In this document: in pieces, positions 1 to 64,000 of the stretch | Layout: every line of letters starts with the position of its first letter | Position numbering within the stretch: the first letter of the stretch is position 1 | Source of the DNA: an uncultured Desulfuromonas sp. | Lineage (GTDB): Bacteria; Desulfobacterota; Desulfuromonadia; Desulfuromonadales; Desulfuromonadaceae | Direction: 5' to 3' | Length of the DNA stretch: 64,000 nt | Assembly (NCBI RefSeq): GCF_963678835.1 | Contig: NZ_OY787469.1 | Coordinates: 1,922,001-1,986,000 of the forward strand | The notes under the pieces: generated by a model | Told to the model about the DNA's origin: nothing | Seen by the model: the letters and a program-made list of their open reading frames with translations, nothing else | Databases searched by the model: none | Position numbers and translations under genes: made by a program

Positions 1-426
1 TTTGGCAGCTTTGGAGAAACTCCGGTGTGGGGACGCGATTATGATCGGGCGTTGGCTGAGACCAAGATGGGGCTGAATCTTAATCGTCAGGAGGGGCATT
101 ACTGGTATTCCTCAGCACGCATGGCGCAACTGGCCGGCAATGGAATTCTGCAGTTTACCCATTGCGGGCCACGCTTTGACGAATTATTGCCAACGCAGTC
201 GGTGGTGTATTTCAGTGATGAAGATGATCTGCTCAGAAAGATTCGTCTGTTTCACGCTGATGACGCCATGCGTTGCGCCTGGGCGGAGCAGGCGCGGACG
301 TTTTTCCAGCAGGAGATGAACAATACCTTGTATGCGCAATATATTCTCGAAGCGTCCCTGTTGCAGCCTTTCAGCCATGACTATGTCTGGGCGGAGGATA
401 TGCAGCGGAAAGGTTCGCTGGCGTGA
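1..426 (+). CDS. Glycosyltransferase C-terminal part (CgeB/GT1-like), cut by window start
   Basis: The reading frame is open from base 1 and ends in TGA at 424-426, so only about 141 C-terminal residues are seen. The visible part starts with FGSFGETPVWGRDY and continues with AETKMGLNLNRQ, PRFDELLP and a run of acidic/aromatic residues. This pattern (G-E-x-P-V-W-G-x-D-Y, then K-x-G-L-N) is typical of the C-terminal nucleotide-sugar domain of CgeB-like family-1 glycosyltransferases, where R/F-x-E-x-L-P contacts the donor. The next gene overlaps its stop (TGATG), so the two are translationally coupled. Family assignment is by motif memory; the sugar and acceptor are unknown. Confidence 0.6.
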   Translation, partial: FGSFGETPVWGRDYDRALAETKMGLNLNRQEGHYWYSSARMAQLAGNGILQFTHCGPRFDELLPTQSVVYFSDEDDLLRKIRLFHADDAMRCAWAEQARTFFQQEMNNTLYAQYILEASLLQPFSHDYVWAEDMQRKGSLA

Positions 427-1160
427 TGTTGACTCTGACGCAAGCAGAACCTTTCGCTCGGGGCGGCAATCGGTTGTGTTACGTCCATCCCGACAATCCT
501 GATTGTTGCGTAAAGGTGCGTCGCCCCGATTTTACCCTGGAAGATTGTAGGCGCAAAAAAGGCTTTCCCCGGAATCTCAGGCCGTTGTCCAGCTTTGATG
601 ATAACCGTGAAGAAGCGGCGGTTATCAAAGAACTGCAGCAACGTCGTGGAGATATTATCCATCAGCACATCTATCGCTGTGATGGTTTTGTTGAGACGGA
701 TCTGGGACCAGGGCTGATGACCGAGTTGGTGCGCGATGCGGATGGACGCATTTCACTCTCCCTGAAACAGGACCTGTGGGAACGGGGCTACCCGGAGTCC
801 ACCCGTCAGGCGGTTGAAACACTGGCGGAATTCTGGTTGGCACACGTGATTCCATCTCGCGAACTGCTCACGCACAATATCGTGGTGCAGCGTGGTGATC
901 ATGGTGAAATCCTGCGACTGGTGGTGATCGACGGACTTGGTTCGCCTTATGTGTTGCCCTTTAACTGGCTGCCGAGAACAGTTCGTCACCGTAAGGTCAG
1001 TCAGCGTATCCGGCGGTTACATAAACGAATCAGGCAATTTATCCGTCGCTGCGATAGTGGCCATCCGCCGAGCCGAGTTGGCATGTTGTTACATCGTGGC
1101 AACCGACACACCTGCGACAAAAGACCGGATATCGGTCGCAAAGGATTGAACACCCAATGA
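426..1160 (+). CDS. YrbL-family protein (kinase-like fold)
   Basis: 244 residues from ATG 426, which overlaps the upstream stop by one base; a GTG at 423 in frame is possible but less attractive. The sequence matches the PhoP-regulated YrbL family: an early G-G-N-R-x-C-Y-V-H-P segment with CVKVRRP (a lysine in the position of the kinase ATP lysine), MTELVRD, a degenerate catalytic loop LTHNIVV (about residues 147-153) and VVIDGLG (about 165-171) in place of DFG. YrbL is related to the lipopolysaccharide/Kdo kinase group, so phosphorylation of LPS core sugar is a reasonable inference. The last 35 residues are basic and low in conserved features. The next gene overlaps by ATGA. Confidence 0.65.
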   Translation: MLTLTQAEPFARGGNRLCYVHPDNPDCCVKVRRPDFTLEDCRRKKGFPRNLRPLSSFDDNREEAAVIKELQQRRGDIIHQHIYRCDGFVETDLGPGLMTELVRDADGRISLSLKQDLWERGYPESTRQAVETLAEFWLAHVIPSRELLTHNIVVQRGDHGEILRLVVIDGLGSPYVLPFNWLPRTVRHRKVSQRIRRLHKRIRQFIRRCDSGHPPSRVGMLLHRGNRHTCDKRPDIGRKGLNTQ

Positions 1161-2209
1161 AGTTGATGCAGATTCTTTTGTCACAGTCTGAGGCTGGTGC
1201 TGAGACCTACTTTGAAAAAGTTGCGGTCGCGTTTGCCCAGGACGCGGCGGTTGAGCAGCGCTTGGTTATCGAAGCGCAACCTTCGCGTGAACAGCGCCTG
1301 CAGCGATCCGGCGTTGATTTTCGCACCCTGCCCATGGGGCGCATGACCAAGCCGCTTTTTTATCACCACCGCTTGAAACGGGAGGTGCAACGGTTCAATC
1401 CCGATCTGATTGTCACCTGGGTCAACCGGGCGTCACGTAAGTGTCCGCCAACCTCAGCCGTGGTGGTGGGCCGTCTCGGCGGCTATTACGACATCGCCAA
1501 TTATCGCAAATGTGATCATCTGATTGTCAATACTCCGGATTTGATGCGCCATGTAACCGGTCATGGCTGGCCGCAACAACGTGTCAGCATGATTTCCAAT
1601 TTTGGCGAACTCCCTGAAAGTCTGGAAGTCCCTGAGTCGTTGCCATCTATTCCTGCTGATCATCGGGTGTTGCTGACCTTAGGGCGACTACATGAAAAAA
1701 AAGCCCAGGATGTTCTGATCCGGGCACTGCCCGATATTCCGCAGTCTATTCTGTTGATCGCCGGTGACGGTGACTTGAGACCATCGCTGGCTGAACTGGC
1801 CACCTCGTTGGGTGTTGCTGATCGGGTTCATTTTCTCGGCCTGCGCAAAGATGTTCGGGCGTTGTTTGAGCTGGCTGATATTTGCGTGTTTCCATCCCGT
1901 TTTGAACCGCTGGGTAATGTGGTGTTGGAAGCCTGGTCGACCGGGATCCCCATCGTCGCAGCGGCCAGTCAGGGACCTTCCTGGCTGATTGACGATGGGA
2001 GCAATGGTTTGCTGTTTGAGGTGGACAGTGCCGTTCACTGTGCGGCCCAAGTCAATCGTCTGCTGGTGGATCAATCCCTTGCGGATCGCCTGGTTGAGCA
2101 GGGGCGGCGGACGTTTTCTCAAGAGTTCAGCATGGAGGTGATCATCACCCGATACAAAGCGCTTTTTATGAATCTTGTCGCCCAACAGGCTTGCGGAGGG
2201 GCGGTATGA
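1157..2209 (+). CDS. Glycosyltransferase, GT4 family
   Basis: 350 residues, starting in an ATGA overlap with the yrbL-like gene. It has the two-lobe GT-B layout of GT4 enzymes: an N-terminal acceptor domain, then GRLHEKKAQDVL at about residue 175 (start of the donor domain), AGDGDLRPSL, FLGLRKDVRALF, and FPSRFEPLGNVVLEAW followed by GIPIVAA, the E-x7-E donor-phosphate motif. It acts in the cytoplasm on a nucleotide-sugar donor. It resembles the next gene closely (both carry PDxVxTWxNRAS in the N-terminal domain), so the pair looks like a tandem duplication with divergent specificity. The sugar cannot be told from sequence. Confidence 0.85.
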   Translation: MKLMQILLSQSEAGAETYFEKVAVAFAQDAAVEQRLVIEAQPSREQRLQRSGVDFRTLPMGRMTKPLFYHHRLKREVQRFNPDLIVTWVNRASRKCPPTSAVVVGRLGGYYDIANYRKCDHLIVNTPDLMRHVTGHGWPQQRVSMISNFGELPESLEVPESLPSIPADHRVLLTLGRLHEKKAQDVLIRALPDIPQSILLIAGDGDLRPSLAELATSLGVADRVHFLGLRKDVRALFELADICVFPSRFEPLGNVVLEAWSTGIPIVAAASQGPSWLIDDGSNGLLFEVDSAVHCAAQVNRLLVDQSLADRLVEQGRRTFSQEFSMEVIITRYKALFMNLVAQQACGGAV

Positions 2210-3240
2210 TGAGTCTTCCCAGAGTCGCCCAGGTCCTTGCCGGAGCACCGCATGGTGGGGCGGAAAATTTCTATGTACGTCTGGTGCAGGGGCTGCATGA
2301 TACCAAGACCATTGAACAAAAGGCGTTTGTCCGCAACCATCCCCAGCGTGTCGCGGCGTTGCGCGGCCATGGCTTGAGCGTTGACGGATTTCGTTTTGGT
2401 GCCCCTTTGCATATTTTTGATCGTCTGCGCTTTGTGCGCGCCCTTAAAACCTTTGATCCCGACATTGTCATGACCTGGATGAATCGGGCCAGTGGACTGA
2501 CCCCGCGGGGCTCTTACCAATTGGTCTGTCGCCTCGGCCATTATTACAATCTCAAATATTACCGCCATGCCGATTACTGGGTGGGGATTTCCAAGGGGAT
2601 CTGCGATCACCTGGTGCGGGGCGGCATGTCGGCGAAGCGGGTGGTGCATATCCCGAATTTTGCCGATGAAACACCGGTCTGTGCCTTGCCGCGCGATAGC
2701 TTTAATACCCCGATGGATCGCCCGTTGTTGTTGGCTGCCGGGCGTTTGCATATCAACAAAGGGTTCGACACGTTGTTGCAGGCGCTGGTGACGGTTCCTG
2801 ATGCCATTCTGTGGCTGGCTGGAGCCGGTCCGGAGGAGCAGGCTCTTAAGACATTGTGTCGCGAGTTGGGGCTGGATGAGCGGGTGCGTTTTCTCGGGTG
2901 GCGCAACGATGTGACGGCTCTGATGCACACGGCGGATCTGTTTGTGTGCCCGTCACGTCATGAGGGGCTGGGATCGATTGTGATGGAATCGTGGGCGCAT
3001 CAGTGCCCGATTGTGGCGACCAACTCTCAGGGGCCGGGGGAGGTGATTGAGGATGGTGTGACCGGACTGGTGGTGCCGGTGGATGAGCCCCAATCGCTGG
3101 CAACAGCGATCAATGGACTGTTGCTCGATCCGACCGCCCGACAATGCCTTGCCGACCAGGCGGCCCAACACTATCAGCGTCATTACAGTCAGCGCGTTAT
3201 CGTTGACCACTATAACCGATTTTATTGCTCTCTTATGTAA
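2206..3240 (+). CDS. Glycosyltransferase, GT4 family (paralogue of preceding gene)
   Basis: 344 residues. ATG 2206 overlaps the upstream stop as ATGA and lies just after GGAGGGG (2195-2201); ATG 2209 is an equally placed alternative, and a TTG at 2191 would put the Shine-Dalgarno sequence inside the gene. N-terminal GAPHGGAENFYVRL is the usual GT4 glycine-rich start. GRLHINKGFDTLL, AGAGPEEQAL, FLGWRNDV and PSRHEGLGSIVMESW with the E-x7-E motif form the donor domain. PDIVMTWMNRASG aligns with the same block in the preceding enzyme. Probably a core or O-chain transferase; specificity unknown. Confidence 0.85.
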   Translation: MMSLPRVAQVLAGAPHGGAENFYVRLVQGLHDTKTIEQKAFVRNHPQRVAALRGHGLSVDGFRFGAPLHIFDRLRFVRALKTFDPDIVMTWMNRASGLTPRGSYQLVCRLGHYYNLKYYRHADYWVGISKGICDHLVRGGMSAKRVVHIPNFADETPVCALPRDSFNTPMDRPLLLAAGRLHINKGFDTLLQALVTVPDAILWLAGAGPEEQALKTLCRELGLDERVRFLGWRNDVTALMHTADLFVCPSRHEGLGSIVMESWAHQCPIVATNSQGPGEVIEDGVTGLVVPVDEPQSLATAINGLLLDPTARQCLADQAAQHYQRHYSQRVIVDHYNRFYCSLM

Positions 3241-3254
3241 CGTATCTTTTTTAA

Positions 3255-3269
3255 GCCGACGATGTCGGC
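3255..3269. other. Perfect 6-bp stem hairpin between glycosyltransferase genes
   Basis: GCCGAC-GAT-GTCGGC lies 15 bases after the stop of the GT4 gene. It is followed by a G run, not a T run, so it is not a standard intrinsic terminator for the plus strand. It could stabilise the 3' end of the upstream message or attenuate read-through into the GT-D gene. Confidence 0.35.
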
Positions 3270-3329
3270 GGGGGGGAGATGTTTTTTGGCTGACCGGACT
3301 TTTATACACCGCAAACTTGAGACTTCATT

Positions 3330-4256
3330 GTGGTTGATACGGTAAAAACACACGATAAAATCAGTGCTTGGGAGCGTATTTTTGGCGGCGATTTATGGGT
3401 TTTGCGTACGCTCATGCGGCGGATTGTCAGTGTGCTTTTTGCTCTGATTCCGGTAAAAGCCTGGCGGCACCAGGCACGGGAAAACTTGGACCGCTGGATT
3501 ATCGCGTGCAATGCTGGAAAAATCGCCCATTTCATCGAGCACTATCCTGCGGTCAAAAGTGAACTGGAAACCGTTGCGTTTATTGTTGAAAAGCGAGCCA
3601 GTATCGGTCGTTTTGGTGACGGTGAATTCAATATGTGCATTGGCCGCCATAAATCATTTCAGACGTATGACAGCACTCTGGTCATTCGGCTAAAAGAGAT
3701 TCTGCACAACACCGACGAGAATTTTCTTGTCGGCATCAATACCATTCAGGCCGAGCATGATCTGACCGAGATCTGGAAAAAGTTTGTTGTGCGCCGGGGG
3801 AATCGGGTTTTGAAACTTCTCGATCTCAATCGACGGTATCATTCCTCAACCATCACCACGGTTTTTCCTCAAGAAACCACCTCTTTTAAGCAGTATGTCG
3901 CCGCACTTAAATTGATCTGGCACAACCGAAAGGTGGTCTTTGTCGTTGGTCGCAACAGTCGGTTTTTTTTCGAGGAGGAGCTGTTTGATAATCTGCGCTG
4001 CCATGAATTTGTTTATGGCCCTGCCAAAGACGCGTTCAGCGTTTACGATGACCTGCTGGAGAAGGTGACGGATTATGATATCGATTGGCTGATTCTGATT
4101 GCTCTCGGACCGACCGCCACGGTCATGGCCTACGATCTGTATTGCAAAGGGTACCAGGCGATTGATCTCGGCCAGACACCTTCCAAATATCATAAAGCCA
4201 AATACGGCACTCTTTATCCTGATGATCATCCCCTTTTTGATCCGAATCCTCTGTGA
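3330..4256 (+). CDS. GT-D fold glycosyltransferase (DUF1792/SP_1767-like)
   Basis: 308 residues from a GTG start; no strong ribosome site is visible, so the start is uncertain. The hallmark is SIGRFGDGEF at about residues 91-100, the conserved R-x-G-D-G-E block of the GT-D fold, followed by spaced blocks VVFVVGRNSRF, FVYGPAKDAF (a nucleotide-sugar binding region with KDA) and LILIALGPTATVMAYDL, then AIDLGQTPSKYHKAKYG near the C-terminus. Family members add sugars such as glucose to surface glycans or glycoproteins. The setting among LPS transferases suggests an O-chain or core role. An N-terminal hydrophobic stretch (about residues 28-45, LMRRIVSVLFALIPV) could associate with the membrane. 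Confidence 0.8.
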   Translation: MVDTVKTHDKISAWERIFGGDLWVLRTLMRRIVSVLFALIPVKAWRHQARENLDRWIIACNAGKIAHFIEHYPAVKSELETVAFIVEKRASIGRFGDGEFNMCIGRHKSFQTYDSTLVIRLKEILHNTDENFLVGINTIQAEHDLTEIWKKFVVRRGNRVLKLLDLNRRYHSSTITTVFPQETTSFKQYVAALKLIWHNRKVVFVVGRNSRFFFEEELFDNLRCHEFVYGPAKDAFSVYDDLLEKVTDYDIDWLILIALGPTATVMAYDLYCKGYQAIDLGQTPSKYHKAKYGTLYPDDHPLFDPNPL

Positions 4257-4318
4257 TGCACCGTGTTGAGTGATGGTTTGTCCCAGATTTTTCGCCGTAT
4301 TTTGCCAGAGGTTTTTGC

Positions 4319-5491
4319 ATGAAATTGATGCGAAAAAAGTCTCTTCTGCTTGCCTTATCCTGTTTGTGGCTTGTTCTTTTTCCGGCAAAAGGCGCTGTGT
4401 TTCAGGGCTGTCTTTATCTGTTGCCCCTGCTGGTTGTGGTCTATCGCGATACGCGCAAGCTGTTTTGGGAGCATGCCGGACATTTTGCGGTGCTGAGTGG
4501 CTGTTTTGCACTGCCTCTGTTGATTTCCGAACTGCGTGCAGTGGTGTTTTTTGGGAGGCCATTCAGTGATGGTGCGTTTGAAGCGTTCTGGCGCCTGGCG
4601 GTTGTTCCGCTGGTGCTGGTCACGGTGTGCCGTTATTGCCGATGCACGGCACGGCAACTACTCATCGCCCTGGTCGGCGTGGGGATTTTTTATGGGCTGG
4701 CCGGATTGAGTGGGGTGTTTTTTGAGATGGTTCCTGTGCTGCGTTCTTTTGGCGCGCGTGCTGCCGGCTTTGTTTCAAATCCCAACCCGTTTGGATTCTT
4801 GATGGCCGTCACCTGTCTGGTGGCCCTGTTTTTGGTCATGACGGCGCGCCATAACAGGGAACTGGTTTTCGCTGTTGTCGGGGGTGGTGTTGGCTTTGCC
4901 GGTCTCCTTGTTTCCGGAAGTCGGAGTGCTTTGCTGGCATGGTGCGTTGCGTTGGTTGTCATGGTGGTTCTGGGATGGCGACATTGTCCTGTGTTTTCTC
5001 TGTCCAAGAGAACCATGGTCTGTGGTGGTGTGGTCGTCCTGCTGCTGGTCGCGATTGTCGTTGCCCTGCCGAGCTGCTATGTAGATCTGATCCACCATCG
5101 CATGGCTCATGTTGCGCAGGGCGATATCCGTCTGACGATCTGGTCGCGCTATCTGGAGCGCTTTGTCGAGCATCCTGTCCTGGGTGTGCCGATTTGTTGC
5201 GATCATAAAATCCAGATCAATGGTCAGGGCTTTGGCCCGCACAATATGTATCTGTCTGTTCTTGTTCAATCCGGCATTGTTGGAGCCGGAGCGCTGATAA
5301 GCGGTTTGCTCTGGTTGATCCGTAAGACGGCTTTAAACTGTCGAGAACGAACCGTGGTGGTGCCGATGGCGTTGCTGTTGTGTTTTTATTGCTTCTTTAA
5401 TTCGTCATTCTTCGGCAATGAAATGACCCAGGGGGTGTTTGCTTTGGTTGTGGTTTTGAGTCTTCACCGCATAAATGAGTTGACTGGATGA
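4319..5491 (+). CDS. waaL: O-antigen ligase/polymerase family membrane protein (Wzy_C domain)
   Basis: 390 residues, almost entirely hydrophobic, with about ten membrane segments. The conserved arrangement is SGSRSALLAW in the middle, a large periplasmic loop with R-x-T-I-W-x-R-Y-L-E, and GPHNMYLSVLVQSGIVG near residue 305, whose His is a conserved functional position in O-antigen ligases. It would join undecaprenyl-linked O-polysaccharide to lipid A-core at the periplasmic face. The alternative, a Wzy polymerase, cannot be excluded by sequence alone. A ligase fits better because polysaccharide export in this window is of ABC type, which needs no Wzy. It overlaps the next gene by ATGA. Confidence 0.75.
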   Translation: MKLMRKKSLLLALSCLWLVLFPAKGAVFQGCLYLLPLLVVVYRDTRKLFWEHAGHFAVLSGCFALPLLISELRAVVFFGRPFSDGAFEAFWRLAVVPLVLVTVCRYCRCTARQLLIALVGVGIFYGLAGLSGVFFEMVPVLRSFGARAAGFVSNPNPFGFLMAVTCLVALFLVMTARHNRELVFAVVGGGVGFAGLLVSGSRSALLAWCVALVVMVVLGWRHCPVFSLSKRTMVCGGVVVLLLVAIVVALPSCYVDLIHHRMAHVAQGDIRLTIWSRYLERFVEHPVLGVPICCDHKIQINGQGFGPHNMYLSVLVQSGIVGAGALISGLLWLIRKTALNCRERTVVVPMALLLCFYCFFNSSFFGNEMTQGVFALVVVLSLHRINELTG

Positions 5492-6486
5492 AATTTCTTG
5501 TGACCGGTGCCGCCGGTTTTATCGGGATGCATGTCGCCAAGCGCTTACTGCGGGAGGGGCATGAGGTTATTGGTCTGGACAACCTGAATCCTTATTCTGA
5601 TCCGGCGTTGAAAGCCTATCGTTTGGCTCAATTGCAGGCTTATGACCTGTTCAGCTTTGTTGAACTGGATTTGACCCGTCGTGAGTGCATCGCTGAATTG
5701 TTTCAGCGGGAACATTTCCAACGGGTCATTCATCTCGCCGCCCAAGCCGGAGTGCGTCATTCTCTGAATGCCCCGTTTGATTATGTCGACAGTAATCTGG
5801 TCGGCATGATGACCGTTTTGGAGGGCTGTCGTCATCATCAGGTGGAGCATCTGGTGTTTGCCTCATCCAGCTCGGTTTACGGCATGAACAGTGCGATCCC
5901 ATTCAGTGAGACTGATCAGGTCGACCACCCTGTGTCGTTGTATGCCGCGACGAAAAAATCCTGTGAACTGATGGCCCACTCCTATGCCCATTTGTATGGT
6001 CTGCCAGCCACTGGCTTGAGGTTTTTTACCGTTTATGGCCCCGGCGGACGTCCGGATATGGCGCCGTGGATTTTTACGGAAGCGATTATCAATAATCAGC
6101 CGATCAAGGTGTTTAACCGTGGCGAAATGGAGCGCGATTTTACCTACATTGACGATGTTGTGGAGTGTGTGAACCGGATTCAGCAATGTGTTCCCGTTCG
6201 GCATATGCAGGATGGGGCCATGACACAAGCCCCCTATGAAATTTATAATATCGGCAATCATCAGCCTATCGAATTAAAACGGTTTGTAACCGCGATCGAA
6301 CGATCCTGTGGGCAGATTGCTGAAAAAATTTATCTGGATATGCAACCCGGTGATGTCTTGAAAACGTATGCAGAGACAAGTCGCTTGAAGGCGGCGATTG
6401 GCTATCAACCACACACGTCGATTGAGCAGGGTGTCGGGCAGTTTGTTGGGTGGTACCGGGACGTCTGGTTGTCCAGGGACAGGTAG
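5488..6486 (+). CDS. NAD-dependent epimerase, UDP-glucuronate 4-epimerase (CapI) type
   Basis: 332 residues; the start codon overlaps the ligase stop. Extended short-chain dehydrogenase: GAAGFIG (residues 7-13) binds NAD, followed by GLDNLNPYSDPALK, HLAAQAGVRHSL, SSSSVYG and the catalytic pair in LYAATKKSCELMAH (Tyr about 152, Lys about 156). GLRFFTVYGPGGRPDMAPW and RDFTYIDDVVE are diagnostic of the CapI/UDP-GlcA 4-epimerase subgroup, which makes UDP-galacturonate. The product would feed the neighbouring transferases with galacturonic acid, a known charged core sugar. Substrate choice is inferred from subgroup motifs. Confidence 0.8.
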   Translation: MKFLVTGAAGFIGMHVAKRLLREGHEVIGLDNLNPYSDPALKAYRLAQLQAYDLFSFVELDLTRRECIAELFQREHFQRVIHLAAQAGVRHSLNAPFDYVDSNLVGMMTVLEGCRHHQVEHLVFASSSSVYGMNSAIPFSETDQVDHPVSLYAATKKSCELMAHSYAHLYGLPATGLRFFTVYGPGGRPDMAPWIFTEAIINNQPIKVFNRGEMERDFTYIDDVVECVNRIQQCVPVRHMQDGAMTQAPYEIYNIGNHQPIELKRFVTAIERSCGQIAEKIYLDMQPGDVLKTYAETSRLKAAIGYQPHTSIEQGVGQFVGWYRDVWLSRDR

Positions 6487-6933
6487 GCAAGTGTCGGGCG
6501 CTATGTTTAGCGATGTGTTGTGATAATTTGCGTTTTTTTGCAAAACAACGATTGCATTTTTCGCTGCCGTCGTTGAAAATAGCGAATTTAGGACTTTTTC
6601 AACGCGCAATGGTTGCGGGAGAAACTGTTTAACTCTCTGCCTGATTTGTTGTCTTTCAGGGAGACTGGCCGGTGATGCTGTTGTGCCGGCAACATGTTTC
6701 TGTGTGACAGCCCTTTTGTCGACATGCGAGTGGCGCGTAACTATTACAATATCACCGTAACAATATCATTAAGCTGTTAGGGTTTGATGAGGTGACATTG
6801 TGAGATTCCCGTGTTGAGTGAATTTTTTCAATACGGTGAGTCGAGCTGGTGCAGACAACGTGATGCGGTGAAAACTGTCTGCTCACGCAGGTGTTACTGC
6901 CGCGCCATGTTTAAATTTTCCCAGGAGATTCGA
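6487..6933. other. Non-coding stretch upstream of the LPS-core operon
   Basis: About 450 bases with no convincing gene. The first part carries a repeat-like hairpin (6545-6603, listed separately). The rest (6650-6930) is a T-rich, gapped stretch with short direct copies such as ACAATATCA near 6746-6769 and no clear -35/-10 pair that I would call. It most likely holds the promoter of the waaF-waaC-gmhA operon. A short Shine-Dalgarno AGGAG (6923-6927) precedes the small gene at 6934. Confidence 0.5.
6545..6603. repeat. Dispersed intergenic repeat, partial copy with terminal hairpin
   Basis: GATTGCATTTTTCG, CGTCGTTG and GACTTTTTCAAC here reappear in the same order and similar spacing at about 39925-39977 (ATCGCATTTTCG, CGTCGTTG, GACTTTTCAA). 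GTTGAAAA (6572-6579) pairs perfectly with TTTTCAAC (6596-6603). It looks like the right half of a palindromic intergenic element. Confidence 0.45.
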
Positions 6934-7113
6934 ATGGGTATAGATCAGGAATTATTACAATGGTTGGTTTGCCCCAAGTGTAAAGGGGCCGTGCAGTTGG
7001 ATCATGGCGACAAGCTGCTGTGCGCAGCCTGTTCATTGCGTTACCCGGTTCGCGATGGCCTGCCGGTGATGCTGATTGATGAAGCGGAAGAGGTGGAGAC
7101 CGCAACGTCGTGA
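6934..7113 (+). CDS. Trm112-family small zinc-ribbon protein (YcaR-like)
   Basis: 59 residues from ATG 6934, chosen because AGGAG lies seven bases upstream and because family members begin just before the first Cys pair. CPKC (Cys13, Cys16) and CAAC (Cys30, Cys33) form a zinc knuckle, with LRYPVRDGLPVMLIDEA as the conserved tail. Bacterial Trm112/YcaR proteins sit in LPS gene clusters (often near lpxK or kdsB), but their role there is not settled; the eukaryotic relative activates methyltransferases. The next gene starts inside its stop (GTGA). Confidence 0.85.
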   Translation: MGIDQELLQWLVCPKCKGAVQLDHGDKLLCAACSLRYPVRDGLPVMLIDEAEEVETATS

Positions 7114-8144
7114 GCAAAGCCTGTTTGAGTTCACAGCAGCCACAGCGTCTTGTTGTGCGCGGTACAAACTGGATTGGCGATGCGGTGATGACCACCCCGG
7201 CACTGTCGGCGTTACGGGCCCGTTATCCCGATGCTGAAATCGTTATGTTGGCCAATCCGTTGGTGGCGGAGCTGTTTCGTGTTCATCCGGCGATTGACCG
7301 GGTGATGGTCTATGATCGTAACGGACGGCACAAGGGCGTGGGCGGTTTTCTGGCCATGGCCAAAGAGCTGCGCCGCGAAAAATTTGACCTTGCTGTGTTG
7401 CTACAGAATGCCATTGAAGCGGCATTACTGGCGTTTGTTGCGCGCATTCCCTGTCGGGCCGGTTACACGACCGATGGCCGTCGTCTATTGCTCAATGCAC
7501 CGGTGACTGTGAGGGCTGCGGATAAACTGCTGCACCATACCGACTACTATCTGCACTTGCTCTGTCGACTGGGCATTGAAGGTGGTGATGGACGTTTATG
7601 TCTGGCGATTGATCCAGAAGAGCAAGCTTGGGCGCAATCGATTCTTGGTGATGAACGAGTGATTGCCGTCAACCCCGGTGCGGCTTACGGTTCGGCTAAG
7701 CGGTGGATTCCGGAGCGCTTTGCCGAGGTCGCGGATCAGTTGGCCGCACGCTATCAGAGCCGTATTCTGCTGACCGGTGGTCCGGGAGAGGCGGAGATTG
7801 GTCGGGATATCGCTGCGGCGATGAATCACGATGTGATTAATATGGTGGGGCAGACCACGGTGCGTCAAATGATGGCTTTGTTGGCCAACAGCCGTTTGCT
7901 GGTGACCAATGATTCCGGCCCCATGCACGTTGCCTCCGCCTTTGATATTCCGATTGTTGCCGTGTTCGGTTCTACGGATCACACGACAACCTGTCCGGCT
8001 TCCGAGCGGGTGCGTATTGTGCGCAAGGAAACAGATTGTGCACCCTGCCTGTTGCGCCAGTGCCCCACAGATCATCGGTGTATGACCGCAATTGAAGCTT
8101 CGGATGTCATCGAAGCCGCCTGTGAGTTACTGGAAAAACAATAA
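7110..8144 (+). CDS. waaF: ADP-heptose:LPS heptosyltransferase II
   Basis: 344 residues, GTG start overlapping the upstream stop. GT9 family: RGTNWIGDAVMTTPAL at the N-terminus is the WaaF signature, then NPGAAYGSAKRWIPERFA (donor contact), LTGGPGEAEIG, and VTNDSGPMHVASAFDIP with AVFGSTDH (ADP-heptose binding). It transfers the second heptose onto the inner core at the cytoplasmic face. The C-terminal CAPCLLRQCPTDHRCM cluster of cysteines is common in waaF of this group. Next to waaC, gmhA, waaG and waaP, the assignment is firm. Confidence 0.92.
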   Translation: MSKACLSSQQPQRLVVRGTNWIGDAVMTTPALSALRARYPDAEIVMLANPLVAELFRVHPAIDRVMVYDRNGRHKGVGGFLAMAKELRREKFDLAVLLQNAIEAALLAFVARIPCRAGYTTDGRRLLLNAPVTVRAADKLLHHTDYYLHLLCRLGIEGGDGRLCLAIDPEEQAWAQSILGDERVIAVNPGAAYGSAKRWIPERFAEVADQLAARYQSRILLTGGPGEAEIGRDIAAAMNHDVINMVGQTTVRQMMALLANSRLLVTNDSGPMHVASAFDIPIVAVFGSTDHTTTCPASERVRIVRKETDCAPCLLRQCPTDHRCMTAIEASDVIEAACELLEKQ

Positions 8145-9230
8145 ATGAAAATTCTTATCGTGAAGATGAGCGCCCTGGGCGATGTCATCCATGCGCTTCC
8201 GGTGCTGCGCTATATTCATCAACTTTATCCTGATGCTGAAATTGACTGGGTGGTCGAAGACCCGTTTGCTCCGGTTCTGGCCGGTCATCCGGATCTTCAC
8301 GAAATTCTCACAGTGCGCACCAAGTATTGGCGCACCTTGCCGACCATGACCATGCTCGGCAAGGCGTTGAAATTTATCCGCCGATTGCGCCGCGATCATT
8401 ATGACGTGGTGCTGGACGTGCAGGGCAACAGCAAGAGTGGCTTATTTACCCTGATGAGCCGGGGCGGGAAAAAATACGGTTTTGATCGTCACCAGGTGCG
8501 TGAATGGCCTAATCTTCTGGCAACCAACAAGCGGGTTTCCCTGGGAGAAGGCGATCACCATATCGCCCAACGCGCTTTGGCTGTCGCGCGTGCGGCCTTT
8601 CCTGGAGGGAATGATGTGCCGCAGGCGGGGCCGCTGCATGTCGACGAGGCTGCTGTTCAACGCGTCGTTGAACAGTTGGCTGGGCATAAGATAAATCATC
8701 CGCTGGTGGTTTTTCATTATGGAACCACCTGGGACACCAAACTGTGGAACGTGGACTGCTGGCAGCAATTGGCTGGTCGTCTCATTGATGAGTTCGGCAT
8801 TGCGCCAGTCCTCACCTGGGGCAATGAGCAGGAACGTAGCGCTGCCGAGGCTATCCATGAAGCGACATCCGGTCGGGCTGTGATCTGGCCGCGCGGCACG
8901 TTACCGGAATTGGTGGCCTTGCTTGATCAGGCCGATCTCGTGGTTGGCGGGGATACCGGCCCCATTCATATTGCAGCCGCTGTCGGCACCTCAACAGTTT
9001 CACTGTTTCGGGTCACCGATGCCGAGCGTAATGGTCCGGCTGGAGTCGAGCATCGTCGCTTGCAGAGCCCTTTGCCCTGTGCTATGTGTCTACGCAAACA
9101 CTGCGATGAAGATGACCAGTGCTCGCGTTCCATTTCCGTTGATGAGGTGATCTCTGCCATTGGTGCGTTATTGGCCATGCAGAAATCTTCCCAGGCTGAA
9201 GAAAGAGAGAGCTATGCAGGAAACCATTGA
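8145..9230 (+). CDS. waaC: ADP-heptose:LPS heptosyltransferase I
   Basis: 361 residues, starting immediately after the waaF stop. GT9 family with the WaaC-type start KMSALGDVIHALPVL, IDWVVEDPFAPVL, LDVQGNSKSGLF, HYGTTWDTKLWNVDCW, and VGGDTGPIHIAAAVGTS with SLFRVTDAERNGP near the C-terminus. It adds the first L,D-heptose to Kdo of the inner core. The C-terminus carries CAMCLRKHCDEDDQC, mirroring the cysteine cluster of WaaF. Its last 17 bases overlap gmhA. Confidence 0.92.
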   Translation: MKILIVKMSALGDVIHALPVLRYIHQLYPDAEIDWVVEDPFAPVLAGHPDLHEILTVRTKYWRTLPTMTMLGKALKFIRRLRRDHYDVVLDVQGNSKSGLFTLMSRGGKKYGFDRHQVREWPNLLATNKRVSLGEGDHHIAQRALAVARAAFPGGNDVPQAGPLHVDEAAVQRVVEQLAGHKINHPLVVFHYGTTWDTKLWNVDCWQQLAGRLIDEFGIAPVLTWGNEQERSAAEAIHEATSGRAVIWPRGTLPELVALLDQADLVVGGDTGPIHIAAAVGTSTVSLFRVTDAERNGPAGVEHRRLQSPLPCAMCLRKHCDEDDQCSRSISVDEVISAIGALLAMQKSSQAEERESYAGNH

Positions 9231-9786
9231 CGAACAGTTGCGTCGTCATATTGACGTCTTTAAACAGGTTGTACTGCCCATGTCCCCGCAGATTGAGGCC
9301 GTGGCACAAGTCCTGTGCACGGCTCTGAAACAGGGTCACAAAGTGCTGGTGATGGGCAATGGCGGCTCAGCCGCTGATTCGCAGCATCTGGCGGCGGAAC
9401 TGGTTGGTCGTTTCCTGAAAAACCGCGCGGCCCTGCCTGCCATTGCCCTGACCACAGACACCTCGATTCTGACGGCCGTAGCCAATGACTTTGGCTACGA
9501 CACGGTGTTCAGCCGCCAGGTGGAAGCGCTCGCCCAGCCCGGTGATGTGGTGATCGGCATCTCCACCAGTGGAAATTCACCCAATGTTCTGGCAGGCTTG
9601 CAGGTTGCCCGTGATAAAGCGTGTGTGACCGTCGCCTTGACCGGGCGCAATGGCGGAAAAATGGTCGACGGTGTTGACCTGCCTCTCAACATTGCTGTTG
9701 ATGACACCCCCCGTATCCAGGAAGCCCATTTGACTTTGATCCATATTTTGTGTGATCTGGTGGAACGAGAGCTTTTTGTCGACTGA
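9214..9786 (+). CDS. gmhA: Sedoheptulose 7-phosphate isomerase
   Basis: 190 residues from ATG 9214, preceded by GAAAGAGAGAG, which serves as ribosome site; a longer frame from 9160 would lie mostly inside waaC and lacks family similarity. SIS-domain motifs: GNGGSAADSQHLAAEL (about residues 46-61), FGYDTVFSRQVEAL, GISTSGNSPNVL and the metal/catalytic histidine segment QEAHLTLIHILCD near the C-terminus. First step of ADP-L-glycero-D-manno-heptose synthesis, supplying HldE (encoded at 20451) and then WaaC/WaaF. Length is normal. Confidence 0.93.
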   Translation: MQETIDEQLRRHIDVFKQVVLPMSPQIEAVAQVLCTALKQGHKVLVMGNGGSAADSQHLAAELVGRFLKNRAALPAIALTTDTSILTAVANDFGYDTVFSRQVEALAQPGDVVIGISTSGNSPNVLAGLQVARDKACVTVALTGRNGGKMVDGVDLPLNIAVDDTPRIQEAHLTLIHILCDLVERELFVD

Positions 9787-9790
9787 TTCC

Positions 9791-10456
9791 ATGGAAAAAA
9801 TTACCCCCCAAGAGTTCCAACGTCTTATCCGATCCTGTCAGGTTTTGGAAAAAGACGGCCATGGCGAAAAAGTTCTGCAACGCCATGATGGAATTATCAT
9901 CAAGATTTTCCGTCGCAAGCGTCTTCTCTCTAGTGCGCTGTTGTTTCCATATGCGCAACGTTTTTCCCGCAATGCGTTGAAATTATGCGCTTTGGATATC
10001 CCGACGGTTCGCGTGATTAAATGTGGCCACTGTCCTGATCCGGCACGTGATCTGGTGTGGTATCAGCCTGTTGAAGGCGTGACGTTACGCGACTATGCCC
10101 GTCAGAATTCTCTGGAACCTATGATGGCATCCTTCGGTGCTTTTATCGCCGAGTTGCATGAGGGTGGTGTGCTGTTTCGTTCTTTACACTGGGGCAATGT
10201 GATTGTTCAAGTGGATGGTTCTTTCGGGTTGATCGATATTGCCGATTTGCGTTGTGGTCGACGGGCGTTGAGTGTCAAGCAGCGTCAGAGAAACTTTCAC
10301 CATCTTTTGCGCTATGACGAAGATCGCGACCAGTTCTTTGAACTGATGGATCAGTTTTGCCAGGGCTACGCTGAACACAGTGGGCTCAGCAGCGAAGCCT
10401 GTCGTCATTGGCTCGTGGCTGCGGCAGAGTCCTGTCGTGATAAAGGGCGGTCCTGA
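9791..10456 (+). CDS. LPS kinase-like protein (Kdo/WaaP superfamily)
   Basis: 221 residues from ATG 9791. Kinase-like features: IIIKIFRRKR (ATP-lysine strand), LVWYQPVEGVTLRDYA (hinge), LHEGGVLFRSLHWGNVIV (catalytic loop with H-W-G-N) and LIDIADLR (metal-binding Asp). It matches the toluene-tolerance/LPS-kinase type found next to waaG in many core operons. The loop has H-x-G-N without the usual preceding Asp, so activity is uncertain. Placed between gmhA and waaG, overlapping waaG by one base (TGATG), it most likely phosphorylates a core heptose. Confidence 0.75.
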   Translation: MEKITPQEFQRLIRSCQVLEKDGHGEKVLQRHDGIIIKIFRRKRLLSSALLFPYAQRFSRNALKLCALDIPTVRVIKCGHCPDPARDLVWYQPVEGVTLRDYARQNSLEPMMASFGAFIAELHEGGVLFRSLHWGNVIVQVDGSFGLIDIADLRCGRRALSVKQRQRNFHHLLRYDEDRDQFFELMDQFCQGYAEHSGLSSEACRHWLVAAAESCRDKGRS

Positions 10457-11568
10457 TGCGTCTGGCGTTTGTTTTGTTTAAATATTTCCCTTATGGTGGT
10501 TTGCAGCGCGATTGCATGAAGATTGCGGTTGAATGCCGGGAACGTGGTCATGCCATCTCCCTGTATTGCCTTGAATGGAGCGGTTCGAAACCTGAAGGGA
10601 TGGACGTTCATGTTGTTCCTGTTCGTTCTTGGCGCAACTATCATCGTTATGATCAGTTTGTCAGTCGGGTTCATCAGGCTGTTCAGCAACAGGGCTATGA
10701 CGGCGTTATCGGTTTCAATCGAATGCCCGGGCTGGATGTTTATTTCGGTGCGGACCCGTGTTTTGCCGTCAAATGTCAACAACGTTCCAGCTGGTATCGT
10801 TTTCTGCCGCGTTCAAGAAGTTTCCTTAAGGCAGAGCAGGCGGTGTATGGCAAAGAGTCGTCGACACATATTCTGCTGTTGTCCGATCTTGAAATCGACG
10901 CCATTCAACATCTTTATGGTACCCCTGATGCACGTTTTCATCTTTTGCCACCCGGAGTGGCTCGGGATCGTCTAGCCAGCGCAGATTATCAACAACGCCG
11001 TCAGGAGTTCCGTCAACAACTGGGATTGAAAGACGGGGAAAAACTTCTGCTGATGGTGGGATCCGGTTTTCGGGTCAAGGGCGCTGACCGTGCTCTCGAA
11101 GCCTTGAAACAATTGCCTGACGCGTTGCGAAATAAAACACAGCTGATGATTCTTGGACGGGACAATCAGGCACCGTTTGAACGGATGGCACGCCAACTCG
11201 GACTGGAGGATCGTGTGCATTTTATGGGGGGGCGCGATGATGCTCCAAGCTTTTTGTTTGCTGCCGATCTCCTTATTCATCCTGCGTATCGTGAATCGGC
11301 AGGTATGGTTCTCCTCGAAGCCGTGGCTGCCCGTTTGCCGGTACTGGTGACGGATACCTGCGGCTACAGCTTTCATATTCAACGTTCGGGTGCCGGTATT
11401 GTCCATGAATCGCCCTTTGATTTGCAACGCTTCACCAGAGAACTGGTGCAGATGCTCAGTGGCGATCCCCGTCCCTGGCAGCAGGCCGCTGAGAAGTATG
11501 TGGCGCAGACCGATATTTTCGGCCTGGCGGAAACAGCCGCTGATGTTATTGAAGAGGTTGTCGCATGA
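10456..11568 (+). CDS. waaG: LPS core glucosyltransferase I (WaaG)
   Basis: 370 residues; start overlaps the upstream stop. Strong WaaG pattern: FVLFKYFPYGGLQRDCMKIA at the N-terminus, GFNRMPGLDVYFGADPCF, the EEQ-like KAEQAVYGKES segment, LLPPGVARDR, GSGFRVKGADRALEAL (donor domain start), FMGGRDDAPSF and HPAYRESAGMVLLEAVA with VTDTCGYSFHI at the C-terminus. It transfers the first outer-core glucose onto heptose II at the membrane. The order gmhA-kinase-waaG-waaP matches core operons of many proteobacteria. Confidence 0.93.
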   Translation: MRLAFVLFKYFPYGGLQRDCMKIAVECRERGHAISLYCLEWSGSKPEGMDVHVVPVRSWRNYHRYDQFVSRVHQAVQQQGYDGVIGFNRMPGLDVYFGADPCFAVKCQQRSSWYRFLPRSRSFLKAEQAVYGKESSTHILLLSDLEIDAIQHLYGTPDARFHLLPPGVARDRLASADYQQRRQEFRQQLGLKDGEKLLLMVGSGFRVKGADRALEALKQLPDALRNKTQLMILGRDNQAPFERMARQLGLEDRVHFMGGRDDAPSFLFAADLLIHPAYRESAGMVLLEAVAARLPVLVTDTCGYSFHIQRSGAGIVHESPFDLQRFTRELVQMLSGDPRPWQQAAEKYVAQTDIFGLAETAADVIEEVVA

Positions 11569-12383
11569 TTGTTTTACCGAGTTCCTGGCAACAACAGTGG
11601 CATGGTCGCGATTATTTTGAGGTGGTGCAGGGGCTGGAAGGTGAAGAGTACCGCAATATGGACGGCCGACGGACGTTCCGCTTTGAAAAAGATGGCCGAG
11701 GTTATTTCGCCAAAGTTTATACCGGTTTAGGGTGGAAACGGATTCTTAAAAGTCTACTGACCTTCAGACGACCACCGGTACTCAGTGCCGCCAATGAATG
11801 GCGGGCCATTCGGCGTTTGGAGGAGCTGGGTGTCGATACTATGAGGCTGGTCGGTTATGGTGAGCAGGGAGCTAACCCGGCACGACGGCAATCGTTTATC
11901 ATTACCGAAGAGCTAACTCCTACCGAAAGTTTGGAAGATTTCTGCGGCAATTGGATCAATGATTCACCACCAGTTTCTTTAAAATGTGCCCTGATCGAAA
12001 AACTGGCTCAAATCTCGAAAAAGCTTCACGATCACGGGGTCAATCACCGTGATTATTACCTGTGTCATTTTCTAGTCGACCTCTCAGTTGGTCGCGATCA
12101 GTTGCGAGCGGATAATCTGACCCTTTATCTGATTGACCTGCATCGAGTTCAGTTTCGTCGTCAGTTGCCGCAACGCTGGCGGTTGAAAGATCTGGCGGCC
12201 CTGTATTTCTCCAGTATGGAGATTGGCCTGACACAACGGGATCTCTATCGCTTTATTGCCATCTATACCGGCAAACCCCTTCGGCAGGCTTTACAGGAAC
12301 ACGCGGTCTTATGGCAAAAGATCGAACGGCGCGGCGCTCAACTAATGGAGCGTTATAACCGAAAGTATCGTCCCAATGGTTAA
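11565..12383 (+). CDS. waaP: LPS core heptose(I) kinase
   Basis: 272 residues, starting in an ATGA overlap with waaG. WaaP signature: RTFRFEKDGRGYFAKVYTG (ATP lysine), ANEWRAIRRLEELGVDT, FIITEELTPTESLEDF (hinge), HDHGVNHRDYYLCHFLVD (catalytic H-R-D loop at about residues 154-171) and LYLIDLHRVQFR (metal Asp). It phosphorylates O-4 of heptose I, a change that stabilises the outer membrane. Among the kinase-like genes of this window it is the one with the most complete canonical motif set. The last bases overlap the GT39 gene. Confidence 0.92.
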   Translation: MIVLPSSWQQQWHGRDYFEVVQGLEGEEYRNMDGRRTFRFEKDGRGYFAKVYTGLGWKRILKSLLTFRRPPVLSAANEWRAIRRLEELGVDTMRLVGYGEQGANPARRQSFIITEELTPTESLEDFCGNWINDSPPVSLKCALIEKLAQISKKLHDHGVNHRDYYLCHFLVDLSVGRDQLRADNLTLYLIDLHRVQFRRQLPQRWRLKDLAALYFSSMEIGLTQRDLYRFIAIYTGKPLRQALQEHAVLWQKIERRGAQLMERYNRKYRPNG

Positions 12384-13893
12384 CTTTCTTTTACGACATC
12401 GTGCGCTGCTGCTTATCATGGCCTTGTCTCTCGGTTTGAAACTGTTGTTCCTTTGGCAGGGCGAGGTGGTGAATCCCGATTCAGCGACCTACATTGCTGC
12501 TGCGCAAAAGCATGCTCAGGGCCTCTATGCCGAAGGGCTGCGTTTTTATCGGATGCCGTTTTATCCACTTATGCTTGCCGGTGTTCATGCCATGATTCCT
12601 AACTGGATTTACGCCGGTCAAGTGCTTACCGTTGTTCCGCTGGTACTTTGCTTGTGGCCGCTGTACCTTCTGACTTGCCGTCTTTTTGACCACCGGACCG
12701 CTGTTGGCGCGGGACTTCTTTTTGCTGTCCTTCCTTCGTTTAATGTGTCGGCAACAGCAATTGAACGCGATCCTCTTTTTTTGTTGTTTAGTCTGACGGC
12801 GTTGCTTTATCTGGTACTGATTGTTCAGGAAGGAAGGCTGTGCTGGTGGGTGAGTTTTTTTCTGGTTGGTGTTTTGGCAATTTTGACGCGGGTCGAAGGG
12901 GTTGTCCTCCCTATTGTTGCCGTTTTCGGCGTGTTGTTTCTCCGCCATGAATCTGATGAACGTTGCAGTGTTTCGCGGAGCAACCTGAATATGCTCGTTC
13001 TGGCTTCCGGCTGTGTTCTGCTGTTGATCGCTGGGATAAAGTTGTTCGGAGATGAACAGTTTTCGAGGCTTAACGAGGTTTTTTATTGGGGGCAAGAGCT
13101 CCTTTCTCGCGACTTCTTCTCGGCCTACCTGGGATTGATGGAGGCTCTCAAGGTATTTCAGGAAACATTACCTGCTGCAGATCTGCACAACAATTTGATC
13201 GAAACCACACGGCATTACGCGCCATTGATTTATTTTGTCGGTATGCTCGAGATGATGCTGAAAATAGTCTTTCCTACCTCACTGATTGCCTTGTGGATGC
13301 AACAACGGTGGTCGCCACTGACATCGTGGTCCAGAGAGCGCTGGATACTTCTCGCCGTCGTTGTCATGATCGTTGGCGTGAATCTACTTTTTTGTATAAA
13401 GCATAATTTTACGACAGAGCGTTATCTATGGCTGGCCTGTGCCTGTCTACTGCCATGGGTAGGAATGGGCATGACGGCGTGTTGGCAGCGCTGTCAGAGA
13501 CGCAGTTTTGCGCTGCTATTATGTGGTTTATTGTTTGTTGGCGCGCCACTTGTAAAAACGCTTAGTGTTGTCATCCAGAAACAGGACCGAACAGTAGCCC
13601 TGGCTGGCAAGTGGCTGAAGGATTACGATCCGGATGAAAGCCTGACCATCATATATAATGATCGTCGTCTTCCCCTGTATGCCGGTCGGGCACAGGACGT
13701 GGTTGACGTTCGCGATTTAAGCTGGTTGCATGACAATGTTGGCAATGATCCTCGGATCACCTTTCTTGCAATCTATGTCTCCAATAACAAAAACGAAAAT
13801 TATACCGTTCCCGGCTTTGATGTGATAAAGCGTTTTTCTGGCGCCAAAAAGACAGCACTTTTTATGCAGCGGTCTACTGGCGCACGCAACTGA
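12376..13893 (+). CDS. GT39/ArnT-like integral-membrane glycosyltransferase
   Basis: 505 residues with about ten to twelve membrane segments. The first periplasmic loop contains VVNPDSATYIAAAQKH, matching the catalytic acidic loop of PMT/ArnT-like GT-C enzymes, followed by FYRMPFYPLMLAG. A soluble C-terminal part (about residues 395-500) has SLTIIYNDRRLPLYAGR. It would use an undecaprenyl-phosphate sugar donor on the periplasmic side to modify core or lipid A. The start overlaps waaP by eight bases, so it is the last gene of the core operon; the next gene converges from the other strand. Confidence 0.75.
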   Translation: MVNFLLRHRALLLIMALSLGLKLLFLWQGEVVNPDSATYIAAAQKHAQGLYAEGLRFYRMPFYPLMLAGVHAMIPNWIYAGQVLTVVPLVLCLWPLYLLTCRLFDHRTAVGAGLLFAVLPSFNVSATAIERDPLFLLFSLTALLYLVLIVQEGRLCWWVSFFLVGVLAILTRVEGVVLPIVAVFGVLFLRHESDERCSVSRSNLNMLVLASGCVLLLIAGIKLFGDEQFSRLNEVFYWGQELLSRDFFSAYLGLMEALKVFQETLPAADLHNNLIETTRHYAPLIYFVGMLEMMLKIVFPTSLIALWMQQRWSPLTSWSRERWILLAVVVMIVGVNLLFCIKHNFTTERYLWLACACLLPWVGMGMTACWQRCQRRSFALLLCGLLFVGAPLVKTLSVVIQKQDRTVALAGKWLKDYDPDESLTIIYNDRRLPLYAGRAQDVVDVRDLSWLHDNVGNDPRITFLAIYVSNNKNENYTVPGFDVIKRFSGAKKTALFMQRSTGARN

Positions 13894-14676
13894 TCAGACG
13901 TGAAAGGGAAACGCCTCATAAAGTTGTTTTTTTATGGAGTCGATTCCTGGCCGCTGATACTGATCACGCAGGTTGGCCAGATCATCGACAGAGGTTTGTT
14001 CATCGAACGGACAGGGTTGCATCGTCTCCAAACCAAATACCGAATAATAATCTGCGAATTTGAAATCATTCCCCCGCACCCGTTCAGAGAGCTTGATCCA
14101 GGCATTCGGGATATTCAAGGCATCGGCAATAATTAGCCCGTGTAGGCTGGAGGAGAGAATGAATTCACAACGGGCTACCTGTTCGAGAAAGTCCATCGTT
14201 TCCGAAAAAATATCAATAAACGAGACCCCCGACTGCTTGAGGAATTCGATGACTGCCGGATGCTTCTGGTCGACATAGTGGGGGACAATGCCGACACGGT
14301 ACCGTTTTGGGTGGTTTTTTTCGACCAGCAGCATGTCACTAAGCAGACCCGGATCCCCCAGAGCATTGATCGGTTGATTCTTGATCAGGGCCGCTGTATG
14401 TTTGCCCCGTACTGCATCAAAGTTGTGCGGACTGCTAAATGCTGCCTGCTCCTGAATCAGACCGCTTCCCCAGACGTGAACCCGATGGCTCCAAAAGTGG
14501 TTTTTTAACCGGTGAAGAATGCTGCCGACGGCAACAAGATCGCACTGATTGGGTTTTGCATACTCCACCTTACGTCCAGAGATTGCTTCACACAAAACTG
14601 GAGACAGCCAATCTCCAAAGTTTTTTTTGCCGTGTTTTAATCCGGACGACCAATAGACTTTAAGCGGCTTTTGCAT
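13894..14676 (-). CDS. Polysaccharide pyruvyltransferase family protein
   Basis: 260 residues on the minus strand, ending back-to-back with the GT39 gene. Family features: KNFGDWLSP near the N-terminus, VGSILHRL, VWGSGLIQE, VRGKHTA, GDPGLL, GIVPHYVD and ILSSSLHGLIIADALNIP, with the conserved Ser-Leu-His-Gly block. Enzymes of this fold transfer pyruvate from phosphoenolpyruvate to sugar hydroxyls, giving acidic ketals on surface glycans. It lies three bases downstream of the carbamoyltransferase and is likely co-transcribed with it. The acceptor is unknown. Confidence 0.85.
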   Translation of the reverse strand: MQKPLKVYWSSGLKHGKKNFGDWLSPVLCEAISGRKVEYAKPNQCDLVAVGSILHRLKNHFWSHRVHVWGSGLIQEQAAFSSPHNFDAVRGKHTAALIKNQPINALGDPGLLSDMLLVEKNHPKRYRVGIVPHYVDQKHPAVIEFLKQSGVSFIDIFSETMDFLEQVARCEFILSSSLHGLIIADALNIPNAWIKLSERVRGNDFKFADYYSVFGLETMQPCPFDEQTSVDDLANLRDQYQRPGIDSIKKQLYEAFPFHV

Positions 14677-14679
14677 GCC

Positions 14680-16416
14680 TTATTTCTCCGTTTTACGCAC
14701 CAGAATATCTTCCATGACGAGATAAGGCAGATCCGAGCCATAAAACATGTTCAGAGCATCACTCGGCGCACAGACCATCGGCTCACCGCGTCGGTTGAGA
14801 GAGGTGTTGAGAGCGACGCCGTTGCCGGTGCGTTTTTCCAGCTCCTTGAGCAGGGCGTAGTAACGGGGGTTGGTCTCTTCCGTGACCACTTGGGCACGCG
14901 AGGTGCCATCTTCGTGAATGACCTCGGGAATCCGCTCGTTCCAGGCCGGGTTGACCTTGAAGGTAAAAGTCATATAGGGCGCCGGGTGGTCGGTCTGCAA
15001 CAGGTCTTCAGCAACGGTATCAAGGACGCTGGGGCAGAAGGGGCGCCAGCGTTCGCGGTACTTGATCTGCTCGTTAATGCGGTCTGCCACGCCGGGTACG
15101 CTTGGACAACCGAGGATACTGCGGCAGCCCAGCGCACGTGGGCCGAATTCCATGCGGCCCTGGAACCAGGCGACGGGTTGTCCCTGAGTGAGAATCTCAG
15201 CCACGGTTTCCGGAATGTTGTCGATTTTTTCCCATTGCGGTTTCTGCGGATGGGCCTCACAGGCGGCAATGCATTCTTCGTTGGTGTACTGGGGGCCGAG
15301 ATACACGTGCTTGAGTTTTTCCACCTGAATGCCATGCAGGTGTGCCGCATAAGAGGCGGCACCGATGGCGGTTCCGGCATCGGAGGCGGCAGGTTGAACG
15401 AACAGCTCCTTTACGTAGGGCAGATCCATGATGTACTGGTTGAGCTTGACATTGAGGGCGCTGCCGCCGGCAAAACATAGCTGGCCGGTTTCCTGAAGGA
15501 TATCTTTCAGATAATAGTCGATCATTTCCAGAGACAGTTTCTCGAACAACCCTTGGATGCAGGCGGCATAGTCAATATAGGGCTCATCGGCATTGTCACC
15601 CTGACGTTTGGGGCCGAGCCAGTCGATCAGTTTGGGACTGAAGTAGTAGCCCTTACCGTCTTCCTTATAACGGCGCCAACCCACCGTGTTGACCAGTTCG
15701 GTGTTGACGGTCAGTTCACCGTTTTCGAATTTGGCCAGCCGCGAGAAGTCATATTTTTTCGGGTCACCGTAAGGTGCCATGCCCATCACTTTGAACTCGC
15801 CGTCGAGCATTTCAAAACCGAGATATTCGGTCATGGCTCCGTAAAGCCCGCCGAGGGAGTCAGGGTCGTAAAATTCTTTGATCTTGTGGATCTTACCGTT
15901 CTCGCCATAACCGAAAAAGGTGGTGGCGTATTCCCCTTTGCCATCGATACCGAGAATCGCGGTCTTGCCTTTGAAGCCGCTGAGATGATAGGCACTACTG
16001 GCGTGTGCCAGATGGTGCTCAACCGGAACAAATTCAATGTCTTCCCAGCGGATGCCGATCTGTTGCAGCATATTTTTGACATTGGCAATGTTGCGATGGT
16101 AACGACGGTTACCGTTGATCAGAGCGGTCAAAGCGCGATCCGGGGCATACCAGTAGCGTTTGGCATAATGCCAGCGATCCGGGCGGTCCAAACCGATTTC
16201 ACTGAACGGAAACGCGACAATATCCACGTCCTCAGGTTTGATGCCGGCAAAATCGAGGCAGAATTTTGTCGCTTCAAGCGGCATGCGGTTTTTGGCGTGT
16301 TTGTCACGGATAAAGCGTTCCTCTTCAGCCGCGGCGATCAATTTGTCGTCGATGTACAATGCTGCAGAAGGATCGTGGGTCAGTGCTCCAGACAGTCCAA
16401 GAATTACTTTGGGCAT
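14680..16416 (-). CDS. Carbamoyltransferase, NodU/CmcH family
   Basis: 578 residues from the ATG at 16414-16416, which follows GGAG at a good distance; an upstream in-frame ATG at 16437 is less likely. N-terminal YrdC/Kae1-like part: ILGLSGALTHDPSAAL, AAAEEERF, VEHHLAHASSAYHLSGF (metal-binding His pairs), GIDGKGEYATTFF, GEFKVMGMAPYG, and FAGGSALNVKLN. The C-terminal carbamoyl part has FQGRMEFGPRALGCRSIL, the NodU signature, and GVALNTSLNRRGEPMV. It makes carbamoyl-adenylate and transfers the carbamoyl group to a sugar hydroxyl. In an LPS locus it probably carbamoylates a core or O-chain sugar. Confidence 0.9.
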   Translation of the reverse strand: MPKVILGLSGALTHDPSAALYIDDKLIAAAEEERFIRDKHAKNRMPLEATKFCLDFAGIKPEDVDIVAFPFSEIGLDRPDRWHYAKRYWYAPDRALTALINGNRRYHRNIANVKNMLQQIGIRWEDIEFVPVEHHLAHASSAYHLSGFKGKTAILGIDGKGEYATTFFGYGENGKIHKIKEFYDPDSLGGLYGAMTEYLGFEMLDGEFKVMGMAPYGDPKKYDFSRLAKFENGELTVNTELVNTVGWRRYKEDGKGYYFSPKLIDWLGPKRQGDNADEPYIDYAACIQGLFEKLSLEMIDYYLKDILQETGQLCFAGGSALNVKLNQYIMDLPYVKELFVQPAASDAGTAIGAASYAAHLHGIQVEKLKHVYLGPQYTNEECIAACEAHPQKPQWEKIDNIPETVAEILTQGQPVAWFQGRMEFGPRALGCRSILGCPSVPGVADRINEQIKYRERWRPFCPSVLDTVAEDLLQTDHPAPYMTFTFKVNPAWNERIPEVIHEDGTSRAQVVTEETNPRYYALLKELEKRTGNGVALNTSLNRRGEPMVCAPSDALNMFYGSDLPYLVMEDILVRKTEK

Positions 16417-16519
16417 GAGGCTTATCTCCATCGTCACAACAACGAAAGCGTTATTGTGTCAAGTTTGCTTCAGAAGAGTTCTTTTGCAAAAAATCGTCCA
16501 GGACTTTTTTTGCAAGCAC

Positions 16520-16546
16520 GGTTTTGAAAAATGAGATCTCAAAACC
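16520..16546. other. Intergenic hairpin upstream of the carbamoyltransferase gene
   Basis: GGTTTTGA (16520-16527) and TCAAAACC (16539-16546) form a perfect eight-base stem with an eleven-base loop. It lies in the 190-base gap between two minus-strand genes. No T run follows on either strand, so it may be an RNA-stability element or part of an operator. Confidence 0.35.
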
Positions 16547-16558
16547 TTACAAAACCAC

Positions 16559-16578
16559 CGGGTTATAAGTGAAACCCG
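16559..16578 (-). terminator. Possible terminator after the double-kinase gene
   Basis: Read on the minus strand: CGGGTT, an eight-base loop, AACCCG, then GTGGTTTTG. It lies about 50 bases beyond the stop of the 16629-18044 gene. The stem is perfect but the T tract is short and interrupted. Confidence 0.35.
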
Positions 16579-16590
16579 ATGCTTTTCGTC

Positions 16591-16609
16591 GCCTATCCAT
16601 AGGCTTTTT
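16591..16609 (+). terminator. Plus-strand terminator-like hairpin
   Basis: GCCTAT-CC-ATAGGC followed at once by TTTTTG on the plus strand. No plus-strand gene ends here, since both neighbours are on the minus strand, so if real it would stop antisense transcription. Confidence 0.3.
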
Positions 16610-16628
16610 GTGCTTTCTTGCGAAAGGC

Positions 16629-18044
16629 TCAGATGTCATCCGGTTGCGGCAGATGACGGTCAAACCAGCGATACAAAGCGCAATCCGTTTTCCAGTTGCG
16701 TAGAAAACGGCTGCGATCGCGCCGATACAGCTTGTTAAAACGCTTGCGGGATTTGGGCTCCCACATGGCATCAAGATCAATAACGGCAATGCCTTGATCT
16801 GTCACCAGAAAGTTGGTGGCTTTACAGTCACCGTGAACAATGCCGAGTTGAAGGAAAATACGAAATAGCTCGATCAGCCGATTGGCCGTATCGAGTTGCG
16901 ATTCGTTTGGTTCGTTTCCGTCGGCGAAATAAGCGGCAACGTCCTTGCCCTCAACAAAGTCGCACACATAATACCCTGTTAAGCGCAAAGGGCCAAACCG
17001 TTTTTCGGCCATGGCAATGGCTGAAGGGGTTGATATTCCGCTGATCTTCAAACGGTGGGCATTTCCCCACGAGACAGAGGCGCGGGTGCGTCGCAGGCAG
17101 CGCTTGAGGCCGTGCCAGAGATTTTTGATATTGTAGCGTTTGACCACCCAGTCGCCGTCAGGTGTTGTCAGCCGAACCACGGTTGCGCTGTTGCCGTCTT
17201 TTAACGGTATGCTGGATGCAACGATCTGGTCAGGATTGGTCTTGAATTGATCGATAAAGTCCGCTGGTACATCACGACGTTGAACCATCTCAAGGTTGTT
17301 GTGCCGACTGCGAAGAAATTCACTGCAACTGCGAAATGATTTGGCCACGTATTTTAGGCGTCTTTTCTGCCGTTGGCTGATCACACGGTTGTTGAGTTGT
17401 TGTTGCCATTGCGCTGAGAATTTCCGTAGCTCCATGTAGTGTTGCACCACGCATGAAAACAAGGGATCAAAATGAGGGGCGATTTGGGCCTGGAATAGAG
17501 CAAGGTTGTCGGCGCTTTGTTCGGGATTTAATGCTGTTTTGTCGCGATTGCCGGCAATGGCATCACCATCAATGGTGTAAATCGTCTTCTCTGCGATCAG
17601 GAAGTTTCCCAGGTGGAGATCTTCCTGCCAGATGCCGTGGGCATGCTGACGGGCGATCTCCGTCACCAAACTGTTGAGTAACGTCAGGCGTTCCGTCTCG
17701 CTTGTGCAGTGTTGCCAAGCGTGTAAAGCGGATTGGGTTTTGGGGATGAATTCAAAGACCAACACCGGAGTCTGGTCTGTGAGTTGTCCGCAAAACAGAA
17801 GTGCCGGTGTTGTAAGATCGGCGTCGATGAGTTTCTGCACCCCCTGTTTTTCCCGTTGCCAATGACGATGAGCTGACACGGGATGAAGGAACAGTTTGAC
17901 CAGAACCTGGCGTTGATTCCATTCACCGCGCAGCACGCAACGCTTTAGCGGCAGATCACGTAAAATCTCCCGGCAAACGATCTCAGCGTGATCGGCATGT
18001 TCAAGAGTGATGGAGAACGGGCAGGTGGGGGGCAGGGCTGTCAT
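16629..18044 (-). CDS. Protein with two tandem LPS-kinase-like domains
   Basis: 471 residues. Domain 1 (about 1-200) has RQVLVKLFLHP (ATP lysine), PVLVFEFIPKTQSAL (hinge), HAHGIWQEDLHLGNFLI (catalytic loop with E-D-L-H-x-G-N) and IYTIDGDAI. Domain 2 (about 265-471) has DGDWVVKRYNIKN (ATP lysine), YVCDFVEGKDVAAYF (hinge), LGIVHGDCKATNFLV (H-G-D catalytic loop) and GIAVIDLDAMW (metal Asp). Both copies keep the main catalytic residues, so both may be active. A single protein with two WaaP/Kdo-kinase-like domains is unusual. It would be cytoplasmic, acting on nascent lipid A-core. The neighbouring InaA-like gene lies upstream on the same strand. Confidence 0.75.
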   Translation of the reverse strand: MTALPPTCPFSITLEHADHAEIVCREILRDLPLKRCVLRGEWNQRQVLVKLFLHPVSAHRHWQREKQGVQKLIDADLTTPALLFCGQLTDQTPVLVFEFIPKTQSALHAWQHCTSETERLTLLNSLVTEIARQHAHGIWQEDLHLGNFLIAEKTIYTIDGDAIAGNRDKTALNPEQSADNLALFQAQIAPHFDPLFSCVVQHYMELRKFSAQWQQQLNNRVISQRQKRRLKYVAKSFRSCSEFLRSRHNNLEMVQRRDVPADFIDQFKTNPDQIVASSIPLKDGNSATVVRLTTPDGDWVVKRYNIKNLWHGLKRCLRRTRASVSWGNAHRLKISGISTPSAIAMAEKRFGPLRLTGYYVCDFVEGKDVAAYFADGNEPNESQLDTANRLIELFRIFLQLGIVHGDCKATNFLVTDQGIAVIDLDAMWEPKSRKRFNKLYRRDRSRFLRNWKTDCALYRWFDRHLPQPDDI

Positions 18045-18175
18045 CTCTTTCCGTCTGATTGTTTCATGTTGTTACGGGTCGTGTCGGGGCAAAAGTGCGG
18101 CGCGACTTTAACACAGCTTACACAGTGAATCTACTTCTGTATTCGAACCGTTATTCGGGCTGTTGCAAAAGGCGC

Positions 18176-18195
18176 GGGACGACTTTTGTCGTCCC
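18176..18195 (-). terminator. Strong hairpin directly after the InaA-like gene
   Basis: GGGACGAC-TTTT-GTCGTCCC, a perfect eight-base stem with a four-base loop, begins one base beyond the minus-strand stop codon (18197-18199). On the minus strand it is followed by GCGCCTTTTG, a weak T tract. It probably ends or stabilises the InaA-like transcript. Confidence 0.5.
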
Positions 18196-18196
18196 C

Positions 18197-18991
18197 TCAA
18201 CTTCGTCGTTTTTTGTCGATACGTTTTGCGACCTGGCACCATAAAGACTTTGCGTGTGCATCGAGTTTACTTATTCTGAAATAGGCACGTAAAAAATAGA
18301 TCCGGTCTCGGTTAGTAACCTGCTTGCTGCGTCGAGCAAGAGCTGTGAGGTCGCGGACACGACGGGCTTCGAACCTGGGACGCCAGCGCGTTTTTTCCAG
18401 ATCAATCAAGCGGGCATCGACACGATCTTTATTCACTCTGAGAAAGAGATGTTTTGGGAACAAACAACGGTGTTCCAGCCCTTGTTCGTGCAGTGTTCCA
18501 ACCAGTGAGCCACAGGCTTTTGCGATGGCTGCACAATCCTGACGCGCTGGGCGGTCTTGCTCCTGCCAGTTTTTTAAAATGTGTTCAAGGGGCTGATAAC
18601 CACTGAGAAATTCAGTGACCAGAATCGCTTGAAGCTCTCCGTTGATTTTTCTGGTTGCGCAGTAGACGGCTTTTAGAGCAGGGATGCCTGCCTGCTCATA
18701 GCGGCGAATGCTCTCCATTTCCTTGAGAAAGGTTGGAACGCCGATAAGCGGGTGGCGTAAGGTATGACTGCGATAGTTGCTTTGTCTTTTTATGACCACG
18801 GTGTGTTGGAGCTGTTTGTCGTCCTCAAAGGAAAAAATGCAGACTTTACTCCAGCCGTTTTTTCCCCGTCCGACATTGCCTTCGTCAACTGACGTAAGCT
18901 TTAGTTGCCAGAGTTGTTCAAACGTCCCAAGATTGTTGTCTTCAAGGATGTTTTTCCATTCAGGATCGAGATAAATCAAAGTCTCATTCAT
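18197..18991 (-). CDS. InaA-like lipopolysaccharide kinase family protein
   Basis: 264 residues, minus strand. Kinase-like plan: TVVIKRQSNYRSHTLRHP (ATP lysine, and the S-x-R-HP block seen in InaA/Kdo-kinase relatives), PTFLKEMESIRRYEQAGIP, AILVTEFLSGYQPL (hinge), HEQGLEHRCLFPKHLFLR (loop) and ARLIDLEKTRWRP (metal Asp, then the basic R-W-R-P typical of InaA). In the loop the canonical catalytic Asp is replaced (H-R-C), as is common in InaA proteins, so the mechanism is unclear. Likely linked to LPS phosphorylation or membrane stress. Confidence 0.75.
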   Translation of the reverse strand: MNETLIYLDPEWKNILEDNNLGTFEQLWQLKLTSVDEGNVGRGKNGWSKVCIFSFEDDKQLQHTVVIKRQSNYRSHTLRHPLIGVPTFLKEMESIRRYEQAGIPALKAVYCATRKINGELQAILVTEFLSGYQPLEHILKNWQEQDRPARQDCAAIAKACGSLVGTLHEQGLEHRCLFPKHLFLRVNKDRVDARLIDLEKTRWRPRFEARRVRDLTALARRSKQVTNRDRIYFLRAYFRISKLDAHAKSLWCQVAKRIDKKRRS

Positions 18992-19192
18992 TGTTTGTCA
19001 CTGTTTTGCTGGTGTTGGAGAAAAAGCATGTTATTTGCGTGGAGGATTTTTGACATCGTTCTCCTGTGGGCAAAATAGCCATACTGGATAAATGCTGATC
19101 AATCGGTCAGTTATGTTAGCACAGAGTTAATTCTTCAAGCCACTGAAGTTTTAACGGAATGAAAGGACTGTATTAAAGGGTGAGCCTTTGAC

Positions 19193-20122
19193 TTATTCAC
19201 TGACCACAAAGGCCCAAATCTGTTTAAGACCTTCGGCAATACTGGTCTTCGGTGTGTAGGAAAATAATTGTTTGAGGCGACTATTATCCGCACAGGAATG
19301 CTTGATGTCGCCAGACCTTGGAGCCTCAAACGATGACTGCAGTTTGTTACCTGATAAGAATTCCACGGTACTCAGTAAATCCAGAAGCGTTGTCTGTATG
19401 CCATTTCCTAGGTTGATGGTGTGGCCGGATGGCGCTTGTTGAGTGGCGGCTTTGCAGAGAATTTCAGCCAGGTCTTTAACAAAGATAAAGTCTCGGCTCT
19501 GTGATCCATCACCAAAGACGATAAAGGGTCGTTTGTTTTGAGCCCTGTCCATGAGAATGCTGATGACGCCGGAGTAGGGCGAACTGGGATCTTGGCGAGG
19601 TCCGTACACATTGAAAAAACGGAAGATTGTGGTCTTAAGGCCAAACTGGCGACGGTAGAAGTTGATGTAGTATTCCGAGCCAAGTTTGTCAATGGCATAA
19701 GGTGTTAACGGCGACGGAGGGGTGTCTTCCTTGATCGGTAGCTGTTGATTGTTGCCATAAATAGCGGCGGAAGAGGCAAAGACAAATGTTGAAATGTCGT
19801 GTATCCTTGCGACTTCGAGCATATTGATTGTTCCGTCCAAGTTAATGGTGTGCGTTTCACGTGGGGCATCAACCGAGGCTTGAACTGAAGCTACGGCGGC
19901 AAGATGAACGATGGCATCTGCACCTTTCGTGTGTTTCAGAATGCCTTCAAAATTGCAGATATCCAGCTCGTGTATTGTTAATCCGTTCGAGTTTTTGGGG
20001 AGGTTGGATCGCTTCCCAGTTGTGAAGTTATCAATGACGGTAACGCTGTGCCCTTGAGCAAGAAGCATTTCGGTCAGATGTGATCCGATGAAACCTGCGC
20101 CACCGGTAACGATAATATGCAT
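19193..20122 (-). CDS. NAD-dependent sugar-nucleotide epimerase/dehydratase (GalE/WbpP-like)
   Basis: 309 residues. Start at 20120-20122 is preceded on its strand by GGAGGG, a strong ribosome site. Extended [13 protein letters not shown] (residues 7-16), VIDNFTTGKRSNL, DICNFEGI, HLAAVASVQASVD, FASSAAIYG, catalytic YAIDKLGSEYY (Tyr/Lys), FFNVYGPRQDPSSPYSGVIS and QSRDFIFVKDLAE. This block set is that of UDP-glucose/UDP-GlcNAc 4-epimerases of the WbpP group. It probably supplies a galacto-configured donor for the glycan. It is divergently oriented to hldE with an AT-rich gap between them. Confidence 0.85.
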   Translation of the reverse strand: MHIIVTGGAGFIGSHLTEMLLAQGHSVTVIDNFTTGKRSNLPKNSNGLTIHELDICNFEGILKHTKGADAIVHLAAVASVQASVDAPRETHTINLDGTINMLEVARIHDISTFVFASSAAIYGNNQQLPIKEDTPPSPLTPYAIDKLGSEYYINFYRRQFGLKTTIFRFFNVYGPRQDPSSPYSGVISILMDRAQNKRPFIVFGDGSQSRDFIFVKDLAEILCKAATQQAPSGHTINLGNGIQTTLLDLLSTVEFLSGNKLQSSFEAPRSGDIKHSCADNSRLKQLFSYTPKTSIAEGLKQIWAFVVSE

Positions 20123-20450
20123 ACGATGTACCCTCCGCAGTTATCAATAGTGGGGAAAGATGTATAAAAAGGATACACGAATTGAGTCAAATTTGAAATT
20201 TTAAACCATATCGCTCTCTTTGTCGTTTTGAATGAATGTGATGCGGTTTTCTTTGATAACCTTGTCGGTCTGATTGTTTTCTTATTGATGGTTATCTAGT
20301 TGATTAAACGAGTTTTTTTTAGTTTGAATGTTTTGTTGTCCGATTGCTTTTGAAGCTAGTTTTACAGCTTGATGTTGGCGGTGAAAACGGGTTATATTTT
20401 GTCGCCTTTGTTGAAATATTTTAAGTGGAAAATTGTGAAACAGGATTGTG
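20123..20450. other. AT-rich divergent promoter region between epimerase and hldE
   Basis: About 330 bases with no gene, clearly richer in A and T than its surroundings and full of TTT and GATT runs. It must drive hldE rightward and the epimerase leftward. A possible hldE promoter is given separately. Confidence 0.6.
20369..20398 (+). promoter_or_regulatory. Possible sigma-70 promoter for hldE
   Basis: TTGATG (20369-20374), 18-base spacer, TATATT (20393-20398), about 50 bases before the hldE start. Match is moderate and AT-rich DNA gives chance hits. Confidence 0.3.
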
Positions 20451-21914
20451 ATGACTGAAGATCAGATTCAGGATTTTATGGAAATGTTGCCTCAGTTGCA
20501 GACCTTGGTGGTTGGTGACTTGATGCTTGATGAATACTTATGGGGAAAAACAGGGCGAATTTCTCCAGAAGCCCCGGTGCCCGTGGTCGATATTTCGCAG
20601 GACGATTTGCGTTTGGGCGGTGCTGGCAACGTTGTGAATAATTTACGTGCACTGGGCTGTCAAGTGCAGGTGTGTTCAGTCTTGGGTGATGATGCCGATG
20701 GCCGTCATCTGCTGCAACAATTGGAACAGGCCGGTGTTGATGTTGCCGGTGCTCTGTTTGATGTCGACCGAAAGACTAGTCGCAAAACCCGTATTCTTGC
20801 CAGCAATCAACAGATGCTGCGTATTGACCGTGAGAGTCGCCTGCCACTTGGGCGGGAAATTGAAGAGCAGCTTGTCGCAGAAATTGTTGCACGGTTGGAC
20901 TCTGTCGATGTCGTCTTCGTCTCGGATTACGGTAAAGGGGTTCTTACCGATTATGTCTTAAGTTGCGTCATTCAGGCGGGGAGAAAACGCAGTGTTCCTG
21001 TGGTTGTCGATCCGAAAGGTGTCGATTATCGTCGCTATCGGGGAGCCACCCTTCTAACACCAAATCGCTCCGAAGCTTCTGAAGCTTCCGGGGTCAAGAT
21101 CGAGGATTATGACAGTCTTGCTGTCGCAGGAAAAAAGCTTCTTGAGTTGGCGGATCTTGATGCTCTGGTTTTGACACGAAGTGAAGAGGGAATGTCGTTG
21201 TTTCTTCGTCAGGGGGATCAAATTGACCTGCCGACCCGTGCTCAGGAGGTGTTTGATGTGTCCGGTGCTGGCGATACGGTTCTGGCCCTTGTCGGGATCG
21301 GTCTCGCCGCCAAGCTCAGTTTAAAACAAGCTGCCACCGTCGCTAATATTGCCGCTGGCATTGTCGTGGGCAAAGTGGGAACGTCGACAGTCAGCTGCCG
21401 CGAGATTATGCAGGCTTTTTCACAAAACAGCCTGCCTGAAGAAAATAAAATTCAGACTGCACAAAATCTCTCTAAAATACTTAATCATACCCGCAATCAC
21501 GGCAAGAAGGTTGTGTTTACCAATGGCTGTTTTGATTTGCTTCACGCTGGGCATGTCAGTTATCTGCAGCGTGCCCGGGAGCTTGGTGATGTCTTGGTTG
21601 TTGGTCTGAACACGGACCTGTCCGTTCAGCGACTTAAAGGGCCGACGCGACCACTCGTCAATGAAAAAGACCGTGCTTTGGTCATGGCGGCACTGGCTTG
21701 TGTCAGTTATGTCGTGCTTTTTGACGAAGAAACGCCGCTAGAACTTATTCAAATGCTACGTCCTGATGTTCTTGTCAAAGGGGCGGATTATACGCCCGAG
21801 ACGATTGTTGGTCGCGCTGAGGTTGAAAGCTGGGGCGGAGTCGTTAAGCTGATTGAATTTGTCCAAGGGCGTTCAACAACCGGCATTGTAGAAAAAATTC
21901 GCAACCAGAAATAG
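20451..21914 (+). CDS. hldE: Bifunctional D-beta-D-heptose 7-phosphate kinase / heptose 1-phosphate adenylyltransferase
   Basis: 487 residues from ATG 20451, six bases after AGGA; the GTG just before it is an alternative. N-terminal PfkB kinase domain: VGDLMLDEYLWG, RLGGAGNVVNNLRALG, DRKTSRKTR, DPKGVDYRRYRGA and DVSGAGDTVLAL (catalytic Asp and anion hole, about residue 268). C-terminal nucleotidyltransferase domain from about residue 355: FTNGCFDLLHAGHVSYL (H-x-G-H), GLNTDLSVQRLKG, and KGADYTPETIVGRAEVE. It makes ADP-D-glycero-heptose from the product of GmhA. Full length, both active sites intact. HldD and GmhB are not in this window. Confidence 0.95.
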   Translation: MTEDQIQDFMEMLPQLQTLVVGDLMLDEYLWGKTGRISPEAPVPVVDISQDDLRLGGAGNVVNNLRALGCQVQVCSVLGDDADGRHLLQQLEQAGVDVAGALFDVDRKTSRKTRILASNQQMLRIDRESRLPLGREIEEQLVAEIVARLDSVDVVFVSDYGKGVLTDYVLSCVIQAGRKRSVPVVVDPKGVDYRRYRGATLLTPNRSEASEASGVKIEDYDSLAVAGKKLLELADLDALVLTRSEEGMSLFLRQGDQIDLPTRAQEVFDVSGAGDTVLALVGIGLAAKLSLKQAATVANIAAGIVVGKVGTSTVSCREIMQAFSQNSLPEENKIQTAQNLSKILNHTRNHGKKVVFTNGCFDLLHAGHVSYLQRARELGDVLVVGLNTDLSVQRLKGPTRPLVNEKDRALVMAALACVSYVVLFDEETPLELIQMLRPDVLVKGADYTPETIVGRAEVESWGGVVKLIEFVQGRSTTGIVEKIRNQK

Positions 21915-21921
21915 GATAGAT

Positions 21922-21930
21922 CCCCCCCCC
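21922..21930. repeat. Run of nine cytosines after hldE
   Basis: A nine-C homopolymer begins eight bases after the hldE stop codon. Such tracts are prone to slippage, but this one lies outside any gene I can support. The remaining gap up to rmlB (about 210 bases) shows no gene. Confidence 0.6.
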
Positions 21931-22126
21931 AGGTAAATTTAGTTCCGTCTTGGGAATAAGTTCTTTTTATTGCTCTTATTCTATGGTTTATTGCGTGGCT
22001 CATTCCGACGGTTGTTGAAGAGGCGGTCGATGAAATTTATGAGCGAACGATAAAATTGAGACCATTTGCATCTGATTGATTTGCTGTAGCATAAAAAGTG
22101 CTTTGGGGTTTTGTTCCAACTGAAAC

Positions 22127-22134
22127 AAAGGAGG
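22127..22134 (+). promoter_or_regulatory. Ribosome binding site that fixes the TTG start of rmlB
   Basis: AAAGGAGG at 22127-22134 is an almost perfect anti-16S match, placed eight bases before the TTG at 22143. No ATG exists at the position where RmlB proteins normally begin. Confidence 0.8.
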
Positions 22135-22142
22135 TCTTTTTT

Positions 22143-23225
22143 TTGAAAATACTTATAACGGGAGGGGCTGGTTTTATCGGTTCCGCAGTTGTGCGTCATG
22201 TTATAAAAAACACAGCTGATCAGGTCGTCAATGTTGATAAATTGACCTATGCCGGGAACTTGGAATCGCTGGAGTGTGTCTACTCAGACAGTCGTTATTT
22301 TTTTGAGCAGGTAGATATTTGTGACTACGCTGAAATTGAACGCGTTTTTTCAAAACATCAGCCTGACTGTGTTATGCATCTGGCTGCCGAAAGTCATGTC
22401 GATCGTTCAATTGACGGACCGGGCGACTTTGTTCAAACTAATATGGTTGGCACCTATGTCTTACTTGAGGCCTCGCGACGTTACTGGAGCCAAATGCCTG
22501 AAGAAGGTCGTCGACGTTTTCGTTTTCATCACATTTCAACAGACGAAGTGTATGGTGATTTGGTCGGTAGCGATGCTTTTTTTGTCGAAGAGATGGCCTA
22601 TGCGCCCAGTTCTCCCTACTCTGCCAGTAAAGCCGGGGCTGACCATCTGGTTCGCTCCTGGTATCGGACATATGGATTGCCGACCCTTGTAAGCAACTGT
22701 TCTAACAATTACGGACCCTATCATTTTCCGGAAAAACTGATTCCATTAATGATTCTCAATGCCCTTGAGGGTAAGCCTCTGCCGATCTATGGTTCGGGGC
22801 TGCAGATTCGCGACTGGCTGTATGTGGAAGATCATGTTCGGGCACTTTATACCGTCTTGACCAAAGGGGTTGTCGGAGAATCCTATAATATCGGCGGACA
22901 TAACGAGAAGAAGAACATTGAGGTCGTCGAGAGTATTTGTCATTTTCTAGAAGAATTGGCTCCTGAAAAGCCTGAAGGTGTGCTAAATTATAAAGATTTG
23001 ATTACTTATGTTCAGGATCGTCCCGGACATGATCTGCGTTATGCGATTGATGCCGGGAAAATTCAACGTGAGTTGGGCTGGGTTCCACAGGAAACCTTTG
23101 AGTCCGGATTGCGTAAAACGGTTCAGTGGTATCTGGATAACAGATCCTGGTGCCAGCACGTACAGGATGGGTCCTATCGTCGTGAACGATTAGGCCTTGA
23201 GTTGAATTCTAGGGAGCAAAAGTAA
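22143..23225 (+). CDS. rmlB: dTDP-glucose 4,6-dehydratase
   Basis: 360 residues. Start taken as TTG 22143: it directly precedes [20 protein letters not shown], the normal N-terminus, and lies eight bases after AAAGGAGG; an ATG 45 bases upstream would add unconserved residues and hide the ribosome site. NAD-binding [43 protein letters not shown] (catalytic Asp/Glu), [15 protein letters not shown] (Tyr/Lys near residue 160) and [16 protein letters not shown] are all present. Second step of dTDP-L-rhamnose synthesis. First gene of the split rml operon; rmlD follows after five bases. Confidence 0.95.
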
Positions 23226-23230
23226 ACCGT

Positions 23231-24130
23231 ATGAGCGAAAGACACATTGCTCTTATCGGGGCAAATGGGATGCTGGCCAGCATGCTTCGTGCCACGGTGC
23301 CACCCTCTGTGGTTTTGCATCTTCTCGATCTGCCCGAATTTGATTTGACCCGCTGTGAGGATGTGCGCTCGTGTCTGAGTGTTCTTTCTCCTGAAATAAT
23401 CATCAATTGTGCGGCTTTCACTCAGGTCGACGCATGTGAATCTGAGCGTGAACTGGCCATGTCTGTTAATGGCGATGGCCCTGCCTGCCTTGCCGATGTG
23501 GCGCATGAACTTGACGCGACGCTGGTGCATTTCTCCACTGATTTTGTTTTTTCCGGCACAAACGGTACGCCCTATCAGGAGGATGATGCTGTGGGGCCTC
23601 TGAGTGTTTACGGCGAGTCGAAGTTGCGTGGAGAGCAGGGCATTACAGGCAGTCGCCTGCAACAGTATTATATTGTCCGCACCAGCTGGTTATATGGTCC
23701 CAATGGCGCCAATTTTGTTGAGACCATGATTCGATTGGCCCATGAGCGTGAGGAGTTGAAGATTGTTGCCGACCAGATCGGCACCCCAACGTACACCGGC
23801 GATCTTGCCGCTGCAGTCTGGCGTCTGCTTGGGCTTGATGAGTCCGGGCGCGTTGCAGCCCCTTATGGGCTTTATCATTACAGTAATGACGGTGTCTGCA
23901 GCTGGTATGACTTTACTTGTGAAATCGTCCGCTGGCTTCAAAATGAGCAACAGTCATTGCAGGTGAAAACGGTTCGGCCTATTGCCACACAGGAATATCC
24001 GGTTCCAGCCGTTCGACCGGCGTATTCGGTGCTCAGCAAGGCAAAGATTATTCACGAAGCGGACATTGTTGTTCCATCCTGGCAACAGAGCTTACATCGC
24101 TATTTACGGCAACGTTTCAGTGGTCGTTAG
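23231..24130 (+). CDS. rmlD: dTDP-4-dehydrorhamnose reductase
   Basis: 299 residues, five bases after rmlB. GANGMLAS near the N-terminus binds NADPH, followed by INCAAFTQVDACESE, VHFSTDFVFSG, YQEDDAVGPLSVYGESKLRGE (catalytic Tyr/Lys), RTSWLYGPNGANFVETM and VADQIGTPTYTGDLA. These are the standard RmlD blocks, and length is normal. It reduces dTDP-4-keto-rhamnose to dTDP-L-rhamnose in the cytoplasm. It is followed by a decayed rmlA start (24226-24341) instead of an intact rmlA. Confidence 0.95.
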   Translation: MSERHIALIGANGMLASMLRATVPPSVVLHLLDLPEFDLTRCEDVRSCLSVLSPEIIINCAAFTQVDACESERELAMSVNGDGPACLADVAHELDATLVHFSTDFVFSGTNGTPYQEDDAVGPLSVYGESKLRGEQGITGSRLQQYYIVRTSWLYGPNGANFVETMIRLAHEREELKIVADQIGTPTYTGDLAAAVWRLLGLDESGRVAAPYGLYHYSNDGVCSWYDFTCEIVRWLQNEQQSLQVKTVRPIATQEYPVPAVRPAYSVLSKAKIIHEADIVVPSWQQSLHRYLRQRFSGR

Positions 24131-24225
24131 TGGTATACGCACATATCGGCTTAACGAAAATTGTTGTTAAATTGATCGATGACACCAATATCGTTCTGTA
24201 AAAAAAACAAATGGAAATTAAATTC

Positions 24226-24341
24226 ATGTCTGGAATCAAAAAAAAGAATTGTGCTCGCCGGAGGAGGACGGGGGTATGCCTTTATCCACACGCTGGCTGT
24301 CGTTAAACCGCTTCCGTTTATGACAAGCCGATGATATGACC
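24226..24341 (+). pseudogene. rmlA: Decayed 5' fragment of rmlA
   Basis: This stretch aligns from its ATG with the start of the intact rmlA at 30589. The first 18 bases are identical, then ATTGTGCTCGCCGG, GCCTTTA, TTTATGA and AAGCCGATGAT recur in the same order and near-identical spacing. Translation starts MSGIKK and then runs out of frame to a stop after about 26 codons; similarity fades after about 24341, matching roughly 40 codons of rmlA. No ribosome site survives. It lies about 95 bases behind rmlD, just where rmlA would sit in an rmlBDAC operon, and marks the left edge of the CotH-VTC-DUF4956 module. Confidence 0.85.
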
Positions 24342-24376
24342 CATTCTTTTTTTCGCCGCATGACGCAAGGAATTCA

Positions 24377-24505
24377 ATGTATGAAAATCATATTAAAAGA
24401 CAGAATAACGCGAGCAATATGAAGAATGAGATCGCAATGGCAGGGATAAAGCATTATTCGCGACGTAGCCAACGGTTAAAAAAATCGATAGCCCATGAAT
24501 TATAA
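24377..24505 (+). CDS. Possible small ORF ahead of the CotH module
   Basis: 42 codons, basic and polar, preceded by AAGGAA (24367-24372) at short spacing and overlapping the start of the next gene by eleven bases. The next gene has no ribosome site of its own, so translational coupling through this ORF is possible. No family recognised and the size allows chance; treat as weak. Confidence 0.2.
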   Translation: MYENHIKRQNNASNMKNEIAMAGIKHYSRRSQRLKKSIAHEL

Positions 24506-26015
24506 AACGATAAAAAGATGCGCACATGTTTTCAGGGTGCTTCTGCTGTCCTTTACTTTTGTTGCTCTGGGTGTTGTCGGCTTCTGGATCTTTTCTCCAA
24601 CGCAGGTTGACTCTTTCGGGCGGCGGGTCGTCAAAAAATATGAAAAATACCATCGTGAGAAATTCAACCGATGCGAGAGCCTTCTGGCATTAAACGGTGA
24701 AGCGGCGCTTGGTTGCTTTGAGGAATGCCTAAATGAAGTAAATGAGATTAAAAATGGGGACCGCCTTGCTCCGTGCAAACGTCGAGCGTATGAGCTGATG
24801 GCCGCAGCCCTTGATGAGGCGGGAAACTATTCGGAGGAACTGAGCTGGATTGAAAAATGGATTGCGTTTGATGGTCGAGATGTGAACGCTCTTGTTCGGA
24901 GGGCTCTCGTTAAAAGAAAGATTCCCGGCCTGAAGGAAGAGGGGACGGAAGAGCTGAGAACGCTTTATCAAATGGTCCCCGGGACGAAAGAGGTTTCAAT
25001 AAATTATGCGTGTTCTCTGCTGGAAGAGAAAAAATATTTCGACGCCTTTTACGTTGTGGACGATTTTTTAAACAGGCCGGAAAACTCTGTAGCGGATGGC
25101 TGGCAGATGTTTGTGGATACCGGGAAATCATTCAATGCCGCTCAGTGCTCGAACTTGACGCCGGACGTCCGCCAGGAAGGCAGATTGAATTTTAAATTGA
25201 GGCTTCAACCCGGTGTAACAAAAATCCGGATTGATCCTCCTCCTTACATGATGTTAGAGATTTCTTGCCCTGAACTTGTTTCGGCAGCAGCGTCGGCGCC
25301 GCAACTGGAATTTTTTGACTTGCCGTTGGGTTTTAATCAAGTTGTGCGTTGTGGTGACTTTCTGCAGACTTCCGGTGAAAATGATCCTTATTTTTTCTGG
25401 GCTTTGCCCGAGTCGTCGATTTCCACTCGGGAAGCCATCTGGTCTTTTTCTGTGCGCGTCAAAAAGGTGCTACCTGCGGACATTGACATATTATTCACGC
25501 CATCGGTCTCTGAAACGCTGGAAAACACTCTGTTGAAAAACGGCAAAGCCGAACTCTTGGCCCGATTCAGACAGATGCGCGACAGCAAGGCCGAATTCGC
25601 TCAGGCGCGTGTCGCGGCGTCGATAGCGCAGGGCTATCTTGAGCTGTTTTGGCGCAATGCGCCTGACTCCTTTTCCCAGGCGAGAAAGAAACGCGTTCTC
25701 GTCAGCAAAACACAAGAGACAAATAGTTATGTTTTGGATTATCAGTTTTCGCTCGACACCGCCTTTTCTCAATTGCGGATAGATCTTCCAGACATCCCGA
25801 ATATTTCCTATCGGCTTGATCTTCTTGAAATACAAAATTCAAAGGGGGAAATATTTGCCTTTCCTCTGGAAGCTTTTACCCCTGCGTCTCTGCACAATGT
25901 TAAAAAAGACGGACGGACATTCCGTGTGACCGGTCCTGATCCTTTTTTTTGCTTTGATCCACCGGAAGTAGCCGCGGAGATTACTTCTCTGAAAATTAGG
26001 GGCGTGGGGAAATGA
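24495..26015 (+). CDS. Membrane-anchored TPR-like protein of unknown function
   Basis: 506 residues, not recognised as a named family. One N-terminal membrane segment (about residues 14-33, VLLLSFTFVALGVVGFWIF) predicts a periplasmic protein on an inner-membrane anchor. Residues 45-215 are helical with paired motifs (ALGCFEECLNEVNEI, AYELMAAALDEAGNYSEE, VSINYACSLLEEKKYFDAF) that read as degenerate tetratricopeptide repeats. Residues 215-506 look beta-rich, with two similar segments (RLQPGVTKIRIDPPPYMMLEI and FSQLRIDLPDIPNISYRL) suggesting a duplicated carbohydrate- or protein-binding sandwich. It overlaps the CotH gene by ATGA, so the two are coupled. Base use seems more AT-rich than the rml genes around it. 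Confidence 0.6.
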   Translation: MNYKTIKRCAHVFRVLLLSFTFVALGVVGFWIFSPTQVDSFGRRVVKKYEKYHREKFNRCESLLALNGEAALGCFEECLNEVNEIKNGDRLAPCKRRAYELMAAALDEAGNYSEELSWIEKWIAFDGRDVNALVRRALVKRKIPGLKEEGTEELRTLYQMVPGTKEVSINYACSLLEEKKYFDAFYVVDDFLNRPENSVADGWQMFVDTGKSFNAAQCSNLTPDVRQEGRLNFKLRLQPGVTKIRIDPPPYMMLEISCPELVSAAASAPQLEFFDLPLGFNQVVRCGDFLQTSGENDPYFFWALPESSISTREAIWSFSVRVKKVLPADIDILFTPSVSETLENTLLKNGKAELLARFRQMRDSKAEFAQARVAASIAQGYLELFWRNAPDSFSQARKKRVLVSKTQETNSYVLDYQFSLDTAFSQLRIDLPDIPNISYRLDLLEIQNSKGEIFAFPLEAFTPASLHNVKKDGRTFRVTGPDPFFCFDPPEVAAEITSLKIRGVGK

Positions 26016-28828
26016 AGAACCGGTATTCGTATCTATGGCGCTGGAGCTGGTTGCTGACTCTTCCGGTTGTCTGCCTTTTTATCTACTGGGGCTGGGTTAC
26101 GGCAGAGCGTTTTTACACTTTCGGCGTTCGTTATAACTGCGCGCCTATTCCCTGTGAATTACATGATTCAGGCGTCAAGGAATTCAACGTTTTGTGCAAC
26201 AGAGCAAAATCTGCGGCTTTTGCCTCTTGGCGTAAGCAGATTCGTGAACAGGGGCCGTTGAGGAGCATTAACCTCTTTGTCCCTGAACCCAGTTTGGCTG
26301 AACTTAATTCAAATTTGCCCCACTCCGGTTTTCAATATGTCGAAGGGAGAATTCTGAGCGGGGACAAACTGCGCAAAATGAAACTTAAATATCGAGGTGA
26401 TTTTGTTTACCACTGGGGGGAAAGAAAGAAATCACTGCGGGTGAAAACCAGAAAAAAAACGTTATTTGAAGGGCTTCGCGCATTTAATTTGATCGGAACG
26501 AAGCAGCTTGAAACTCATTTTGCCTGTCGTCTGGCAAAGGAAATGGGATTGATCGCTCCACGCACGGAACTTGTCGAGGTCATCCTGAATGGAAAGTTAC
26601 AAGGTGCATATGTTTATGTGGAGCAGCTCGAAGAACTGACCTTGCGCAGCAACGGATGTATGCCGGGTGATCTATATGCCGGTGAGTTGCTCGCCAAGGA
26701 TGCCTATCGGGGAATACATCCGGATCTGTTTCGCTACCCGTGGCTGTGGGAGAAGGTCGCTGTTAATAACCATTATGACGAGGATTCACGTAAACCATTG
26801 GAAAGACTTTTGGCGTTGGTCAACAGTCCTGACTCTGTGCGTGCGCATCAAGAATTGTCACAATTGCTGGATATTGATGCCTGGGGGAAATTCGTCGCAT
26901 TTGAAACCCTGTGCCAGACCTTTCATTACGATGATGTACATAACTGGCGTCTTTACTACGATCCGATGAAAAGCCGTTTTTATCCGGTAATATGGGATCC
27001 GCTCGGTTGGCTTCCTTGGTGGATGCCTCAAGGAAAAGAGCTTGCGCAGTTGGATATTATACCTTCAAAATTTCATGCGTTTCTGTTCGAAAATGCAGAT
27101 ATCGTCAGAGCACGAGCACGCGCCATTGAGGATTTTTTTGCAAAAGGGCAGGATAAAAATTTTTTACGGGAACTTAAAAAATCCTTGGATGGTTGGAACA
27201 AAGCGATAAAACGGGATCCTTTCCTGATTGAACCCACTGAAACGGTGCTTGTCGCGGCTGATTCTTTTGGAAAATCGATCGGCAAGGTCTTTTCTGATGT
27301 TGAGAAGGGGTATCTAGGTCGTCCCGGAGAGGTGAAATATCAGGTGAAACATGAAGGCGACAACAGCGTTCAGCTGTCGTTGTCCGTGGACGGACGCATG
27401 CCGGTAACCGCATTACGACTGTCGTTTTCTTCACAGATTGATGGCCCGGTTGTGGCTGGATTAAGCTGCAGAATGAATGGTGAAAAGATCGAAGCGGATA
27501 TCTCCGGAGCTGTTTCCCTGCAAGGGGCGAACCTGGAAATAACGAGCAACTTGGTTTCATATCATCAAAAAACAACTCGGGGCGATGGCGTTTTTATTCT
27601 TAAACAAAAACGGCTTGAAGCCGAGCCGGGCCATTATATTTTAACCCTGACCGGGATCGACGATTCGACTCAATTGATTGATTTCTCCTATCGGTGCGGC
27701 AATGGCGACTATCAATCCGCCGAGAAGACGATCCTCACTGAGAAAAATGACAATTTTTTCGATTTTTATAATATCATCACGCCGCAACCACGCATTGCTC
27801 CGGAAATATGGAGCGGTGTTATTGATATCTCCGGGGTTCGGAAGCTAAGCAGGCCTCTGTTGATCAAGCCGGGCGCTGTTGTTCGGTTCAGGCCCGGTGC
27901 GAGCTTAATTCTGCAAAATCGGTTACTGGCAGAGGGGACAGCGCAGAACCCGATTCGATTTGTCGGTGATGGAGGTCCGGAACCTTGGGGGACGGTAACA
28001 TTGTGCGGACAAGGGGCAAATGGTTCGCGCCTTAAATATTGTCAATTCGACGGAGGAAGCGGCCTGAAGGGCGAGCTGTTTGAATACACAGCCATGTTTT
28101 CCATTCATGATGTTGAACATGTTATGGTGGACAGCTGTTCGTTCCGGGACAGCAAGATAACCGACGATATGGTTCATGCCGTTTATTCTGACGTGCATTT
28201 TACTGATTGCGTCTTTGAGCATTCTCTGATGGACGCTCTGGACATTGATATTAGTGACGCGGTTATTGAACACTGCCGTTTTTTCGGAAGCGGCAATGAT
28301 GCCATTGATCTGATGACCACCAAGGCCGTTGTGCTTGATACCTTAATAGAAAACAGCGGCGATAAAGCCGTTTCGGTCGGAGAGGGAGCCAAGCTGGTGG
28401 CTATCAACAACGTTTTTCGCCGAAATCGGATAGCTGTCCAGGCCAAGGACGGCTCGGTGGCGGCACTCTACAATACAGATTTTGCCGGAAATGAGCATAC
28501 ATTAGATGCCTACAAGAAAAACTGGCGTTACAACGACGGCGGTGATATTTACGTCTACAAGTCTTATTTCGCGGAAAATCTCAAGATGATAACGGCTGAC
28601 AAAAAATCGCGAATTCGGGTGTTCGATAGTTACATGGATCGTGTTGTCGCGACGGACCATCAGGTGAAAATAGACCGTACTGTTGACCAGAGCCATCCTC
28701 GCCAGGCACGGATCGCACAGCTTCAGAGACATAAAAAAGAAGAGAAAACTATGTCGGGAATTGATTCTGCATATTTGACCCGCATTCATTGCGGGCAAAG
28801 GGGGGCCACGAATCTTGTTTTCCCCTAA
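26012..28828 (+). CDS. CotH-kinase family protein with C-terminal parallel beta-helix
   Basis: 938 residues. A membrane anchor (about residues 8-27) is followed by a CotH domain (about 90-410): MKLKYRGDFVYHWGERKKSL (the R-x-R-G...K-K-S-x-R-x-K ATP block), AYVYVEQLEELTLRSNG, FHYDDVHNWRLYYDP (about 304-318) and FYPVIWDPLGW (about 324-334), holding the two metal/catalytic acidic residues known from spore-coat CotH. After a beta-rich linker, residues about 600-880 form a right-handed beta-helix: repeated V-x-x-C-x-F and N-x-I-R blocks as in pectate-lyase/periplasmic copper-binding folds (CQFDGGSG, CSFRDSKI, CVFEHSLMDALDI, CRFFGSGNDAIDL). Likely a secreted or periplasmic protein kinase; the target is unknown. 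Confidence 0.85.
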   Translation: MKNRYSYLWRWSWLLTLPVVCLFIYWGWVTAERFYTFGVRYNCAPIPCELHDSGVKEFNVLCNRAKSAAFASWRKQIREQGPLRSINLFVPEPSLAELNSNLPHSGFQYVEGRILSGDKLRKMKLKYRGDFVYHWGERKKSLRVKTRKKTLFEGLRAFNLIGTKQLETHFACRLAKEMGLIAPRTELVEVILNGKLQGAYVYVEQLEELTLRSNGCMPGDLYAGELLAKDAYRGIHPDLFRYPWLWEKVAVNNHYDEDSRKPLERLLALVNSPDSVRAHQELSQLLDIDAWGKFVAFETLCQTFHYDDVHNWRLYYDPMKSRFYPVIWDPLGWLPWWMPQGKELAQLDIIPSKFHAFLFENADIVRARARAIEDFFAKGQDKNFLRELKKSLDGWNKAIKRDPFLIEPTETVLVAADSFGKSIGKVFSDVEKGYLGRPGEVKYQVKHEGDNSVQLSLSVDGRMPVTALRLSFSSQIDGPVVAGLSCRMNGEKIEADISGAVSLQGANLEITSNLVSYHQKTTRGDGVFILKQKRLEAEPGHYILTLTGIDDSTQLIDFSYRCGNGDYQSAEKTILTEKNDNFFDFYNIITPQPRIAPEIWSGVIDISGVRKLSRPLLIKPGAVVRFRPGASLILQNRLLAEGTAQNPIRFVGDGGPEPWGTVTLCGQGANGSRLKYCQFDGGSGLKGELFEYTAMFSIHDVEHVMVDSCSFRDSKITDDMVHAVYSDVHFTDCVFEHSLMDALDIDISDAVIEHCRFFGSGNDAIDLMTTKAVVLDTLIENSGDKAVSVGEGAKLVAINNVFRRNRIAVQAKDGSVAALYNTDFAGNEHTLDAYKKNWRYNDGGDIYVYKSYFAENLKMITADKKSRIRVFDSYMDRVVATDHQVKIDRTVDQSHPRQARIAQLQRHKKEEKTMSGIDSAYLTRIHCGQRGATNLVFP

Positions 28829-29561
28829 ACTGCATTTCGCACGTTTTGAATTTAAATATGTGCTTTCCGCAACTTTGCGCCAGGAGCTGGAAAACGAGCT
28901 GGTTTATTTCCTGGAATTTGATCCTTATGTTAAGTCCAGAAAGGATCATCAGTATTTTGTCCGCAGTCTCTATTTTGATGATCCACACTATTCAAGTTTT
29001 TTTGACAAAGTGAACGGACTTCACACACGCTCAAAATTCAGAGTGCGTACCTATACGGATGACCCTTTAGATGGTACTCCGCAGTTTTTGGAGATCAAGG
29101 GGCGCTATAACAATCTAGTGTTAAAGCATCGGACTCCTCTAGATGCTCAAAAAAGGATCTCTTTTGAGCACGGGGATCACTTGACAACGCGTGTTCTTGC
29201 CGGTTGTGGTGGGAGCGATATCGGTCGAAAACTGGAATATGAATATTTTCGTAAGCAGTTGCGTCCCGTGGCTTTGGTCGATTATGTCCGACGTCCCTAT
29301 GTCAGTCGATTTGACCCGGAATTTCGTCTGACGTTTGACAGCGATTTGCGCGGCACGAAAATTCGCTCTTTGTTTTCCGCTGCCGCTACGACTCAACCTC
29401 GCGGGCTGCTTCCTGGCTATACCGTCATGGAAGTTAAGTTTCGTCGCCATATCCCTTCGTGGTTTCACCGACTTATTCAGGCGTATGAGTTGCGGCGGGT
29501 TTCCGTTTCGAAAATTTGTTATGCCATGGAAGCCCTTGGAATCGCCAATGATCCAAGTTAG
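28815..29561 (+). CDS. VTC-domain (polyphosphate polymerase-like) protein
   Basis: 248 residues from TTG 28815, nine bases behind AAAGGGGGG and overlapping the CotH stop. The VTC tunnel-fold pattern is clear: RFEFKYVLS, RSLYFDDP, SKFRVRTY (R-x-R), FLEIKGR, VLKHRTPL, VRRPYVSRFDP and VMEVKFRRHIP, giving the basic residues and paired E-x-K acids that hold nucleotide and polyphosphate in yeast Vtc4. There are no membrane segments, so it is cytoplasmic. Bacterial homologues beside CotH and DUF4956 genes are annotated as polyphosphate polymerase domain proteins, but their real substrate is not established. Confidence 0.9.
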   Translation: MFSPKLHFARFEFKYVLSATLRQELENELVYFLEFDPYVKSRKDHQYFVRSLYFDDPHYSSFFDKVNGLHTRSKFRVRTYTDDPLDGTPQFLEIKGRYNNLVLKHRTPLDAQKRISFEHGDHLTTRVLAGCGGSDIGRKLEYEYFRKQLRPVALVDYVRRPYVSRFDPEFRLTFDSDLRGTKIRSLFSAAATTQPRGLLPGYTVMEVKFRRHIPSWFHRLIQAYELRRVSVSKICYAMEALGIANDPS

Positions 29562-29648
29562 ATCTGAGACGGAGCATGTTTTAGGGGCGCAGAGGCTGGC
29601 AGAATTAAATGGCATTTTACTGAAATGAAATAAATAAGGGGAACTAGC

Positions 29649-30332
29649 ATGGAAGAACAATTGATGAATGTTGTCGGCAGCATGTTGACCTATTCCTACC
29701 AAGAGGTGTTGATCAACATTGTCCTGGCAGCTGTGCTCGGTTTTGTATTGGCCGTGGTGTACCGTTATACCCATAAAGGCTTGTCCTATTCTCAGTCGTT
29801 TACCCAGACAATTTTATTGGTCGCCATCATTGTTGCCATCGTTATGATGGTCATTGGCTCAAGTCTGGCTAAAGCCTTCGCGCTGGTAGGAGCCCTGTCT
29901 ATTATTCGTTTTCGCACCGTGGTCAAGGATACACGCGACATCGCTTTTGTGTTTTTGTCTCTTGCTGTCGGCATGGCAGCGGGAACGTCCAACTATTTTC
30001 TTGCTCTGGTCAGTGCGGGCTTTGTTTCAGTGCTGGCATTGCTGACGTATAAATTTAATTTCGGTGCATTGTACAAGAGTGAATTTATTCTTCGTTTCAC
30101 TTTTGATCAGAACTATGACAGCGCGGTGTACCTTGAGATTATTCAAAAGCACGGCAAGCGTTCCAGCCTGTTGCATATCGAACCTTCCGGAGACCGGCGG
30201 ACGTTGCGTTTGACCTACGATATTTCCTTGAAAGAAGATACGACAGCTGAAAAAATGACCAGGGAAATGGGCAATGTTGAAGGCGCATCCGATGTTGTTT
30301 TGATCGCAGCGAAAAGCGATATTGATTATTAG
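29649..30332 (+). CDS. DUF4956 integral membrane protein
   Basis: 227 residues with four membrane segments in the first 140 (starting near 20, 50, 85 and 115) and a cytoplasmic ferredoxin-like tail (about 145-227). The conserved block GSSLAKAFALVGALSIIRF with TVVKDTRDIAFVFLSLAVGM is the DUF4956 hallmark. Ribosome site AAGGGGA lies nine bases before ATG. Proteins of this family co-occur with VTC and CotH genes; a channel or membrane partner for the VTC enzyme is an inference. Last gene of the module; a hairpin follows its stop. Confidence 0.9.
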   Translation: MEEQLMNVVGSMLTYSYQEVLINIVLAAVLGFVLAVVYRYTHKGLSYSQSFTQTILLVAIIVAIVMMVIGSSLAKAFALVGALSIIRFRTVVKDTRDIAFVFLSLAVGMAAGTSNYFLALVSAGFVSVLALLTYKFNFGALYKSEFILRFTFDQNYDSAVYLEIIQKHGKRSSLLHIEPSGDRRTLRLTYDISLKEDTTAEKMTREMGNVEGASDVVLIAAKSDIDY

Positions 30333-30340
30333 CACGAAAC

Positions 30341-30359
30341 CTCCCGTCTTTGCCGGGAG
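30341..30359 (+). terminator. Hairpin after the DUF4956 gene
   Basis: CTCCCG (30341-30346), seven-base loop, CGGGAG (30354-30359), starting eight bases after the stop. No T run follows, so it may be a processing or stability hairpin at the end of the module. The remaining gap to rmlA (about 230 bases) contains no gene I can support. Confidence 0.4.
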
Positions 30360-30588
30360 CCCGACACATCGGCAGGCTTCGAATACCGTAGAAGACGCGA
30401 GACAATTGGTCTCGAATCGCGAGTGACCGTTCGCGTGTCCTTTCACACAAGGTGACGGCGAATGAAATATGCCGAGACGCTGTGTTTTGACCGCCTGGGG
30501 TGAGTCGTTTTGTAGAGAGGGTTCGCCGCAGATGGTGTATCCTCCTGGACGAAAACAAACATGTAAGTTGTACTGACGAGGAATTAAT

Positions 30589-31464
30589 ATGTCTGGAATC
30601 AAAAAAGGGATTGTGCTCGCCGGTGGGGCGGGAACACGCCTTTACCCGTTGACGCTGGTTGCCAGTAAACAGCTTCAATCTGTTTATGATAAGCCGATGA
30701 TCTATTATCCTCTGTCGACGTTAATGCGTGCCGGAGTTCAGGATATTCTGATCATTTCAACGCCGCAGGATACGCCGCGCTTTAAAGATCTTCTTGGCGA
30801 TGGCTCCCGCTTTGGGGTGCGGCTCCAATATGCCGTTCAGGAGGAACCGAAAGGTATCGCACAGGCGTTCCTGGTCGGTGAAACATTCATTGCCAATGAC
30901 CCCGTCTGTCTGATCCTTGGTGATAATATCTTCTATGGCAAAATGGACCTGACGCGAATTTTTGCCTCTTTCGACAGCGGTGCCACGGTTTTCGGCTATC
31001 CGGTTAAAGATCCTGAACGTTATGGTGTGGTTGAATTTGACGCGCAAGGAAAGGCGATCGGTATTGAAGAAAAGCCTTCCAATCCCAAATCCCACTATGC
31101 CGTGCCCGGCCTTTACCTTTACGATGGCAAGGTTGCCGATGTGACGAAACAGTTACAACCTTCTGAGCGCGGTGAACTGGAGATTACCGATGTCAACATG
31201 GCCTATCTCCACGAAGGCGAATTGCATGTTGAGCGGCTTGAACGGGGGATTGCCTGGCTCGATACCGGTACCCATATGAGCTTGCTCGAAGCCAGCCATT
31301 TCATCGGTACCCTTGAAGCACGTCAGGGGCTCAAGATCGGCTGTCTGGAAGAAGTTGCCTTGCGCAAAGGCTATATTGATTCGCAACAGATGAAACAGGT
31401 CATCAAACAAACCCCGAAGTCAAGCTATCGAGACTACCTCGAACGGGTTCTGGCGGAAACATAA
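30589..31464 (+). CDS. rmlA: Glucose-1-phosphate thymidylyltransferase
   Basis: 291 residues behind [23 protein letters not shown] is the nucleotide-binding signature; [33 protein letters not shown] (metal Asp), [18 protein letters not shown], and [19 protein letters not shown] are standard RmlA blocks. It catalyses the first step, dTTP plus glucose 1-phosphate to dTDP-glucose. It stands about 6.4 kb downstream of its partners rmlB and rmlD, separated by the CotH module, while a broken copy of its 5' end sits directly behind rmlD. Confidence 0.95.
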
Positions 31465-31468
31465 CCGG

Positions 31469-31560
31469 CTGTTGAAAACCCGTCTGAGGCGCCAGCCGCT
31501 GGGTGACGATGATATCAAGAACAGTTTTTCCGGTTTTTTCTTTTGTGACCAAGGCGAAGC
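31469..31560. repeat. Dispersed intergenic repeat, partial copy
   Basis: CTGTTGAAAA, CTGAGG, ATCAAG, a GGTTT/TTTTGT stretch and AAGGCGAA follow in the same order as at 39836-39930. It lies between rmlA and rmlC and corresponds to the left half of the longer copy before gspE. Confidence 0.45.
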
Positions 31561-31605
31561 TCCTCTTTGCGTCTTGTGAGCATTCCGATACAAGGAGAAC
31601 GCCAC

Positions 31606-32157
31606 ATGCAGGTGATCAAAACAGCCATTCCCGAGCTGTTGATTTTCGAACCCCAGGTTTTTGGCGATGAGCGCGGCTTTTTTATGGAAAGCTTCAATCA
31701 GCGTCATTTTGATGAAGCGGTAGGACAGCCGGTCACGTTTGTCCAGGATAATCATTCCCGGTCCACTAAGGGGGTGCTGCGCGGTCTTCATTATCAATTG
31801 TCGCTGGCAGCTCAAGGTAAGCTGGTGCGCTGTGTTGTTGGAGAAGTGTATGACGTTGCCGTTGATTTGCGTACGTCGTCGGCAACGTTCGGCCAATGGG
31901 TCGGCGTCCATCTTTCTGCGGACAACAAACGCCAGCTCTGGGTTCCCGAAGGATTCGCCCATGGTTTTCTGGTGCTCAGTGATGTCGCTGAATTTCTTTA
32001 CAAAACGACAGCTTACTATGCTCCCGAATGCGAACGCGCTATTCACTGGAATGATCCACAACTCGCCATTATCTGGCCGCAGGATATCCGTCCTCAGCTT
32101 TCCGCCAAGGATGAACAGGCGGGTTCTTTTGCTGACGCCGATTATTTCAGCTGTTAA
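31606..32157 (+). CDS. rmlC: dTDP-4-dehydrorhamnose 3,5-epimerase
   Basis: 183 residues from ATG 31606, behind AAGGAG (31592-31597). Cupin fold with QVFGDERGFFMESFN, QDNHSRSTKGVLRGLHYQ (catalytic His), RCVVGEVYDVAVDLR (His replaced by the usual Asp pair), VPEGFAHGFLVLSD, EFLYKTTAYYAPE and IHWNDPQLAIIWP, all standard RmlC blocks. It epimerises C3 and C5 of the 4-keto sugar. Length is normal, and the ABC transporter gene follows after twelve bases. Confidence 0.95.
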   Translation: MQVIKTAIPELLIFEPQVFGDERGFFMESFNQRHFDEAVGQPVTFVQDNHSRSTKGVLRGLHYQLSLAAQGKLVRCVVGEVYDVAVDLRTSSATFGQWVGVHLSADNKRQLWVPEGFAHGFLVLSDVAEFLYKTTAYYAPECERAIHWNDPQLAIIWPQDIRPQLSAKDEQAGSFADADYFSC

Positions 32158-32169
32158 GAAAATGAATGC

Positions 32170-32976
32170 ATGATGTGGAAGGCCTTTGTTCTTTTTGTTG
32201 TTTCGCTGTACCGCAGTCGTGGACTGATCGTTCAGCTCACGGCTCGTGACTTTAAAACCCGCTATCTCGGGTCGTATCTTGGGCTGCTGTGGGCTTTTGT
32301 TCAGCCAGTTGTAACGATTGCGATCTTCTGGTTTGTTTTCGAAGTGGGATTCAAATCGGCTCCCGTTGGAGACTTTCCCTTCATTTTGTGGTTGATTTGC
32401 GGCATGATCCCCTGGTTCTTCTTTGCCGACACCTTGTCCATGGCGAGTAATTCCATCGTTGAAAACAGCCACTTGGTCAAAAAAGTGGTCTTTCGTGTCA
32501 GCATGTTGCCTTTGATCAAGTTACTCAGTGCGTTGCTGATCCATGTTTTCTTTGTTGCCATGATTTTTGCTTTTTTCAGCGCGTATGGTTATGCCCCGAC
32601 ATGGTGTTCGCTGCAGGTGTTTTACTATAGCGTCTGTCTGTGTGTCCTGTTGGTCGGCCTGTCGTGGCTGTCCGCTGCGCTGATGGTTTTTTTGAAAGAT
32701 CTCGGACAGATGATTGCCATCGGCCTGCAGTTTGGTTTCTGGCTGACACCGATTTTCTGGTCTCTGGAGATGATTCCGGAGGGGTATCGCTTTTATCTGA
32801 AGCTCAATCCGTTTTTTTATATTGTCCAAGGCTATCGGGACAGTTTTATTCACCATGTCTGGTTTTGGCAACACCCTGTTTATACGGTCTATTACTGGGC
32901 GGTCACGCTGGTTGTGTTTGTGTCCGGGGCGCTGGTTTTCACCCGGCTTCGTCCCCATTTTGCGGATGTTTTGTAG
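32170..32976 (+). CDS. wzm: O-polysaccharide ABC transporter permease (Wzm)
   Basis: 268 residues, six membrane segments, ABC-2 type. FKTRYLGSYLGLLWAFVQP near residue 30 is the family signature; GMIPWFFFADTLSMASNSIV and VSMLPLIKLLSALLIH follow. Near the C-terminus it has LNPFFYIVQGYRDSFI. It forms the channel that moves lipid-linked O-polysaccharide across the inner membrane. The wzt gene starts at the next base after its stop, so both are certainly one operon with rmlC upstream. Confidence 0.9.
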   Translation: MMWKAFVLFVVSLYRSRGLIVQLTARDFKTRYLGSYLGLLWAFVQPVVTIAIFWFVFEVGFKSAPVGDFPFILWLICGMIPWFFFADTLSMASNSIVENSHLVKKVVFRVSMLPLIKLLSALLIHVFFVAMIFAFFSAYGYAPTWCSLQVFYYSVCLCVLLVGLSWLSAALMVFLKDLGQMIAIGLQFGFWLTPIFWSLEMIPEGYRFYLKLNPFFYIVQGYRDSFIHHVWFWQHPVYTVYYWAVTLVVFVSGALVFTRLRPHFADVL

Positions 32977-34317
32977 ATGAAAACGCCGGTTCTTGTCGCG
33001 CAAAATCTGGGAAAAGTCTATCGACTCTACGATGATCCATTGGATCGTCTTAAAGAAGCCCTTCATCCGTTGCGCAAGAAATACCACCGCGATTTCCATG
33101 CCTTGCATGACGTCAGTTTTTCGGTGAATAAAGGTGAAACGCTGGGGATACTGGGAAAAAATGGTTCCGGAAAGTCGACACTGCTTAAAATTCTGACCGG
33201 AGTTCTGACGCCGACTGCGGGCTGTTGTTCGAGCTCTGGACGCGTGTTAGCACTGCTTGAGCTGGGGACGGGATTCAACCCTGAACTGACCGGAATTGAA
33301 AATATCTATTTCAACGGTATGTTGCTCGGAGCGTCACGCAAAGATATGGATGAACGGCTGGAGGCCATCCTTAATTTTGCTGACATCGGCGATTTTGTCT
33401 ATCAGCCGGTCAAGACCTATTCAAGCGGTATGTATGTGCGGCTGGCGTTTGCCGTGATAGCCAACATGGATGCCGATATTCTCATTATCGATGAAGCCCT
33501 CTCCGTCGGTGATGCGTTTTTTGTTCAGAAATGTATGCGTTTTTTGCGCCGTTTTATGGAGAACGGGACCCTGGTGTTTGTCAGTCATGATATGGGTGCC
33601 GTCACCAGCTTATGTGAACGGGTTGTGTGGCTTGATCACGGCTGTCTGAAAAAGGACGGTTCGTCCAAGGAGGTTACTGAAGCCTACCTGGCGGATCTCT
33701 ATGAGGAGCAGCAAGGTGCCGACGGCGCGGCTGAAGAGGACGCGCAACCCGGTGAGGAAGAACCTGCCATGACGCAGGGAACCGCTGTGCGGGATATGCG
33801 TCATGAGCTGATCAATGGCTCCAATCTGCGCAACGATATTGAAATTTTTTGTTTCAACGATCAAGGCGCGGCCTTCGGCAAGCGCGGCGCGGAGATCGTG
33901 AACGTCCATTTAAGTGATGCTCAGGGGAATAAATTGTCGTGGTGTGTTGGCGGCGAGGAGGTTGTTCTGGTAATCCGCGGTCTGGCCCGTCAGGATATCG
34001 GTTCCGCCGTCATCGGTTTTGTCGTGAAGGACCGTCTCGGCCAGGCGGTGTTTTCCGACAATACCTTCCTCAGTTGTTGCAATACGGAAACCGCCGCCCG
34101 CAAAGGGCAACAGCTCGAAGCACGCTTTTGTTTTTGTATGCCGGTGATGCCCAAGGGTGATTACAGTATCAGCGCCGCGATTGCCGAGGGCACGCAAAAC
34201 GAACACATTCAGCACCATTGGCTGAACGACGCACTTATTTTTAAAATTCAAACCAGCATGGTCTGTCAGGGCGTTGTCGGCATTCCCATGCAAAATATCT
34301 CCCTGACCGTAGGGTAA
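32977..34317 (+). CDS. wzt: O-polysaccharide ABC transporter ATPase with C-terminal glycan-binding domain (Wzt)
   Basis: 446 residues. ATPase domain (about 1-245): LGKNGSGKSTLLK (Walker A), ALLELGTGFNPELTG, YSSGMYVRLAFA (signature), ILIIDEALSVGD (Walker B) and FVSHD (switch His). After an acidic linker (about 250-265), residues 280-446 form a beta-sandwich Wzt_C domain. In O8/O9a-type systems that domain recognises the modified non-reducing end of a finished chain before export. Its presence predicts a terminal cap, which fits the two methyltransferase domains encoded immediately downstream. Confidence 0.92.
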   Translation: MKTPVLVAQNLGKVYRLYDDPLDRLKEALHPLRKKYHRDFHALHDVSFSVNKGETLGILGKNGSGKSTLLKILTGVLTPTAGCCSSSGRVLALLELGTGFNPELTGIENIYFNGMLLGASRKDMDERLEAILNFADIGDFVYQPVKTYSSGMYVRLAFAVIANMDADILIIDEALSVGDAFFVQKCMRFLRRFMENGTLVFVSHDMGAVTSLCERVVWLDHGCLKKDGSSKEVTEAYLADLYEEQQGADGAAEEDAQPGEEEPAMTQGTAVRDMRHELINGSNLRNDIEIFCFNDQGAAFGKRGAEIVNVHLSDAQGNKLSWCVGGEEVVLVIRGLARQDIGSAVIGFVVKDRLGQAVFSDNTFLSCCNTETAARKGQQLEARFCFCMPVMPKGDYSISAAIAEGTQNEHIQHHWLNDALIFKIQTSMVCQGVVGIPMQNISLTVG

Positions 34318-34338
34318 AGGGAATGAAAAGGACGCATT

Positions 34339-34962
34339 GTGCATCAAAGTTCTTATGACAAAATGGCTCTGTTTAAAGAGCGTTTTCTTGATTCTGACCA
34401 CTCTTTATCCATTCTCGATCTGGGCAGCCAGGATGTCAATGGCTCCTACCGCGACCTGTTTGAGGAGAAAAATTGGCGTTATACCGGGATGGATATGGTC
34501 CCCGGAAAAAATGTTGATCTTGTGGTCGATAATCCCTATTGCTGGAAAGAGCTGCGCAGCTGTTCCTATGATGTGGTAGTGTCCGGTCAGGCGCTGGAGC
34601 ATATCCGTTATTTCTGGGTGACGATGCTGGAGATTTTCCGTGTTCTCAACCCCGGAGGGATGTGTTGCCTGCTGGCGCCATCATCCGGACCGGAACATCG
34701 CTATCCTGTCGATTGCTGGCGAATTTATCCTGATGGTTTCAGTGGCCTTGCCCGATTTGCCCAGATGGATGTCCTCCATGTGGAAACCCAATGGCAGGAT
34801 CTGGGGTACCAGGACGGCAGTGATGTCTGGCATGATTCAATGCTGGTCGGGCAGAGACCTCGGTTTTCACCCTGGATTGATGTCAAGGCCAGAGCCAAAA
34901 ACCGTTTACAGCATCTTGTCCTGTCCACCGGGTTGCCGGGCGATATCGCGGCAGAACAGTAA
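34339..34962 (+). CDS. Class I SAM-dependent methyltransferase
   Basis: 207 residues from GTG 34339, behind AAAAGGA. SILDLGSQDVNGSYRDLF is a SAM-binding motif I variant, GMDMVPGKNVDLVVDN is motif II, DVVVSGQALEHIRYFW is motif IV, and FRVLNPGGMCCLLAPS the post-motif. The C-terminal CWRIYPDGFSGLAR is common in methyltransferases of surface-glycan clusters. Cytoplasmic. With wzt just upstream, methylation of the growing O-chain, perhaps as an end cap, is the likely role. Confidence 0.85.
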   Translation: MHQSSYDKMALFKERFLDSDHSLSILDLGSQDVNGSYRDLFEEKNWRYTGMDMVPGKNVDLVVDNPYCWKELRSCSYDVVVSGQALEHIRYFWVTMLEIFRVLNPGGMCCLLAPSSGPEHRYPVDCWRIYPDGFSGLARFAQMDVLHVETQWQDLGYQDGSDVWHDSMLVGQRPRFSPWIDVKARAKNRLQHLVLSTGLPGDIAAEQ

Positions 34963-34988
34963 CCCGATTCCGTGGTCGGTGACGAGCG

Positions 34989-37553
34989 ATGGATAACGAT
35001 CAAAAACACAGAGCGAACAAAACGACAATGATGACTAAAAATCTGGTTGCCGGTGCAGCGTTTAAACCCGAGTCTCTTGAACTTCCTGACGCCTGGGTGG
35101 GCCACCTCCCTTTTGCTGCCTGGGTGGTGCGCGAATGTCATCCGACGATGTTTGTTGAACTGGGGACCCACTCGGGAAACTCCTATTTTGCTTTTTGCCA
35201 ATCGGTCAAAGAGGCTGATCTGCAAACAAAATGTTATGCGGTGGATACCTGGCAGGGTGACGAGCATGCCGGAAACTACGGCGATGATATTTTTGCTGCT
35301 GTGCATCAAGAGAACCAGGAAAAATACGCGGCATTTTCCCGCTTGTTACGTATGACGTTTGATGAGGCCGTTGATTCCTTTTCCGATGGCTCTATTAATC
35401 TGTTGCATATTGACGGCCTGCACACCTATGACGCCGTTCGCCATGATTTTGAAACTTGGTTGCCGAAGCTGGCTCCGGGTGCTCTGGTGTTGTTGCATGA
35501 CAGCAACGTGCGTGAGCGGGGATTCGGAGTTTGGAAGTTCTGGGAAGAACTTAAGCAGCGCTATCCGCATTATCTGGAATTCAACCATTCTCACGGACTG
35601 GGCGTTGTCCAGGTTGATTCGCAACGTCCACAACGAATTTATTCATTCCTGGATCCCGCTCAAAATCAGGAGATCGTTGCCTATTTCAGTGCCCTTGGCG
35701 CACAACAGCTTGATCGTTTCGAGTTACTGCGGATGAGGAAACAGAATGACGAACTCAAACGGTTGGTTGAAGAGCGTGACGGACGCAACGATGTGCTTAA
35801 CCATGCCGTTGCCGAACGCGATGGCTGGGTTGCACAACTGCATGATTCCGTTGAGGAACGCGACGCAACCATTCGCAGTCTCTATGATGTGATCAATGGA
35901 CGTGATGACCAACTGCATGCACTACAAAAAAATGCAGAAGAGAAAGATCGGCAACTGGTCGAAAAAGACCGGCAGATCATTGAAAGAGATCAACAGATTG
36001 TCGATATTTACAAGTCCTGGTCGTGGCGCCTTACCCGGCCGGTGCGCGCTGCTGGACGGGTTAAAAATACGATTGCCGGATCGTTACCGGTGCGGTTTTT
36101 ACGTAATGGCTTTCTGTCGTTTCGGGCTGGTGTTCGCCGTTATGGTTTTGTCGGGTTTATGCGGCGCTTTCCTTACTATTTTCGCAATGTCGGACGTTAT
36201 TTTGCACTGTTTGGTGCGCGTGCCCCGTCAGGTGAGGCGTTGCTCGAGCTTGACGTTGTTCAACGAGAGCCGGTGCGACTGTTGCCTGACCTGACCGGCG
36301 TCTGTGAGCCGCTGGACAATTCCATCTCCGTTGTGATCCCGACCCTCAATGCTGGTCGTGAATTTCGTTGTCTGTTGCAGAAGCTACGCCAGCAAAAGGG
36401 TGTTGGGCCGGTTGAAATTATTGTTGTGGATTCCGGTTCACGTGATGACACTGTCGCCCTGGCCCACCACTATGCGTGCCGGGTGATTGAAATCCTGCCT
36501 GAGGAGTTTTCACACAGTTATGCACGAAATCTTGGGGCGGATACCGCGACGTCGGATTATCTGCTGTTTATGGTTCAGGACGCTTACCCGATTGGTCAGT
36601 ATTGGTTTCACGGGCTGGTGAGTTATCTGCAGGAACATGCGGATGAGAATTTGGCAGCGGTCTCCTGTTCCGAATACAGCCGCAGTGACAGCGATATGAT
36701 GTACGATTCGATGATTCAGACCCATTATCAGTTCCTCGGTTGTCTGGATCGGGACAGAATCGGGTCCTATCAGGGGGAAAGCCATATGTCCCTGCGAGCG
36801 AATGGGCAATTAAGTGATGTGTCGTGCCTGATCGGTCGCGAGCTGTTCGGAACATACCGTTATCGTGGCGATTATGCCGAAGACCTGGATCTCGGCATCC
36901 GTTTGATTCGCGACGACTATCGGGTGGCCATGCTTTCTTCCGTCAAAGTGATCCATTCTCACAATCGACCGGCATACTATTACCTGAAACGCTCCTTCGT
37001 CGATGTCGTCTTTCTGGTGGGGATGTTCGATGACTTTGAGATCCCCCGTATCACCAGCTTTGATGGCGTGATGGCCGGTATTATTTCAACAGCGGCCCAT
37101 CTGTCCGTGTGGTTGAATCAGGACGTGGGGACGGATAATCGTCAGCATGCCCTTGCGGCATTGTCGCAGCGGTGGCGCAAGGAATTTACGACGTTGATCC
37201 TTGACCAGGCGCCTCAACTTGGTGATGATCCACTGGATCGCTATCTTGAGACGCTCTGCAACCGCTATGTCCCGTCAAAAACGACTCTGGATAAAAAAGC
37301 GACGGAGCAGGCACAGCGTTTTGTTGAAAGCTTTTTGGCGCGACTCGATCATTTTGATTGTTTTGTATCGTCAGTCTACCGGTCTGGAGACCCGCACCTG
37401 AGCAATGAAGCCCGCAGTGCCGTGATTAAGATTTTTGCGGCAACGGCGGGTGCCGAGCTGGCGTATCTTTATTTGGATCGCAAACAACGGGGTCCTGAGC
37501 AGGAACTGGCCGCTGCACAAACAATTTACCAGGAATTGAAGGTGGGTGTCTGA
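34989..37553 (+). CDS. Methyltransferase - coiled coil - GT2 glycosyltransferase fusion
   Basis: 854 residues. Residues about 40-190 form a class I methyltransferase (FVELGTHSGNSYFAF as SAM motif I, CYAVDTWQGDEHAGNYG, INLLHIDGLHTYDAV, PGALVLLHDSN). Residues about 245-340 are a charged coiled coil with recurring E-R-D and E-K-D-R-Q heptads ending in YKSWSWRLTRPVR. Residues about 440-680 form a GT2 domain: SISVVIPTLNAG, IIVVDSGSRDDTVALA, ARNLGADTATSDYLLFM, and YRGDYAEDLDLGIRL with the E-D catalytic acid. The tail (680-854) is helical. The layout recalls WbdD (methyltransferase/kinase with a ruler coiled coil) and WsaE (methyl-rhamnosyl transferase). It overlaps the next gene by one base. Confidence 0.85.
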   Translation: MDNDQKHRANKTTMMTKNLVAGAAFKPESLELPDAWVGHLPFAAWVVRECHPTMFVELGTHSGNSYFAFCQSVKEADLQTKCYAVDTWQGDEHAGNYGDDIFAAVHQENQEKYAAFSRLLRMTFDEAVDSFSDGSINLLHIDGLHTYDAVRHDFETWLPKLAPGALVLLHDSNVRERGFGVWKFWEELKQRYPHYLEFNHSHGLGVVQVDSQRPQRIYSFLDPAQNQEIVAYFSALGAQQLDRFELLRMRKQNDELKRLVEERDGRNDVLNHAVAERDGWVAQLHDSVEERDATIRSLYDVINGRDDQLHALQKNAEEKDRQLVEKDRQIIERDQQIVDIYKSWSWRLTRPVRAAGRVKNTIAGSLPVRFLRNGFLSFRAGVRRYGFVGFMRRFPYYFRNVGRYFALFGARAPSGEALLELDVVQREPVRLLPDLTGVCEPLDNSISVVIPTLNAGREFRCLLQKLRQQKGVGPVEIIVVDSGSRDDTVALAHHYACRVIEILPEEFSHSYARNLGADTATSDYLLFMVQDAYPIGQYWFHGLVSYLQEHADENLAAVSCSEYSRSDSDMMYDSMIQTHYQFLGCLDRDRIGSYQGESHMSLRANGQLSDVSCLIGRELFGTYRYRGDYAEDLDLGIRLIRDDYRVAMLSSVKVIHSHNRPAYYYLKRSFVDVVFLVGMFDDFEIPRITSFDGVMAGIISTAAHLSVWLNQDVGTDNRQHALAALSQRWRKEFTTLILDQAPQLGDDPLDRYLETLCNRYVPSKTTLDKKATEQAQRFVESFLARLDHFDCFVSSVYRSGDPHLSNEARSAVIKIFAATAGAELAYLYLDRKQRGPEQELAAAQTIYQELKVGV

Positions 37554-38818
37554 TGAAAATTCTTCTGGTATTACACCAATTTTACCCCGAGTTTTGTGGT
37601 GGTACCGAACGCGTTGCCCTCAATCTGGCCCATGCCGGGCAAAAAGCGGGGCATGCCGTGCAGATCCTGGCGTGTACGGTTTCTCCCACGGCGGCAAAGG
37701 CAACGCCGGATGATGCTTTTCCGGGCACATTCCAGACGGTCTATGAAGGGGTTCCGGTGACGCTGATTCCGCGTGATGCATTGCCTGCCACGGCTGATAT
37801 CAGTCTGGAACCGAGTTCAGCTGTTGTCGGGCAACTGGCCGAGTGGATGACGCGCAATGCGTTTGATGTTGCCCATGTTTTACACACCATGCGTATGGGC
37901 TCGGCTGTTGCCGCCATGGCTAAAATCAATCTGCCCTATCTGGTGACGCTGACAGATTTTTTTCTGCCCTGTTTTCGCATCAACCGGATCAATCTTGATG
38001 GTCAACTGTGCGACGGACCCGAGCAGGGAACACGCTGTGCGCAGGATTGTCTTGTCGGCCCATGGAACAGCGCATCTCTCCAGCAACGCTATCAAATGAC
38101 CTGTGCGTTTCTCAATGGGGCGGCAGTGCGCATCTGTCCTTCTGATTATGTCGCTCATTTTTTCCGCCAGGCGTTTGACCGGCTTGATTTTACCGTGTTG
38201 CCGCACGGTGTTGATCTGGTCGCGGCTGCAGCCACAGTTGCCGTGGAGAAAAGTTACCCTGAAACCATTGTGCTTGGTTATGTCGGTGGCATTGTGCCGC
38301 AAAAGGGGCTCGACATTCTGTTGTCCGCTTTTAAAAAAGTTGACTCCGACCGGTTGCGTTTAGAGATTATTGGTGGTTTTTTTGGCGACGAACACTACCA
38401 GCAGCAAGTGCGTAAACTGATTGACTCGGATTCGCGTATCCATCTGGTGGGGCGCGTTGAGCCGCACGAGGTTTTTTCCCGATTACGGCAATTCGATGTT
38501 CTGTGCCTGCCTTCTCTTGTGCCGGAAAGTTATTCACTGGTCTTTCAGGAGGCCGCTGCCGTCGGCGTTCCGGCGGTTGTTTCGGACCTGGGTGCTCCGG
38601 CTGAACGAATTCGTCGAGACGGAGGTGGTGCTGTTGCGGCGGCAGGAGATGTTGATGCCTGGACTCGGTTGATCCGTTCACTGCTCGACTCTCCTGCGTT
38701 GATCGGGCAATGGACTGAAGAGATTGTTCTGCCGCTTCGTCTCGAAGAAGAAGGATTTCTCTATGAGTCTCTGTATCGCCAGATGGTGTTCGATTCGGCG
38801 TGCGGGGAGCAAGGTTAA
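37553..38818 (+). CDS. Glycosyltransferase, GT4 family
   Basis: 421 residues. FYPEFCGGTERVALNLAHAG at the N-terminus is the glycine-rich acceptor-side start; an insert DGPEQGTRCAQDCLVG with closely placed cysteines (about residues 155-170) is typical of a GT4 subgroup in O-antigen clusters. Donor domain: GYVGGIVPQKGLDILL (about 242), IGGFFGDEHYQQQV, VGRVEPHEVFSRL and LPSLVPESYSLVFQEAA with the E-x7-E motif. Cytoplasmic, probably a rhamnosyl- or mannosyl-type transferase of the O-chain. Specificity not determinable here. Confidence 0.85.
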   Translation: MKILLVLHQFYPEFCGGTERVALNLAHAGQKAGHAVQILACTVSPTAAKATPDDAFPGTFQTVYEGVPVTLIPRDALPATADISLEPSSAVVGQLAEWMTRNAFDVAHVLHTMRMGSAVAAMAKINLPYLVTLTDFFLPCFRINRINLDGQLCDGPEQGTRCAQDCLVGPWNSASLQQRYQMTCAFLNGAAVRICPSDYVAHFFRQAFDRLDFTVLPHGVDLVAAAATVAVEKSYPETIVLGYVGGIVPQKGLDILLSAFKKVDSDRLRLEIIGGFFGDEHYQQQVRKLIDSDSRIHLVGRVEPHEVFSRLRQFDVLCLPSLVPESYSLVFQEAAAVGVPAVVSDLGAPAERIRRDGGGAVAAAGDVDAWTRLIRSLLDSPALIGQWTEEIVLPLRLEEEGFLYESLYRQMVFDSACGEQG

Positions 38819-38824
38819 CAGGTC

Positions 38825-39784
38825 GTGAGTCGACGTTGGCATGATCTGACGGTCGTCATTGTCAATTACAATGGCGCAACCTGGCTGCACCGTTGCTTGA
38901 GTGCTCTTTTCTCTCAGGAGTTGCTTCCCGGTGAGGTGCTACTGGTGGATAATGCCAGCACGGACCATTCTCTGGAGATCGTTGAAACCTTTCCCGAGGT
39001 TCGTGTGCTGGCGCAGTCTGAAAATCTCGGCTTTGCCGGTGGCAATAATCTGGCGTTGCGTCATCTCGATGCGCCCTGTCGTTGGGTGGCGTTACTCAAT
39101 GCCGACGCCTTTGTCGGCGAGGACTGGCTGGCCGTGTTGCAACGCGCAACACAGGACGCCCCGGACTATGCCGCTCTGGGGAGTCGCTTGCTCGAAGCCT
39201 CGAATCCTCGCATCCTCGACGGTCTCGGCGATTGCTGCCATATCAGTGGACGGGTCGGACGCTTGCACCATGGTCAGAAAGACAGTGGAGCCGGTCCGTT
39301 GCAGGAGGTTTTTTCCGTCTGTGCGGCTGCCGCACTCTATCAACGGTCCGCGCTCGAAGCTGTTGGTGGTTTTGACGACGATTTTTTCTGTTTCGTTGAA
39401 GATGTCGATCTCGGCTTTCGCTTGCGCCTGGCAGGGTTTTCAGCGGCTGTCGTTCCGCGGGCGACGGTCCATCATGTCGGGGCCGGTTCCAGTGGTGGGC
39501 GTTTCAGTCCCTTTGCCGTCTACCATGGGCATCGCAATCTGCTCTGGCTTTATGTTAAAAATATGCCGGGTGCTCTGTTCTGGCTGTTTCTCCCTTTGCA
39601 TCTTGGGGTTCAACTGGCGGCCATTGGCCGTTGCGTGGTTCGCGGCCAAACCCGCTGTGTGTTGCATGCCAAGCGTGACAGCCTTTTGGGCCTTGGTCAT
39701 GCCTGGCGAAAGCGGCGTCGGATTCAGTCTGGACGCTCAACATCGGTCTATGCTATTTTCACCACTTTGACGAAAATCCCCTGA
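38825..39784 (+). CDS. Glycosyltransferase, GT2 family (rhamnosyltransferase-like)
   Basis: 319 residues from GTG 38825. LTVVIVNYNGATWLHRCL, LLVDNASTDHSLEIV, ENLGFAGGNNLAL, WVALLNADAFVGEDWL (the D-x-D-like donor motif) and GGFDDDFFCFVEDVDLGFRL (E-D-V-D catalytic base) are classic WbbL-type GT2 blocks; PRATVHHVGAGSS and HRNLLWLYVKNMP follow. A membrane-associating stretch lies at about 245-262. WbbL relatives use dTDP-L-rhamnose, which the rml genes here provide, so a rhamnosyltransferase is likely. Last gene of the export operon. Confidence 0.85.
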   Translation: MSRRWHDLTVVIVNYNGATWLHRCLSALFSQELLPGEVLLVDNASTDHSLEIVETFPEVRVLAQSENLGFAGGNNLALRHLDAPCRWVALLNADAFVGEDWLAVLQRATQDAPDYAALGSRLLEASNPRILDGLGDCCHISGRVGRLHHGQKDSGAGPLQEVFSVCAAAALYQRSALEAVGGFDDDFFCFVEDVDLGFRLRLAGFSAAVVPRATVHHVGAGSSGGRFSPFAVYHGHRNLLWLYVKNMPGALFWLFLPLHLGVQLAAIGRCVVRGQTRCVLHAKRDSLLGLGHAWRKRRRIQSGRSTSVYAIFTTLTKIP

Positions 39785-39835
39785 CGTATTGCTACAGGCA
39801 GATGGGCTGCTTTTCCGGTGAAAGTCCCTGGCAGA

Positions 39836-39977
39836 CTGTTGAAAAAACAGCCTGAGGACCCCATGGCAGGCGACTAAAATCAAGGACGGATTCTAAAAGG
39901 CTTGGTTTTGTCCTCAAGACGGAAATCGCATTTTCGATTTGCGTCGTTGGAACGTTCCCAGAAAAGACTTTTCAATA
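39836..39977. repeat. Dispersed intergenic repeat, longest copy
   Basis: About 140 bases bounded by CTGTTGAAAA at the left and ACTTTTCAATA at the right, which are imperfect inverted ends. An inner hairpin CTGTT-GAAAA-AACAG (39836-39850) starts it. The left part resembles 31469-31560 and the right part resembles 6545-6603, so this seems to be the full unit of which the others are halves. It lies in the gap between the glycan operon and the secretion operon, with no gene in it. Confidence 0.5.
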
Positions 39978-40016
39978 TCCTGCGAAAGAGCCGTAAAGAA
40001 CGAATGGTCTTAACTC

Positions 40017-40058
40017 ATGAGTTCACTCATAGATGCGCTTAAGGAAAGACGGTCATGA
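40017..40058 (+). CDS. 13-residue mini-ORF overlapping the gspE start
   Basis: ATG 40017 opens MSSLIDALKERRS and stops at TGA 40056-40058, overlapping the gspE ATG as ATGA. The peptide resembles the first residues of GspB-like secretion proteins, which begin M-S-x-I-L-D-A-L-K-K. It could be a leader that couples translation to gspE, or the vestige of a lost gspB. The ATG lies in a palindrome ATGAGT-TC-ACTCAT (40017-40030). No clear ribosome site precedes it. Confidence 0.25.
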   Translation: MSSLIDALKERRS

Positions 40059-41725
40059 CAAGCATTACGCAAAAAATGATCGACAGCGGACTGTTCAGTG
40101 CCGCTGAGCTTAAAAAAGTGATGCCGGCAGCCCATCAGGGGGAGCCGGATTACCGTGTGGCGATCAAAACAGGCTTGGTTGCCGAGGATGTTTTTCTCAA
40201 CCTATCCGCTCAGGAGCTGTCTCTTGAGTTGCTTAGCGAGTTGCCGGAAGATTATGATCCTGCCATCTTTGAAAGCATCTCACTGCTTTTTATGCAGAAT
40301 CATTGTTTTTTTCCGCTGCAACGTGTCGATCAGGCCCTGCACATTGCTGTCAATGACCCCTTTGATTACCAGATTGTCAACGGGCTTCAGCCGCTGTTCC
40401 CCACGCATACGATCTATCTGCATCTGGCCCGCGAGAAGAAAATTCGCGATTGGATGCAGCGTTTTTTTGCCCCGACGGAAACTGAGGAGAGGAGTGACAG
40501 CGATGAAGATGAAGATGTCACTCTGACCTATGGCTATGATGACGCCGAACACCTCAAGGATATGGCGTCGGAGGCACCGGTCATCAAACTGGTCAATCAA
40601 CTGCTGACCAAAGCAGTTGAAGACGGTGCCAGTGATATCCATATCGAACCGTTTCAGGACCAGCTGCAGTTTCGTTATCGCATCGATGGTATACTGGTGA
40701 TTCAAAATCAGCCGTCGGTGGCGTTGCAGCAGGCCATTGTCTCACGGATCAAAATTATGGCCCGCATGGATATTGCCGAGCGGCGCCTGCCGCAGGATGG
40801 ACGTATCCGGACGAAGATTGCCGGTAAAGATATCGACATTCGTGTTTCCTGTCTGCCGACCATGTACGGCGAAAGTGTGGTCATGCGTATTCTCGATCGC
40901 AACCGCGTTGACCTCAACCTTGAAACATTGGGCTTTCCGGAAAAAGAGTGCGAGCGTTTTGAAGAGCTGATCACCCGTCCTTACGGGATTGTGCTGGTGA
41001 CCGGGCCGACCGGCAGCGGTAAAACGACGACGTTGTATGCGGCCCTGCAACAGATTAATACCCCGGACAAAAAAATTATTACCATCGAAGATCCGGTGGA
41101 ATATGAATTGACCGGGATTAATCAAGTTGAAGTCAACAGTAAAGCCGGCCTGACGTTTGCCGGCGGTTTGCGCTCCATTGTGCGTCAGGACCCGGATGTG
41201 ATTCTGATCGGTGAAATTCGCGACAAGGAAACCGCGGATATCGCCATTCAGTCGGCACTGACCGGACACCTGGTGTTTTCCACCCTGCATACCAACGATG
41301 CTGCCGGTGCTGTGACGCGCCTGGTCGAGCTTGGCGTTGAAGATTATCTGCTTTCGTCCGCCGTGATCGGTATTATGGCGCAACGTCTGGTGCGGGTATT
41401 GTGCCCCGAGTGTAAGGAAGCGTTCGTACCGGATGCCCAATTGTGTCGTAAATTGGAGCTGCCTTTTACGCCGACCACTGAAAAACCGATCTATCGCCCG
41501 GCCGGTTGTCGCCATTGCAATGATTCCGGTTACCGTGGCCGTGTCGCTATTTTTGAGCTGATGCCCGTCAGTGAAGGGATCCGTCACAGTATCCTCGATT
41601 CTAGTGCTTCAAGCCGTATTCGTGATGTCGCTCTCGAAGAAGGCATGCTGCTGCTGCGCCAGGACGGCTGGCGCAACGTTGAAGCTGGGGTCACCTCGAT
41701 TGCCGAAGTGCTTCGGGTCAGTTAA
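40055..41725 (+). CDS. gspE: Type II secretion ATPase GspE
   Basis: 556 residues. N-terminal MshEN-like part (about 1-130), then the ATPase: TGPTGSGKTTTLYAAL (Walker A, about 315), IITIEDPVEYELTGINQ (Asp box), RQDPDVILIGEIRDKETAD (Walker B), and GHLVFSTLHTNDAAGA (His box). A zinc-binding tetracysteine follows: CPEC and CRHC with 40-odd residues between. Cytoplasmic hexameric motor driving pseudopilus growth. First gene of a contiguous gsp operon running to 51272. The start codon is preceded by GGAAAGACGG. Confidence 0.95.
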   Translation: MTSITQKMIDSGLFSAAELKKVMPAAHQGEPDYRVAIKTGLVAEDVFLNLSAQELSLELLSELPEDYDPAIFESISLLFMQNHCFFPLQRVDQALHIAVNDPFDYQIVNGLQPLFPTHTIYLHLAREKKIRDWMQRFFAPTETEERSDSDEDEDVTLTYGYDDAEHLKDMASEAPVIKLVNQLLTKAVEDGASDIHIEPFQDQLQFRYRIDGILVIQNQPSVALQQAIVSRIKIMARMDIAERRLPQDGRIRTKIAGKDIDIRVSCLPTMYGESVVMRILDRNRVDLNLETLGFPEKECERFEELITRPYGIVLVTGPTGSGKTTTLYAALQQINTPDKKIITIEDPVEYELTGINQVEVNSKAGLTFAGGLRSIVRQDPDVILIGEIRDKETADIAIQSALTGHLVFSTLHTNDAAGAVTRLVELGVEDYLLSSAVIGIMAQRLVRVLCPECKEAFVPDAQLCRKLELPFTPTTEKPIYRPAGCRHCNDSGYRGRVAIFELMPVSEGIRHSILDSSASSRIRDVALEEGMLLLRQDGWRNVEAGVTSIAEVLRVS

Positions 41726-41751
41726 GCAGGCGTGAAAGAGAATCGTTGACC

Positions 41752-43032
41752 ATGGAAAATTGCATCTATGACTATAAGGCCATCTCACCGCAGGGTGATG
41801 TGGTCACCGGCCAGCTTCAGGCGAGTTCAGAGGCCGCCGCTGCAATGGTTCTGCAGCAACGGGGTTTGACGCCACTGCGTATCCAAGCCGATGGCAGTAC
41901 CGCTATACAAAAGAAGTCGCGAGTTAAAGTGAAAACGGCAAAGCCGGCAGCGAAAAGTCGCTCCAACGAACGCTTCTCGCTGCCGACGTTGCAACGTCGT
42001 GCCAGTACACGGGATCTGGTGATGTTTTCCCAGGATCTTGCCGCCTTGCTGAATGCCGGTGTCCCCTTGCCGCGCAGTTTGAAAATCATTGCCGAACTGG
42101 TGGAAAAAAAGAGTTTTGAAGCGGTGATTGTCGATTTGCATGAACAGATCAAGCAGGGCAGCACGTTTTGGGAAGCCCTTGAAAGCCACCCGAACTGTTT
42201 TTCACCGGTGTTTGTCCATATGGTGAAGGCGGGTGAAGCCGGAGGTGTTCTTGACCGGGTTCTGGAGCGGTTGGGTAGCTATCTTGACGGGGTTCAGGAA
42301 CTGAAGGAATACCTGCTTTCCGCCATGATGTATCCGCTGTTTCTTCTTGTTACGGCCATGGCTTCGGTGACGGTTCTGCTGACGGTTGTTGTGCCCAAGT
42401 TTTCCGTCATTTTCGGCGATATGGGCGTGGCGTTGCCGTTTTCGACCCGGGTCTTGCTCGGCATGGGAACTTTTCTCCAGAATTATTGGTGGGCGGTGCT
42501 TCTGGTGGTGATCGCCATGGTGGTGTCCATTCGGTTGTACTCCCGTTCTCAGACCGGGCGCAAACGGTTGGATCATTTGAAATTGTGTCTCCCCGGGCTC
42601 GGGTCTTTATTCAAGCGGATTGAAATTTCACGATTTTGCCGCACCTTTGGGACCTTGCTCACCAGTGGCATCCCTATCTTATCTTCCCTGCAGATGGTGC
42701 GGGGCGTGCTTGGCAATGTGGTGTTGAGCTCATCAGTGAAAAACGTCCACGCCGAGTTGAAACAGGGCGGGACTCTCTCTGAATCTCTGGCAGCGACCGG
42801 TTTTTTTCCGGCCATGGCCATCCAAATGATTGCCATCGGCGAGGAGACCGGACGCATGGATCAGATGCTGGTGCGCATAGCCGATATGTACGATCGGGAA
42901 ATTCGTGTCACCATTAAATCGTTTACCTCGCTTTTTGAGCCGTTGATTATCTTGTTGATGGGATTGGTTATCGGCGCTATGGTCATCTCCATGCTGCTGG
43001 CGATTTTCAGCGTCAACGATATGGGATTTTAA
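41752..43032 (+). CDS. gspF: Type II secretion inner-membrane platform protein GspF
   Basis: 426 residues from ATG 41752; the TTG six bases earlier is less likely. Two T2SSF repeats: LPTLQRRASTRDLVMFSQDL with LLNAGVPLPRSL in the first, and KRIEISRFCRTFGTLLTSGI with SLQMVRGVLGN in the second; FVHMVKAGEAGGVLDRVLER and MIAIGEETGRMDQMLV are the paired G-E-x-x-G blocks. Three membrane segments (about 200, 245 and 400). A basic linker KKSRVKVKTAKPAAKSRSNE separates the N-terminal part. It holds GspE, GspL and the pseudopilus base together. Confidence 0.95.
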   Translation: MENCIYDYKAISPQGDVVTGQLQASSEAAAAMVLQQRGLTPLRIQADGSTAIQKKSRVKVKTAKPAAKSRSNERFSLPTLQRRASTRDLVMFSQDLAALLNAGVPLPRSLKIIAELVEKKSFEAVIVDLHEQIKQGSTFWEALESHPNCFSPVFVHMVKAGEAGGVLDRVLERLGSYLDGVQELKEYLLSAMMYPLFLLVTAMASVTVLLTVVVPKFSVIFGDMGVALPFSTRVLLGMGTFLQNYWWAVLLVVIAMVVSIRLYSRSQTGRKRLDHLKLCLPGLGSLFKRIEISRFCRTFGTLLTSGIPILSSLQMVRGVLGNVVLSSSVKNVHAELKQGGTLSESLAATGFFPAMAIQMIAIGEETGRMDQMLVRIADMYDREIRVTIKSFTSLFEPLIILLMGLVIGAMVISMLLAIFSVNDMGF

Positions 43033-43118
43033 TGGATATTGATACATCAGCGGAATCTGTAACAGGCACGGATGCCTTGTGGCAAAAACCTCAACTTACT
43101 GTTTTACGGAGTGACGAC

Positions 43119-43547
43119 ATGGTACGACAACGTTGCACATCAGAGCAGGGTTTTACCCTGATTGAACTTTTGGTGGTTATGATTATTATCGGTCTGCTGG
43201 CTTCTCTGGTGGCGCCGAAAATGTTTAACAAAGTAGATAGCTCGAAGATCAAAACAGCCCGTGCTCAGATTGAATTGCTCGGAACCGCTCTAGATTCCTA
43301 TCGACTTGACAATTCGATGTATCCAACCACTCAGCAGGGACTGGCTGTCTTGCGCACCCGTCCCGATGCAGTTAAAACCTGGGATGGTCCCTATTTACCC
43401 AAGGATATCCCGCTTGACCCTTGGGGAAACAGGTATGTGTACAAAGCTCCGGGTGAGCATAATGAGTACGACCTGACTTCCTATGGTGCGGACGGCAAAG
43501 TGGGTGGCGAGGATGATGCCGCCGATATTAACAGCTGGGAAAACTGA
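43119..43547 (+). CDS. gspG: Major pseudopilin GspG
   Basis: 142 residues from ATG 43119, seven bases after GGAG; the same frame is open back to an ATG at 43032 that overlaps the gspF stop and would add 29 unconserved residues. Prepilin signal ends EQG before FTLIELLVVMIIIGLLASLV (cleavage by prepilin peptidase), followed by IKTARAQIELLGTALDSYRL, MYPTTQQGLAVLRTRP and the calcium-binding C-terminal part DPWGNRYVYKAPGEHNEYDL with SYGADGKVGGEDDAADI. All are GspG hallmarks. Forms the periplasmic pseudopilus shaft. Confidence 0.95.
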   Translation: MVRQRCTSEQGFTLIELLVVMIIIGLLASLVAPKMFNKVDSSKIKTARAQIELLGTALDSYRLDNSMYPTTQQGLAVLRTRPDAVKTWDGPYLPKDIPLDPWGNRYVYKAPGEHNEYDLTSYGADGKVGGEDDAADINSWEN

Positions 43548-43559
43548 TTCATTGCCCAT

Positions 43560-44051
43560 ATGGCTGTAAAGCGATCCCCCCATGGATTTACCCTCATCGA
43601 GCTGATCGTTGTCGTGTTGTTGATCAGCTTGAGTACTGCTCTGGTGATTGGCGTCAATTTTCGCCAAAGTGATAGCGTTCGTCTCAATGCCGCTGCGCGG
43701 GAGTTGCAGGCCTTCTTGCAACTTGCGCGCAGTCGGGCCATTTTTCTGAAGCAGAATAACCGCTGCTTTTATCAGTCATCGTCTCGTCAAATCTCAGCCG
43801 ATCTGGCGTCGCATCCTTTTGTTCTGCCGCAAAGTGTCGAATTGATAGTGAATACTGTTGAGGGGGGCGGCATGAATGATACTGAAGCCAAACAGCCATT
43901 TCTTCTCTATTATGCCGACGGCTCAGCTGCAGGGCCGAAGATCTCTCTGGTCAATGCCGGTAAACGGATTGCCGTCACTATTGACCCCCTGCTTGGCTTT
44001 GTGTCGATGGAACCCGCTTCATTGAAGGATGGGGCCGGGAGCGAGCAATGA
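43560..44051 (+). CDS. gspH: Minor pseudopilin GspH
   Basis: 163 residues. Prepilin N-terminus SPHG before FTLIELIVVVLLISLSTALV, then a GspH-type segment SVRLNAAARELQAFLQLARS RAIFLKQ and a beta-rich globular part. Position directly after gspG and overlap with gspI by ATGA support the assignment; GspH sequences are poorly conserved beyond the N-terminal helix. It is expected in the pseudopilus tip region. Confidence 0.8.
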   Translation: MAVKRSPHGFTLIELIVVVLLISLSTALVIGVNFRQSDSVRLNAAARELQAFLQLARSRAIFLKQNNRCFYQSSSRQISADLASHPFVLPQSVELIVNTVEGGGMNDTEAKQPFLLYYADGSAAGPKISLVNAGKRIAVTIDPLLGFVSMEPASLKDGAGSEQ

Positions 44052-44530
44052 ACAGGCCACGTCAGCCCCATCACGGGCAGGGGGGATTTTCCCTGATCGA
44101 AATGCTGGTGGCCGTTGTTCTGGTCGGAATGGTGCTGACGGTTTTTCTCCAGGTCTTTTCAGGCAGTATGCGTCTGTCACGCAAGAGCCGGGCAATGCTG
44201 GAGCACCACCTGCAGGCGGAAGCACTTTTTTCCCGTGTGTTGTTACAGGACGAGCGTGATGAATACTTCGCCTGGCAAGGGGAAAACGACATCGGCCGCT
44301 GGGAGATTGTTCTGCAGGAACTTGACACCGTTGTGCCCCTTGAGGAGCAGGATGAAATCACTCTGGCGCTGCCTTCAGAATTATTTATCGAAACCCTGAC
44401 CTTTTATCCTGCCGCGACAACGACCAGCGTTGTTTTGCAGCAAATCAGACGCTGGCCCCTGAATCATTTCAGTGAAGATTTTCGCCTGCAAAATGTGCTG
44501 CCTGCTGCCGTGCAAGAGACCATCGAATGA
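44048..44530 (+). CDS. gspI: Minor pseudopilin GspI
   Basis: 160 residues. Prepilin signal GQGG before FSLIEMLVAVVLVGMVLTVF, followed by MRLSRKSRAMLEHHLQAEAL and a short beta-rich domain. Assigned as GspI by position between gspH and gspJ and by the L-I-E-M/V-L-V-A start. Overlaps both neighbours by ATGA, so expression is coupled. It forms the tip complex with GspJ and GspK. Confidence 0.75.
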   Translation: MNRPRQPHHGQGGFSLIEMLVAVVLVGMVLTVFLQVFSGSMRLSRKSRAMLEHHLQAEALFSRVLLQDERDEYFAWQGENDIGRWEIVLQELDTVVPLEEQDEITLALPSELFIETLTFYPAATTTSVVLQQIRRWPLNHFSEDFRLQNVLPAAVQETIE

Positions 44531-45291
44531 TTATGCTGTTTCAACAGATATTACATCGTTGCCGGCAAAAACAGGGCTTTACCCTGATTGAACTGCTGAT
44601 CTCCATGACGATCATGGCGATGTTGATCACGGTGCTGTATCAGGCGTTTTCAACCGCCTCGCGGGTGTGGACAAAGCAGGAGTTGTTTGACGAAGCCCGT
44701 GCCCGACAGATGGCGACCAGTCGGCTGATCCGTTCGGACCTTCAACATTTGATCCCCTATCGTTATGTGGCCGAAAAAGGTGAATTTGATCTTTTTTCCA
44801 TGGCTCCCAACGTTCTTTTTTACGTGACCAGTGAAGGATTTGGTGCCCGTGGCCGGGACCACTTCGGTCTTTTTTTCACGTGCTGCTTTCTCCAGCCTGA
44901 GGATGATGGGACACTGACATTGCGGCTGTTTAAAACGGCCTATCCTGAAGCAGATTTTCTTGACGTATTTGAACAGTTTCTCGACCAGTCGTTACAGGAA
45001 CAACAAGCCTGGTCACCACCGCTTTTTCTGCGGGAGCACAGCGTCACGGTGATGTCTGAGCTGACCGAAGCCGGTTTCTTTGCTTTTTCTTTGCCCGTGT
45101 CCGGCGAGGATGCGGATTGGGATGAAGAAGAGCGTTTTTTTCAGCGACTGGCAGAACCGTTTGCATTGCATCGTGAGGTTCCGGAGGCAGTCTCTTTTAC
45201 CTATCAGTTTGATCAGGCCTGGCACGATCTGCAGGTGGTCCCCTTTTGTCAGCCGGATCCGACGGCCAGTGATGAGGAGACAGAGCAGTGA
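44527..45291 (+). CDS. gspJ: Minor pseudopilin GspJ
   Basis: 254 residues. Prepilin signal KQG before FTLIELLISMTIMAMLITVLY, then QAFSTASRVWTKQELFDEAR and a large beta-domain, longer than most minor pseudopilins, as expected for GspJ. It overlaps gspI and gspK by four bases each. The C-terminus is acidic (PDPTASDEETEQ). Part of the tip trimer GspIJK. Confidence 0.8.
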   Translation: MIMLFQQILHRCRQKQGFTLIELLISMTIMAMLITVLYQAFSTASRVWTKQELFDEARARQMATSRLIRSDLQHLIPYRYVAEKGEFDLFSMAPNVLFYVTSEGFGARGRDHFGLFFTCCFLQPEDDGTLTLRLFKTAYPEADFLDVFEQFLDQSLQEQQAWSPPLFLREHSVTVMSELTEAGFFAFSLPVSGEDADWDEEERFFQRLAEPFALHREVPEAVSFTYQFDQAWHDLQVVPFCQPDPTASDEETEQ

Positions 45292-46340
45292 TTGGCCCAT
45301 TCTGGTCAAAGCTTTTATCTGGCAGGATGTTGAACATGTCCCATTCTGTTGTACCAAGCCAGGGTCGACTTTGTGCCAGAACCACTAACAGTTTTTTAGG
45401 GGCATTAACGTCATCTTCAACTGGTAGTGCGCTGGTTGCCGTCCTGTGGATTTTACTGTTGTTGTCGGTGATGGCCTTGAGCTATGCTCGTACGACCAGG
45501 CTGCAGGCTCGTAGCGGGTTGACCCGAACCGAGATCTTGCGTGATCACTATCGTATGGCCGGTGCTTTTGAGCTGGCCCATCATGAGTATGACAAATATG
45601 TTCGTAACAAGGCATTGCTTGCCCGTCGCGAAGAGATCGAAGAGCTGACCGGAAAGCCTCTGGCGTTGTGGTATCCGCGTTATGCACCCTGGTTGATTGA
45701 TGTTGATGGTGCCTCTTTTGCGGTGCAGTTGTGTAACGAAGCCGGGCGGTTTGATGTCAGCCAGATGACCTCTGATCAGTGGGAACGTGTTCTTGTCGCC
45801 TGCGGCGTGGAGGATGAAGAGCTGCGTGGCGCCGTGAGGGATTCTGTTACCGATTGGAGTGATGGCGATGAAGCTCATCACCTGCAAGGGGTGGAAAGCG
45901 AGGCCTATCTGGAGAAAGATCCACCTTATCGAAGCAAGAATCATGTCATTCAGTCGATGGCGGAGCTTCTTTTGGTCCAGGGCGTCAGTCGCGACCTTTA
46001 TTATGGCAGTGCCGAGCATCCCGGTCTGATTGATTTCCTCTCCGTTTATGGTCATGCCGGCAAGCTCGATATTAACTGTGCCGCCCCGCAGACGCTGGCT
46101 TTGGCCCAGAGTCTTGACGAGGAGGAGCGCCAGGCCGTTTTGGCCTATAGACAGCAGCAACGGATCCGCAATATGGCTGAATTGGCCGAGCTGGTCGGCA
46201 TTGACGGATACAGCCAGCTGCAGCGTGATTTTGAGGTTGTCGAAACCCCTGATTATGTTACTATCTCCGTTTCGCACTGGCCTGTTTCGACCGCAAAGCC
46301 TCCGGCGTTGTGGTCTCATCGGACATTCAAGGTTGAGTAA
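45288..46340 (+). CDS. gspK: Minor pseudopilin GspK
   Basis: 350 residues if the GTG at 45288 (overlapping the gspJ stop) is used; that leaves an unusually long leader of about 45 residues before the hydrophobic segment GSALVAVLWILLLLSVMALS. An ATG at 45327 or 45336 would give a shorter leader. Large helical domain with NEAGRFDVSQM, VTDWSDGDEAHHLQG and YGHAGKLDINCAAPQTL matches GspK, including the N-x-x-G-x-x-D/N start of the helix-hairpin region. Caps the pseudopilus. Confidence 0.88.
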   Translation: MIGPFWSKLLSGRMLNMSHSVVPSQGRLCARTTNSFLGALTSSSTGSALVAVLWILLLLSVMALSYARTTRLQARSGLTRTEILRDHYRMAGAFELAHHEYDKYVRNKALLARREEIEELTGKPLALWYPRYAPWLIDVDGASFAVQLCNEAGRFDVSQMTSDQWERVLVACGVEDEELRGAVRDSVTDWSDGDEAHHLQGVESEAYLEKDPPYRSKNHVIQSMAELLLVQGVSRDLYYGSAEHPGLIDFLSVYGHAGKLDINCAAPQTLALAQSLDEEERQAVLAYRQQQRIRNMAELAELVGIDGYSQLQRDFEVVETPDYVTISVSHWPVSTAKPPALWSHRTFKVE

Positions 46341-47581
46341 TGGCTTTTTTACCGAAAACACATGTTCTTTTGTGTTGTGAACACCGCCTGTTGCTGTATC
46401 AGGTGCAGGGCCAGAAAATTGTTTTTTCCCAGGAATGGTCTCTGGGCGATGAGGGAGGCTTTGCCGCCGCACTGCTGGAAGTCGGTCAGGTTTCGGCGCA
46501 AAAAAGCGATGAGGCTCTCATTGTCGGCTTTCCCCTCAATGCGTTTAATTTCGTTCATTTTACGTTGCCGAATGCCGCCCAGGAGAATCTGGACGAAGCG
46601 GTCGGTTATGAGCTGATGCGCCATGTGGCGTATGATCTGTCTCAAGCCTGGTATGATTATCAGCTTTCGGAACAGGGCGGCAGTCTGCGGATTGACGTGA
46701 TGTTGGCCCTGCGCTTGCCGCTTCAACAACAGCTAGCGGCGATTTCCGCCGCTGGTTTAACGGTGACCGGGATGGCTCCGACACTGCTTGTCGCGGCATG
46801 GCTCACCGGTCACAACGGCCTTTTTGTTCAGGGCGGCGACAAAACACTGGAATGTTTGACCTGTCGCTCCGGCCACGTTGAGTTGGCTGTTTCGCGAGAC
46901 TGTGCCAATACATCCGACAGTCAGCTTTTGCAGCCTCTTCCGCAGGAGCTATCGGCAGATGATGAACTCTGTGTGCTGGACGAAAATGCTTTGACGGAAA
47001 AAATCAGTCAACAGATGGATCGAACGTTGCGGGTCTTTGCGCTGGGGGTCGGTGATTCCGTCTCGTCACTCAAGGCGTTGCCGCATCGTATCGATCTGGT
47101 TCCGCCGCATGTGCTGCGACAGCGACGGTTACGTCTTCGGCTGCTGATTGGTGCCGGTCTGCTTTTTGCGGTGAGTCTTCTGGTGTATCCTGCGGCGGAA
47201 TGGCTGGGGAAACAAAGTGCCCTGGCCGGTCTTGACAGTCAGATTAGCGAGATGCGTCATCAGGTGGAAGCGCTGTCGACACTGCGAGAACAGAATCAGG
47301 AGATGAAGGATCGTGTGGAACGCCTTGCCGCTTATGTGCAGGGACGGACCCGGCCCCTTGATCTGCTCAAGGAAGTGACGGATGTCCTGACGGCGGAAAC
47401 CTGGTTAAGCGCTTTTGAAATCCATGAACAACAATTGATCCTGCGCGGAACCACTGCTGACGCCACTGCCGTTCTCGAGGCTCTGGCAACATCGCCGTTG
47501 CTGCAGGATGTCAAGTTTGATTCTCCCGTGGTGAAAAAAGGGACGTTGGAAACATTTTCCATCGTCGCAACACTCAAGTAA
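46340..47581 (+). CDS. gspL: Type II secretion protein GspL
   Basis: 413 residues. An actin-like cytoplasmic domain (about 1-250, with FVHFTLPNAAQENLDEAVGY) is followed by one membrane segment (about 268-285, LLIGAGLLFAVSLLVYPAAE), a periplasmic coiled coil and a small ferredoxin-like domain (about 340-413). This is the GspL plan. It links GspE in the cytoplasm with GspM and the pseudopilus. Overlaps gspK by one base. Confidence 0.85.
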   Translation: MAFLPKTHVLLCCEHRLLLYQVQGQKIVFSQEWSLGDEGGFAAALLEVGQVSAQKSDEALIVGFPLNAFNFVHFTLPNAAQENLDEAVGYELMRHVAYDLSQAWYDYQLSEQGGSLRIDVMLALRLPLQQQLAAISAAGLTVTGMAPTLLVAAWLTGHNGLFVQGGDKTLECLTCRSGHVELAVSRDCANTSDSQLLQPLPQELSADDELCVLDENALTEKISQQMDRTLRVFALGVGDSVSSLKALPHRIDLVPPHVLRQRRLRLRLLIGAGLLFAVSLLVYPAAEWLGKQSALAGLDSQISEMRHQVEALSTLREQNQEMKDRVERLAAYVQGRTRPLDLLKEVTDVLTAETWLSAFEIHEQQLILRGTTADATAVLEALATSPLLQDVKFDSPVVKKGTLETFSIVATLK

Positions 47582-47597
47582 TTTTGCTGAAACAGGT

Positions 47598-48173
47598 ATG
47601 ATGAAATTTACGCGGCCAACATCGTTAACATCACTTCAACCGAATCAGCTGTTGATTCCGGTGGCTATCTTTCTATTTATTCTGGTCGCCGGTCGTTGGG
47701 CCATGGATCAATGGCACAGCCATCTTGCCGATCAGGATCAGATGCTTGAGCTGCGCCTGATGCAACGGGATAAATACCAGCGCATTATCGAGAACAGCAC
47801 GGCTTATGAAAAGCTGAATACGTCCCTGGCGAACATGCAGGAAACGGTTGATCAAAAACGTCTGTTCAAGGCTGCATCTGAAGCCTTGTCCCAAGCACGC
47901 TTTCAGAATTTGATCAAAGATTTGGCAACAAAGAATCATATCGATATCCGTTCCACCAGGGCAGTCTCTTTAAAGGCGCAGGAGCAGGTGCAGCGGGTCG
48001 GCTTGCGGATTGACGCCAAGGGGGAGATCGGTGCCATTCGGGACTTTTTGGTCGATTTGCGAAATGACCCCCATTATATTTTTATTTCCTCTCTGGAGGT
48101 TCGCACCATCAATCCAAGGGAACAACGTTATTACTACCTTACGGCTGAGCTTGTGGCCATACAGGATCTGTAA
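47598..48173 (+). CDS. gspM: Type II secretion protein GspM (PilO-like)
   Basis: 191 residues starting ATGATG at 47598. One membrane segment near the N-terminus (LLIPVAIFLFILVAGRWAM, about 19-37), a coiled coil (LMQRDKYQRIIENSTAYEKL) and a ferredoxin-like periplasmic domain. GspM proteins are defined by this plan and by standing behind gspL; sequence alone could equally be called PilO-like. It stabilises GspL. Confidence 0.75.
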   Translation: MMKFTRPTSLTSLQPNQLLIPVAIFLFILVAGRWAMDQWHSHLADQDQMLELRLMQRDKYQRIIENSTAYEKLNTSLANMQETVDQKRLFKAASEALSQARFQNLIKDLATKNHIDIRSTRAVSLKAQEQVQRVGLRIDAKGEIGAIRDFLVDLRNDPHYIFISSLEVRTINPREQRYYYLTAELVAIQDL

Positions 48174-48176
48174 CCG

Positions 48177-48974
48177 GTGAAGAAACTGTCTTTACGTACC
48201 GTAGTGCTTGTTGTTTTGTTGTTGGGGGTTGTCCTCAATGTTGCCTTGGCTTTGCGTGTTTATCAACGTAACCGTCATATTGACAGCTCCACGACTTCGC
48301 GTTCTCAACAAAGCTCAGAGGCTTCCGGCTCACTGGTTAAGGATCTCAATGCCTTACTGAGTCCGCCTACTTTTCGTCATACTGTCTATGAGGGCATTGA
48401 GAATCGTAACCTGTTTTCTCAGACCCGTACTGCTTGGAAACCGCCAATTGATGAAGATGAAGAACCGGAGGAAACATTCAGCAAAGCCCGTCGAACAGAC
48501 GTCGTGCTCTATGGAACCTATCTGTCCCAGGGGCGTCTCAGGGCACTGGTGGAGTTTCCCCATTTGGAAGAAAAGTTACGTCGCCAGCGTCTTTTTGCCG
48601 GTGAACAGGTGACCAGTAACGCTAAAAAAAAGAAATCCTATACGATTGTCAGTGTTAAGGACGACAGTATTACGGTAAAAGATCAAAATGCCGTGGTGTT
48701 TCGTGTCGGCCTCTACGATGCGAAAAAGAAACCACATCGTTCAGCCGCTGTGGCGAAAACATCGATCACGGTTGAAAAAGACGATAGGAACGAGGGTGGT
48801 TCCTCCGTTGTTGCCGGAAAATCGCGTGCAGAATCTGCCGCAGAAGTGGTGCATCAACGCCAGGCGAAAGCGCGTCAGGAACAGATGATTAAATCTGGTG
48901 AATTGCGTAAAGTAACGACCCCCTTCGGAACGGCCTATGTCAAAAGTCCTGCGACAAAAAAAGAAGAAAAATAA
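48177..48974 (+). CDS. gspC: GspC-like inner-membrane protein with homology region, no PDZ domain
   Basis: 265 residues from GTG 48177. One membrane segment (about 8-26), then a GspC homology region (about 75-180): YEGIENRNLFSQ, TDVVLYGTYLSQGRLRALVE, QRLFAGEQV, YTIVSVKDDSITVKDQNAVV, the pattern L-x-G-T...A-x-V/I-x...I-x-x-V-x-x-D-x-V. The C-terminal part is basic and repeatedly charged instead of a PDZ domain. Together with its place next to the secretin gene this supports a GspC role, linking the platform with GspD. Confidence 0.7.
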   Translation: MKKLSLRTVVLVVLLLGVVLNVALALRVYQRNRHIDSSTTSRSQQSSEASGSLVKDLNALLSPPTFRHTVYEGIENRNLFSQTRTAWKPPIDEDEEPEETFSKARRTDVVLYGTYLSQGRLRALVEFPHLEEKLRRQRLFAGEQVTSNAKKKKSYTIVSVKDDSITVKDQNAVVFRVGLYDAKKKPHRSAAVAKTSITVEKDDRNEGGSSVVAGKSRAESAAEVVHQRQAKARQEQMIKSGELRKVTTPFGTAYVKSPATKKEEK

Positions 48975-48977
48975 CGT

Positions 48978-51272
48978 ATGAATTCGTTCGAAAAGGTCGA
49001 TGTGTCCATGAATGATTTGATCCCCCGCTTGTTGCACAACACGCTGACAGTTGTGTGTTGTACCCTGATTTTGACATTGCTCTCATCCTGTTCGTTGTTG
49101 AAACCGACGGCACGTGATCTGGCCTCGGCTCCGTTGTTGGAGATCGAAAAACCGCAGACTAAAAAAGTTCGGGACGCTGCAATTTCAGGAGAAGATCAAG
49201 GACGAGCCGAAAATGAGTCTCTGGAGAAGTTGCAGCAGGATATGAAAACTCTGGAGGAGCGTGAAGAGGCATTCAATTACAAACTGACCACAATGATGCG
49301 AAGCAACGCCGTGCCGACATCGTTTGAGCAATCGCCACAGGGTTCCTCACTAAAGCGCGTCACTGGTCGTCAGGAGATCGCCTGCCATTTCGACAATGCC
49401 GATTTACTCGAAGTGGTTCGCTTGTTTATGCAGGAATACCTTAACGCGGATTTTTTGATCTATCCTGGTGTTGAAGGATCCGTAACCATGGAGGTTGAGC
49501 GCTCCATGACGATGGATGAAATCCGTCACCTTCTCGATGGGGTGCTGCAGATCAATCGTATGACGATGTTCTATCAGGATGATCGCTGGCATATTATGCC
49601 TTTGGAAGAGGCCCCCATCGCCCTTGGTCAGGAGCGCCTGTTACTGCCTGGAGCCGATCATGTTGTTCGTGGACAGATCATTCAAGCCTACACTTTGCGT
49701 TATATCACGGCTTCTGAACTGGTGAAAGTAATCGCTCCTTATCTGACCAAAGGGGCCCAAGTTTATGCCCACGAGTCCAGCGGTGTGTTGCTGGTGTGTG
49801 ATTATCCCCATGTGCAGGCCAAAATTGACAAGTTGATTCAGCTCTTTGATGTTGGTCCGTTTGCCGGTACCCATATGAAGGTATTCTGGCCCCAATATGT
49901 GCTTGCCGATGAACTGGTTAAGGAGCTGGATGCTCTGGCAGAAAGTGTTTCCTTGGCCGCTGGAACTGACACAAGTGCCAACAGTAGCCTGTCTTTTGTC
50001 GCTATGCCGCGATTGAATCTTCTTCTGGCTATGTCGCGAGACTCTGAATCGCTGGAGTTTGTCGACCTGTGGGTCAACGAGCTTGATCGCGAGATTCCAA
50101 CCGTGCTTCAACAGAACCAGGAAGAGGGTATTTATATTTACTCCGTTAAAAACGGTATGGCCACAGATATTGTCACTGTTCTTGAGGGATTGTTTGGTGA
50201 GGGAAATACCACGGCAGCAGCTGACTCAAAAGGTAAAGACGAAAACCTGCCAAGCGGTGTGCAACTCACCCGCTTGAGCAGTGGTATTGATAAGAATAAA
50301 ACCACGCAAAAAACTGCTGGCCCAGGTGCCGTCAGTGGCTCGCTCAGTGGACCGGTGACCTTTGTTGTTGATGAAATCACCAATGCTATTCTTGTCCGCT
50401 CAAGCGGAACTGATTATCGCAAGGTACTGCCGGTAATCGAACGCCTTGACACCTACCCGAAGCAAGCTCTTATTGAAGTCACCATCGCCGAAATCCAACT
50501 GGATGAAAGCAATTCACTTGGCGTTGAGTGGCAGTATTTTGCCAAGAATGTCGGAGGCAGTCCTAATGCACAAAGCGGACTCAGTGTTGACTCTGGACTA
50601 GGTGTGGTCTCAGGTGGTAGCAGCCTGATCAGTTCAGGCTTGAGTTACGTGGTGGAAAATACCGATCGCTTTAAGGCGGCCTTGCGCGCTTATTCTGGGC
50701 AAAATCGCGTTAATGTTCTTTCTGCCCCACATATACTGGCTTCAGACAACCAGGAAGCCAAAATCGATATTGGTGATGAGGTGCCTATTGTTACCTCTGA
50801 ATATCGGACAACAGAATCCTCTTCAACTGCCACGACCGTTGATAAAACCATCCAGTATCGTAATGTCGGCGTCATTTTGTCTGTAACTCCCCACATCAGT
50901 GAAAATGGCACCGTGCGTATGGAAATCTCGCAAGAGGTCAGTGAACTGTCACAAAAAACCGTCGAAGGTGTTGACTCACCGGTGTTCTCAAAACGCTCTG
51001 CCACAACTCAGTTGGCGGTCAATGACGGTCAGACCATTGTTATCGCCGGATTAATGCAGCAAACCGCCAGCAAGTCGTCTTCGGGGGTTCCCTTTCTGGC
51101 TCGTTTACCGTTGATCCGTTATCTTGTTGGCTATGATGGCCAGGATTTTGCGAGTACCGAGCTGATGATTTTTATCACGCCGCATGTTGTTTTAACCGGT
51201 GAAGACTCTGATTTTATCAGTCGTTCGTTTCTGAAACGTCTTGAAACCCTTCGTTCTGATATGGAACATTGA
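48978..51272 (+). CDS. gspD: Type II secretion secretin GspD (lipoprotein)
   Basis: 764 residues. A lipobox LSSC (Cys38; Cys28 if ATG 49011, which gives a more usual signal length, is the true start) predicts an outer-membrane lipoprotein. N0 domain (IACHFDNADLLEVVRLFM), three N1-type domains (TASELVKVIAPYLTKG, VLADELVKELDALAES, GMATDIVTVLEGLFGEG) and the secretin core: VNVLSAPHILASDNQEAKI, GDEVPIVTS, YRNVGVILSVTPHISENG, DGQTIVIAGLM and FLARLPLIRYLVG, then TELMIFITPHVV. It forms the outer-membrane gate. Last gene of the gsp operon. Confidence 0.95.
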   Translation: MNSFEKVDVSMNDLIPRLLHNTLTVVCCTLILTLLSSCSLLKPTARDLASAPLLEIEKPQTKKVRDAAISGEDQGRAENESLEKLQQDMKTLEEREEAFNYKLTTMMRSNAVPTSFEQSPQGSSLKRVTGRQEIACHFDNADLLEVVRLFMQEYLNADFLIYPGVEGSVTMEVERSMTMDEIRHLLDGVLQINRMTMFYQDDRWHIMPLEEAPIALGQERLLLPGADHVVRGQIIQAYTLRYITASELVKVIAPYLTKGAQVYAHESSGVLLVCDYPHVQAKIDKLIQLFDVGPFAGTHMKVFWPQYVLADELVKELDALAESVSLAAGTDTSANSSLSFVAMPRLNLLLAMSRDSESLEFVDLWVNELDREIPTVLQQNQEEGIYIYSVKNGMATDIVTVLEGLFGEGNTTAAADSKGKDENLPSGVQLTRLSSGIDKNKTTQKTAGPGAVSGSLSGPVTFVVDEITNAILVRSSGTDYRKVLPVIERLDTYPKQALIEVTIAEIQLDESNSLGVEWQYFAKNVGGSPNAQSGLSVDSGLGVVSGGSSLISSGLSYVVENTDRFKAALRAYSGQNRVNVLSAPHILASDNQEAKIDIGDEVPIVTSEYRTTESSSTATTVDKTIQYRNVGVILSVTPHISENGTVRMEISQEVSELSQKTVEGVDSPVFSKRSATTQLAVNDGQTIVIAGLMQQTASKSSSGVPFLARLPLIRYLVGYDGQDFASTELMIFITPHVVLTGEDSDFISRSFLKRLETLRSDMEH

Positions 51273-51334
51273 TCTTTCGTGTCCGCATTGCAAGGTGATG
51301 GGCGGTTCTTTTTTGAAAGGATATTGAAGCAACC

Positions 51335-52696
51335 ATGTTGATCCGTTTTTTTCTCGTCTGCTGCATTGTTTTGTCGACGTTCAGTTTTGCTTTGGCTGGG
51401 GATACCGACAAGGGTGGCGACACGCTGCGCCTTGTTCTTCTTGGCGGACAAAAAGACCAGATTCGTCCTTGTGGCTGACACAGTAAACAGGCGGGCGGTC
51501 TTGCCCGTCAGGCAGCAATTATGCAGCAGTTGGTCGCCGACTATGGCAGTGACCGGACACTCCGTCTCAATGCCGGAAATATGTTCAAGCGAGATGGTGA
51601 ACTGGAAAAAAAACGCGCCGAGGTGATTCTCACTGCCTATGCGGCGATGGCCTATGATGTTTATGCCATTGGGCCGTTTGACGCGACTTTCGGTTTGTCA
51701 TCACTGGAAACAATGGCTGCTGCCGTTGGGGTGACGCCGATCTGCTCAAATCTTATCGAAGGAGCCGCGCAAAGCATTGCCCCTTACCAACTGGTGGAAA
51801 AAGGCGGGCAGAGGATTCTGGTGACCAGCCTGGTTGACCCTTGGTTGAGCGATGTGGTTAAGAAGAAAAAAGGCATCTCTCTTCCTGTGTGTCCAGTGGA
51901 AGGAGTGCTGTCGCCCCTGTTTGAATCGGTGCCTCACGATGTGAGTATTGTCGTAGTCCAGACGGCAACAACCCATCTCGAAGACCTGTTGTCTGGCATT
52001 GGCGTTAAACCCGACCTCGTTGTCCTCGGCTATCAGGAAGGGGTGATCCCGCCAAAGACGTTGGACAACGGTTTGACGTATGTTGCGAATAATCTCAGTG
52101 GCAAAGTGCTGGCCTCCGTCGATTTTGTTGCCGGGGAAAAACCTTTAGATTTGGACAACTGGCAACACGTCACCTTGTCCATGGCTGACGTGGTTCCTGA
52201 GCCGAAGGTCGATCAACTGATTACGTCCCAGGAGCAATGGGAAAAGGACTTTCACCGCCGCAAAAGAAAAAGCAACAAAATTAATGTCGGTCGTGGCCCG
52301 TCCAACTTTTATCTCGGCGACGGCTGGTGTGTGCGCTGTCACCCGGAAATCAGCCGGTCGTGGAAACAAAGTCGTCATGCCCATGCCCTGGCAACGTTGC
52401 AGAATAAAGGTCGTGCTGATGATCCGCGCTGTTTGCCCTGTCATGTGACCGGGATGAAGCAGAACAATGAAGAGAGTCTGGTGGAAGAACAACGTATGGG
52501 GGGCGGGTTTACCTCATTAGAAATGACCCCCCACCTGGGCAATGTTCAGTGTGAGGCCTGCCATGGCCCCGGTAAGCTCCACGCTCGCAATCCCAAGCTG
52601 AATCCTCTGAGGAAGGGGGATGATACAGTCTGTCAACGCTGCCACACCGAAGACACCAGTCCAGGGTTTGTTTATCGTGAGAACGAGGTTCATTAA
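51335..52696 (+). CDS. Selenocysteine-containing tetraheme cytochrome c with UshA-like N-terminal domain
   Basis: 453 residues if UGA at 51476-51478 is read as selenocysteine (Sec48). Signal peptide about 1-22 (FSFALA then GD). The motif around the UGA, PCG-U-HSKQAGGLARQA, equals the P-C-G-C...G-G-L-A-R-R-A block of UshA/5'-nucleotidase-like proteins fused to cytochromes, with U for the second Cys. Reading stays open in frame to 52696. The C-terminal part has four c-type heme sites: CVRCH (332-336), CLPCH (366-370), CEACH (406-410) and CQRCH (433-437). Periplasmic or surface electron-transfer protein; reaction unknown. Without recoding, only a 47-residue peptide or a headless cytochrome from ATG 51521 would result. 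Confidence 0.88.
51476..51509 (+). promoter_or_regulatory. SECIS element downstream of the in-frame UGA
   Basis: From the UGA: UGACAC, then a hairpin with G51490-C51509, GCGGGC (51491-51496), loop GGTCTT (51497-51502) and GCCCGT (51503-51508), seven pairs including one G-U. The apical GGUCU sits at positions 22-26 counted from the U of UGA, the same place as in the E. coli fdhF SECIS as I recall it, where GGUCU is contacted by SelB. UGACAC at the start is also shared. Confidence 0.85.
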
Positions 52697-52813
52697 ACAT
52701 GGACTGAAAAAATAGAAAGGGACGTGGTGGCGGGCTGAAAACTTTTAAAAAAAACATGACGTTAAATTGATGTAAAAAAAAAGAACGCCCCTTCGAATAA
52801 CAGTTTAAAACTC

Positions 52814-52843
52814 TTGACAACACAGGTTAAACTCGCATATAAG
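52814..52843 (+). promoter_or_regulatory. Sigma-70 type promoter, distal
   Basis: TTGACA (52814-52819), 18-base spacer, TATAAG (52838-52843). A perfect -35 and a five-of-six -10. It lies about 380 bases before the secreted-protein start. Confidence 0.55.
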
Positions 52844-52922
52844 TTCACTACCTTGTGGTGTATATTTAACCCTAAGCAGATGCGTTGAGGAAAAAGTAAA
52901 TAAATGAACTATGACTCGGCTC

Positions 52923-52950
52923 TTGATTGACGGGCGAAACTCTGTATAAT
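52923..52950 (+). promoter_or_regulatory. Sigma-70 type promoter, proximal
   Basis: TTGATT (52923-52928), 16-base spacer, TATAAT (52945-52950). A perfect -10 in tandem with the distal promoter, pointing to strong expression and leaving a 5' leader of about 265 bases. Confidence 0.55.
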
Positions 52951-53176
52951 ACCACAAATGAAAATTGTGCAATTCCTGTTGTGTTTTGGTTCGATGTCCC
53001 GGCCGGGCCCAGCAGCACTTGTAGCCGGGTTCACTTCATAAACAGAAAAACAATCGAAAGACCTGCAAAAAAACGATTGGAAGGAGGTGTGGCCGGGAAC
53101 AGACAAGCCGGGGGGGTTGTTTTTCACACAGCTGAATTACTGGAAAAAACCGTAGTCTTGAGGAGGGATCGTGCTA

Positions 53177-53224
53177 ATGGGTAGCCGGTCTCAAAAAAAA
53201 ACGTTACAAGGAGATGAAACATGA
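53177..53224 (+). CDS. Possible 15-residue leader peptide
   Basis: ATG 53177, nine bases after the strong ribosome site GAGGAGGG (53160-53167), opens MGSRSQKKTLQGDET and stops at TGA that overlaps the next start as ATGA. The downstream gene has its own AAGGAG (53208-53213). It could couple or pace translation of the abundant protein. Short enough to be chance. Confidence 0.3.
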   Translation: MGSRSQKKTLQGDET

Positions 53225-54891
53225 AATTTAGAATGATTGGCTTGTTGGCCCTGATGGCCACACTGGCTGCGGGTACCGCATTTGCGGCAAACCGCGTCGA
53301 GGTAAAAGTTACCTCGGAACCCATCGCTCAGTACGCAACGTGCGAAAAGGCTGGTGGTTACACCATGGAGTGGGATTCTGGTTCTACGATTCTTGGTGGT
53401 GATCAGCTCACTATTGACCTGCCGCTGAATGTGACCCTGTGCAACGATATCGACATCATGCTACCTTGGACTGATGCCGCTGGTGGTGTTCCTGGTGTTG
53501 ATGCTGGTGACGACAACGGTGTGCCTCGGAATACACTTGCAGCATACGCTGCTGGTACTGCTGGTGCAGCTTTCAGCGGTGCACCTGTAGACGAAGCTGA
53601 GGACGCAGTATACTTCTACATTTCTGGTGACGCTGGTACTCAGCGTGTGACCATTAATGTTGTTGCAGTTGGTGGTGTTACTGGTATCACCGTCGGCGGT
53701 AACGCTGATGACGTCTTTACTCTTGAGTTTTTTGACCAGAACACTGATGGTATCTTTGTTGATGACGATGATGCTGATGCAGTCTATAACAATGCTGGCG
53801 TTATTGCTGACAATACCCGCTGCATCAACGTTTCTGCTTACAGCAATGAAACTGTTAAAGACAGCCTTGACTCCGCGGCTGACAAATACACCTTCATTCC
53901 TTCTGACCCTCAGGTTGCTCATATCGTAGCTGCTACCGGTTACAGCCTGTATGAGTGCGACAAAAATTCCGTTGGTCGCATCATTATGGGTGAAGCTGAG
54001 TACCAAGGTTCCGAGTCTTGCGTTTCTTTTGATTTTGAAGATGGTGATGGTTACTGCGCCAACACGCACTCCGCCAATAATGCTCTGATTATCAAAGCGA
54101 CTGCAGATATGCCGATCACGGATTACAACGTTGAGTTGGAAATTTTGACTGATGGTGTTTACTGGTCGGATGAGACGGTTGATATGGCCAGCTACGAGGA
54201 TGCAGCTAATGCGTGTGCAGGTACTAATTCTGTTGGTGATGATCTTGGCCTGACTCCGACGTATACTGATGCCGCAGGTGAGACTGAATCAGCTGCTGCT
54301 CCGCGTGCCAATGGTACTGAAGATTGCGACGTTGCTGACGGTAGCAAAGCGGTTACATTGTATCTTACTGGTACCTCTCCTGTTGGTGCAGATGCCCGTT
54401 ACCTCGAAATTGACATGCCTGCATTCAACTACGATCTCGATGAAATTACTGCCGGTGATGAAGTTGAAGTTCGCGTTAAACTGAGCAAAGCACCTTGTGG
54501 CGAAATTATCGAAGACACCTTTGTTGTCGGTACCTTCGGCTGCATCGAAGCTGGCGTCAGCTATGACGTAACCTTCCCTTACTTCACTCAAATCACTGGT
54601 GATGCATTCTGGGATGGTATGGCGATCGTTAACCTGAGCGGTACTGCAGGTACTGCTGAGCTGACCATCTACGAAGCTGACGGTGACGTTTTCACTGCTA
54701 GCTATGATGTAGAGGCTCACGGCATGGTCGTTTTCAACACTTCTGACCTGCTCAGCACTGCTACTGGTAGCGGTACTCTGGGTGATGCTCGCTTCTACGT
54801 AGAAGTTGAAGCAGACTTCAACGTTGACGGCTTCGCTATGATGGCGAACTCCGCAACTGGCGAGTCCATGGGCTATCTGCCCCGCAAATAA
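53221..54891 (+). CDS. Abundant secreted acidic protein, S-layer-like
   Basis: 556 residues, signal peptide about 1-22 (ending GTAFA-A). The mature part is very acidic, rich in Asp, Gly, Thr and Val, nearly lacks Lys/Arg clusters, and has scattered Cys pairs. Segments such as DQNTDGIFVDDDDADAV suggest calcium binding. Codon use is narrow (GCT, GGT, GTT, CTG strongly favoured), as in highly expressed genes. The C-terminal domain (about 450-556, FPYFTQITGDAFWDGMAIVN ... GFAMMANSATGESMGYLP) recurs in the next gene. No family name recognised; cell-surface layer or extracellular structural protein is the best guess, and type II secretion is a plausible route. Strong promoters precede it and a strong terminator follows. 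Confidence 0.7.
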   Translation: MKFRMIGLLALMATLAAGTAFAANRVEVKVTSEPIAQYATCEKAGGYTMEWDSGSTILGGDQLTIDLPLNVTLCNDIDIMLPWTDAAGGVPGVDAGDDNGVPRNTLAAYAAGTAGAAFSGAPVDEAEDAVYFYISGDAGTQRVTINVVAVGGVTGITVGGNADDVFTLEFFDQNTDGIFVDDDDADAVYNNAGVIADNTRCINVSAYSNETVKDSLDSAADKYTFIPSDPQVAHIVAATGYSLYECDKNSVGRIIMGEAEYQGSESCVSFDFEDGDGYCANTHSANNALIIKATADMPITDYNVELEILTDGVYWSDETVDMASYEDAANACAGTNSVGDDLGLTPTYTDAAGETESAAAPRANGTEDCDVADGSKAVTLYLTGTSPVGADARYLEIDMPAFNYDLDEITAGDEVEVRVKLSKAPCGEIIEDTFVVGTFGCIEAGVSYDVTFPYFTQITGDAFWDGMAIVNLSGTAGTAELTIYEADGDVFTASYDVEAHGMVVFNTSDLLSTATGSGTLGDARFYVEVEADFNVDGFAMMANSATGESMGYLPRK

Positions 54892-54920
54892 GATCTTTCG
54901 CTAGATCTTGGTAAAACATG

Positions 54921-54953
54921 AAAAAGGGGGGCCTTCCGGGTCCCCCTTTTTTG
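54921..54953 (+). terminator. Strong intrinsic terminator after the secreted-protein gene
   Basis: AAAAAGGGGG (54921-54930), an eleven-base spacer that itself can pair, CCCCCTTTTT (54942-54951) and further T residues. The A/T flanks make it work in both directions. It starts 30 bases after the stop. Confidence 0.9.
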
Positions 54954-55053
54954 TTTGTTTTGACTTTCGCATGATGATAGTGTTTGCGCCTATAGTTATC
55001 TTTCTTAACGGTTCTGTCTTTGTTATCTTTAACCGAAACAGCCATAGGACATA

Positions 55054-57525
55054 ATGATGATTCACACGATGAAGCACATGTTCAGTGCAGGTGTTTTAAT
55101 GTCGCTGATGTTTTTTTCTTCGGCTCATGCTGAAACCGGTGTTGCCACTCGCACGGCTTGGAGCGGCTATTGGTGGCCTTATAATTATGGTGGTTTGGCG
55201 ACCGGTTATGATTATCGTGGCAACCCTGCTCCGCTTGAAAAATACGAACTTCTTGTCGATGGCTACCTGAGCGGTCGGCTTGTCGATCCGTATCTCGACC
55301 GTTATTATGATGCCGAGGCTCCGGGATGGCATGGCCTGTGTTACGCCTGGGCGGCTGCCAGCAGTTCTGAATCCGAGCCCTCCCGCCCGTCTGTGCATGA
55401 CAATATCCTGTTTCGTGTCGGTGACAAAAAAGGGTTGTATACCCTGGCACACACCAATGACGTCAATCTCACCGCGGAAGGGGATAAGCCGCAAATCTTC
55501 CACCAATGGCTGACGGAAAAAATTGGCCGGCAGAAACTGATTTTTTATGCCGATCTGGATGCCTCCGAAGAGATTTGGTCTTATCCCATTTACGCGTATA
55601 CGATGGAGGTGGGTGAGCGGATTGGAGATCAACAGGATGTCGATGTTACGATCACCTATGCTGGAGATTTTGTCACGCGCGACTTTATCGGCACTGATAT
55701 CTATCATCAACGGTATACCTATACGCTCTATTATAACGAAGCCAATGAACTTATTGATGGTGAATGGACCGGCGATAGTATTACGGATCATCCCCAGCGG
55801 ATGACTCTGGTGCAGCAACAGCGAAGTAAGATAGATGGTGTTGACATGACATTGTTGCGATCTATTGGCAGTGCCATCGACGATGAACTGGAGGACCAAA
55901 ACGAAGTACCATTATCACCGGGAACCTGGCAATTGATCAGTCTGGATGACGATCTGTACACGCTTTCGGGGCGTGATGGCGATGTCTTGAAGATTGATGC
56001 GATTAAATTACCCGGACCGGAAAATCCATTAATTTTTACAGTGATGGATAGTAGAAATACAGTTCTCGACAGCTTTACCTTGGATGACGAGAAAGAATCC
56101 ATTTCATGGACAATCAGCGGTGATGTTACTGATACTTATCATCTGCTCGTTGAACAGGAGAACTATTCAGAAGCTGATTTTTATCAGCTTGATATCAATA
56201 TTTTTGGCGCGGAGAACCAGCAGTTGCTGCCGTATATTCCGGCGAACGGTTGGTGGAACGGCCTGGCTTTAACCAATATGACGTCCGTTGACGAGGATAA
56301 ACTTTGTCTGACCAGCCTTGACGAAAACGGACGTGCGCTCGAGAGTCACATCGCCCAGCAGGCTCTTGAGGGACAGCGAAAAATCGTTACGTTATTTGAT
56401 AACCTGCCGTCTCGACTCCATGAACAATCTACGCGTCAGTCGTTGTTGATTTATGCCTCGGACGCGGTCGCCACGGTCAATCTATTTGGCGGTGTTGATA
56501 CGGGACTGGGGGGATTCTTTTCTTCGGACATCGCTCAGTCCGATCATCTGATTTTGCCGTTGTCGCGTGCAGATTGGCGAGAAACAGTGTGGGGCGGTGT
56601 CCTGAATCGTGGGGATGAGGATCAAACGCTAACTTTCTCATTTTATTCAGCTATGGGCGAACTCGTCGCGACTGAACGTGTTGAGTTGGACGCCGGTGCC
56701 AAAGTGATGCTTGGTTCGCTTTCCAGTTGGAGTAAACGGGCGGCAGGCGGCTGGATTGATGTGACCGCGGACAATAACGAGGCCTCGCTTGAGGCTTATC
56801 AGATCTGGCGCTCTATTTCCAACTTGGCCCGTGTTGAAGGTTTGCGTGGTTTGACAGAGTCACGAGAACAATGGTTGCCTCATGTTGAAGATAGTGGTTT
56901 CTGGTCAACAAAGTTGACGTTGGTTAATCCGCAAAGCGTCTCGATTAATATTGCTTTGACGCTGTGTGGTCAAGAAGGTGTCTTAGGGGCTGCTTCAGCT
57001 GCTGTTTTGACGTTGTCTCCGCATGAAAAGCGTACCATGACGCTTACCGAGGTTTTTCCAACTGGGGCGGCGGTATTACCTTACTGCGGAGTCAAACTTG
57101 CCTCCGCTCAACAATTCTCCGGTTATGTTTCTTATGATTCCGCTGAAGACTTGGCTTGTTTGCCTCTGATTCAATCCCACCAGCTCTCGTCGCAATTATG
57201 TTTGCCGCACCTTGCTGAAGGATATGATTGGTGGACGGGGGTTGTTTTGTTTAACCCCCAAGCCCTGCCGGTAAATGTCACTGTGACACCGGTGGATATG
57301 GAGGGCGATATCCGAGCTGACCTGCAGCAGATGATCGTATTGTCCAGCGGGGAAAAACAGGCTTTCACCTTAGGGCAGTATTGGACCGGAGACGAGATTT
57401 CCCAGTTTTCCCATGTTGTATGTAAAAGTGATGGCGGTGAATCAATAGGGGGCATGTTTCTGTTCGGGCGTTTTGGTGTGCAGCAAGTTACTGGGAGCCT
57501 GTTGTCGGTCGTTCCTGCAGAATGA
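55054..57525 (+). CDS. Secreted protein with transglutaminase-elicitor-like domain and four C-terminal repeats
   Basis: 823 residues, signal peptide about 1-26 (SSAHA-E). Residues about 30-240 resemble transglutaminase-elicitor (M81/TGase_elicitor) proteins: WSGYWWP, APLEKYELLVDG, WHGLCYAWAAASSSESEP (Cys96 as likely nucleophile), FHQWLTEKIG (His150) and IWSYPIYAYTM. Residues about 385-823 hold four copies of a 105-110 residue beta module opening with L-P-x-x...W-x-G-x-x-L/V-x-N-x (YIPANGWWNGLALTN, LSRADWRETVWGGVLN, HVEDSGFWSTKLTLVN, HLAEGYDWWTGVVLFN). The same module ends the neighbouring secreted protein. Probably an extracellular cysteine peptidase or protein-crosslinking enzyme attached through the modules; enzyme type is inferred. 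Confidence 0.65.
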   Translation: MMIHTMKHMFSAGVLMSLMFFSSAHAETGVATRTAWSGYWWPYNYGGLATGYDYRGNPAPLEKYELLVDGYLSGRLVDPYLDRYYDAEAPGWHGLCYAWAAASSSESEPSRPSVHDNILFRVGDKKGLYTLAHTNDVNLTAEGDKPQIFHQWLTEKIGRQKLIFYADLDASEEIWSYPIYAYTMEVGERIGDQQDVDVTITYAGDFVTRDFIGTDIYHQRYTYTLYYNEANELIDGEWTGDSITDHPQRMTLVQQQRSKIDGVDMTLLRSIGSAIDDELEDQNEVPLSPGTWQLISLDDDLYTLSGRDGDVLKIDAIKLPGPENPLIFTVMDSRNTVLDSFTLDDEKESISWTISGDVTDTYHLLVEQENYSEADFYQLDINIFGAENQQLLPYIPANGWWNGLALTNMTSVDEDKLCLTSLDENGRALESHIAQQALEGQRKIVTLFDNLPSRLHEQSTRQSLLIYASDAVATVNLFGGVDTGLGGFFSSDIAQSDHLILPLSRADWRETVWGGVLNRGDEDQTLTFSFYSAMGELVATERVELDAGAKVMLGSLSSWSKRAAGGWIDVTADNNEASLEAYQIWRSISNLARVEGLRGLTESREQWLPHVEDSGFWSTKLTLVNPQSVSINIALTLCGQEGVLGAASAAVLTLSPHEKRTMTLTEVFPTGAAVLPYCGVKLASAQQFSGYVSYDSAEDLACLPLIQSHQLSSQLCLPHLAEGYDWWTGVVLFNPQALPVNVTVTPVDMEGDIRADLQQMIVLSSGEKQAFTLGQYWTGDEISQFSHVVCKSDGGESIGGMFLFGRFGVQQVTGSLLSVVPAE

Positions 57526-57561
57526 TCTGATCCTTTCTTAACATCGTGACGGGATTTTGTC

Positions 57562-59721
57562 ATGAAGCTCGCGAAAAATTATCGATTTGACAGCAACACA
57601 ATGGCCAGTGTTTTTTTGTGGCTGATGGCCATCGCGATTCTTCTCCTGCGCTATGGATTACCGACAAGGGATGGAGATATCTGGTTTCATCTGGCTTATG
57701 GGCGCTACTTTGTCGAACATGGAACATTGACCCTGGACCACGGAATTTTTTCGTGGACACCTGCGGCAAATGACGTAGTCTATTGTGCTTGGCTCTCTCA
57801 AATTGTTTTTTATCTGCTGTATCAGCTTGCCGGATTGAAAATTCTTTTTGTTGTTCGTTATGCTGGAATTGCCAGTTTTCTCGTTGGTTTGGGATGGTTT
57901 GCTCACCGCAAAAATTGTTTGCGGCATCCTGTCGTTCCACTTGTTGGCGCACTGGGGATTTACAGTGTGCTTGCTGCCGCATTCATCAAACCAGAGCTTT
58001 TTTCCTTTGTGTTCTTTACGGCCTATGTTTTGCTTTGGTGGCTGATAAAGACGACTCAACAAGTTAATGCTTACCGTCTTTGTTACCTGTTTCCACTTTT
58101 GATGCTGATCTGGGTCAATTGTCATGGTGTTTTTTTGTTCGGCCTTTTTTTTCTGGTTGTAGTCAGCAGCGGAGAATGGCTGAATTCTTTCTTTTCGACC
58201 TCTTCAAAACTTGCCTCCAAAGTCCGCTATCATCTTTATGCGGCAACCTTACTCAGTTTTTTGCTCACGTTAGCAACACCCTATGGATTTGGTTACCACC
58301 AACACCTTTTCCGTCAACTTGTTTTGACTCGCTTGCAAGCGGGTGGCGGCGAGGAGCTTTATAATTTTATTTTTGCCTATCACTCCGTTTGGAATCAAAC
58401 TGATCTGCTGGTGACGACAGGAATCCTCTTTGCCATATTTTCAGTATTTTTGCTGCGTCGTCTACGTGAGAGGCATGTTGATTTCAGCATCATTTTTACT
58501 GTAATTGCTTTTGGTGTCTTGTTTTTTTGGATGATGCGTACGACCTATCTGTTGATTCCTGTCCTTGCCTTTGGTTGTGTCGGCTTGATGAGAGGTGTTG
58601 TCGATGGGGGAGGGTTATGTCGATTAAAGCAACGGATCGTCACCATCGTCTGTACAATAGCCGTTTTGTCTATTTTTTCCGCGACGGTATGGCTTGTCCG
58701 TTATAAACAAGTCGTTCCTCTGTGGAGTGGTTTTGGGATCCGTTATAATTCCGGTCCGGTAAGTACCGCGGAATATATCCAAAAATATTTTCCGGATCTC
58801 AGGTTGGGAAATACCTACAATAGTGGCGCTTATTTCTTGTGGTCTCTTTGGCCGCAAACGCAGGTCATGATAGATGCCAGGCGTTTTCCCTATGAGGCAT
58901 GGCTCCCTAAATATGTGGACAATGCTGATAACGGAGATTTCATCGCCTTGACGGAATCTTTTCCGGCGGATCAGTGGTTTGTTGATTTGGGGTATCCGAT
59001 CTTGATTCTCAAGTTTTACGCTTCTTCACAGTGGCAACTGGCCCACTGGGACAAGGGGGGGGCTCTCTTTGTTAAAAAAGATATTCCATTACCTGAGGTA
59101 CCAGTGTTTACACCCGATTCTCTTGATCTGCGCAATTTCAGCCAGGCAAAAATAGCCTTTCTTCTTCTCATGGATATGGGTAAGGTCAACATTGCTGATC
59201 AGGTTTTGGAAAATATTAAACAAAGATTTACTTCCTGGTACTTTGAGGAGAAAATCGCAAAGCTTGAACGATATATCAAGTCTGTAATCGCGTTACAGAA
59301 TGGGGACCTGGACAACGTCATTTCCCTGTTGGGAACAGAACGGGACAATGATGCAAGAATGAATCTCATTCTTTCCAAGGCGTATAACGGTTTGGCTCTT
59401 CAAAAATGGATGCAATCACAATGGCATGATGCACTGACCTACGTTAGGAGGGTCTCTGTTCTACGTTCTCAGGATCCCGTTGCCTTATATAATCTTGGTG
59501 TCGCGGAATGGTATGTCTCCCGCTCCTCTTTCGAAACATCCCGTCAGCAGGCTCTTTCTCTAACGCTTTTAGTGCCCCAGCAGGATCGCTGGCAAAAAAC
59601 GTTGAAGCATTTTATTGAAATGGTCCGAGCGCGACCCAAGGGATACGAGCCTGCGATCAATGTTGCCGTGAAGATTTTGCGTCATGACTATCATCAGGTG
59701 CCGCCCTTGATGAAGCAGTAG
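57562..59721 (+). CDS. GT-C-like polytopic membrane protein with TPR-like C-terminal part
   Basis: 719 residues. About ten membrane segments (15-400). The first periplasmic loop has LPTRDGDIWFHLAYGRYFVE, an acidic motif where GT-C enzymes bind metal and lipid-phosphate sugar, followed by a WTPAANDVVYCAWLSQ segment. The soluble C-terminal part (about 400-719) begins GNTYNSGAYFLWSLWPQTQV MIDARRFPYE and ends in helical repeats (ALYNLGVAEWYVSRSSFETS) resembling TPRs. No named family recognised. A transferase that glycosylates secreted or periplasmic material is a plausible inference from topology and neighbours. Confidence 0.6.
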   Translation: MKLAKNYRFDSNTMASVFLWLMAIAILLLRYGLPTRDGDIWFHLAYGRYFVEHGTLTLDHGIFSWTPAANDVVYCAWLSQIVFYLLYQLAGLKILFVVRYAGIASFLVGLGWFAHRKNCLRHPVVPLVGALGIYSVLAAAFIKPELFSFVFFTAYVLLWWLIKTTQQVNAYRLCYLFPLLMLIWVNCHGVFLFGLFFLVVVSSGEWLNSFFSTSSKLASKVRYHLYAATLLSFLLTLATPYGFGYHQHLFRQLVLTRLQAGGGEELYNFIFAYHSVWNQTDLLVTTGILFAIFSVFLLRRLRERHVDFSIIFTVIAFGVLFFWMMRTTYLLIPVLAFGCVGLMRGVVDGGGLCRLKQRIVTIVCTIAVLSIFSATVWLVRYKQVVPLWSGFGIRYNSGPVSTAEYIQKYFPDLRLGNTYNSGAYFLWSLWPQTQVMIDARRFPYEAWLPKYVDNADNGDFIALTESFPADQWFVDLGYPILILKFYASSQWQLAHWDKGGALFVKKDIPLPEVPVFTPDSLDLRNFSQAKIAFLLLMDMGKVNIADQVLENIKQRFTSWYFEEKIAKLERYIKSVIALQNGDLDNVISLLGTERDNDARMNLILSKAYNGLALQKWMQSQWHDALTYVRRVSVLRSQDPVALYNLGVAEWYVSRSSFETSRQQALSLTLLVPQQDRWQKTLKHFIEMVRARPKGYEPAINVAVKILRHDYHQVPPLMKQ

Positions 59722-60124
59722 CTTTCCCAGAACGCGACTGCTCCACGGGAGCGCTTTCAATGACGCTTTGTATGCTTCGGACGCTTTTTTACGTCGGGGG
59801 AAGAATTGAAATAGACCGTATCGACAGTTTTTTGCCCTGCATCTCTGAGGTCTTTAAATGATAGAGCAGGAATAAGGGCCTGACCAGAATGGCACGAGTT
59901 TAAGCAGGATTTGCGTAAAAACAGAACTGTCCATAGGTGCAAATGAGAACAGCCCCAATAGCCTGAAATTATAACAGTTTGTGCCGGAAAAACTCTCGGA
60001 CTGTTCGATGTACAGAAGTCCTTAACTGTGTTGAGAAATCTTTTAAACTAGCGCCATTCGGGACTGACCAGTTTTTTATACCCCCTCCTCACAAAGGGAA
60101 GAAAATGTCCTGTGGAGAGCCTTT
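59722..60124. other. Non-coding stretch before the ArnC-like operon
   Basis: About 400 bases without a convincing gene. It begins with a small hairpin GCTCC-ACG-GGAGC (59740-59752) that lacks a T run. From about 59990 on it becomes AT-rich and probably carries the promoter of the 60125-64000 operon; no confident -35/-10 pair. GGAG lies ten bases before the next start. Confidence 0.45.
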
Positions 60125-61054
60125 ATGCCATCGTCAATGATTTCAGTGGTTGTCCCTGTTTATAACAGTGAAAATAGCTTGGTGTCGCTTTATGAACGTA
60201 CGGAGAGGGTTTTTGCTGCGCTGAATCGCCCTTATGAGCTGCTTCTGGTTGAAGATTGCGGTCAGGATGATAGCTGGGAGGTTATGTTGCGTTTAAAGCG
60301 GGAGCATAAACAGGTTCGAATCGCGCGGCTCTCGCGGAACTTTGGCCAGCATAATGCTCTATTGTGTGGATTTTCAATGGCCCGTGGTGAACTGATCGTG
60401 ACCATGGATGATGATCTGCAAAACCCGCCGGAGGAGATTCCCAAGTTGATCACGGCGATTGAGGAGCGTGATGTCGATGTTGTACACGGAATTGCCCAGC
60501 AACGGCAACACTCATGGATCAAAAATATCGGCAGTTCTGTCTATCATCGCTTTCTTAGTTGGCAGTACAAAGGCCTTCCAGATGCACCACTGAGCAATTT
60601 CCGAATTGCCCGAAGAAAAGTGATTGAGGATATCTGCCAGTTCAGGTCACCAAATCCTGCTGTCGGGCTGCTGTTGCTTAACGTGACCCGCAGTATGGCC
60701 TCCATTCCCGTTGAACATCATCCGAGGCAATACGGGCGGAGTACCTACTCTCTTAGCGCGTTGATCCGTTTTTTCTTTAATGGGATCATTTACAATACGG
60801 ACCTGCCCTTGAAAGCCGTGTTTTGCTTGGGGCTCAGCTCTCTTTTTCTCAGCATGGTGCTGGGCGGTTTTTATCTGTGTCGCTATTTGCTGGGTTATGT
60901 TGATGTCTCCGGATGGACAACCTTGGTGCTGGTGCTGTTGTTCTTTTCGGGAATCGGCATGTTTTCTCTTGGCCTTGTCGGAGAATATCTGACGAGGATC
61001 CTGCAGGAGGTTAATGGTGTACCGCAGTATATCGTGCGGGATAAAGAGGAATGA
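60125..61054 (+). CDS. Polyprenyl-phosphate glycosyltransferase (ArnC/DPM1-like GT2)
   Basis: 309 residues. GT2 domain: ISVVVPVYNSENSLVSLYER, LLVEDCGQDDSWEVM, RLSRNFGQHNALLCGF, VTMDDDLQNPPEEIPKLI (D-D-D-L-Q donor motif) and the R-x-R region SNFRIARRKVIEDI. Two C-terminal membrane segments (about 235-290). This is the plan of enzymes that load a sugar from a nucleotide donor onto undecaprenyl phosphate, as ArnC does with formyl-L-Ara4N. With WecE and an epimerase downstream, the sugar is probably a 4-amino-4,6-dideoxyhexose derivative. A GT-C enzyme upstream (57562) could use its product. Confidence 0.85.
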   Translation: MPSSMISVVVPVYNSENSLVSLYERTERVFAALNRPYELLLVEDCGQDDSWEVMLRLKREHKQVRIARLSRNFGQHNALLCGFSMARGELIVTMDDDLQNPPEEIPKLITAIEERDVDVVHGIAQQRQHSWIKNIGSSVYHRFLSWQYKGLPDAPLSNFRIARRKVIEDICQFRSPNPAVGLLLLNVTRSMASIPVEHHPRQYGRSTYSLSALIRFFFNGIIYNTDLPLKAVFCLGLSSLFLSMVLGGFYLCRYLLGYVDVSGWTTLVLVLLFFSGIGMFSLGLVGEYLTRILQEVNGVPQYIVRDKEE

Positions 61055-61082
61055 TCGTCTTGGTGCTGAAGGATGGCAATCA

Positions 61083-62225
61083 ATGAAGAAAGCACTGGTT
61101 CTTGGCGTCGGCAGCGCTCAGGTGGAGTTGATTCGTTATCTCAAATGTAACGGTTGGTATGTGATCGGTGCCGGTTATCGTCACGAGGGGGCCGGGCTGT
61201 CTTTTGTTGATCGGTTTGTCCTGTTGGATATTGTTGATGTCGATGCTCTGAGTGCGTTTGCGAAGAATGAGGCGATTGACCTAGTGTATTCCGTGGGGTC
61301 GGATCTCGCCGTGTTTTCCTGTGCTGGAATTGCAAATCGGCTCGGGCTTAAGACTCTGGTGTCTCCGGCACTGGCACGTCAACTTGACAATAAAGCCGGT
61401 TTGAGAACCTTTCTTGATCGAGCTCAACTCAGCCCGGTTCGCTGGACCTCTCTGCGTGAAGGATTTCTCCCTGAATCATGGGAACATTTCCCGGCGTTTA
61501 TCAAGCCGATCCGGAGTCAGGGCCAACGGGGGATTGTGCGAGTAAACAGTTCGATTGAACTACAAAAATTCATAACTTCAAATGACGGCAGTGACAACGG
61601 CAACCTTTTTTTGCTTGAGGAAGCTCTGCCAGGGCGTGAAATCTCAGCCAATGTTTTGGTTTGTGACGCTACGGTTTGTTTTCAGGCTTTTTCACAACGC
61701 GTGACCCTGCCCGGCATTGATTGCGGAATCCCGCAGGCACATCTTTTTCATGATGACATCGTCACGACTGAGGAGCGCGAAGCTCTCAGCGAATTGATTC
61801 AATCTGTCGTAACGGCACTTGAAATGCAAAACGGCCCTTTGTATTTTCAACTTAAGATGACACCGGCCGGGCCGAAGATTATTGAGTTCACTCCACGGTT
61901 GGACGGCTGTCATCTGTGGCGATTGATTTATCATTCCTGCGGGTTTGATCTCCTTGATGCGGTGTTCTCCCTGCTGGAGGAGCAGGTGCCGGTTTTGCCG
62001 CACTCTGCTGTCTATCAACCCTGTACTCTGGAATTTTTCTTCGAAAGGCCTGGTACGCAATTTGATCGCAGTCGTCATCCATTTCCGATGGATACCCTGT
62101 ACGGAGAATATTATTATCAGTCCGGCGAGCTGGTCCGACCGATAAACGGCCATATGGAAAAGGTGGGCTATGTTATAAGGGAAGGGATTCCTTTGGAATT
62201 CAAGAACGGTGGCAGGAGGCCATAA
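61083..62225 (+). CDS. ATP-grasp domain protein
   Basis: 380 residues from ATG 61083, behind AAGGAT; a longer frame overlapping the previous gene lacks conservation. A Rossmann-like start KALVLGVGSAQVELIRYL leads into a carbamoyl-phosphate-synthase-like ATP-grasp fold: VSPALARQLDNKAGLRTFL, PAFIKPIRSQGQRGIVRV (ATP lysine), FLLEEALPGREISANVLV (Glu) and YFQLKMTPAGPKIIEFTPRL (metal Glu/Asn region). Such enzymes form amide or peptide-like bonds using ATP. Between an ArnC-like enzyme and sugar-nucleotide enzymes, it may acylate an amino sugar. The substrate is unknown. Confidence 0.8.
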   Translation: MKKALVLGVGSAQVELIRYLKCNGWYVIGAGYRHEGAGLSFVDRFVLLDIVDVDALSAFAKNEAIDLVYSVGSDLAVFSCAGIANRLGLKTLVSPALARQLDNKAGLRTFLDRAQLSPVRWTSLREGFLPESWEHFPAFIKPIRSQGQRGIVRVNSSIELQKFITSNDGSDNGNLFLLEEALPGREISANVLVCDATVCFQAFSQRVTLPGIDCGIPQAHLFHDDIVTTEEREALSELIQSVVTALEMQNGPLYFQLKMTPAGPKIIEFTPRLDGCHLWRLIYHSCGFDLLDAVFSLLEEQVPVLPHSAVYQPCTLEFFFERPGTQFDRSRHPFPMDTLYGEYYYQSGELVRPINGHMEKVGYVIREGIPLEFKNGGRRP

Positions 62226-63119
62226 ATGAAGAAACAATGCATTGCAATTACAGGCGCTTGTGGCAGCATTGGGCAGGCTCTTGTTGCCACCTTGTCGGAA
62301 CAGCCTTTGCGTTTACTTAGCCGCTCATACGACAAACTAAAAGCATGTTTTCCTTCCAGGGGCATTGGAGAATTGTGCTCTGTTGATTACTCGATAGATC
62401 AATTGCGCTCTTCGCTCTCTGGTGTTGATTGCCTTGTTCATCTGGCGGCGTCACGCCCGGGAACGGAAGAAGAAACGCTAGAAACATATAGAGACAATAT
62501 CTTTATTACGGATTCTCTTTATCAGGTTTGCAGAGAGCTGAATATTTGCAATGTTGTTTATGCTTCTTCGACAGCGGTTTACTCATCCATAAATACAATT
62601 CCCTATGAGGAACGGGAGATTGCCGGACCCGCAAATTTCTATGCACTGAGCAAACTTATAGGAGAAAGTCTGGGAGAACTTTATGGATTGAAACAAAAAG
62701 CATTGCGTATCGCCTCGGTCATTGCTCCGGATGAAAATCCGGCGTACATGAGAATGGCTTTTATCCATAAGGCACTCAAAGGGCAAGATTTGAACATCTA
62801 TGCCGTCAGTCATCGCGAATACATCTATTATAAAGATGTTGTTGCGGCGATTGTTCTGGCATTGAACAAACCGGAACTGTCCGGGGTGTTCAATATCGGT
62901 TCAGGCGTCTCGGTGTCGAATCTGGACTATGCGCAATCGGTGAACCAAGTCCTTGCTCAGGGGACTCTGAATATCCACCTGACTGCGGATTGTTGTGAGA
63001 ACGGGGAAAACCATGTCATGGCGTGTGATAAGGCTCGGTGTGAACTGGGCTTTGCGGCAGGCTATTCACTGGATGCGGCGCTTAGGGAAATCGGTGAAGA
63101 TTTGAGGGCGCGGTTGTGA
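62226..63119 (+). CDS. NAD(P)-dependent epimerase/dehydratase (extended SDR)
   Basis: 297 residues, starting at the base after the previous stop, with AGGAGG (62214-62219) six bases ahead. AITGACGSIGQAL (dinucleotide site), CLVHLAASRPG, VVYASSTAVYSS, catalytic YALSKLIGESLGELYG and LRIASVIAPDENPAYM. Shorter than CapI/RmlB types and without their substrate motifs, closer to 4-reductases or epimerases of deoxy-sugars. Tight coupling to the ATP-grasp gene suggests one pathway. Product not assigned. Confidence 0.8.
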   Translation: MKKQCIAITGACGSIGQALVATLSEQPLRLLSRSYDKLKACFPSRGIGELCSVDYSIDQLRSSLSGVDCLVHLAASRPGTEEETLETYRDNIFITDSLYQVCRELNICNVVYASSTAVYSSINTIPYEEREIAGPANFYALSKLIGESLGELYGLKQKALRIASVIAPDENPAYMRMAFIHKALKGQDLNIYAVSHREYIYYKDVVAAIVLALNKPELSGVFNIGSGVSVSNLDYAQSVNQVLAQGTLNIHLTADCCENGENHVMACDKARCELGFAAGYSLDAALREIGEDLRARL

Positions 63120-63150
63120 TCTTTTTTATACATCTGAAACGACTGACTTT

Positions 63151-64000
63151 ATGAAAATCCCTTTCAATAAACCTTTTATCGTCGGTAAAGAACTGTTCTA
63201 TATTGCCCAGGCCGTCATTAGTGAGGCGCGACTGTCCGGCGGTGGTAAATTTACCCGCCAGTGTGAACAGTTGCTGGAAGAGCGCATCGGTGGCAGGGCG
63301 TTTCTGGTTCACTCCTGTACGGCAGCGTTGGAGATGGCTGCGATTCTGTGTAACCTGCAACCGGGCGACGAAGTGATCATGCCTTCATTTACCTTTGTCT
63401 CCACGGCCAATGCCTTTGTTTTACGTGGTGCCACACCTGTTTTTGTCGATATCCGTCGCGACACCCTGAACCTCGATGAAGAATTGATCGAAGCGGCCAT
63501 CACCCCGAAGACCAAAGCGATTGTGCCGGTTCATTACGGCGGTGTGCCCTGCAACATGGATCGTATTATGGAGATTGCCGATCACAACGGACTCTGGGTG
63601 ATCGAAGATGCCGCTCATGGGTTGTTTTCCCAATCCGGGGAGCAGCAACTCGGTGGTATCGGCCATCTGGGATGCTTCAGTTTTCACGAAACAAAGAACA
63701 TTATCAGTGGCGAAGGTGGCGCTTTATTGGTGAATGACCCCCGTCTGGTGGAGCGTGCGGAAATTATCCGTGAAAAAGGGACAAACCGCAGTCGGTTCTT
63801 TCGTGGCGAGGTGGATAAATATACCTGGATGGATCTGGGATCTTCCTACCTGCCGTCCGAACTGGTCGGGGCCTTTTTGTGGGCGCAACTTGAGCGCTCT
63901 GAGCAGATAAATACACAGCGCCGTCAACTGGCCGCGCGTTACTATGATGCGTTAGCCGATTTGCAACAGAATGGAAGCCTCGAGATGGCAAATCCCCTTG
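63151..64000 (+). CDS. wecE: dTDP-4-amino-4,6-dideoxygalactose transaminase (WecE/RffA type), cut by window end
   Basis: The frame is open from ATG 63151 to the last base (283 codons seen; family length about 375). PFNKPFIVGKELFYIAQAV, SGGGKFTRQCEQLLEE, FLVHSCTAALEMAAIL, DEVIMPSFTFVSTANAF, VPVHYGGVPCNMD, VIEDAAHGLFS, FSFHETKNIISGEGGALL (PLP lysine in E-T-K-N) and REKGTNRSRFFRGEVDKYTW match WecE almost block for block. It aminates dTDP-4-keto-6-deoxyglucose, an intermediate that RmlB here makes, giving dTDP-Fuc4N. So it may share precursor with the rhamnose pathway. The preceding sequence shows no clear ribosome site. Confidence 0.9.
   Translation, partial: MKIPFNKPFIVGKELFYIAQAVISEARLSGGGKFTRQCEQLLEERIGGRAFLVHSCTAALEMAAILCNLQPGDEVIMPSFTFVSTANAFVLRGATPVFVDIRRDTLNLDEELIEAAITPKTKAIVPVHYGGVPCNMDRIMEIADHNGLWVIEDAAHGLFSQSGEQQLGGIGHLGCFSFHETKNIISGEGGALLVNDPRLVERAEIIREKGTNRSRFFRGEVDKYTWMDLGSSYLPSELVGAFLWAQLERSEQINTQRRQLAARYYDALADLQQNGSLEMANPL

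Follow-up and report, generated by a model that had tools for sequence, protein, structure and literature searches.

A predicted selenoprotein combining an UshA-like domain without metal ligands and a tetraheme cytochrome, encoded beside type II secretion genes in Desulfuromonas

Just behind a type II secretin gene of an uncultured Desulfuromonas sp., a long reading frame is crossed by one UGA codon. Is this codon a stop or is it read as selenocysteine, and what would the full-length protein do? The window, i.e., the whole stretch of DNA analysed, covers 64,000 nucleotides, and all features given below lie on its forward strand. The frame extends from 51335 to 52696 and encodes 453 residues when selenocysteine is placed at position 48 (Sec48), comprising a signal peptide, a 5'-nucleotidase-like domain and a tetraheme cytochrome c554-like domain. 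Its single in-frame UGA is codon 48 (51476..51478), and 405 codons follow up to a TAA. The probable Sec-type signal peptide spans residues 1-21 (51335..51397), with the cleavage site placed by eye at about ALA/GD and a helix at residues 2-19 in the model. The UGA closes a Cys46-Gly47-Sec48 motif (51470..51478), which reads P-C-G-U with Pro45. The four CXXCH heme sites lie in the C-terminal domain (52310..52669) at residues 332-336 (52328..52342), 366-370 (52430..52444), 406-410 (52550..52564) and 433-437 (52631..52645). After two fragments with fewer than three heme sites had been dropped, the first three were present in 108/108 aligned rows and the fourth in 107/108, the exception being a gap. 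The UGA at 51476, the 405-codon continuation, the upstream signal peptide and the four downstream CXXCH sites had all been claimed by the sequence-only reading, and re-reading the sequence confirmed each of them. The UshA-like/tetraheme fusion is well supported. The product is almost certainly exported via its signal peptide and loaded with four c-type hemes in the periplasm, as far as its sequence can tell.

The same reading had suggested a search of the genome for sel genes, and the complete set was found. The tRNA-Sec (selC) scored 71 bits with anticodon TCA (ARAGORN), and selA, selB and selD scored 611, 365 and 369 bits, each of the four being above its curated cut-off. The three protein genes are clustered at C1:1497890-1502190, and selB was present in 9/10 genomes of the genus. 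The selD gene (L019, genome C1:1497890-1498807) itself contains one in-frame TGA; therefore the selenophosphate synthetase is probably a selenoprotein here too.

Homologues were collected from contigs (208 loci confirmed, 80 kept) and from whole genomes, with matches in 3/136 genomes of the order and, at E <= 1e-10, in 115/395 genomes of a phylum sample, many through the heme domain only. The alignment contained 108 proteins from the fetched loci, leaving out five identical copies and the two fragments mentioned above. Column 48 was occupied in 106 rows, of which 82 had TGA, 23 had Cys (14 TGC and 9 TGT) and one had Arg, while Cys46 was invariant (106/106). Thus relatives with P-C-G-C, as had been claimed, do exist, and Sec and Cys alternate at the UGA column. 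At least four Sec/Cys changes were needed on a quick tree that gave long-branch warnings and was used for the state-change count only. The TGA was kept in L102, the copy from a second species of the genus, which is 73% identical. Over residues 29-47, before the UGA, it differed from the query by three replacement and five silent codon differences in 19 codons (16/19 residues identical), and its signal peptide was less conserved, with 12 replacements in 27. The gene with Arg (L055:527-1612) has CGT at this column (PCGR), and its DsbA-like neighbour is still there.

These counts bear on the reading of the UGA as a genuine stop or as a mutation in a pseudogene, in which a 391-aa protein would start from the first in-frame ATG beyond it (51521). 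The shorter frame does appear in a plain table-11 ORF listing. Against it, the column holds UGA in 82/106 and Cys in 23/106 relatives, the amino acids 5' of the UGA are conserved, and the restart product would be a four-heme protein without a signal peptide; attachment of c-type hemes is periplasmic. A conserved hairpin 3' of the UGA, described next, also speaks against a stop. We consider this reading extremely improbable, and a premature stop or pseudogene was rejected on the UGA/Cys counts in relatives and the conservation upstream of the UGA.

The candidate SECIS hairpin lies at 51490..51509, with GGUCU at 51497-51501. When the U of the UGA is counted as 1, GGUCU occupies positions 22-26, and our own count for E. 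coli fdhF gave the identical positions, in agreement with the sequence-only reading. The hairpin had an energy of -14.2 kcal/mol (z -2.2), and 6/200 shuffled sequences folded equally well. GGTCT was found at the loop position in 43/82 Sec-type compared with 1/23 Cys-type genes (Fisher 2e-5), a comparison that is partly affected by a shift because the loop of Cys-type genes is often one residue longer. A second comparison is free of that shift: elsewhere in the same 105 genes, GGTCT was the spelling of 52/298 Gly-Leu codon pairs, against the 43/82 at the loop (Fisher 8.5e-10). Both Fisher values are not strict probabilities because the rows are related. Covariation was evaluated on 34 of the 43 GGTCT sequences with a seven-pair stem and 500 shuffles. 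The stem was 84.9% paired compared with 70.9% in the shuffles, and the covariation score was 0.356 compared with 0.151, a value reached in 0/500 shuffles and in none of six slid versions of the stem. Three of five measures exceeded the shuffles, while the count of pairs in which both sides change (matched or exceeded by 488/500 shuffles) and that of further pair types (260/500) did not. The conserved hairpin right after the UGA thus refers to the GGUCU form, as found in 43/82 Sec-type genes. An Rfam scan of the whole 64-kb window gave no family above threshold. Many Sec-type genes without GGUCU, several of them from Krumholzibacteriia, fold another hairpin further downstream. In L033, L040, L065 and others, this tends to be a GGCCCGGAGGGCC-like hairpin, possibly another SECIS form.

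Because the sel genes and tRNA-Sec are present, Sec and Cys alternate in relatives and the GGUCU hairpin covaries, the UGA at 51476 is, with practical certainty, a selenocysteine codon, and the recoding originally proposed is well supported. The two refuting conditions of the sequence-only reading that sequence data can address, a lack of sel genes and homologues with neither Cys nor Sec at the site, both turned out in its favour. By all sequence tests made, this is a real selenoprotein gene, a divergent variant of an already predicted family in a new context.

The N-terminal domain (about residues 29-312, 51419..52270) has the 5'-nucleotidase/UshA/SoxB fold, and the family profile matched 5'-nucleotidases with E 1.5e-36. 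We take DxH, GD, GNHE and GHxH to be the metal-binding motifs of metallophosphoesterases. Aligned to nucleotidase chains, the protein instead reads GGQK, GN, GPFD and GYQE at these places. C-G-U follows close behind the first of these lost motifs. The ligand loss and this placement are new here; the sequence-only reading had remarked neither on the loss nor on the type II secretion module or the already predicted family. In the family, GD kept its Asp and GH its His in 55/108 rows each, and the N and H of GNHE were unconserved. One could suppose that the protein is still a metal-dependent phosphoesterase or nucleotidase to which a redox switch was added. The clear homology to 5'-nucleotidases and the retention of the GD Asp and the GH His in about half of the relatives fit such an enzyme, but the motif stretches of this protein and the unconserved GNHE residues do not, and it is very improbable. 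An active nucleotidase was rejected because of the motif loss. Because the metal site is gone and Cys-Gly-Sec stands close behind the place of its first motif, the domain is very probably a redox module rather than a hydrolase, in which the fold was kept and the two-metal site was lost.

The gene stands within a set of secretion genes. It starts 62 nt past the end of the secretin gene gspD (48978..51272; TIGR02517, 378.8 bits, cut-off 351.35). Further upstream is the type II secretion ATPase gene gspE (40055..41725; TIGR02533, 633.4 bits, cut-off 630.25), and the genes between the two (41746..48974) probably complete the type II operon. From their order, we provisionally take these to be F, pseudopilins and L/M/C-like genes; the frame at 46340-47581 had a weak PilM-like match below its cut-off. 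Downstream are two putative module partners. The first is a 556-aa protein with a signal-peptide-like start (53221..54891), for which no convincing family match was found. The second is an 823-aa protein (55054..57525) with matches to TGase_elicitor (PF16683, 59.3 bits) and DUF5719. The counterpart of the 556-aa protein in the genome G034 contains 10 Cys, the distant ones contain 26, 26 and 30 Cys, and the fifth is a 174-aa fragment with 11. In the G034 counterpart of the TGase_elicitor protein, a GLCYAWA motif resembles a catalytic Cys. No homology was seen between the selenoprotein and the TGase_elicitor protein (E 0.5).

The arrangement recurs. In G034, the gene order was identical across the 13 genes that its region covers, including gspD, the selenoprotein gene (UshA-Cyt), the 556-aa gene and the TGase_elicitor gene. 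Distant genomes of the phylum have the order gspD, Cys-rich protein, small lipoprotein-like protein, TGase_elicitor, UshA-Cyt-Sec and a protein of about 240 aa, with gspD confirmed in L136, L138 and L142, the three fetched distant loci reaching that far. A TGase_elicitor neighbour was found in 7/20 regions (L134-L153), plus L025 and L026, and was missing from 13/20 of these regions, in some through contig ends. Across several families of the phylum, the TGase_elicitor protein keeps turning up beside the selenoprotein and also, at loci where these can be seen, beside type II secretion genes. Within the genus, the selenoprotein, gspD and the TGase_elicitor protein were each found in 3/10 genomes, the same three (G000, G033 and G034; Fisher 0.008 for any two of the three genes). 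In G033, each of the three genes lies on its own contig (C133, C127 and C329) with no selenoprotein gene after gspD, and the copies are 32, 56 and 33% identical to the query ones for the selenoprotein, gspD and TGase_elicitor, respectively. In the phylum sample of 395 genomes, UshA-Cyt occurred in 16 at E <= 1e-50, a limit picked after viewing the data, TGase_elicitor in 15 and both in 11 (Fisher 7e-15), after one TGase_elicitor match through its repeat part only (G385) had been dropped; because a single family (f65) supplies 9 of the 11 with both, the independent co-occurrence events are few. The gene is thus part of a recurrent module of type II secretin, secreted protein and TGase_elicitor protein, which is new here.

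For the wider family, neighbours were taken as mechanical longest ORFs, one upstream and two downstream, some of which are surely spurious, with ORFs of at least 3000 bases and duplicates of other loci excluded. A DSBA domain, a neighbour new here, was detected in 13 of the 61 neighbours of 21 Cys-type loci. In a cluster of 14 DsbA-like genes, all were directly downstream of the UshA-Cyt gene and all encoded CXXC. The 13 DSBA neighbours are presumably the 13 Cys-type members of this cluster, the 14th adjoining the Arg-type gene, so that 13 of the 21 Cys-type loci have a DsbA gene immediately behind them. The loci with a DsbA-like gene (L057, L060, L084 and 11 more) are of the PCGC type, with one PCGR, and come mostly from Nitrospirae, Nitrospinaceae and Deltaproteobacteria contigs. 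Other neighbours of Cys-type loci were two AhpC/TSA-like proteins and one ResB-like protein. The 133 neighbours of 52 Sec-type loci included MauE (4), DoxX (4) and Fer4_5 (4), and DSBA was not among the 25 of 62 Pfam families listed for them, so that one such neighbour could remain. Because no DSBA was among the families listed for Sec-type loci, the best hint of thiol chemistry is confined to the Cys-type branch. It is just as possible that the DsbA-, AhpC/TSA- and ResB-like neighbours act in attaching heme to the CXXCH motifs.

Such neighbours would also suit a module-specific assembly factor, whose C-G-U protects, reduces or isomerises cysteines, either of type II cargo or of CXXCH sites, with the hemes only supplying electrons. 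The DsbA-, ResB- and AhpC/TSA-like genes at Cys-type loci are in line with this role, as is the order of gspD, UshA-Cyt, 556-aa protein and TGase_elicitor protein, kept in G034 and rearranged yet together in distant genomes. On the other hand, no type II secretion genes were among the neighbour families listed for the wider family, and we regard an assembly factor as quite unlikely.

On balance, our favoured explanation, slightly more likely than not as a whole, is an exported Sec-containing redox protein that may form a periplasmic thiol/disulfide centre wired to hemes. Two-electron redox chemistry at C-G-U is plausible, if putative. For the mechanism, we tentatively propose electron exchange, in either direction, between a thiol/selenenylsulfide pair and the hemes, with protein thiols as the substrate. 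The Cys46-Sec48 pair would shuttle between thiol/selenol and selenenylsulfide, taking electrons from protein thiols or giving them to these, and the electrons would pass one by one through the tetraheme domain. The clients in this genome may be Cys-containing proteins that pass through the upstream type II system and the two proteins encoded downstream, and in Cys-type relatives the client may be the neighbouring DsbA.

The sequence-only reading had considered a metal(loid) or sulfur reaction, and no specific support was found for a metal(loid) reaction. The corresponding alternative is a Sec enzyme of respiration or detoxification that acts on a small compound of sulfur, selenium or a metal(loid). 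Its C-G-U would hold the substrate in the former nucleotidase pocket, the hemes would exchange electrons with the periplasmic cytochrome network, and the secretion genes would be neighbours by chance or only indirectly. SoxB and nucleotidases have metal motifs in common. The loss of these motifs here counts against such an enzyme, and no sulfur- or metalloid-pathway gene recurred among the neighbour families listed (25 per list), so that we find it somewhat unlikely.

Returning to the thiol/disulfide centre, the assignment as a redox protein gains a structural reason from the lost metal site, the invariant Cys46 beside Sec/Cys and the fused hemes. The gene neighbours (DsbA, type II secretion and the TGase_elicitor protein) provide a first testable idea of the function of the family. 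If the thiol-to-heme idea is right, it would be one way in which anaerobes link protein thiols to the cytochrome network. It is conceivable, though we think it unlikely, that UshA-like C-G-U/C-G-C tetraheme proteins represent a previously unrecognised class of periplasmic enzymes for disulfide redox reactions, with a metal-less hydrolase fold and a selenenylsulfide centre wired to hemes. If so, anaerobes would use cytochromes instead of quinones to drive oxidative protein folding or to control the quality of type II cargo reductively; Cys-type lineages would have DsbA as the partner, and the lineage studied here a dedicated secretion module. Among open-access papers (PMC), nothing was found joining type II secretion, a selenoprotein and a multiheme cytochrome, or an UshA-like protein and cytochrome c554. 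Disulfide bond formation together with multiheme cytochromes and DsbA brought up only cytochrome c biogenesis System I, and the transglutaminase elicitor was absent among the matches listed for type II secretion and cytochrome.

The selenocysteine reading is not new in itself, because an UshA-like family has been predicted since 2008. The available portions of the GOS survey describe the predicted UshA-like CxU family with 76 Sec sequences (COG0737) and single out UshA-like, SelD and FdhA as those major families in which no Cys-based redox motif is conserved (PMC2398784). The family is also listed in the available portions of two reviews (PMC9312934, PMC13188914), and no function is given in these portions of the three papers. 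The closest model is NF041198 (UshA_like_PCGU), which is named in a 2026 review (open-access PMC). Our protein matched it in two stretches with 205.7 bits, less than the curated equivalog cut-off of 275, and is a divergent relative of this predicted CxU family. Both have P-C-G-U and a 5'-nucleotidase-like domain followed by a four-heme domain. The differences are the metal ligands, which are more fully lost here than in members above the cut-off, and the type II secretion module. When ten relatives were scanned, three passed (L124 450, L130 337 and L033 287 bits) and seven scored 185-266 bits; L102, L103, L105, L107 and L111 were below the cut-off at 185-261 bits. A related N-terminal domain is found in the UshA-like (seleno)protein family 2 (NF049981, a model of 262 positions), which matched residues 42-119 with 36.1 bits (cut-off 140) and is given with the motif CxxU in the available part of PMC13188914.

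Compared with UshA/5'-nucleotidase and SoxB, the metal ligands are lost here and the C-G-U motif and the heme domain are added. SoxB thiosulfohydrolase (TIGR04486) was rejected as an identity at 20.1 bits against a cut-off of 550. With cytochrome c554, the protein has four CXXCH sites in common (PF13435, 44.7 bits, above the gathering cut-off of 20.8; structure 1bvb, family profile match E 5e-21), but here the cytochrome is fused behind a nucleotidase-like domain. In the proposed mechanism, UshA-Cyt would be a cytochrome-coupled counterpart of DsbB/VKOR. The latter are membrane-bound, quinone-linked disulfide-bond oxidases, and the likeness is a functional analogy only, resting on the proposed common job of exchanging electrons between thiols of proteins and a carrier. 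UshA-Cyt is unrelated to them, and would do this job as a soluble, heme-linked and Sec-based protein.
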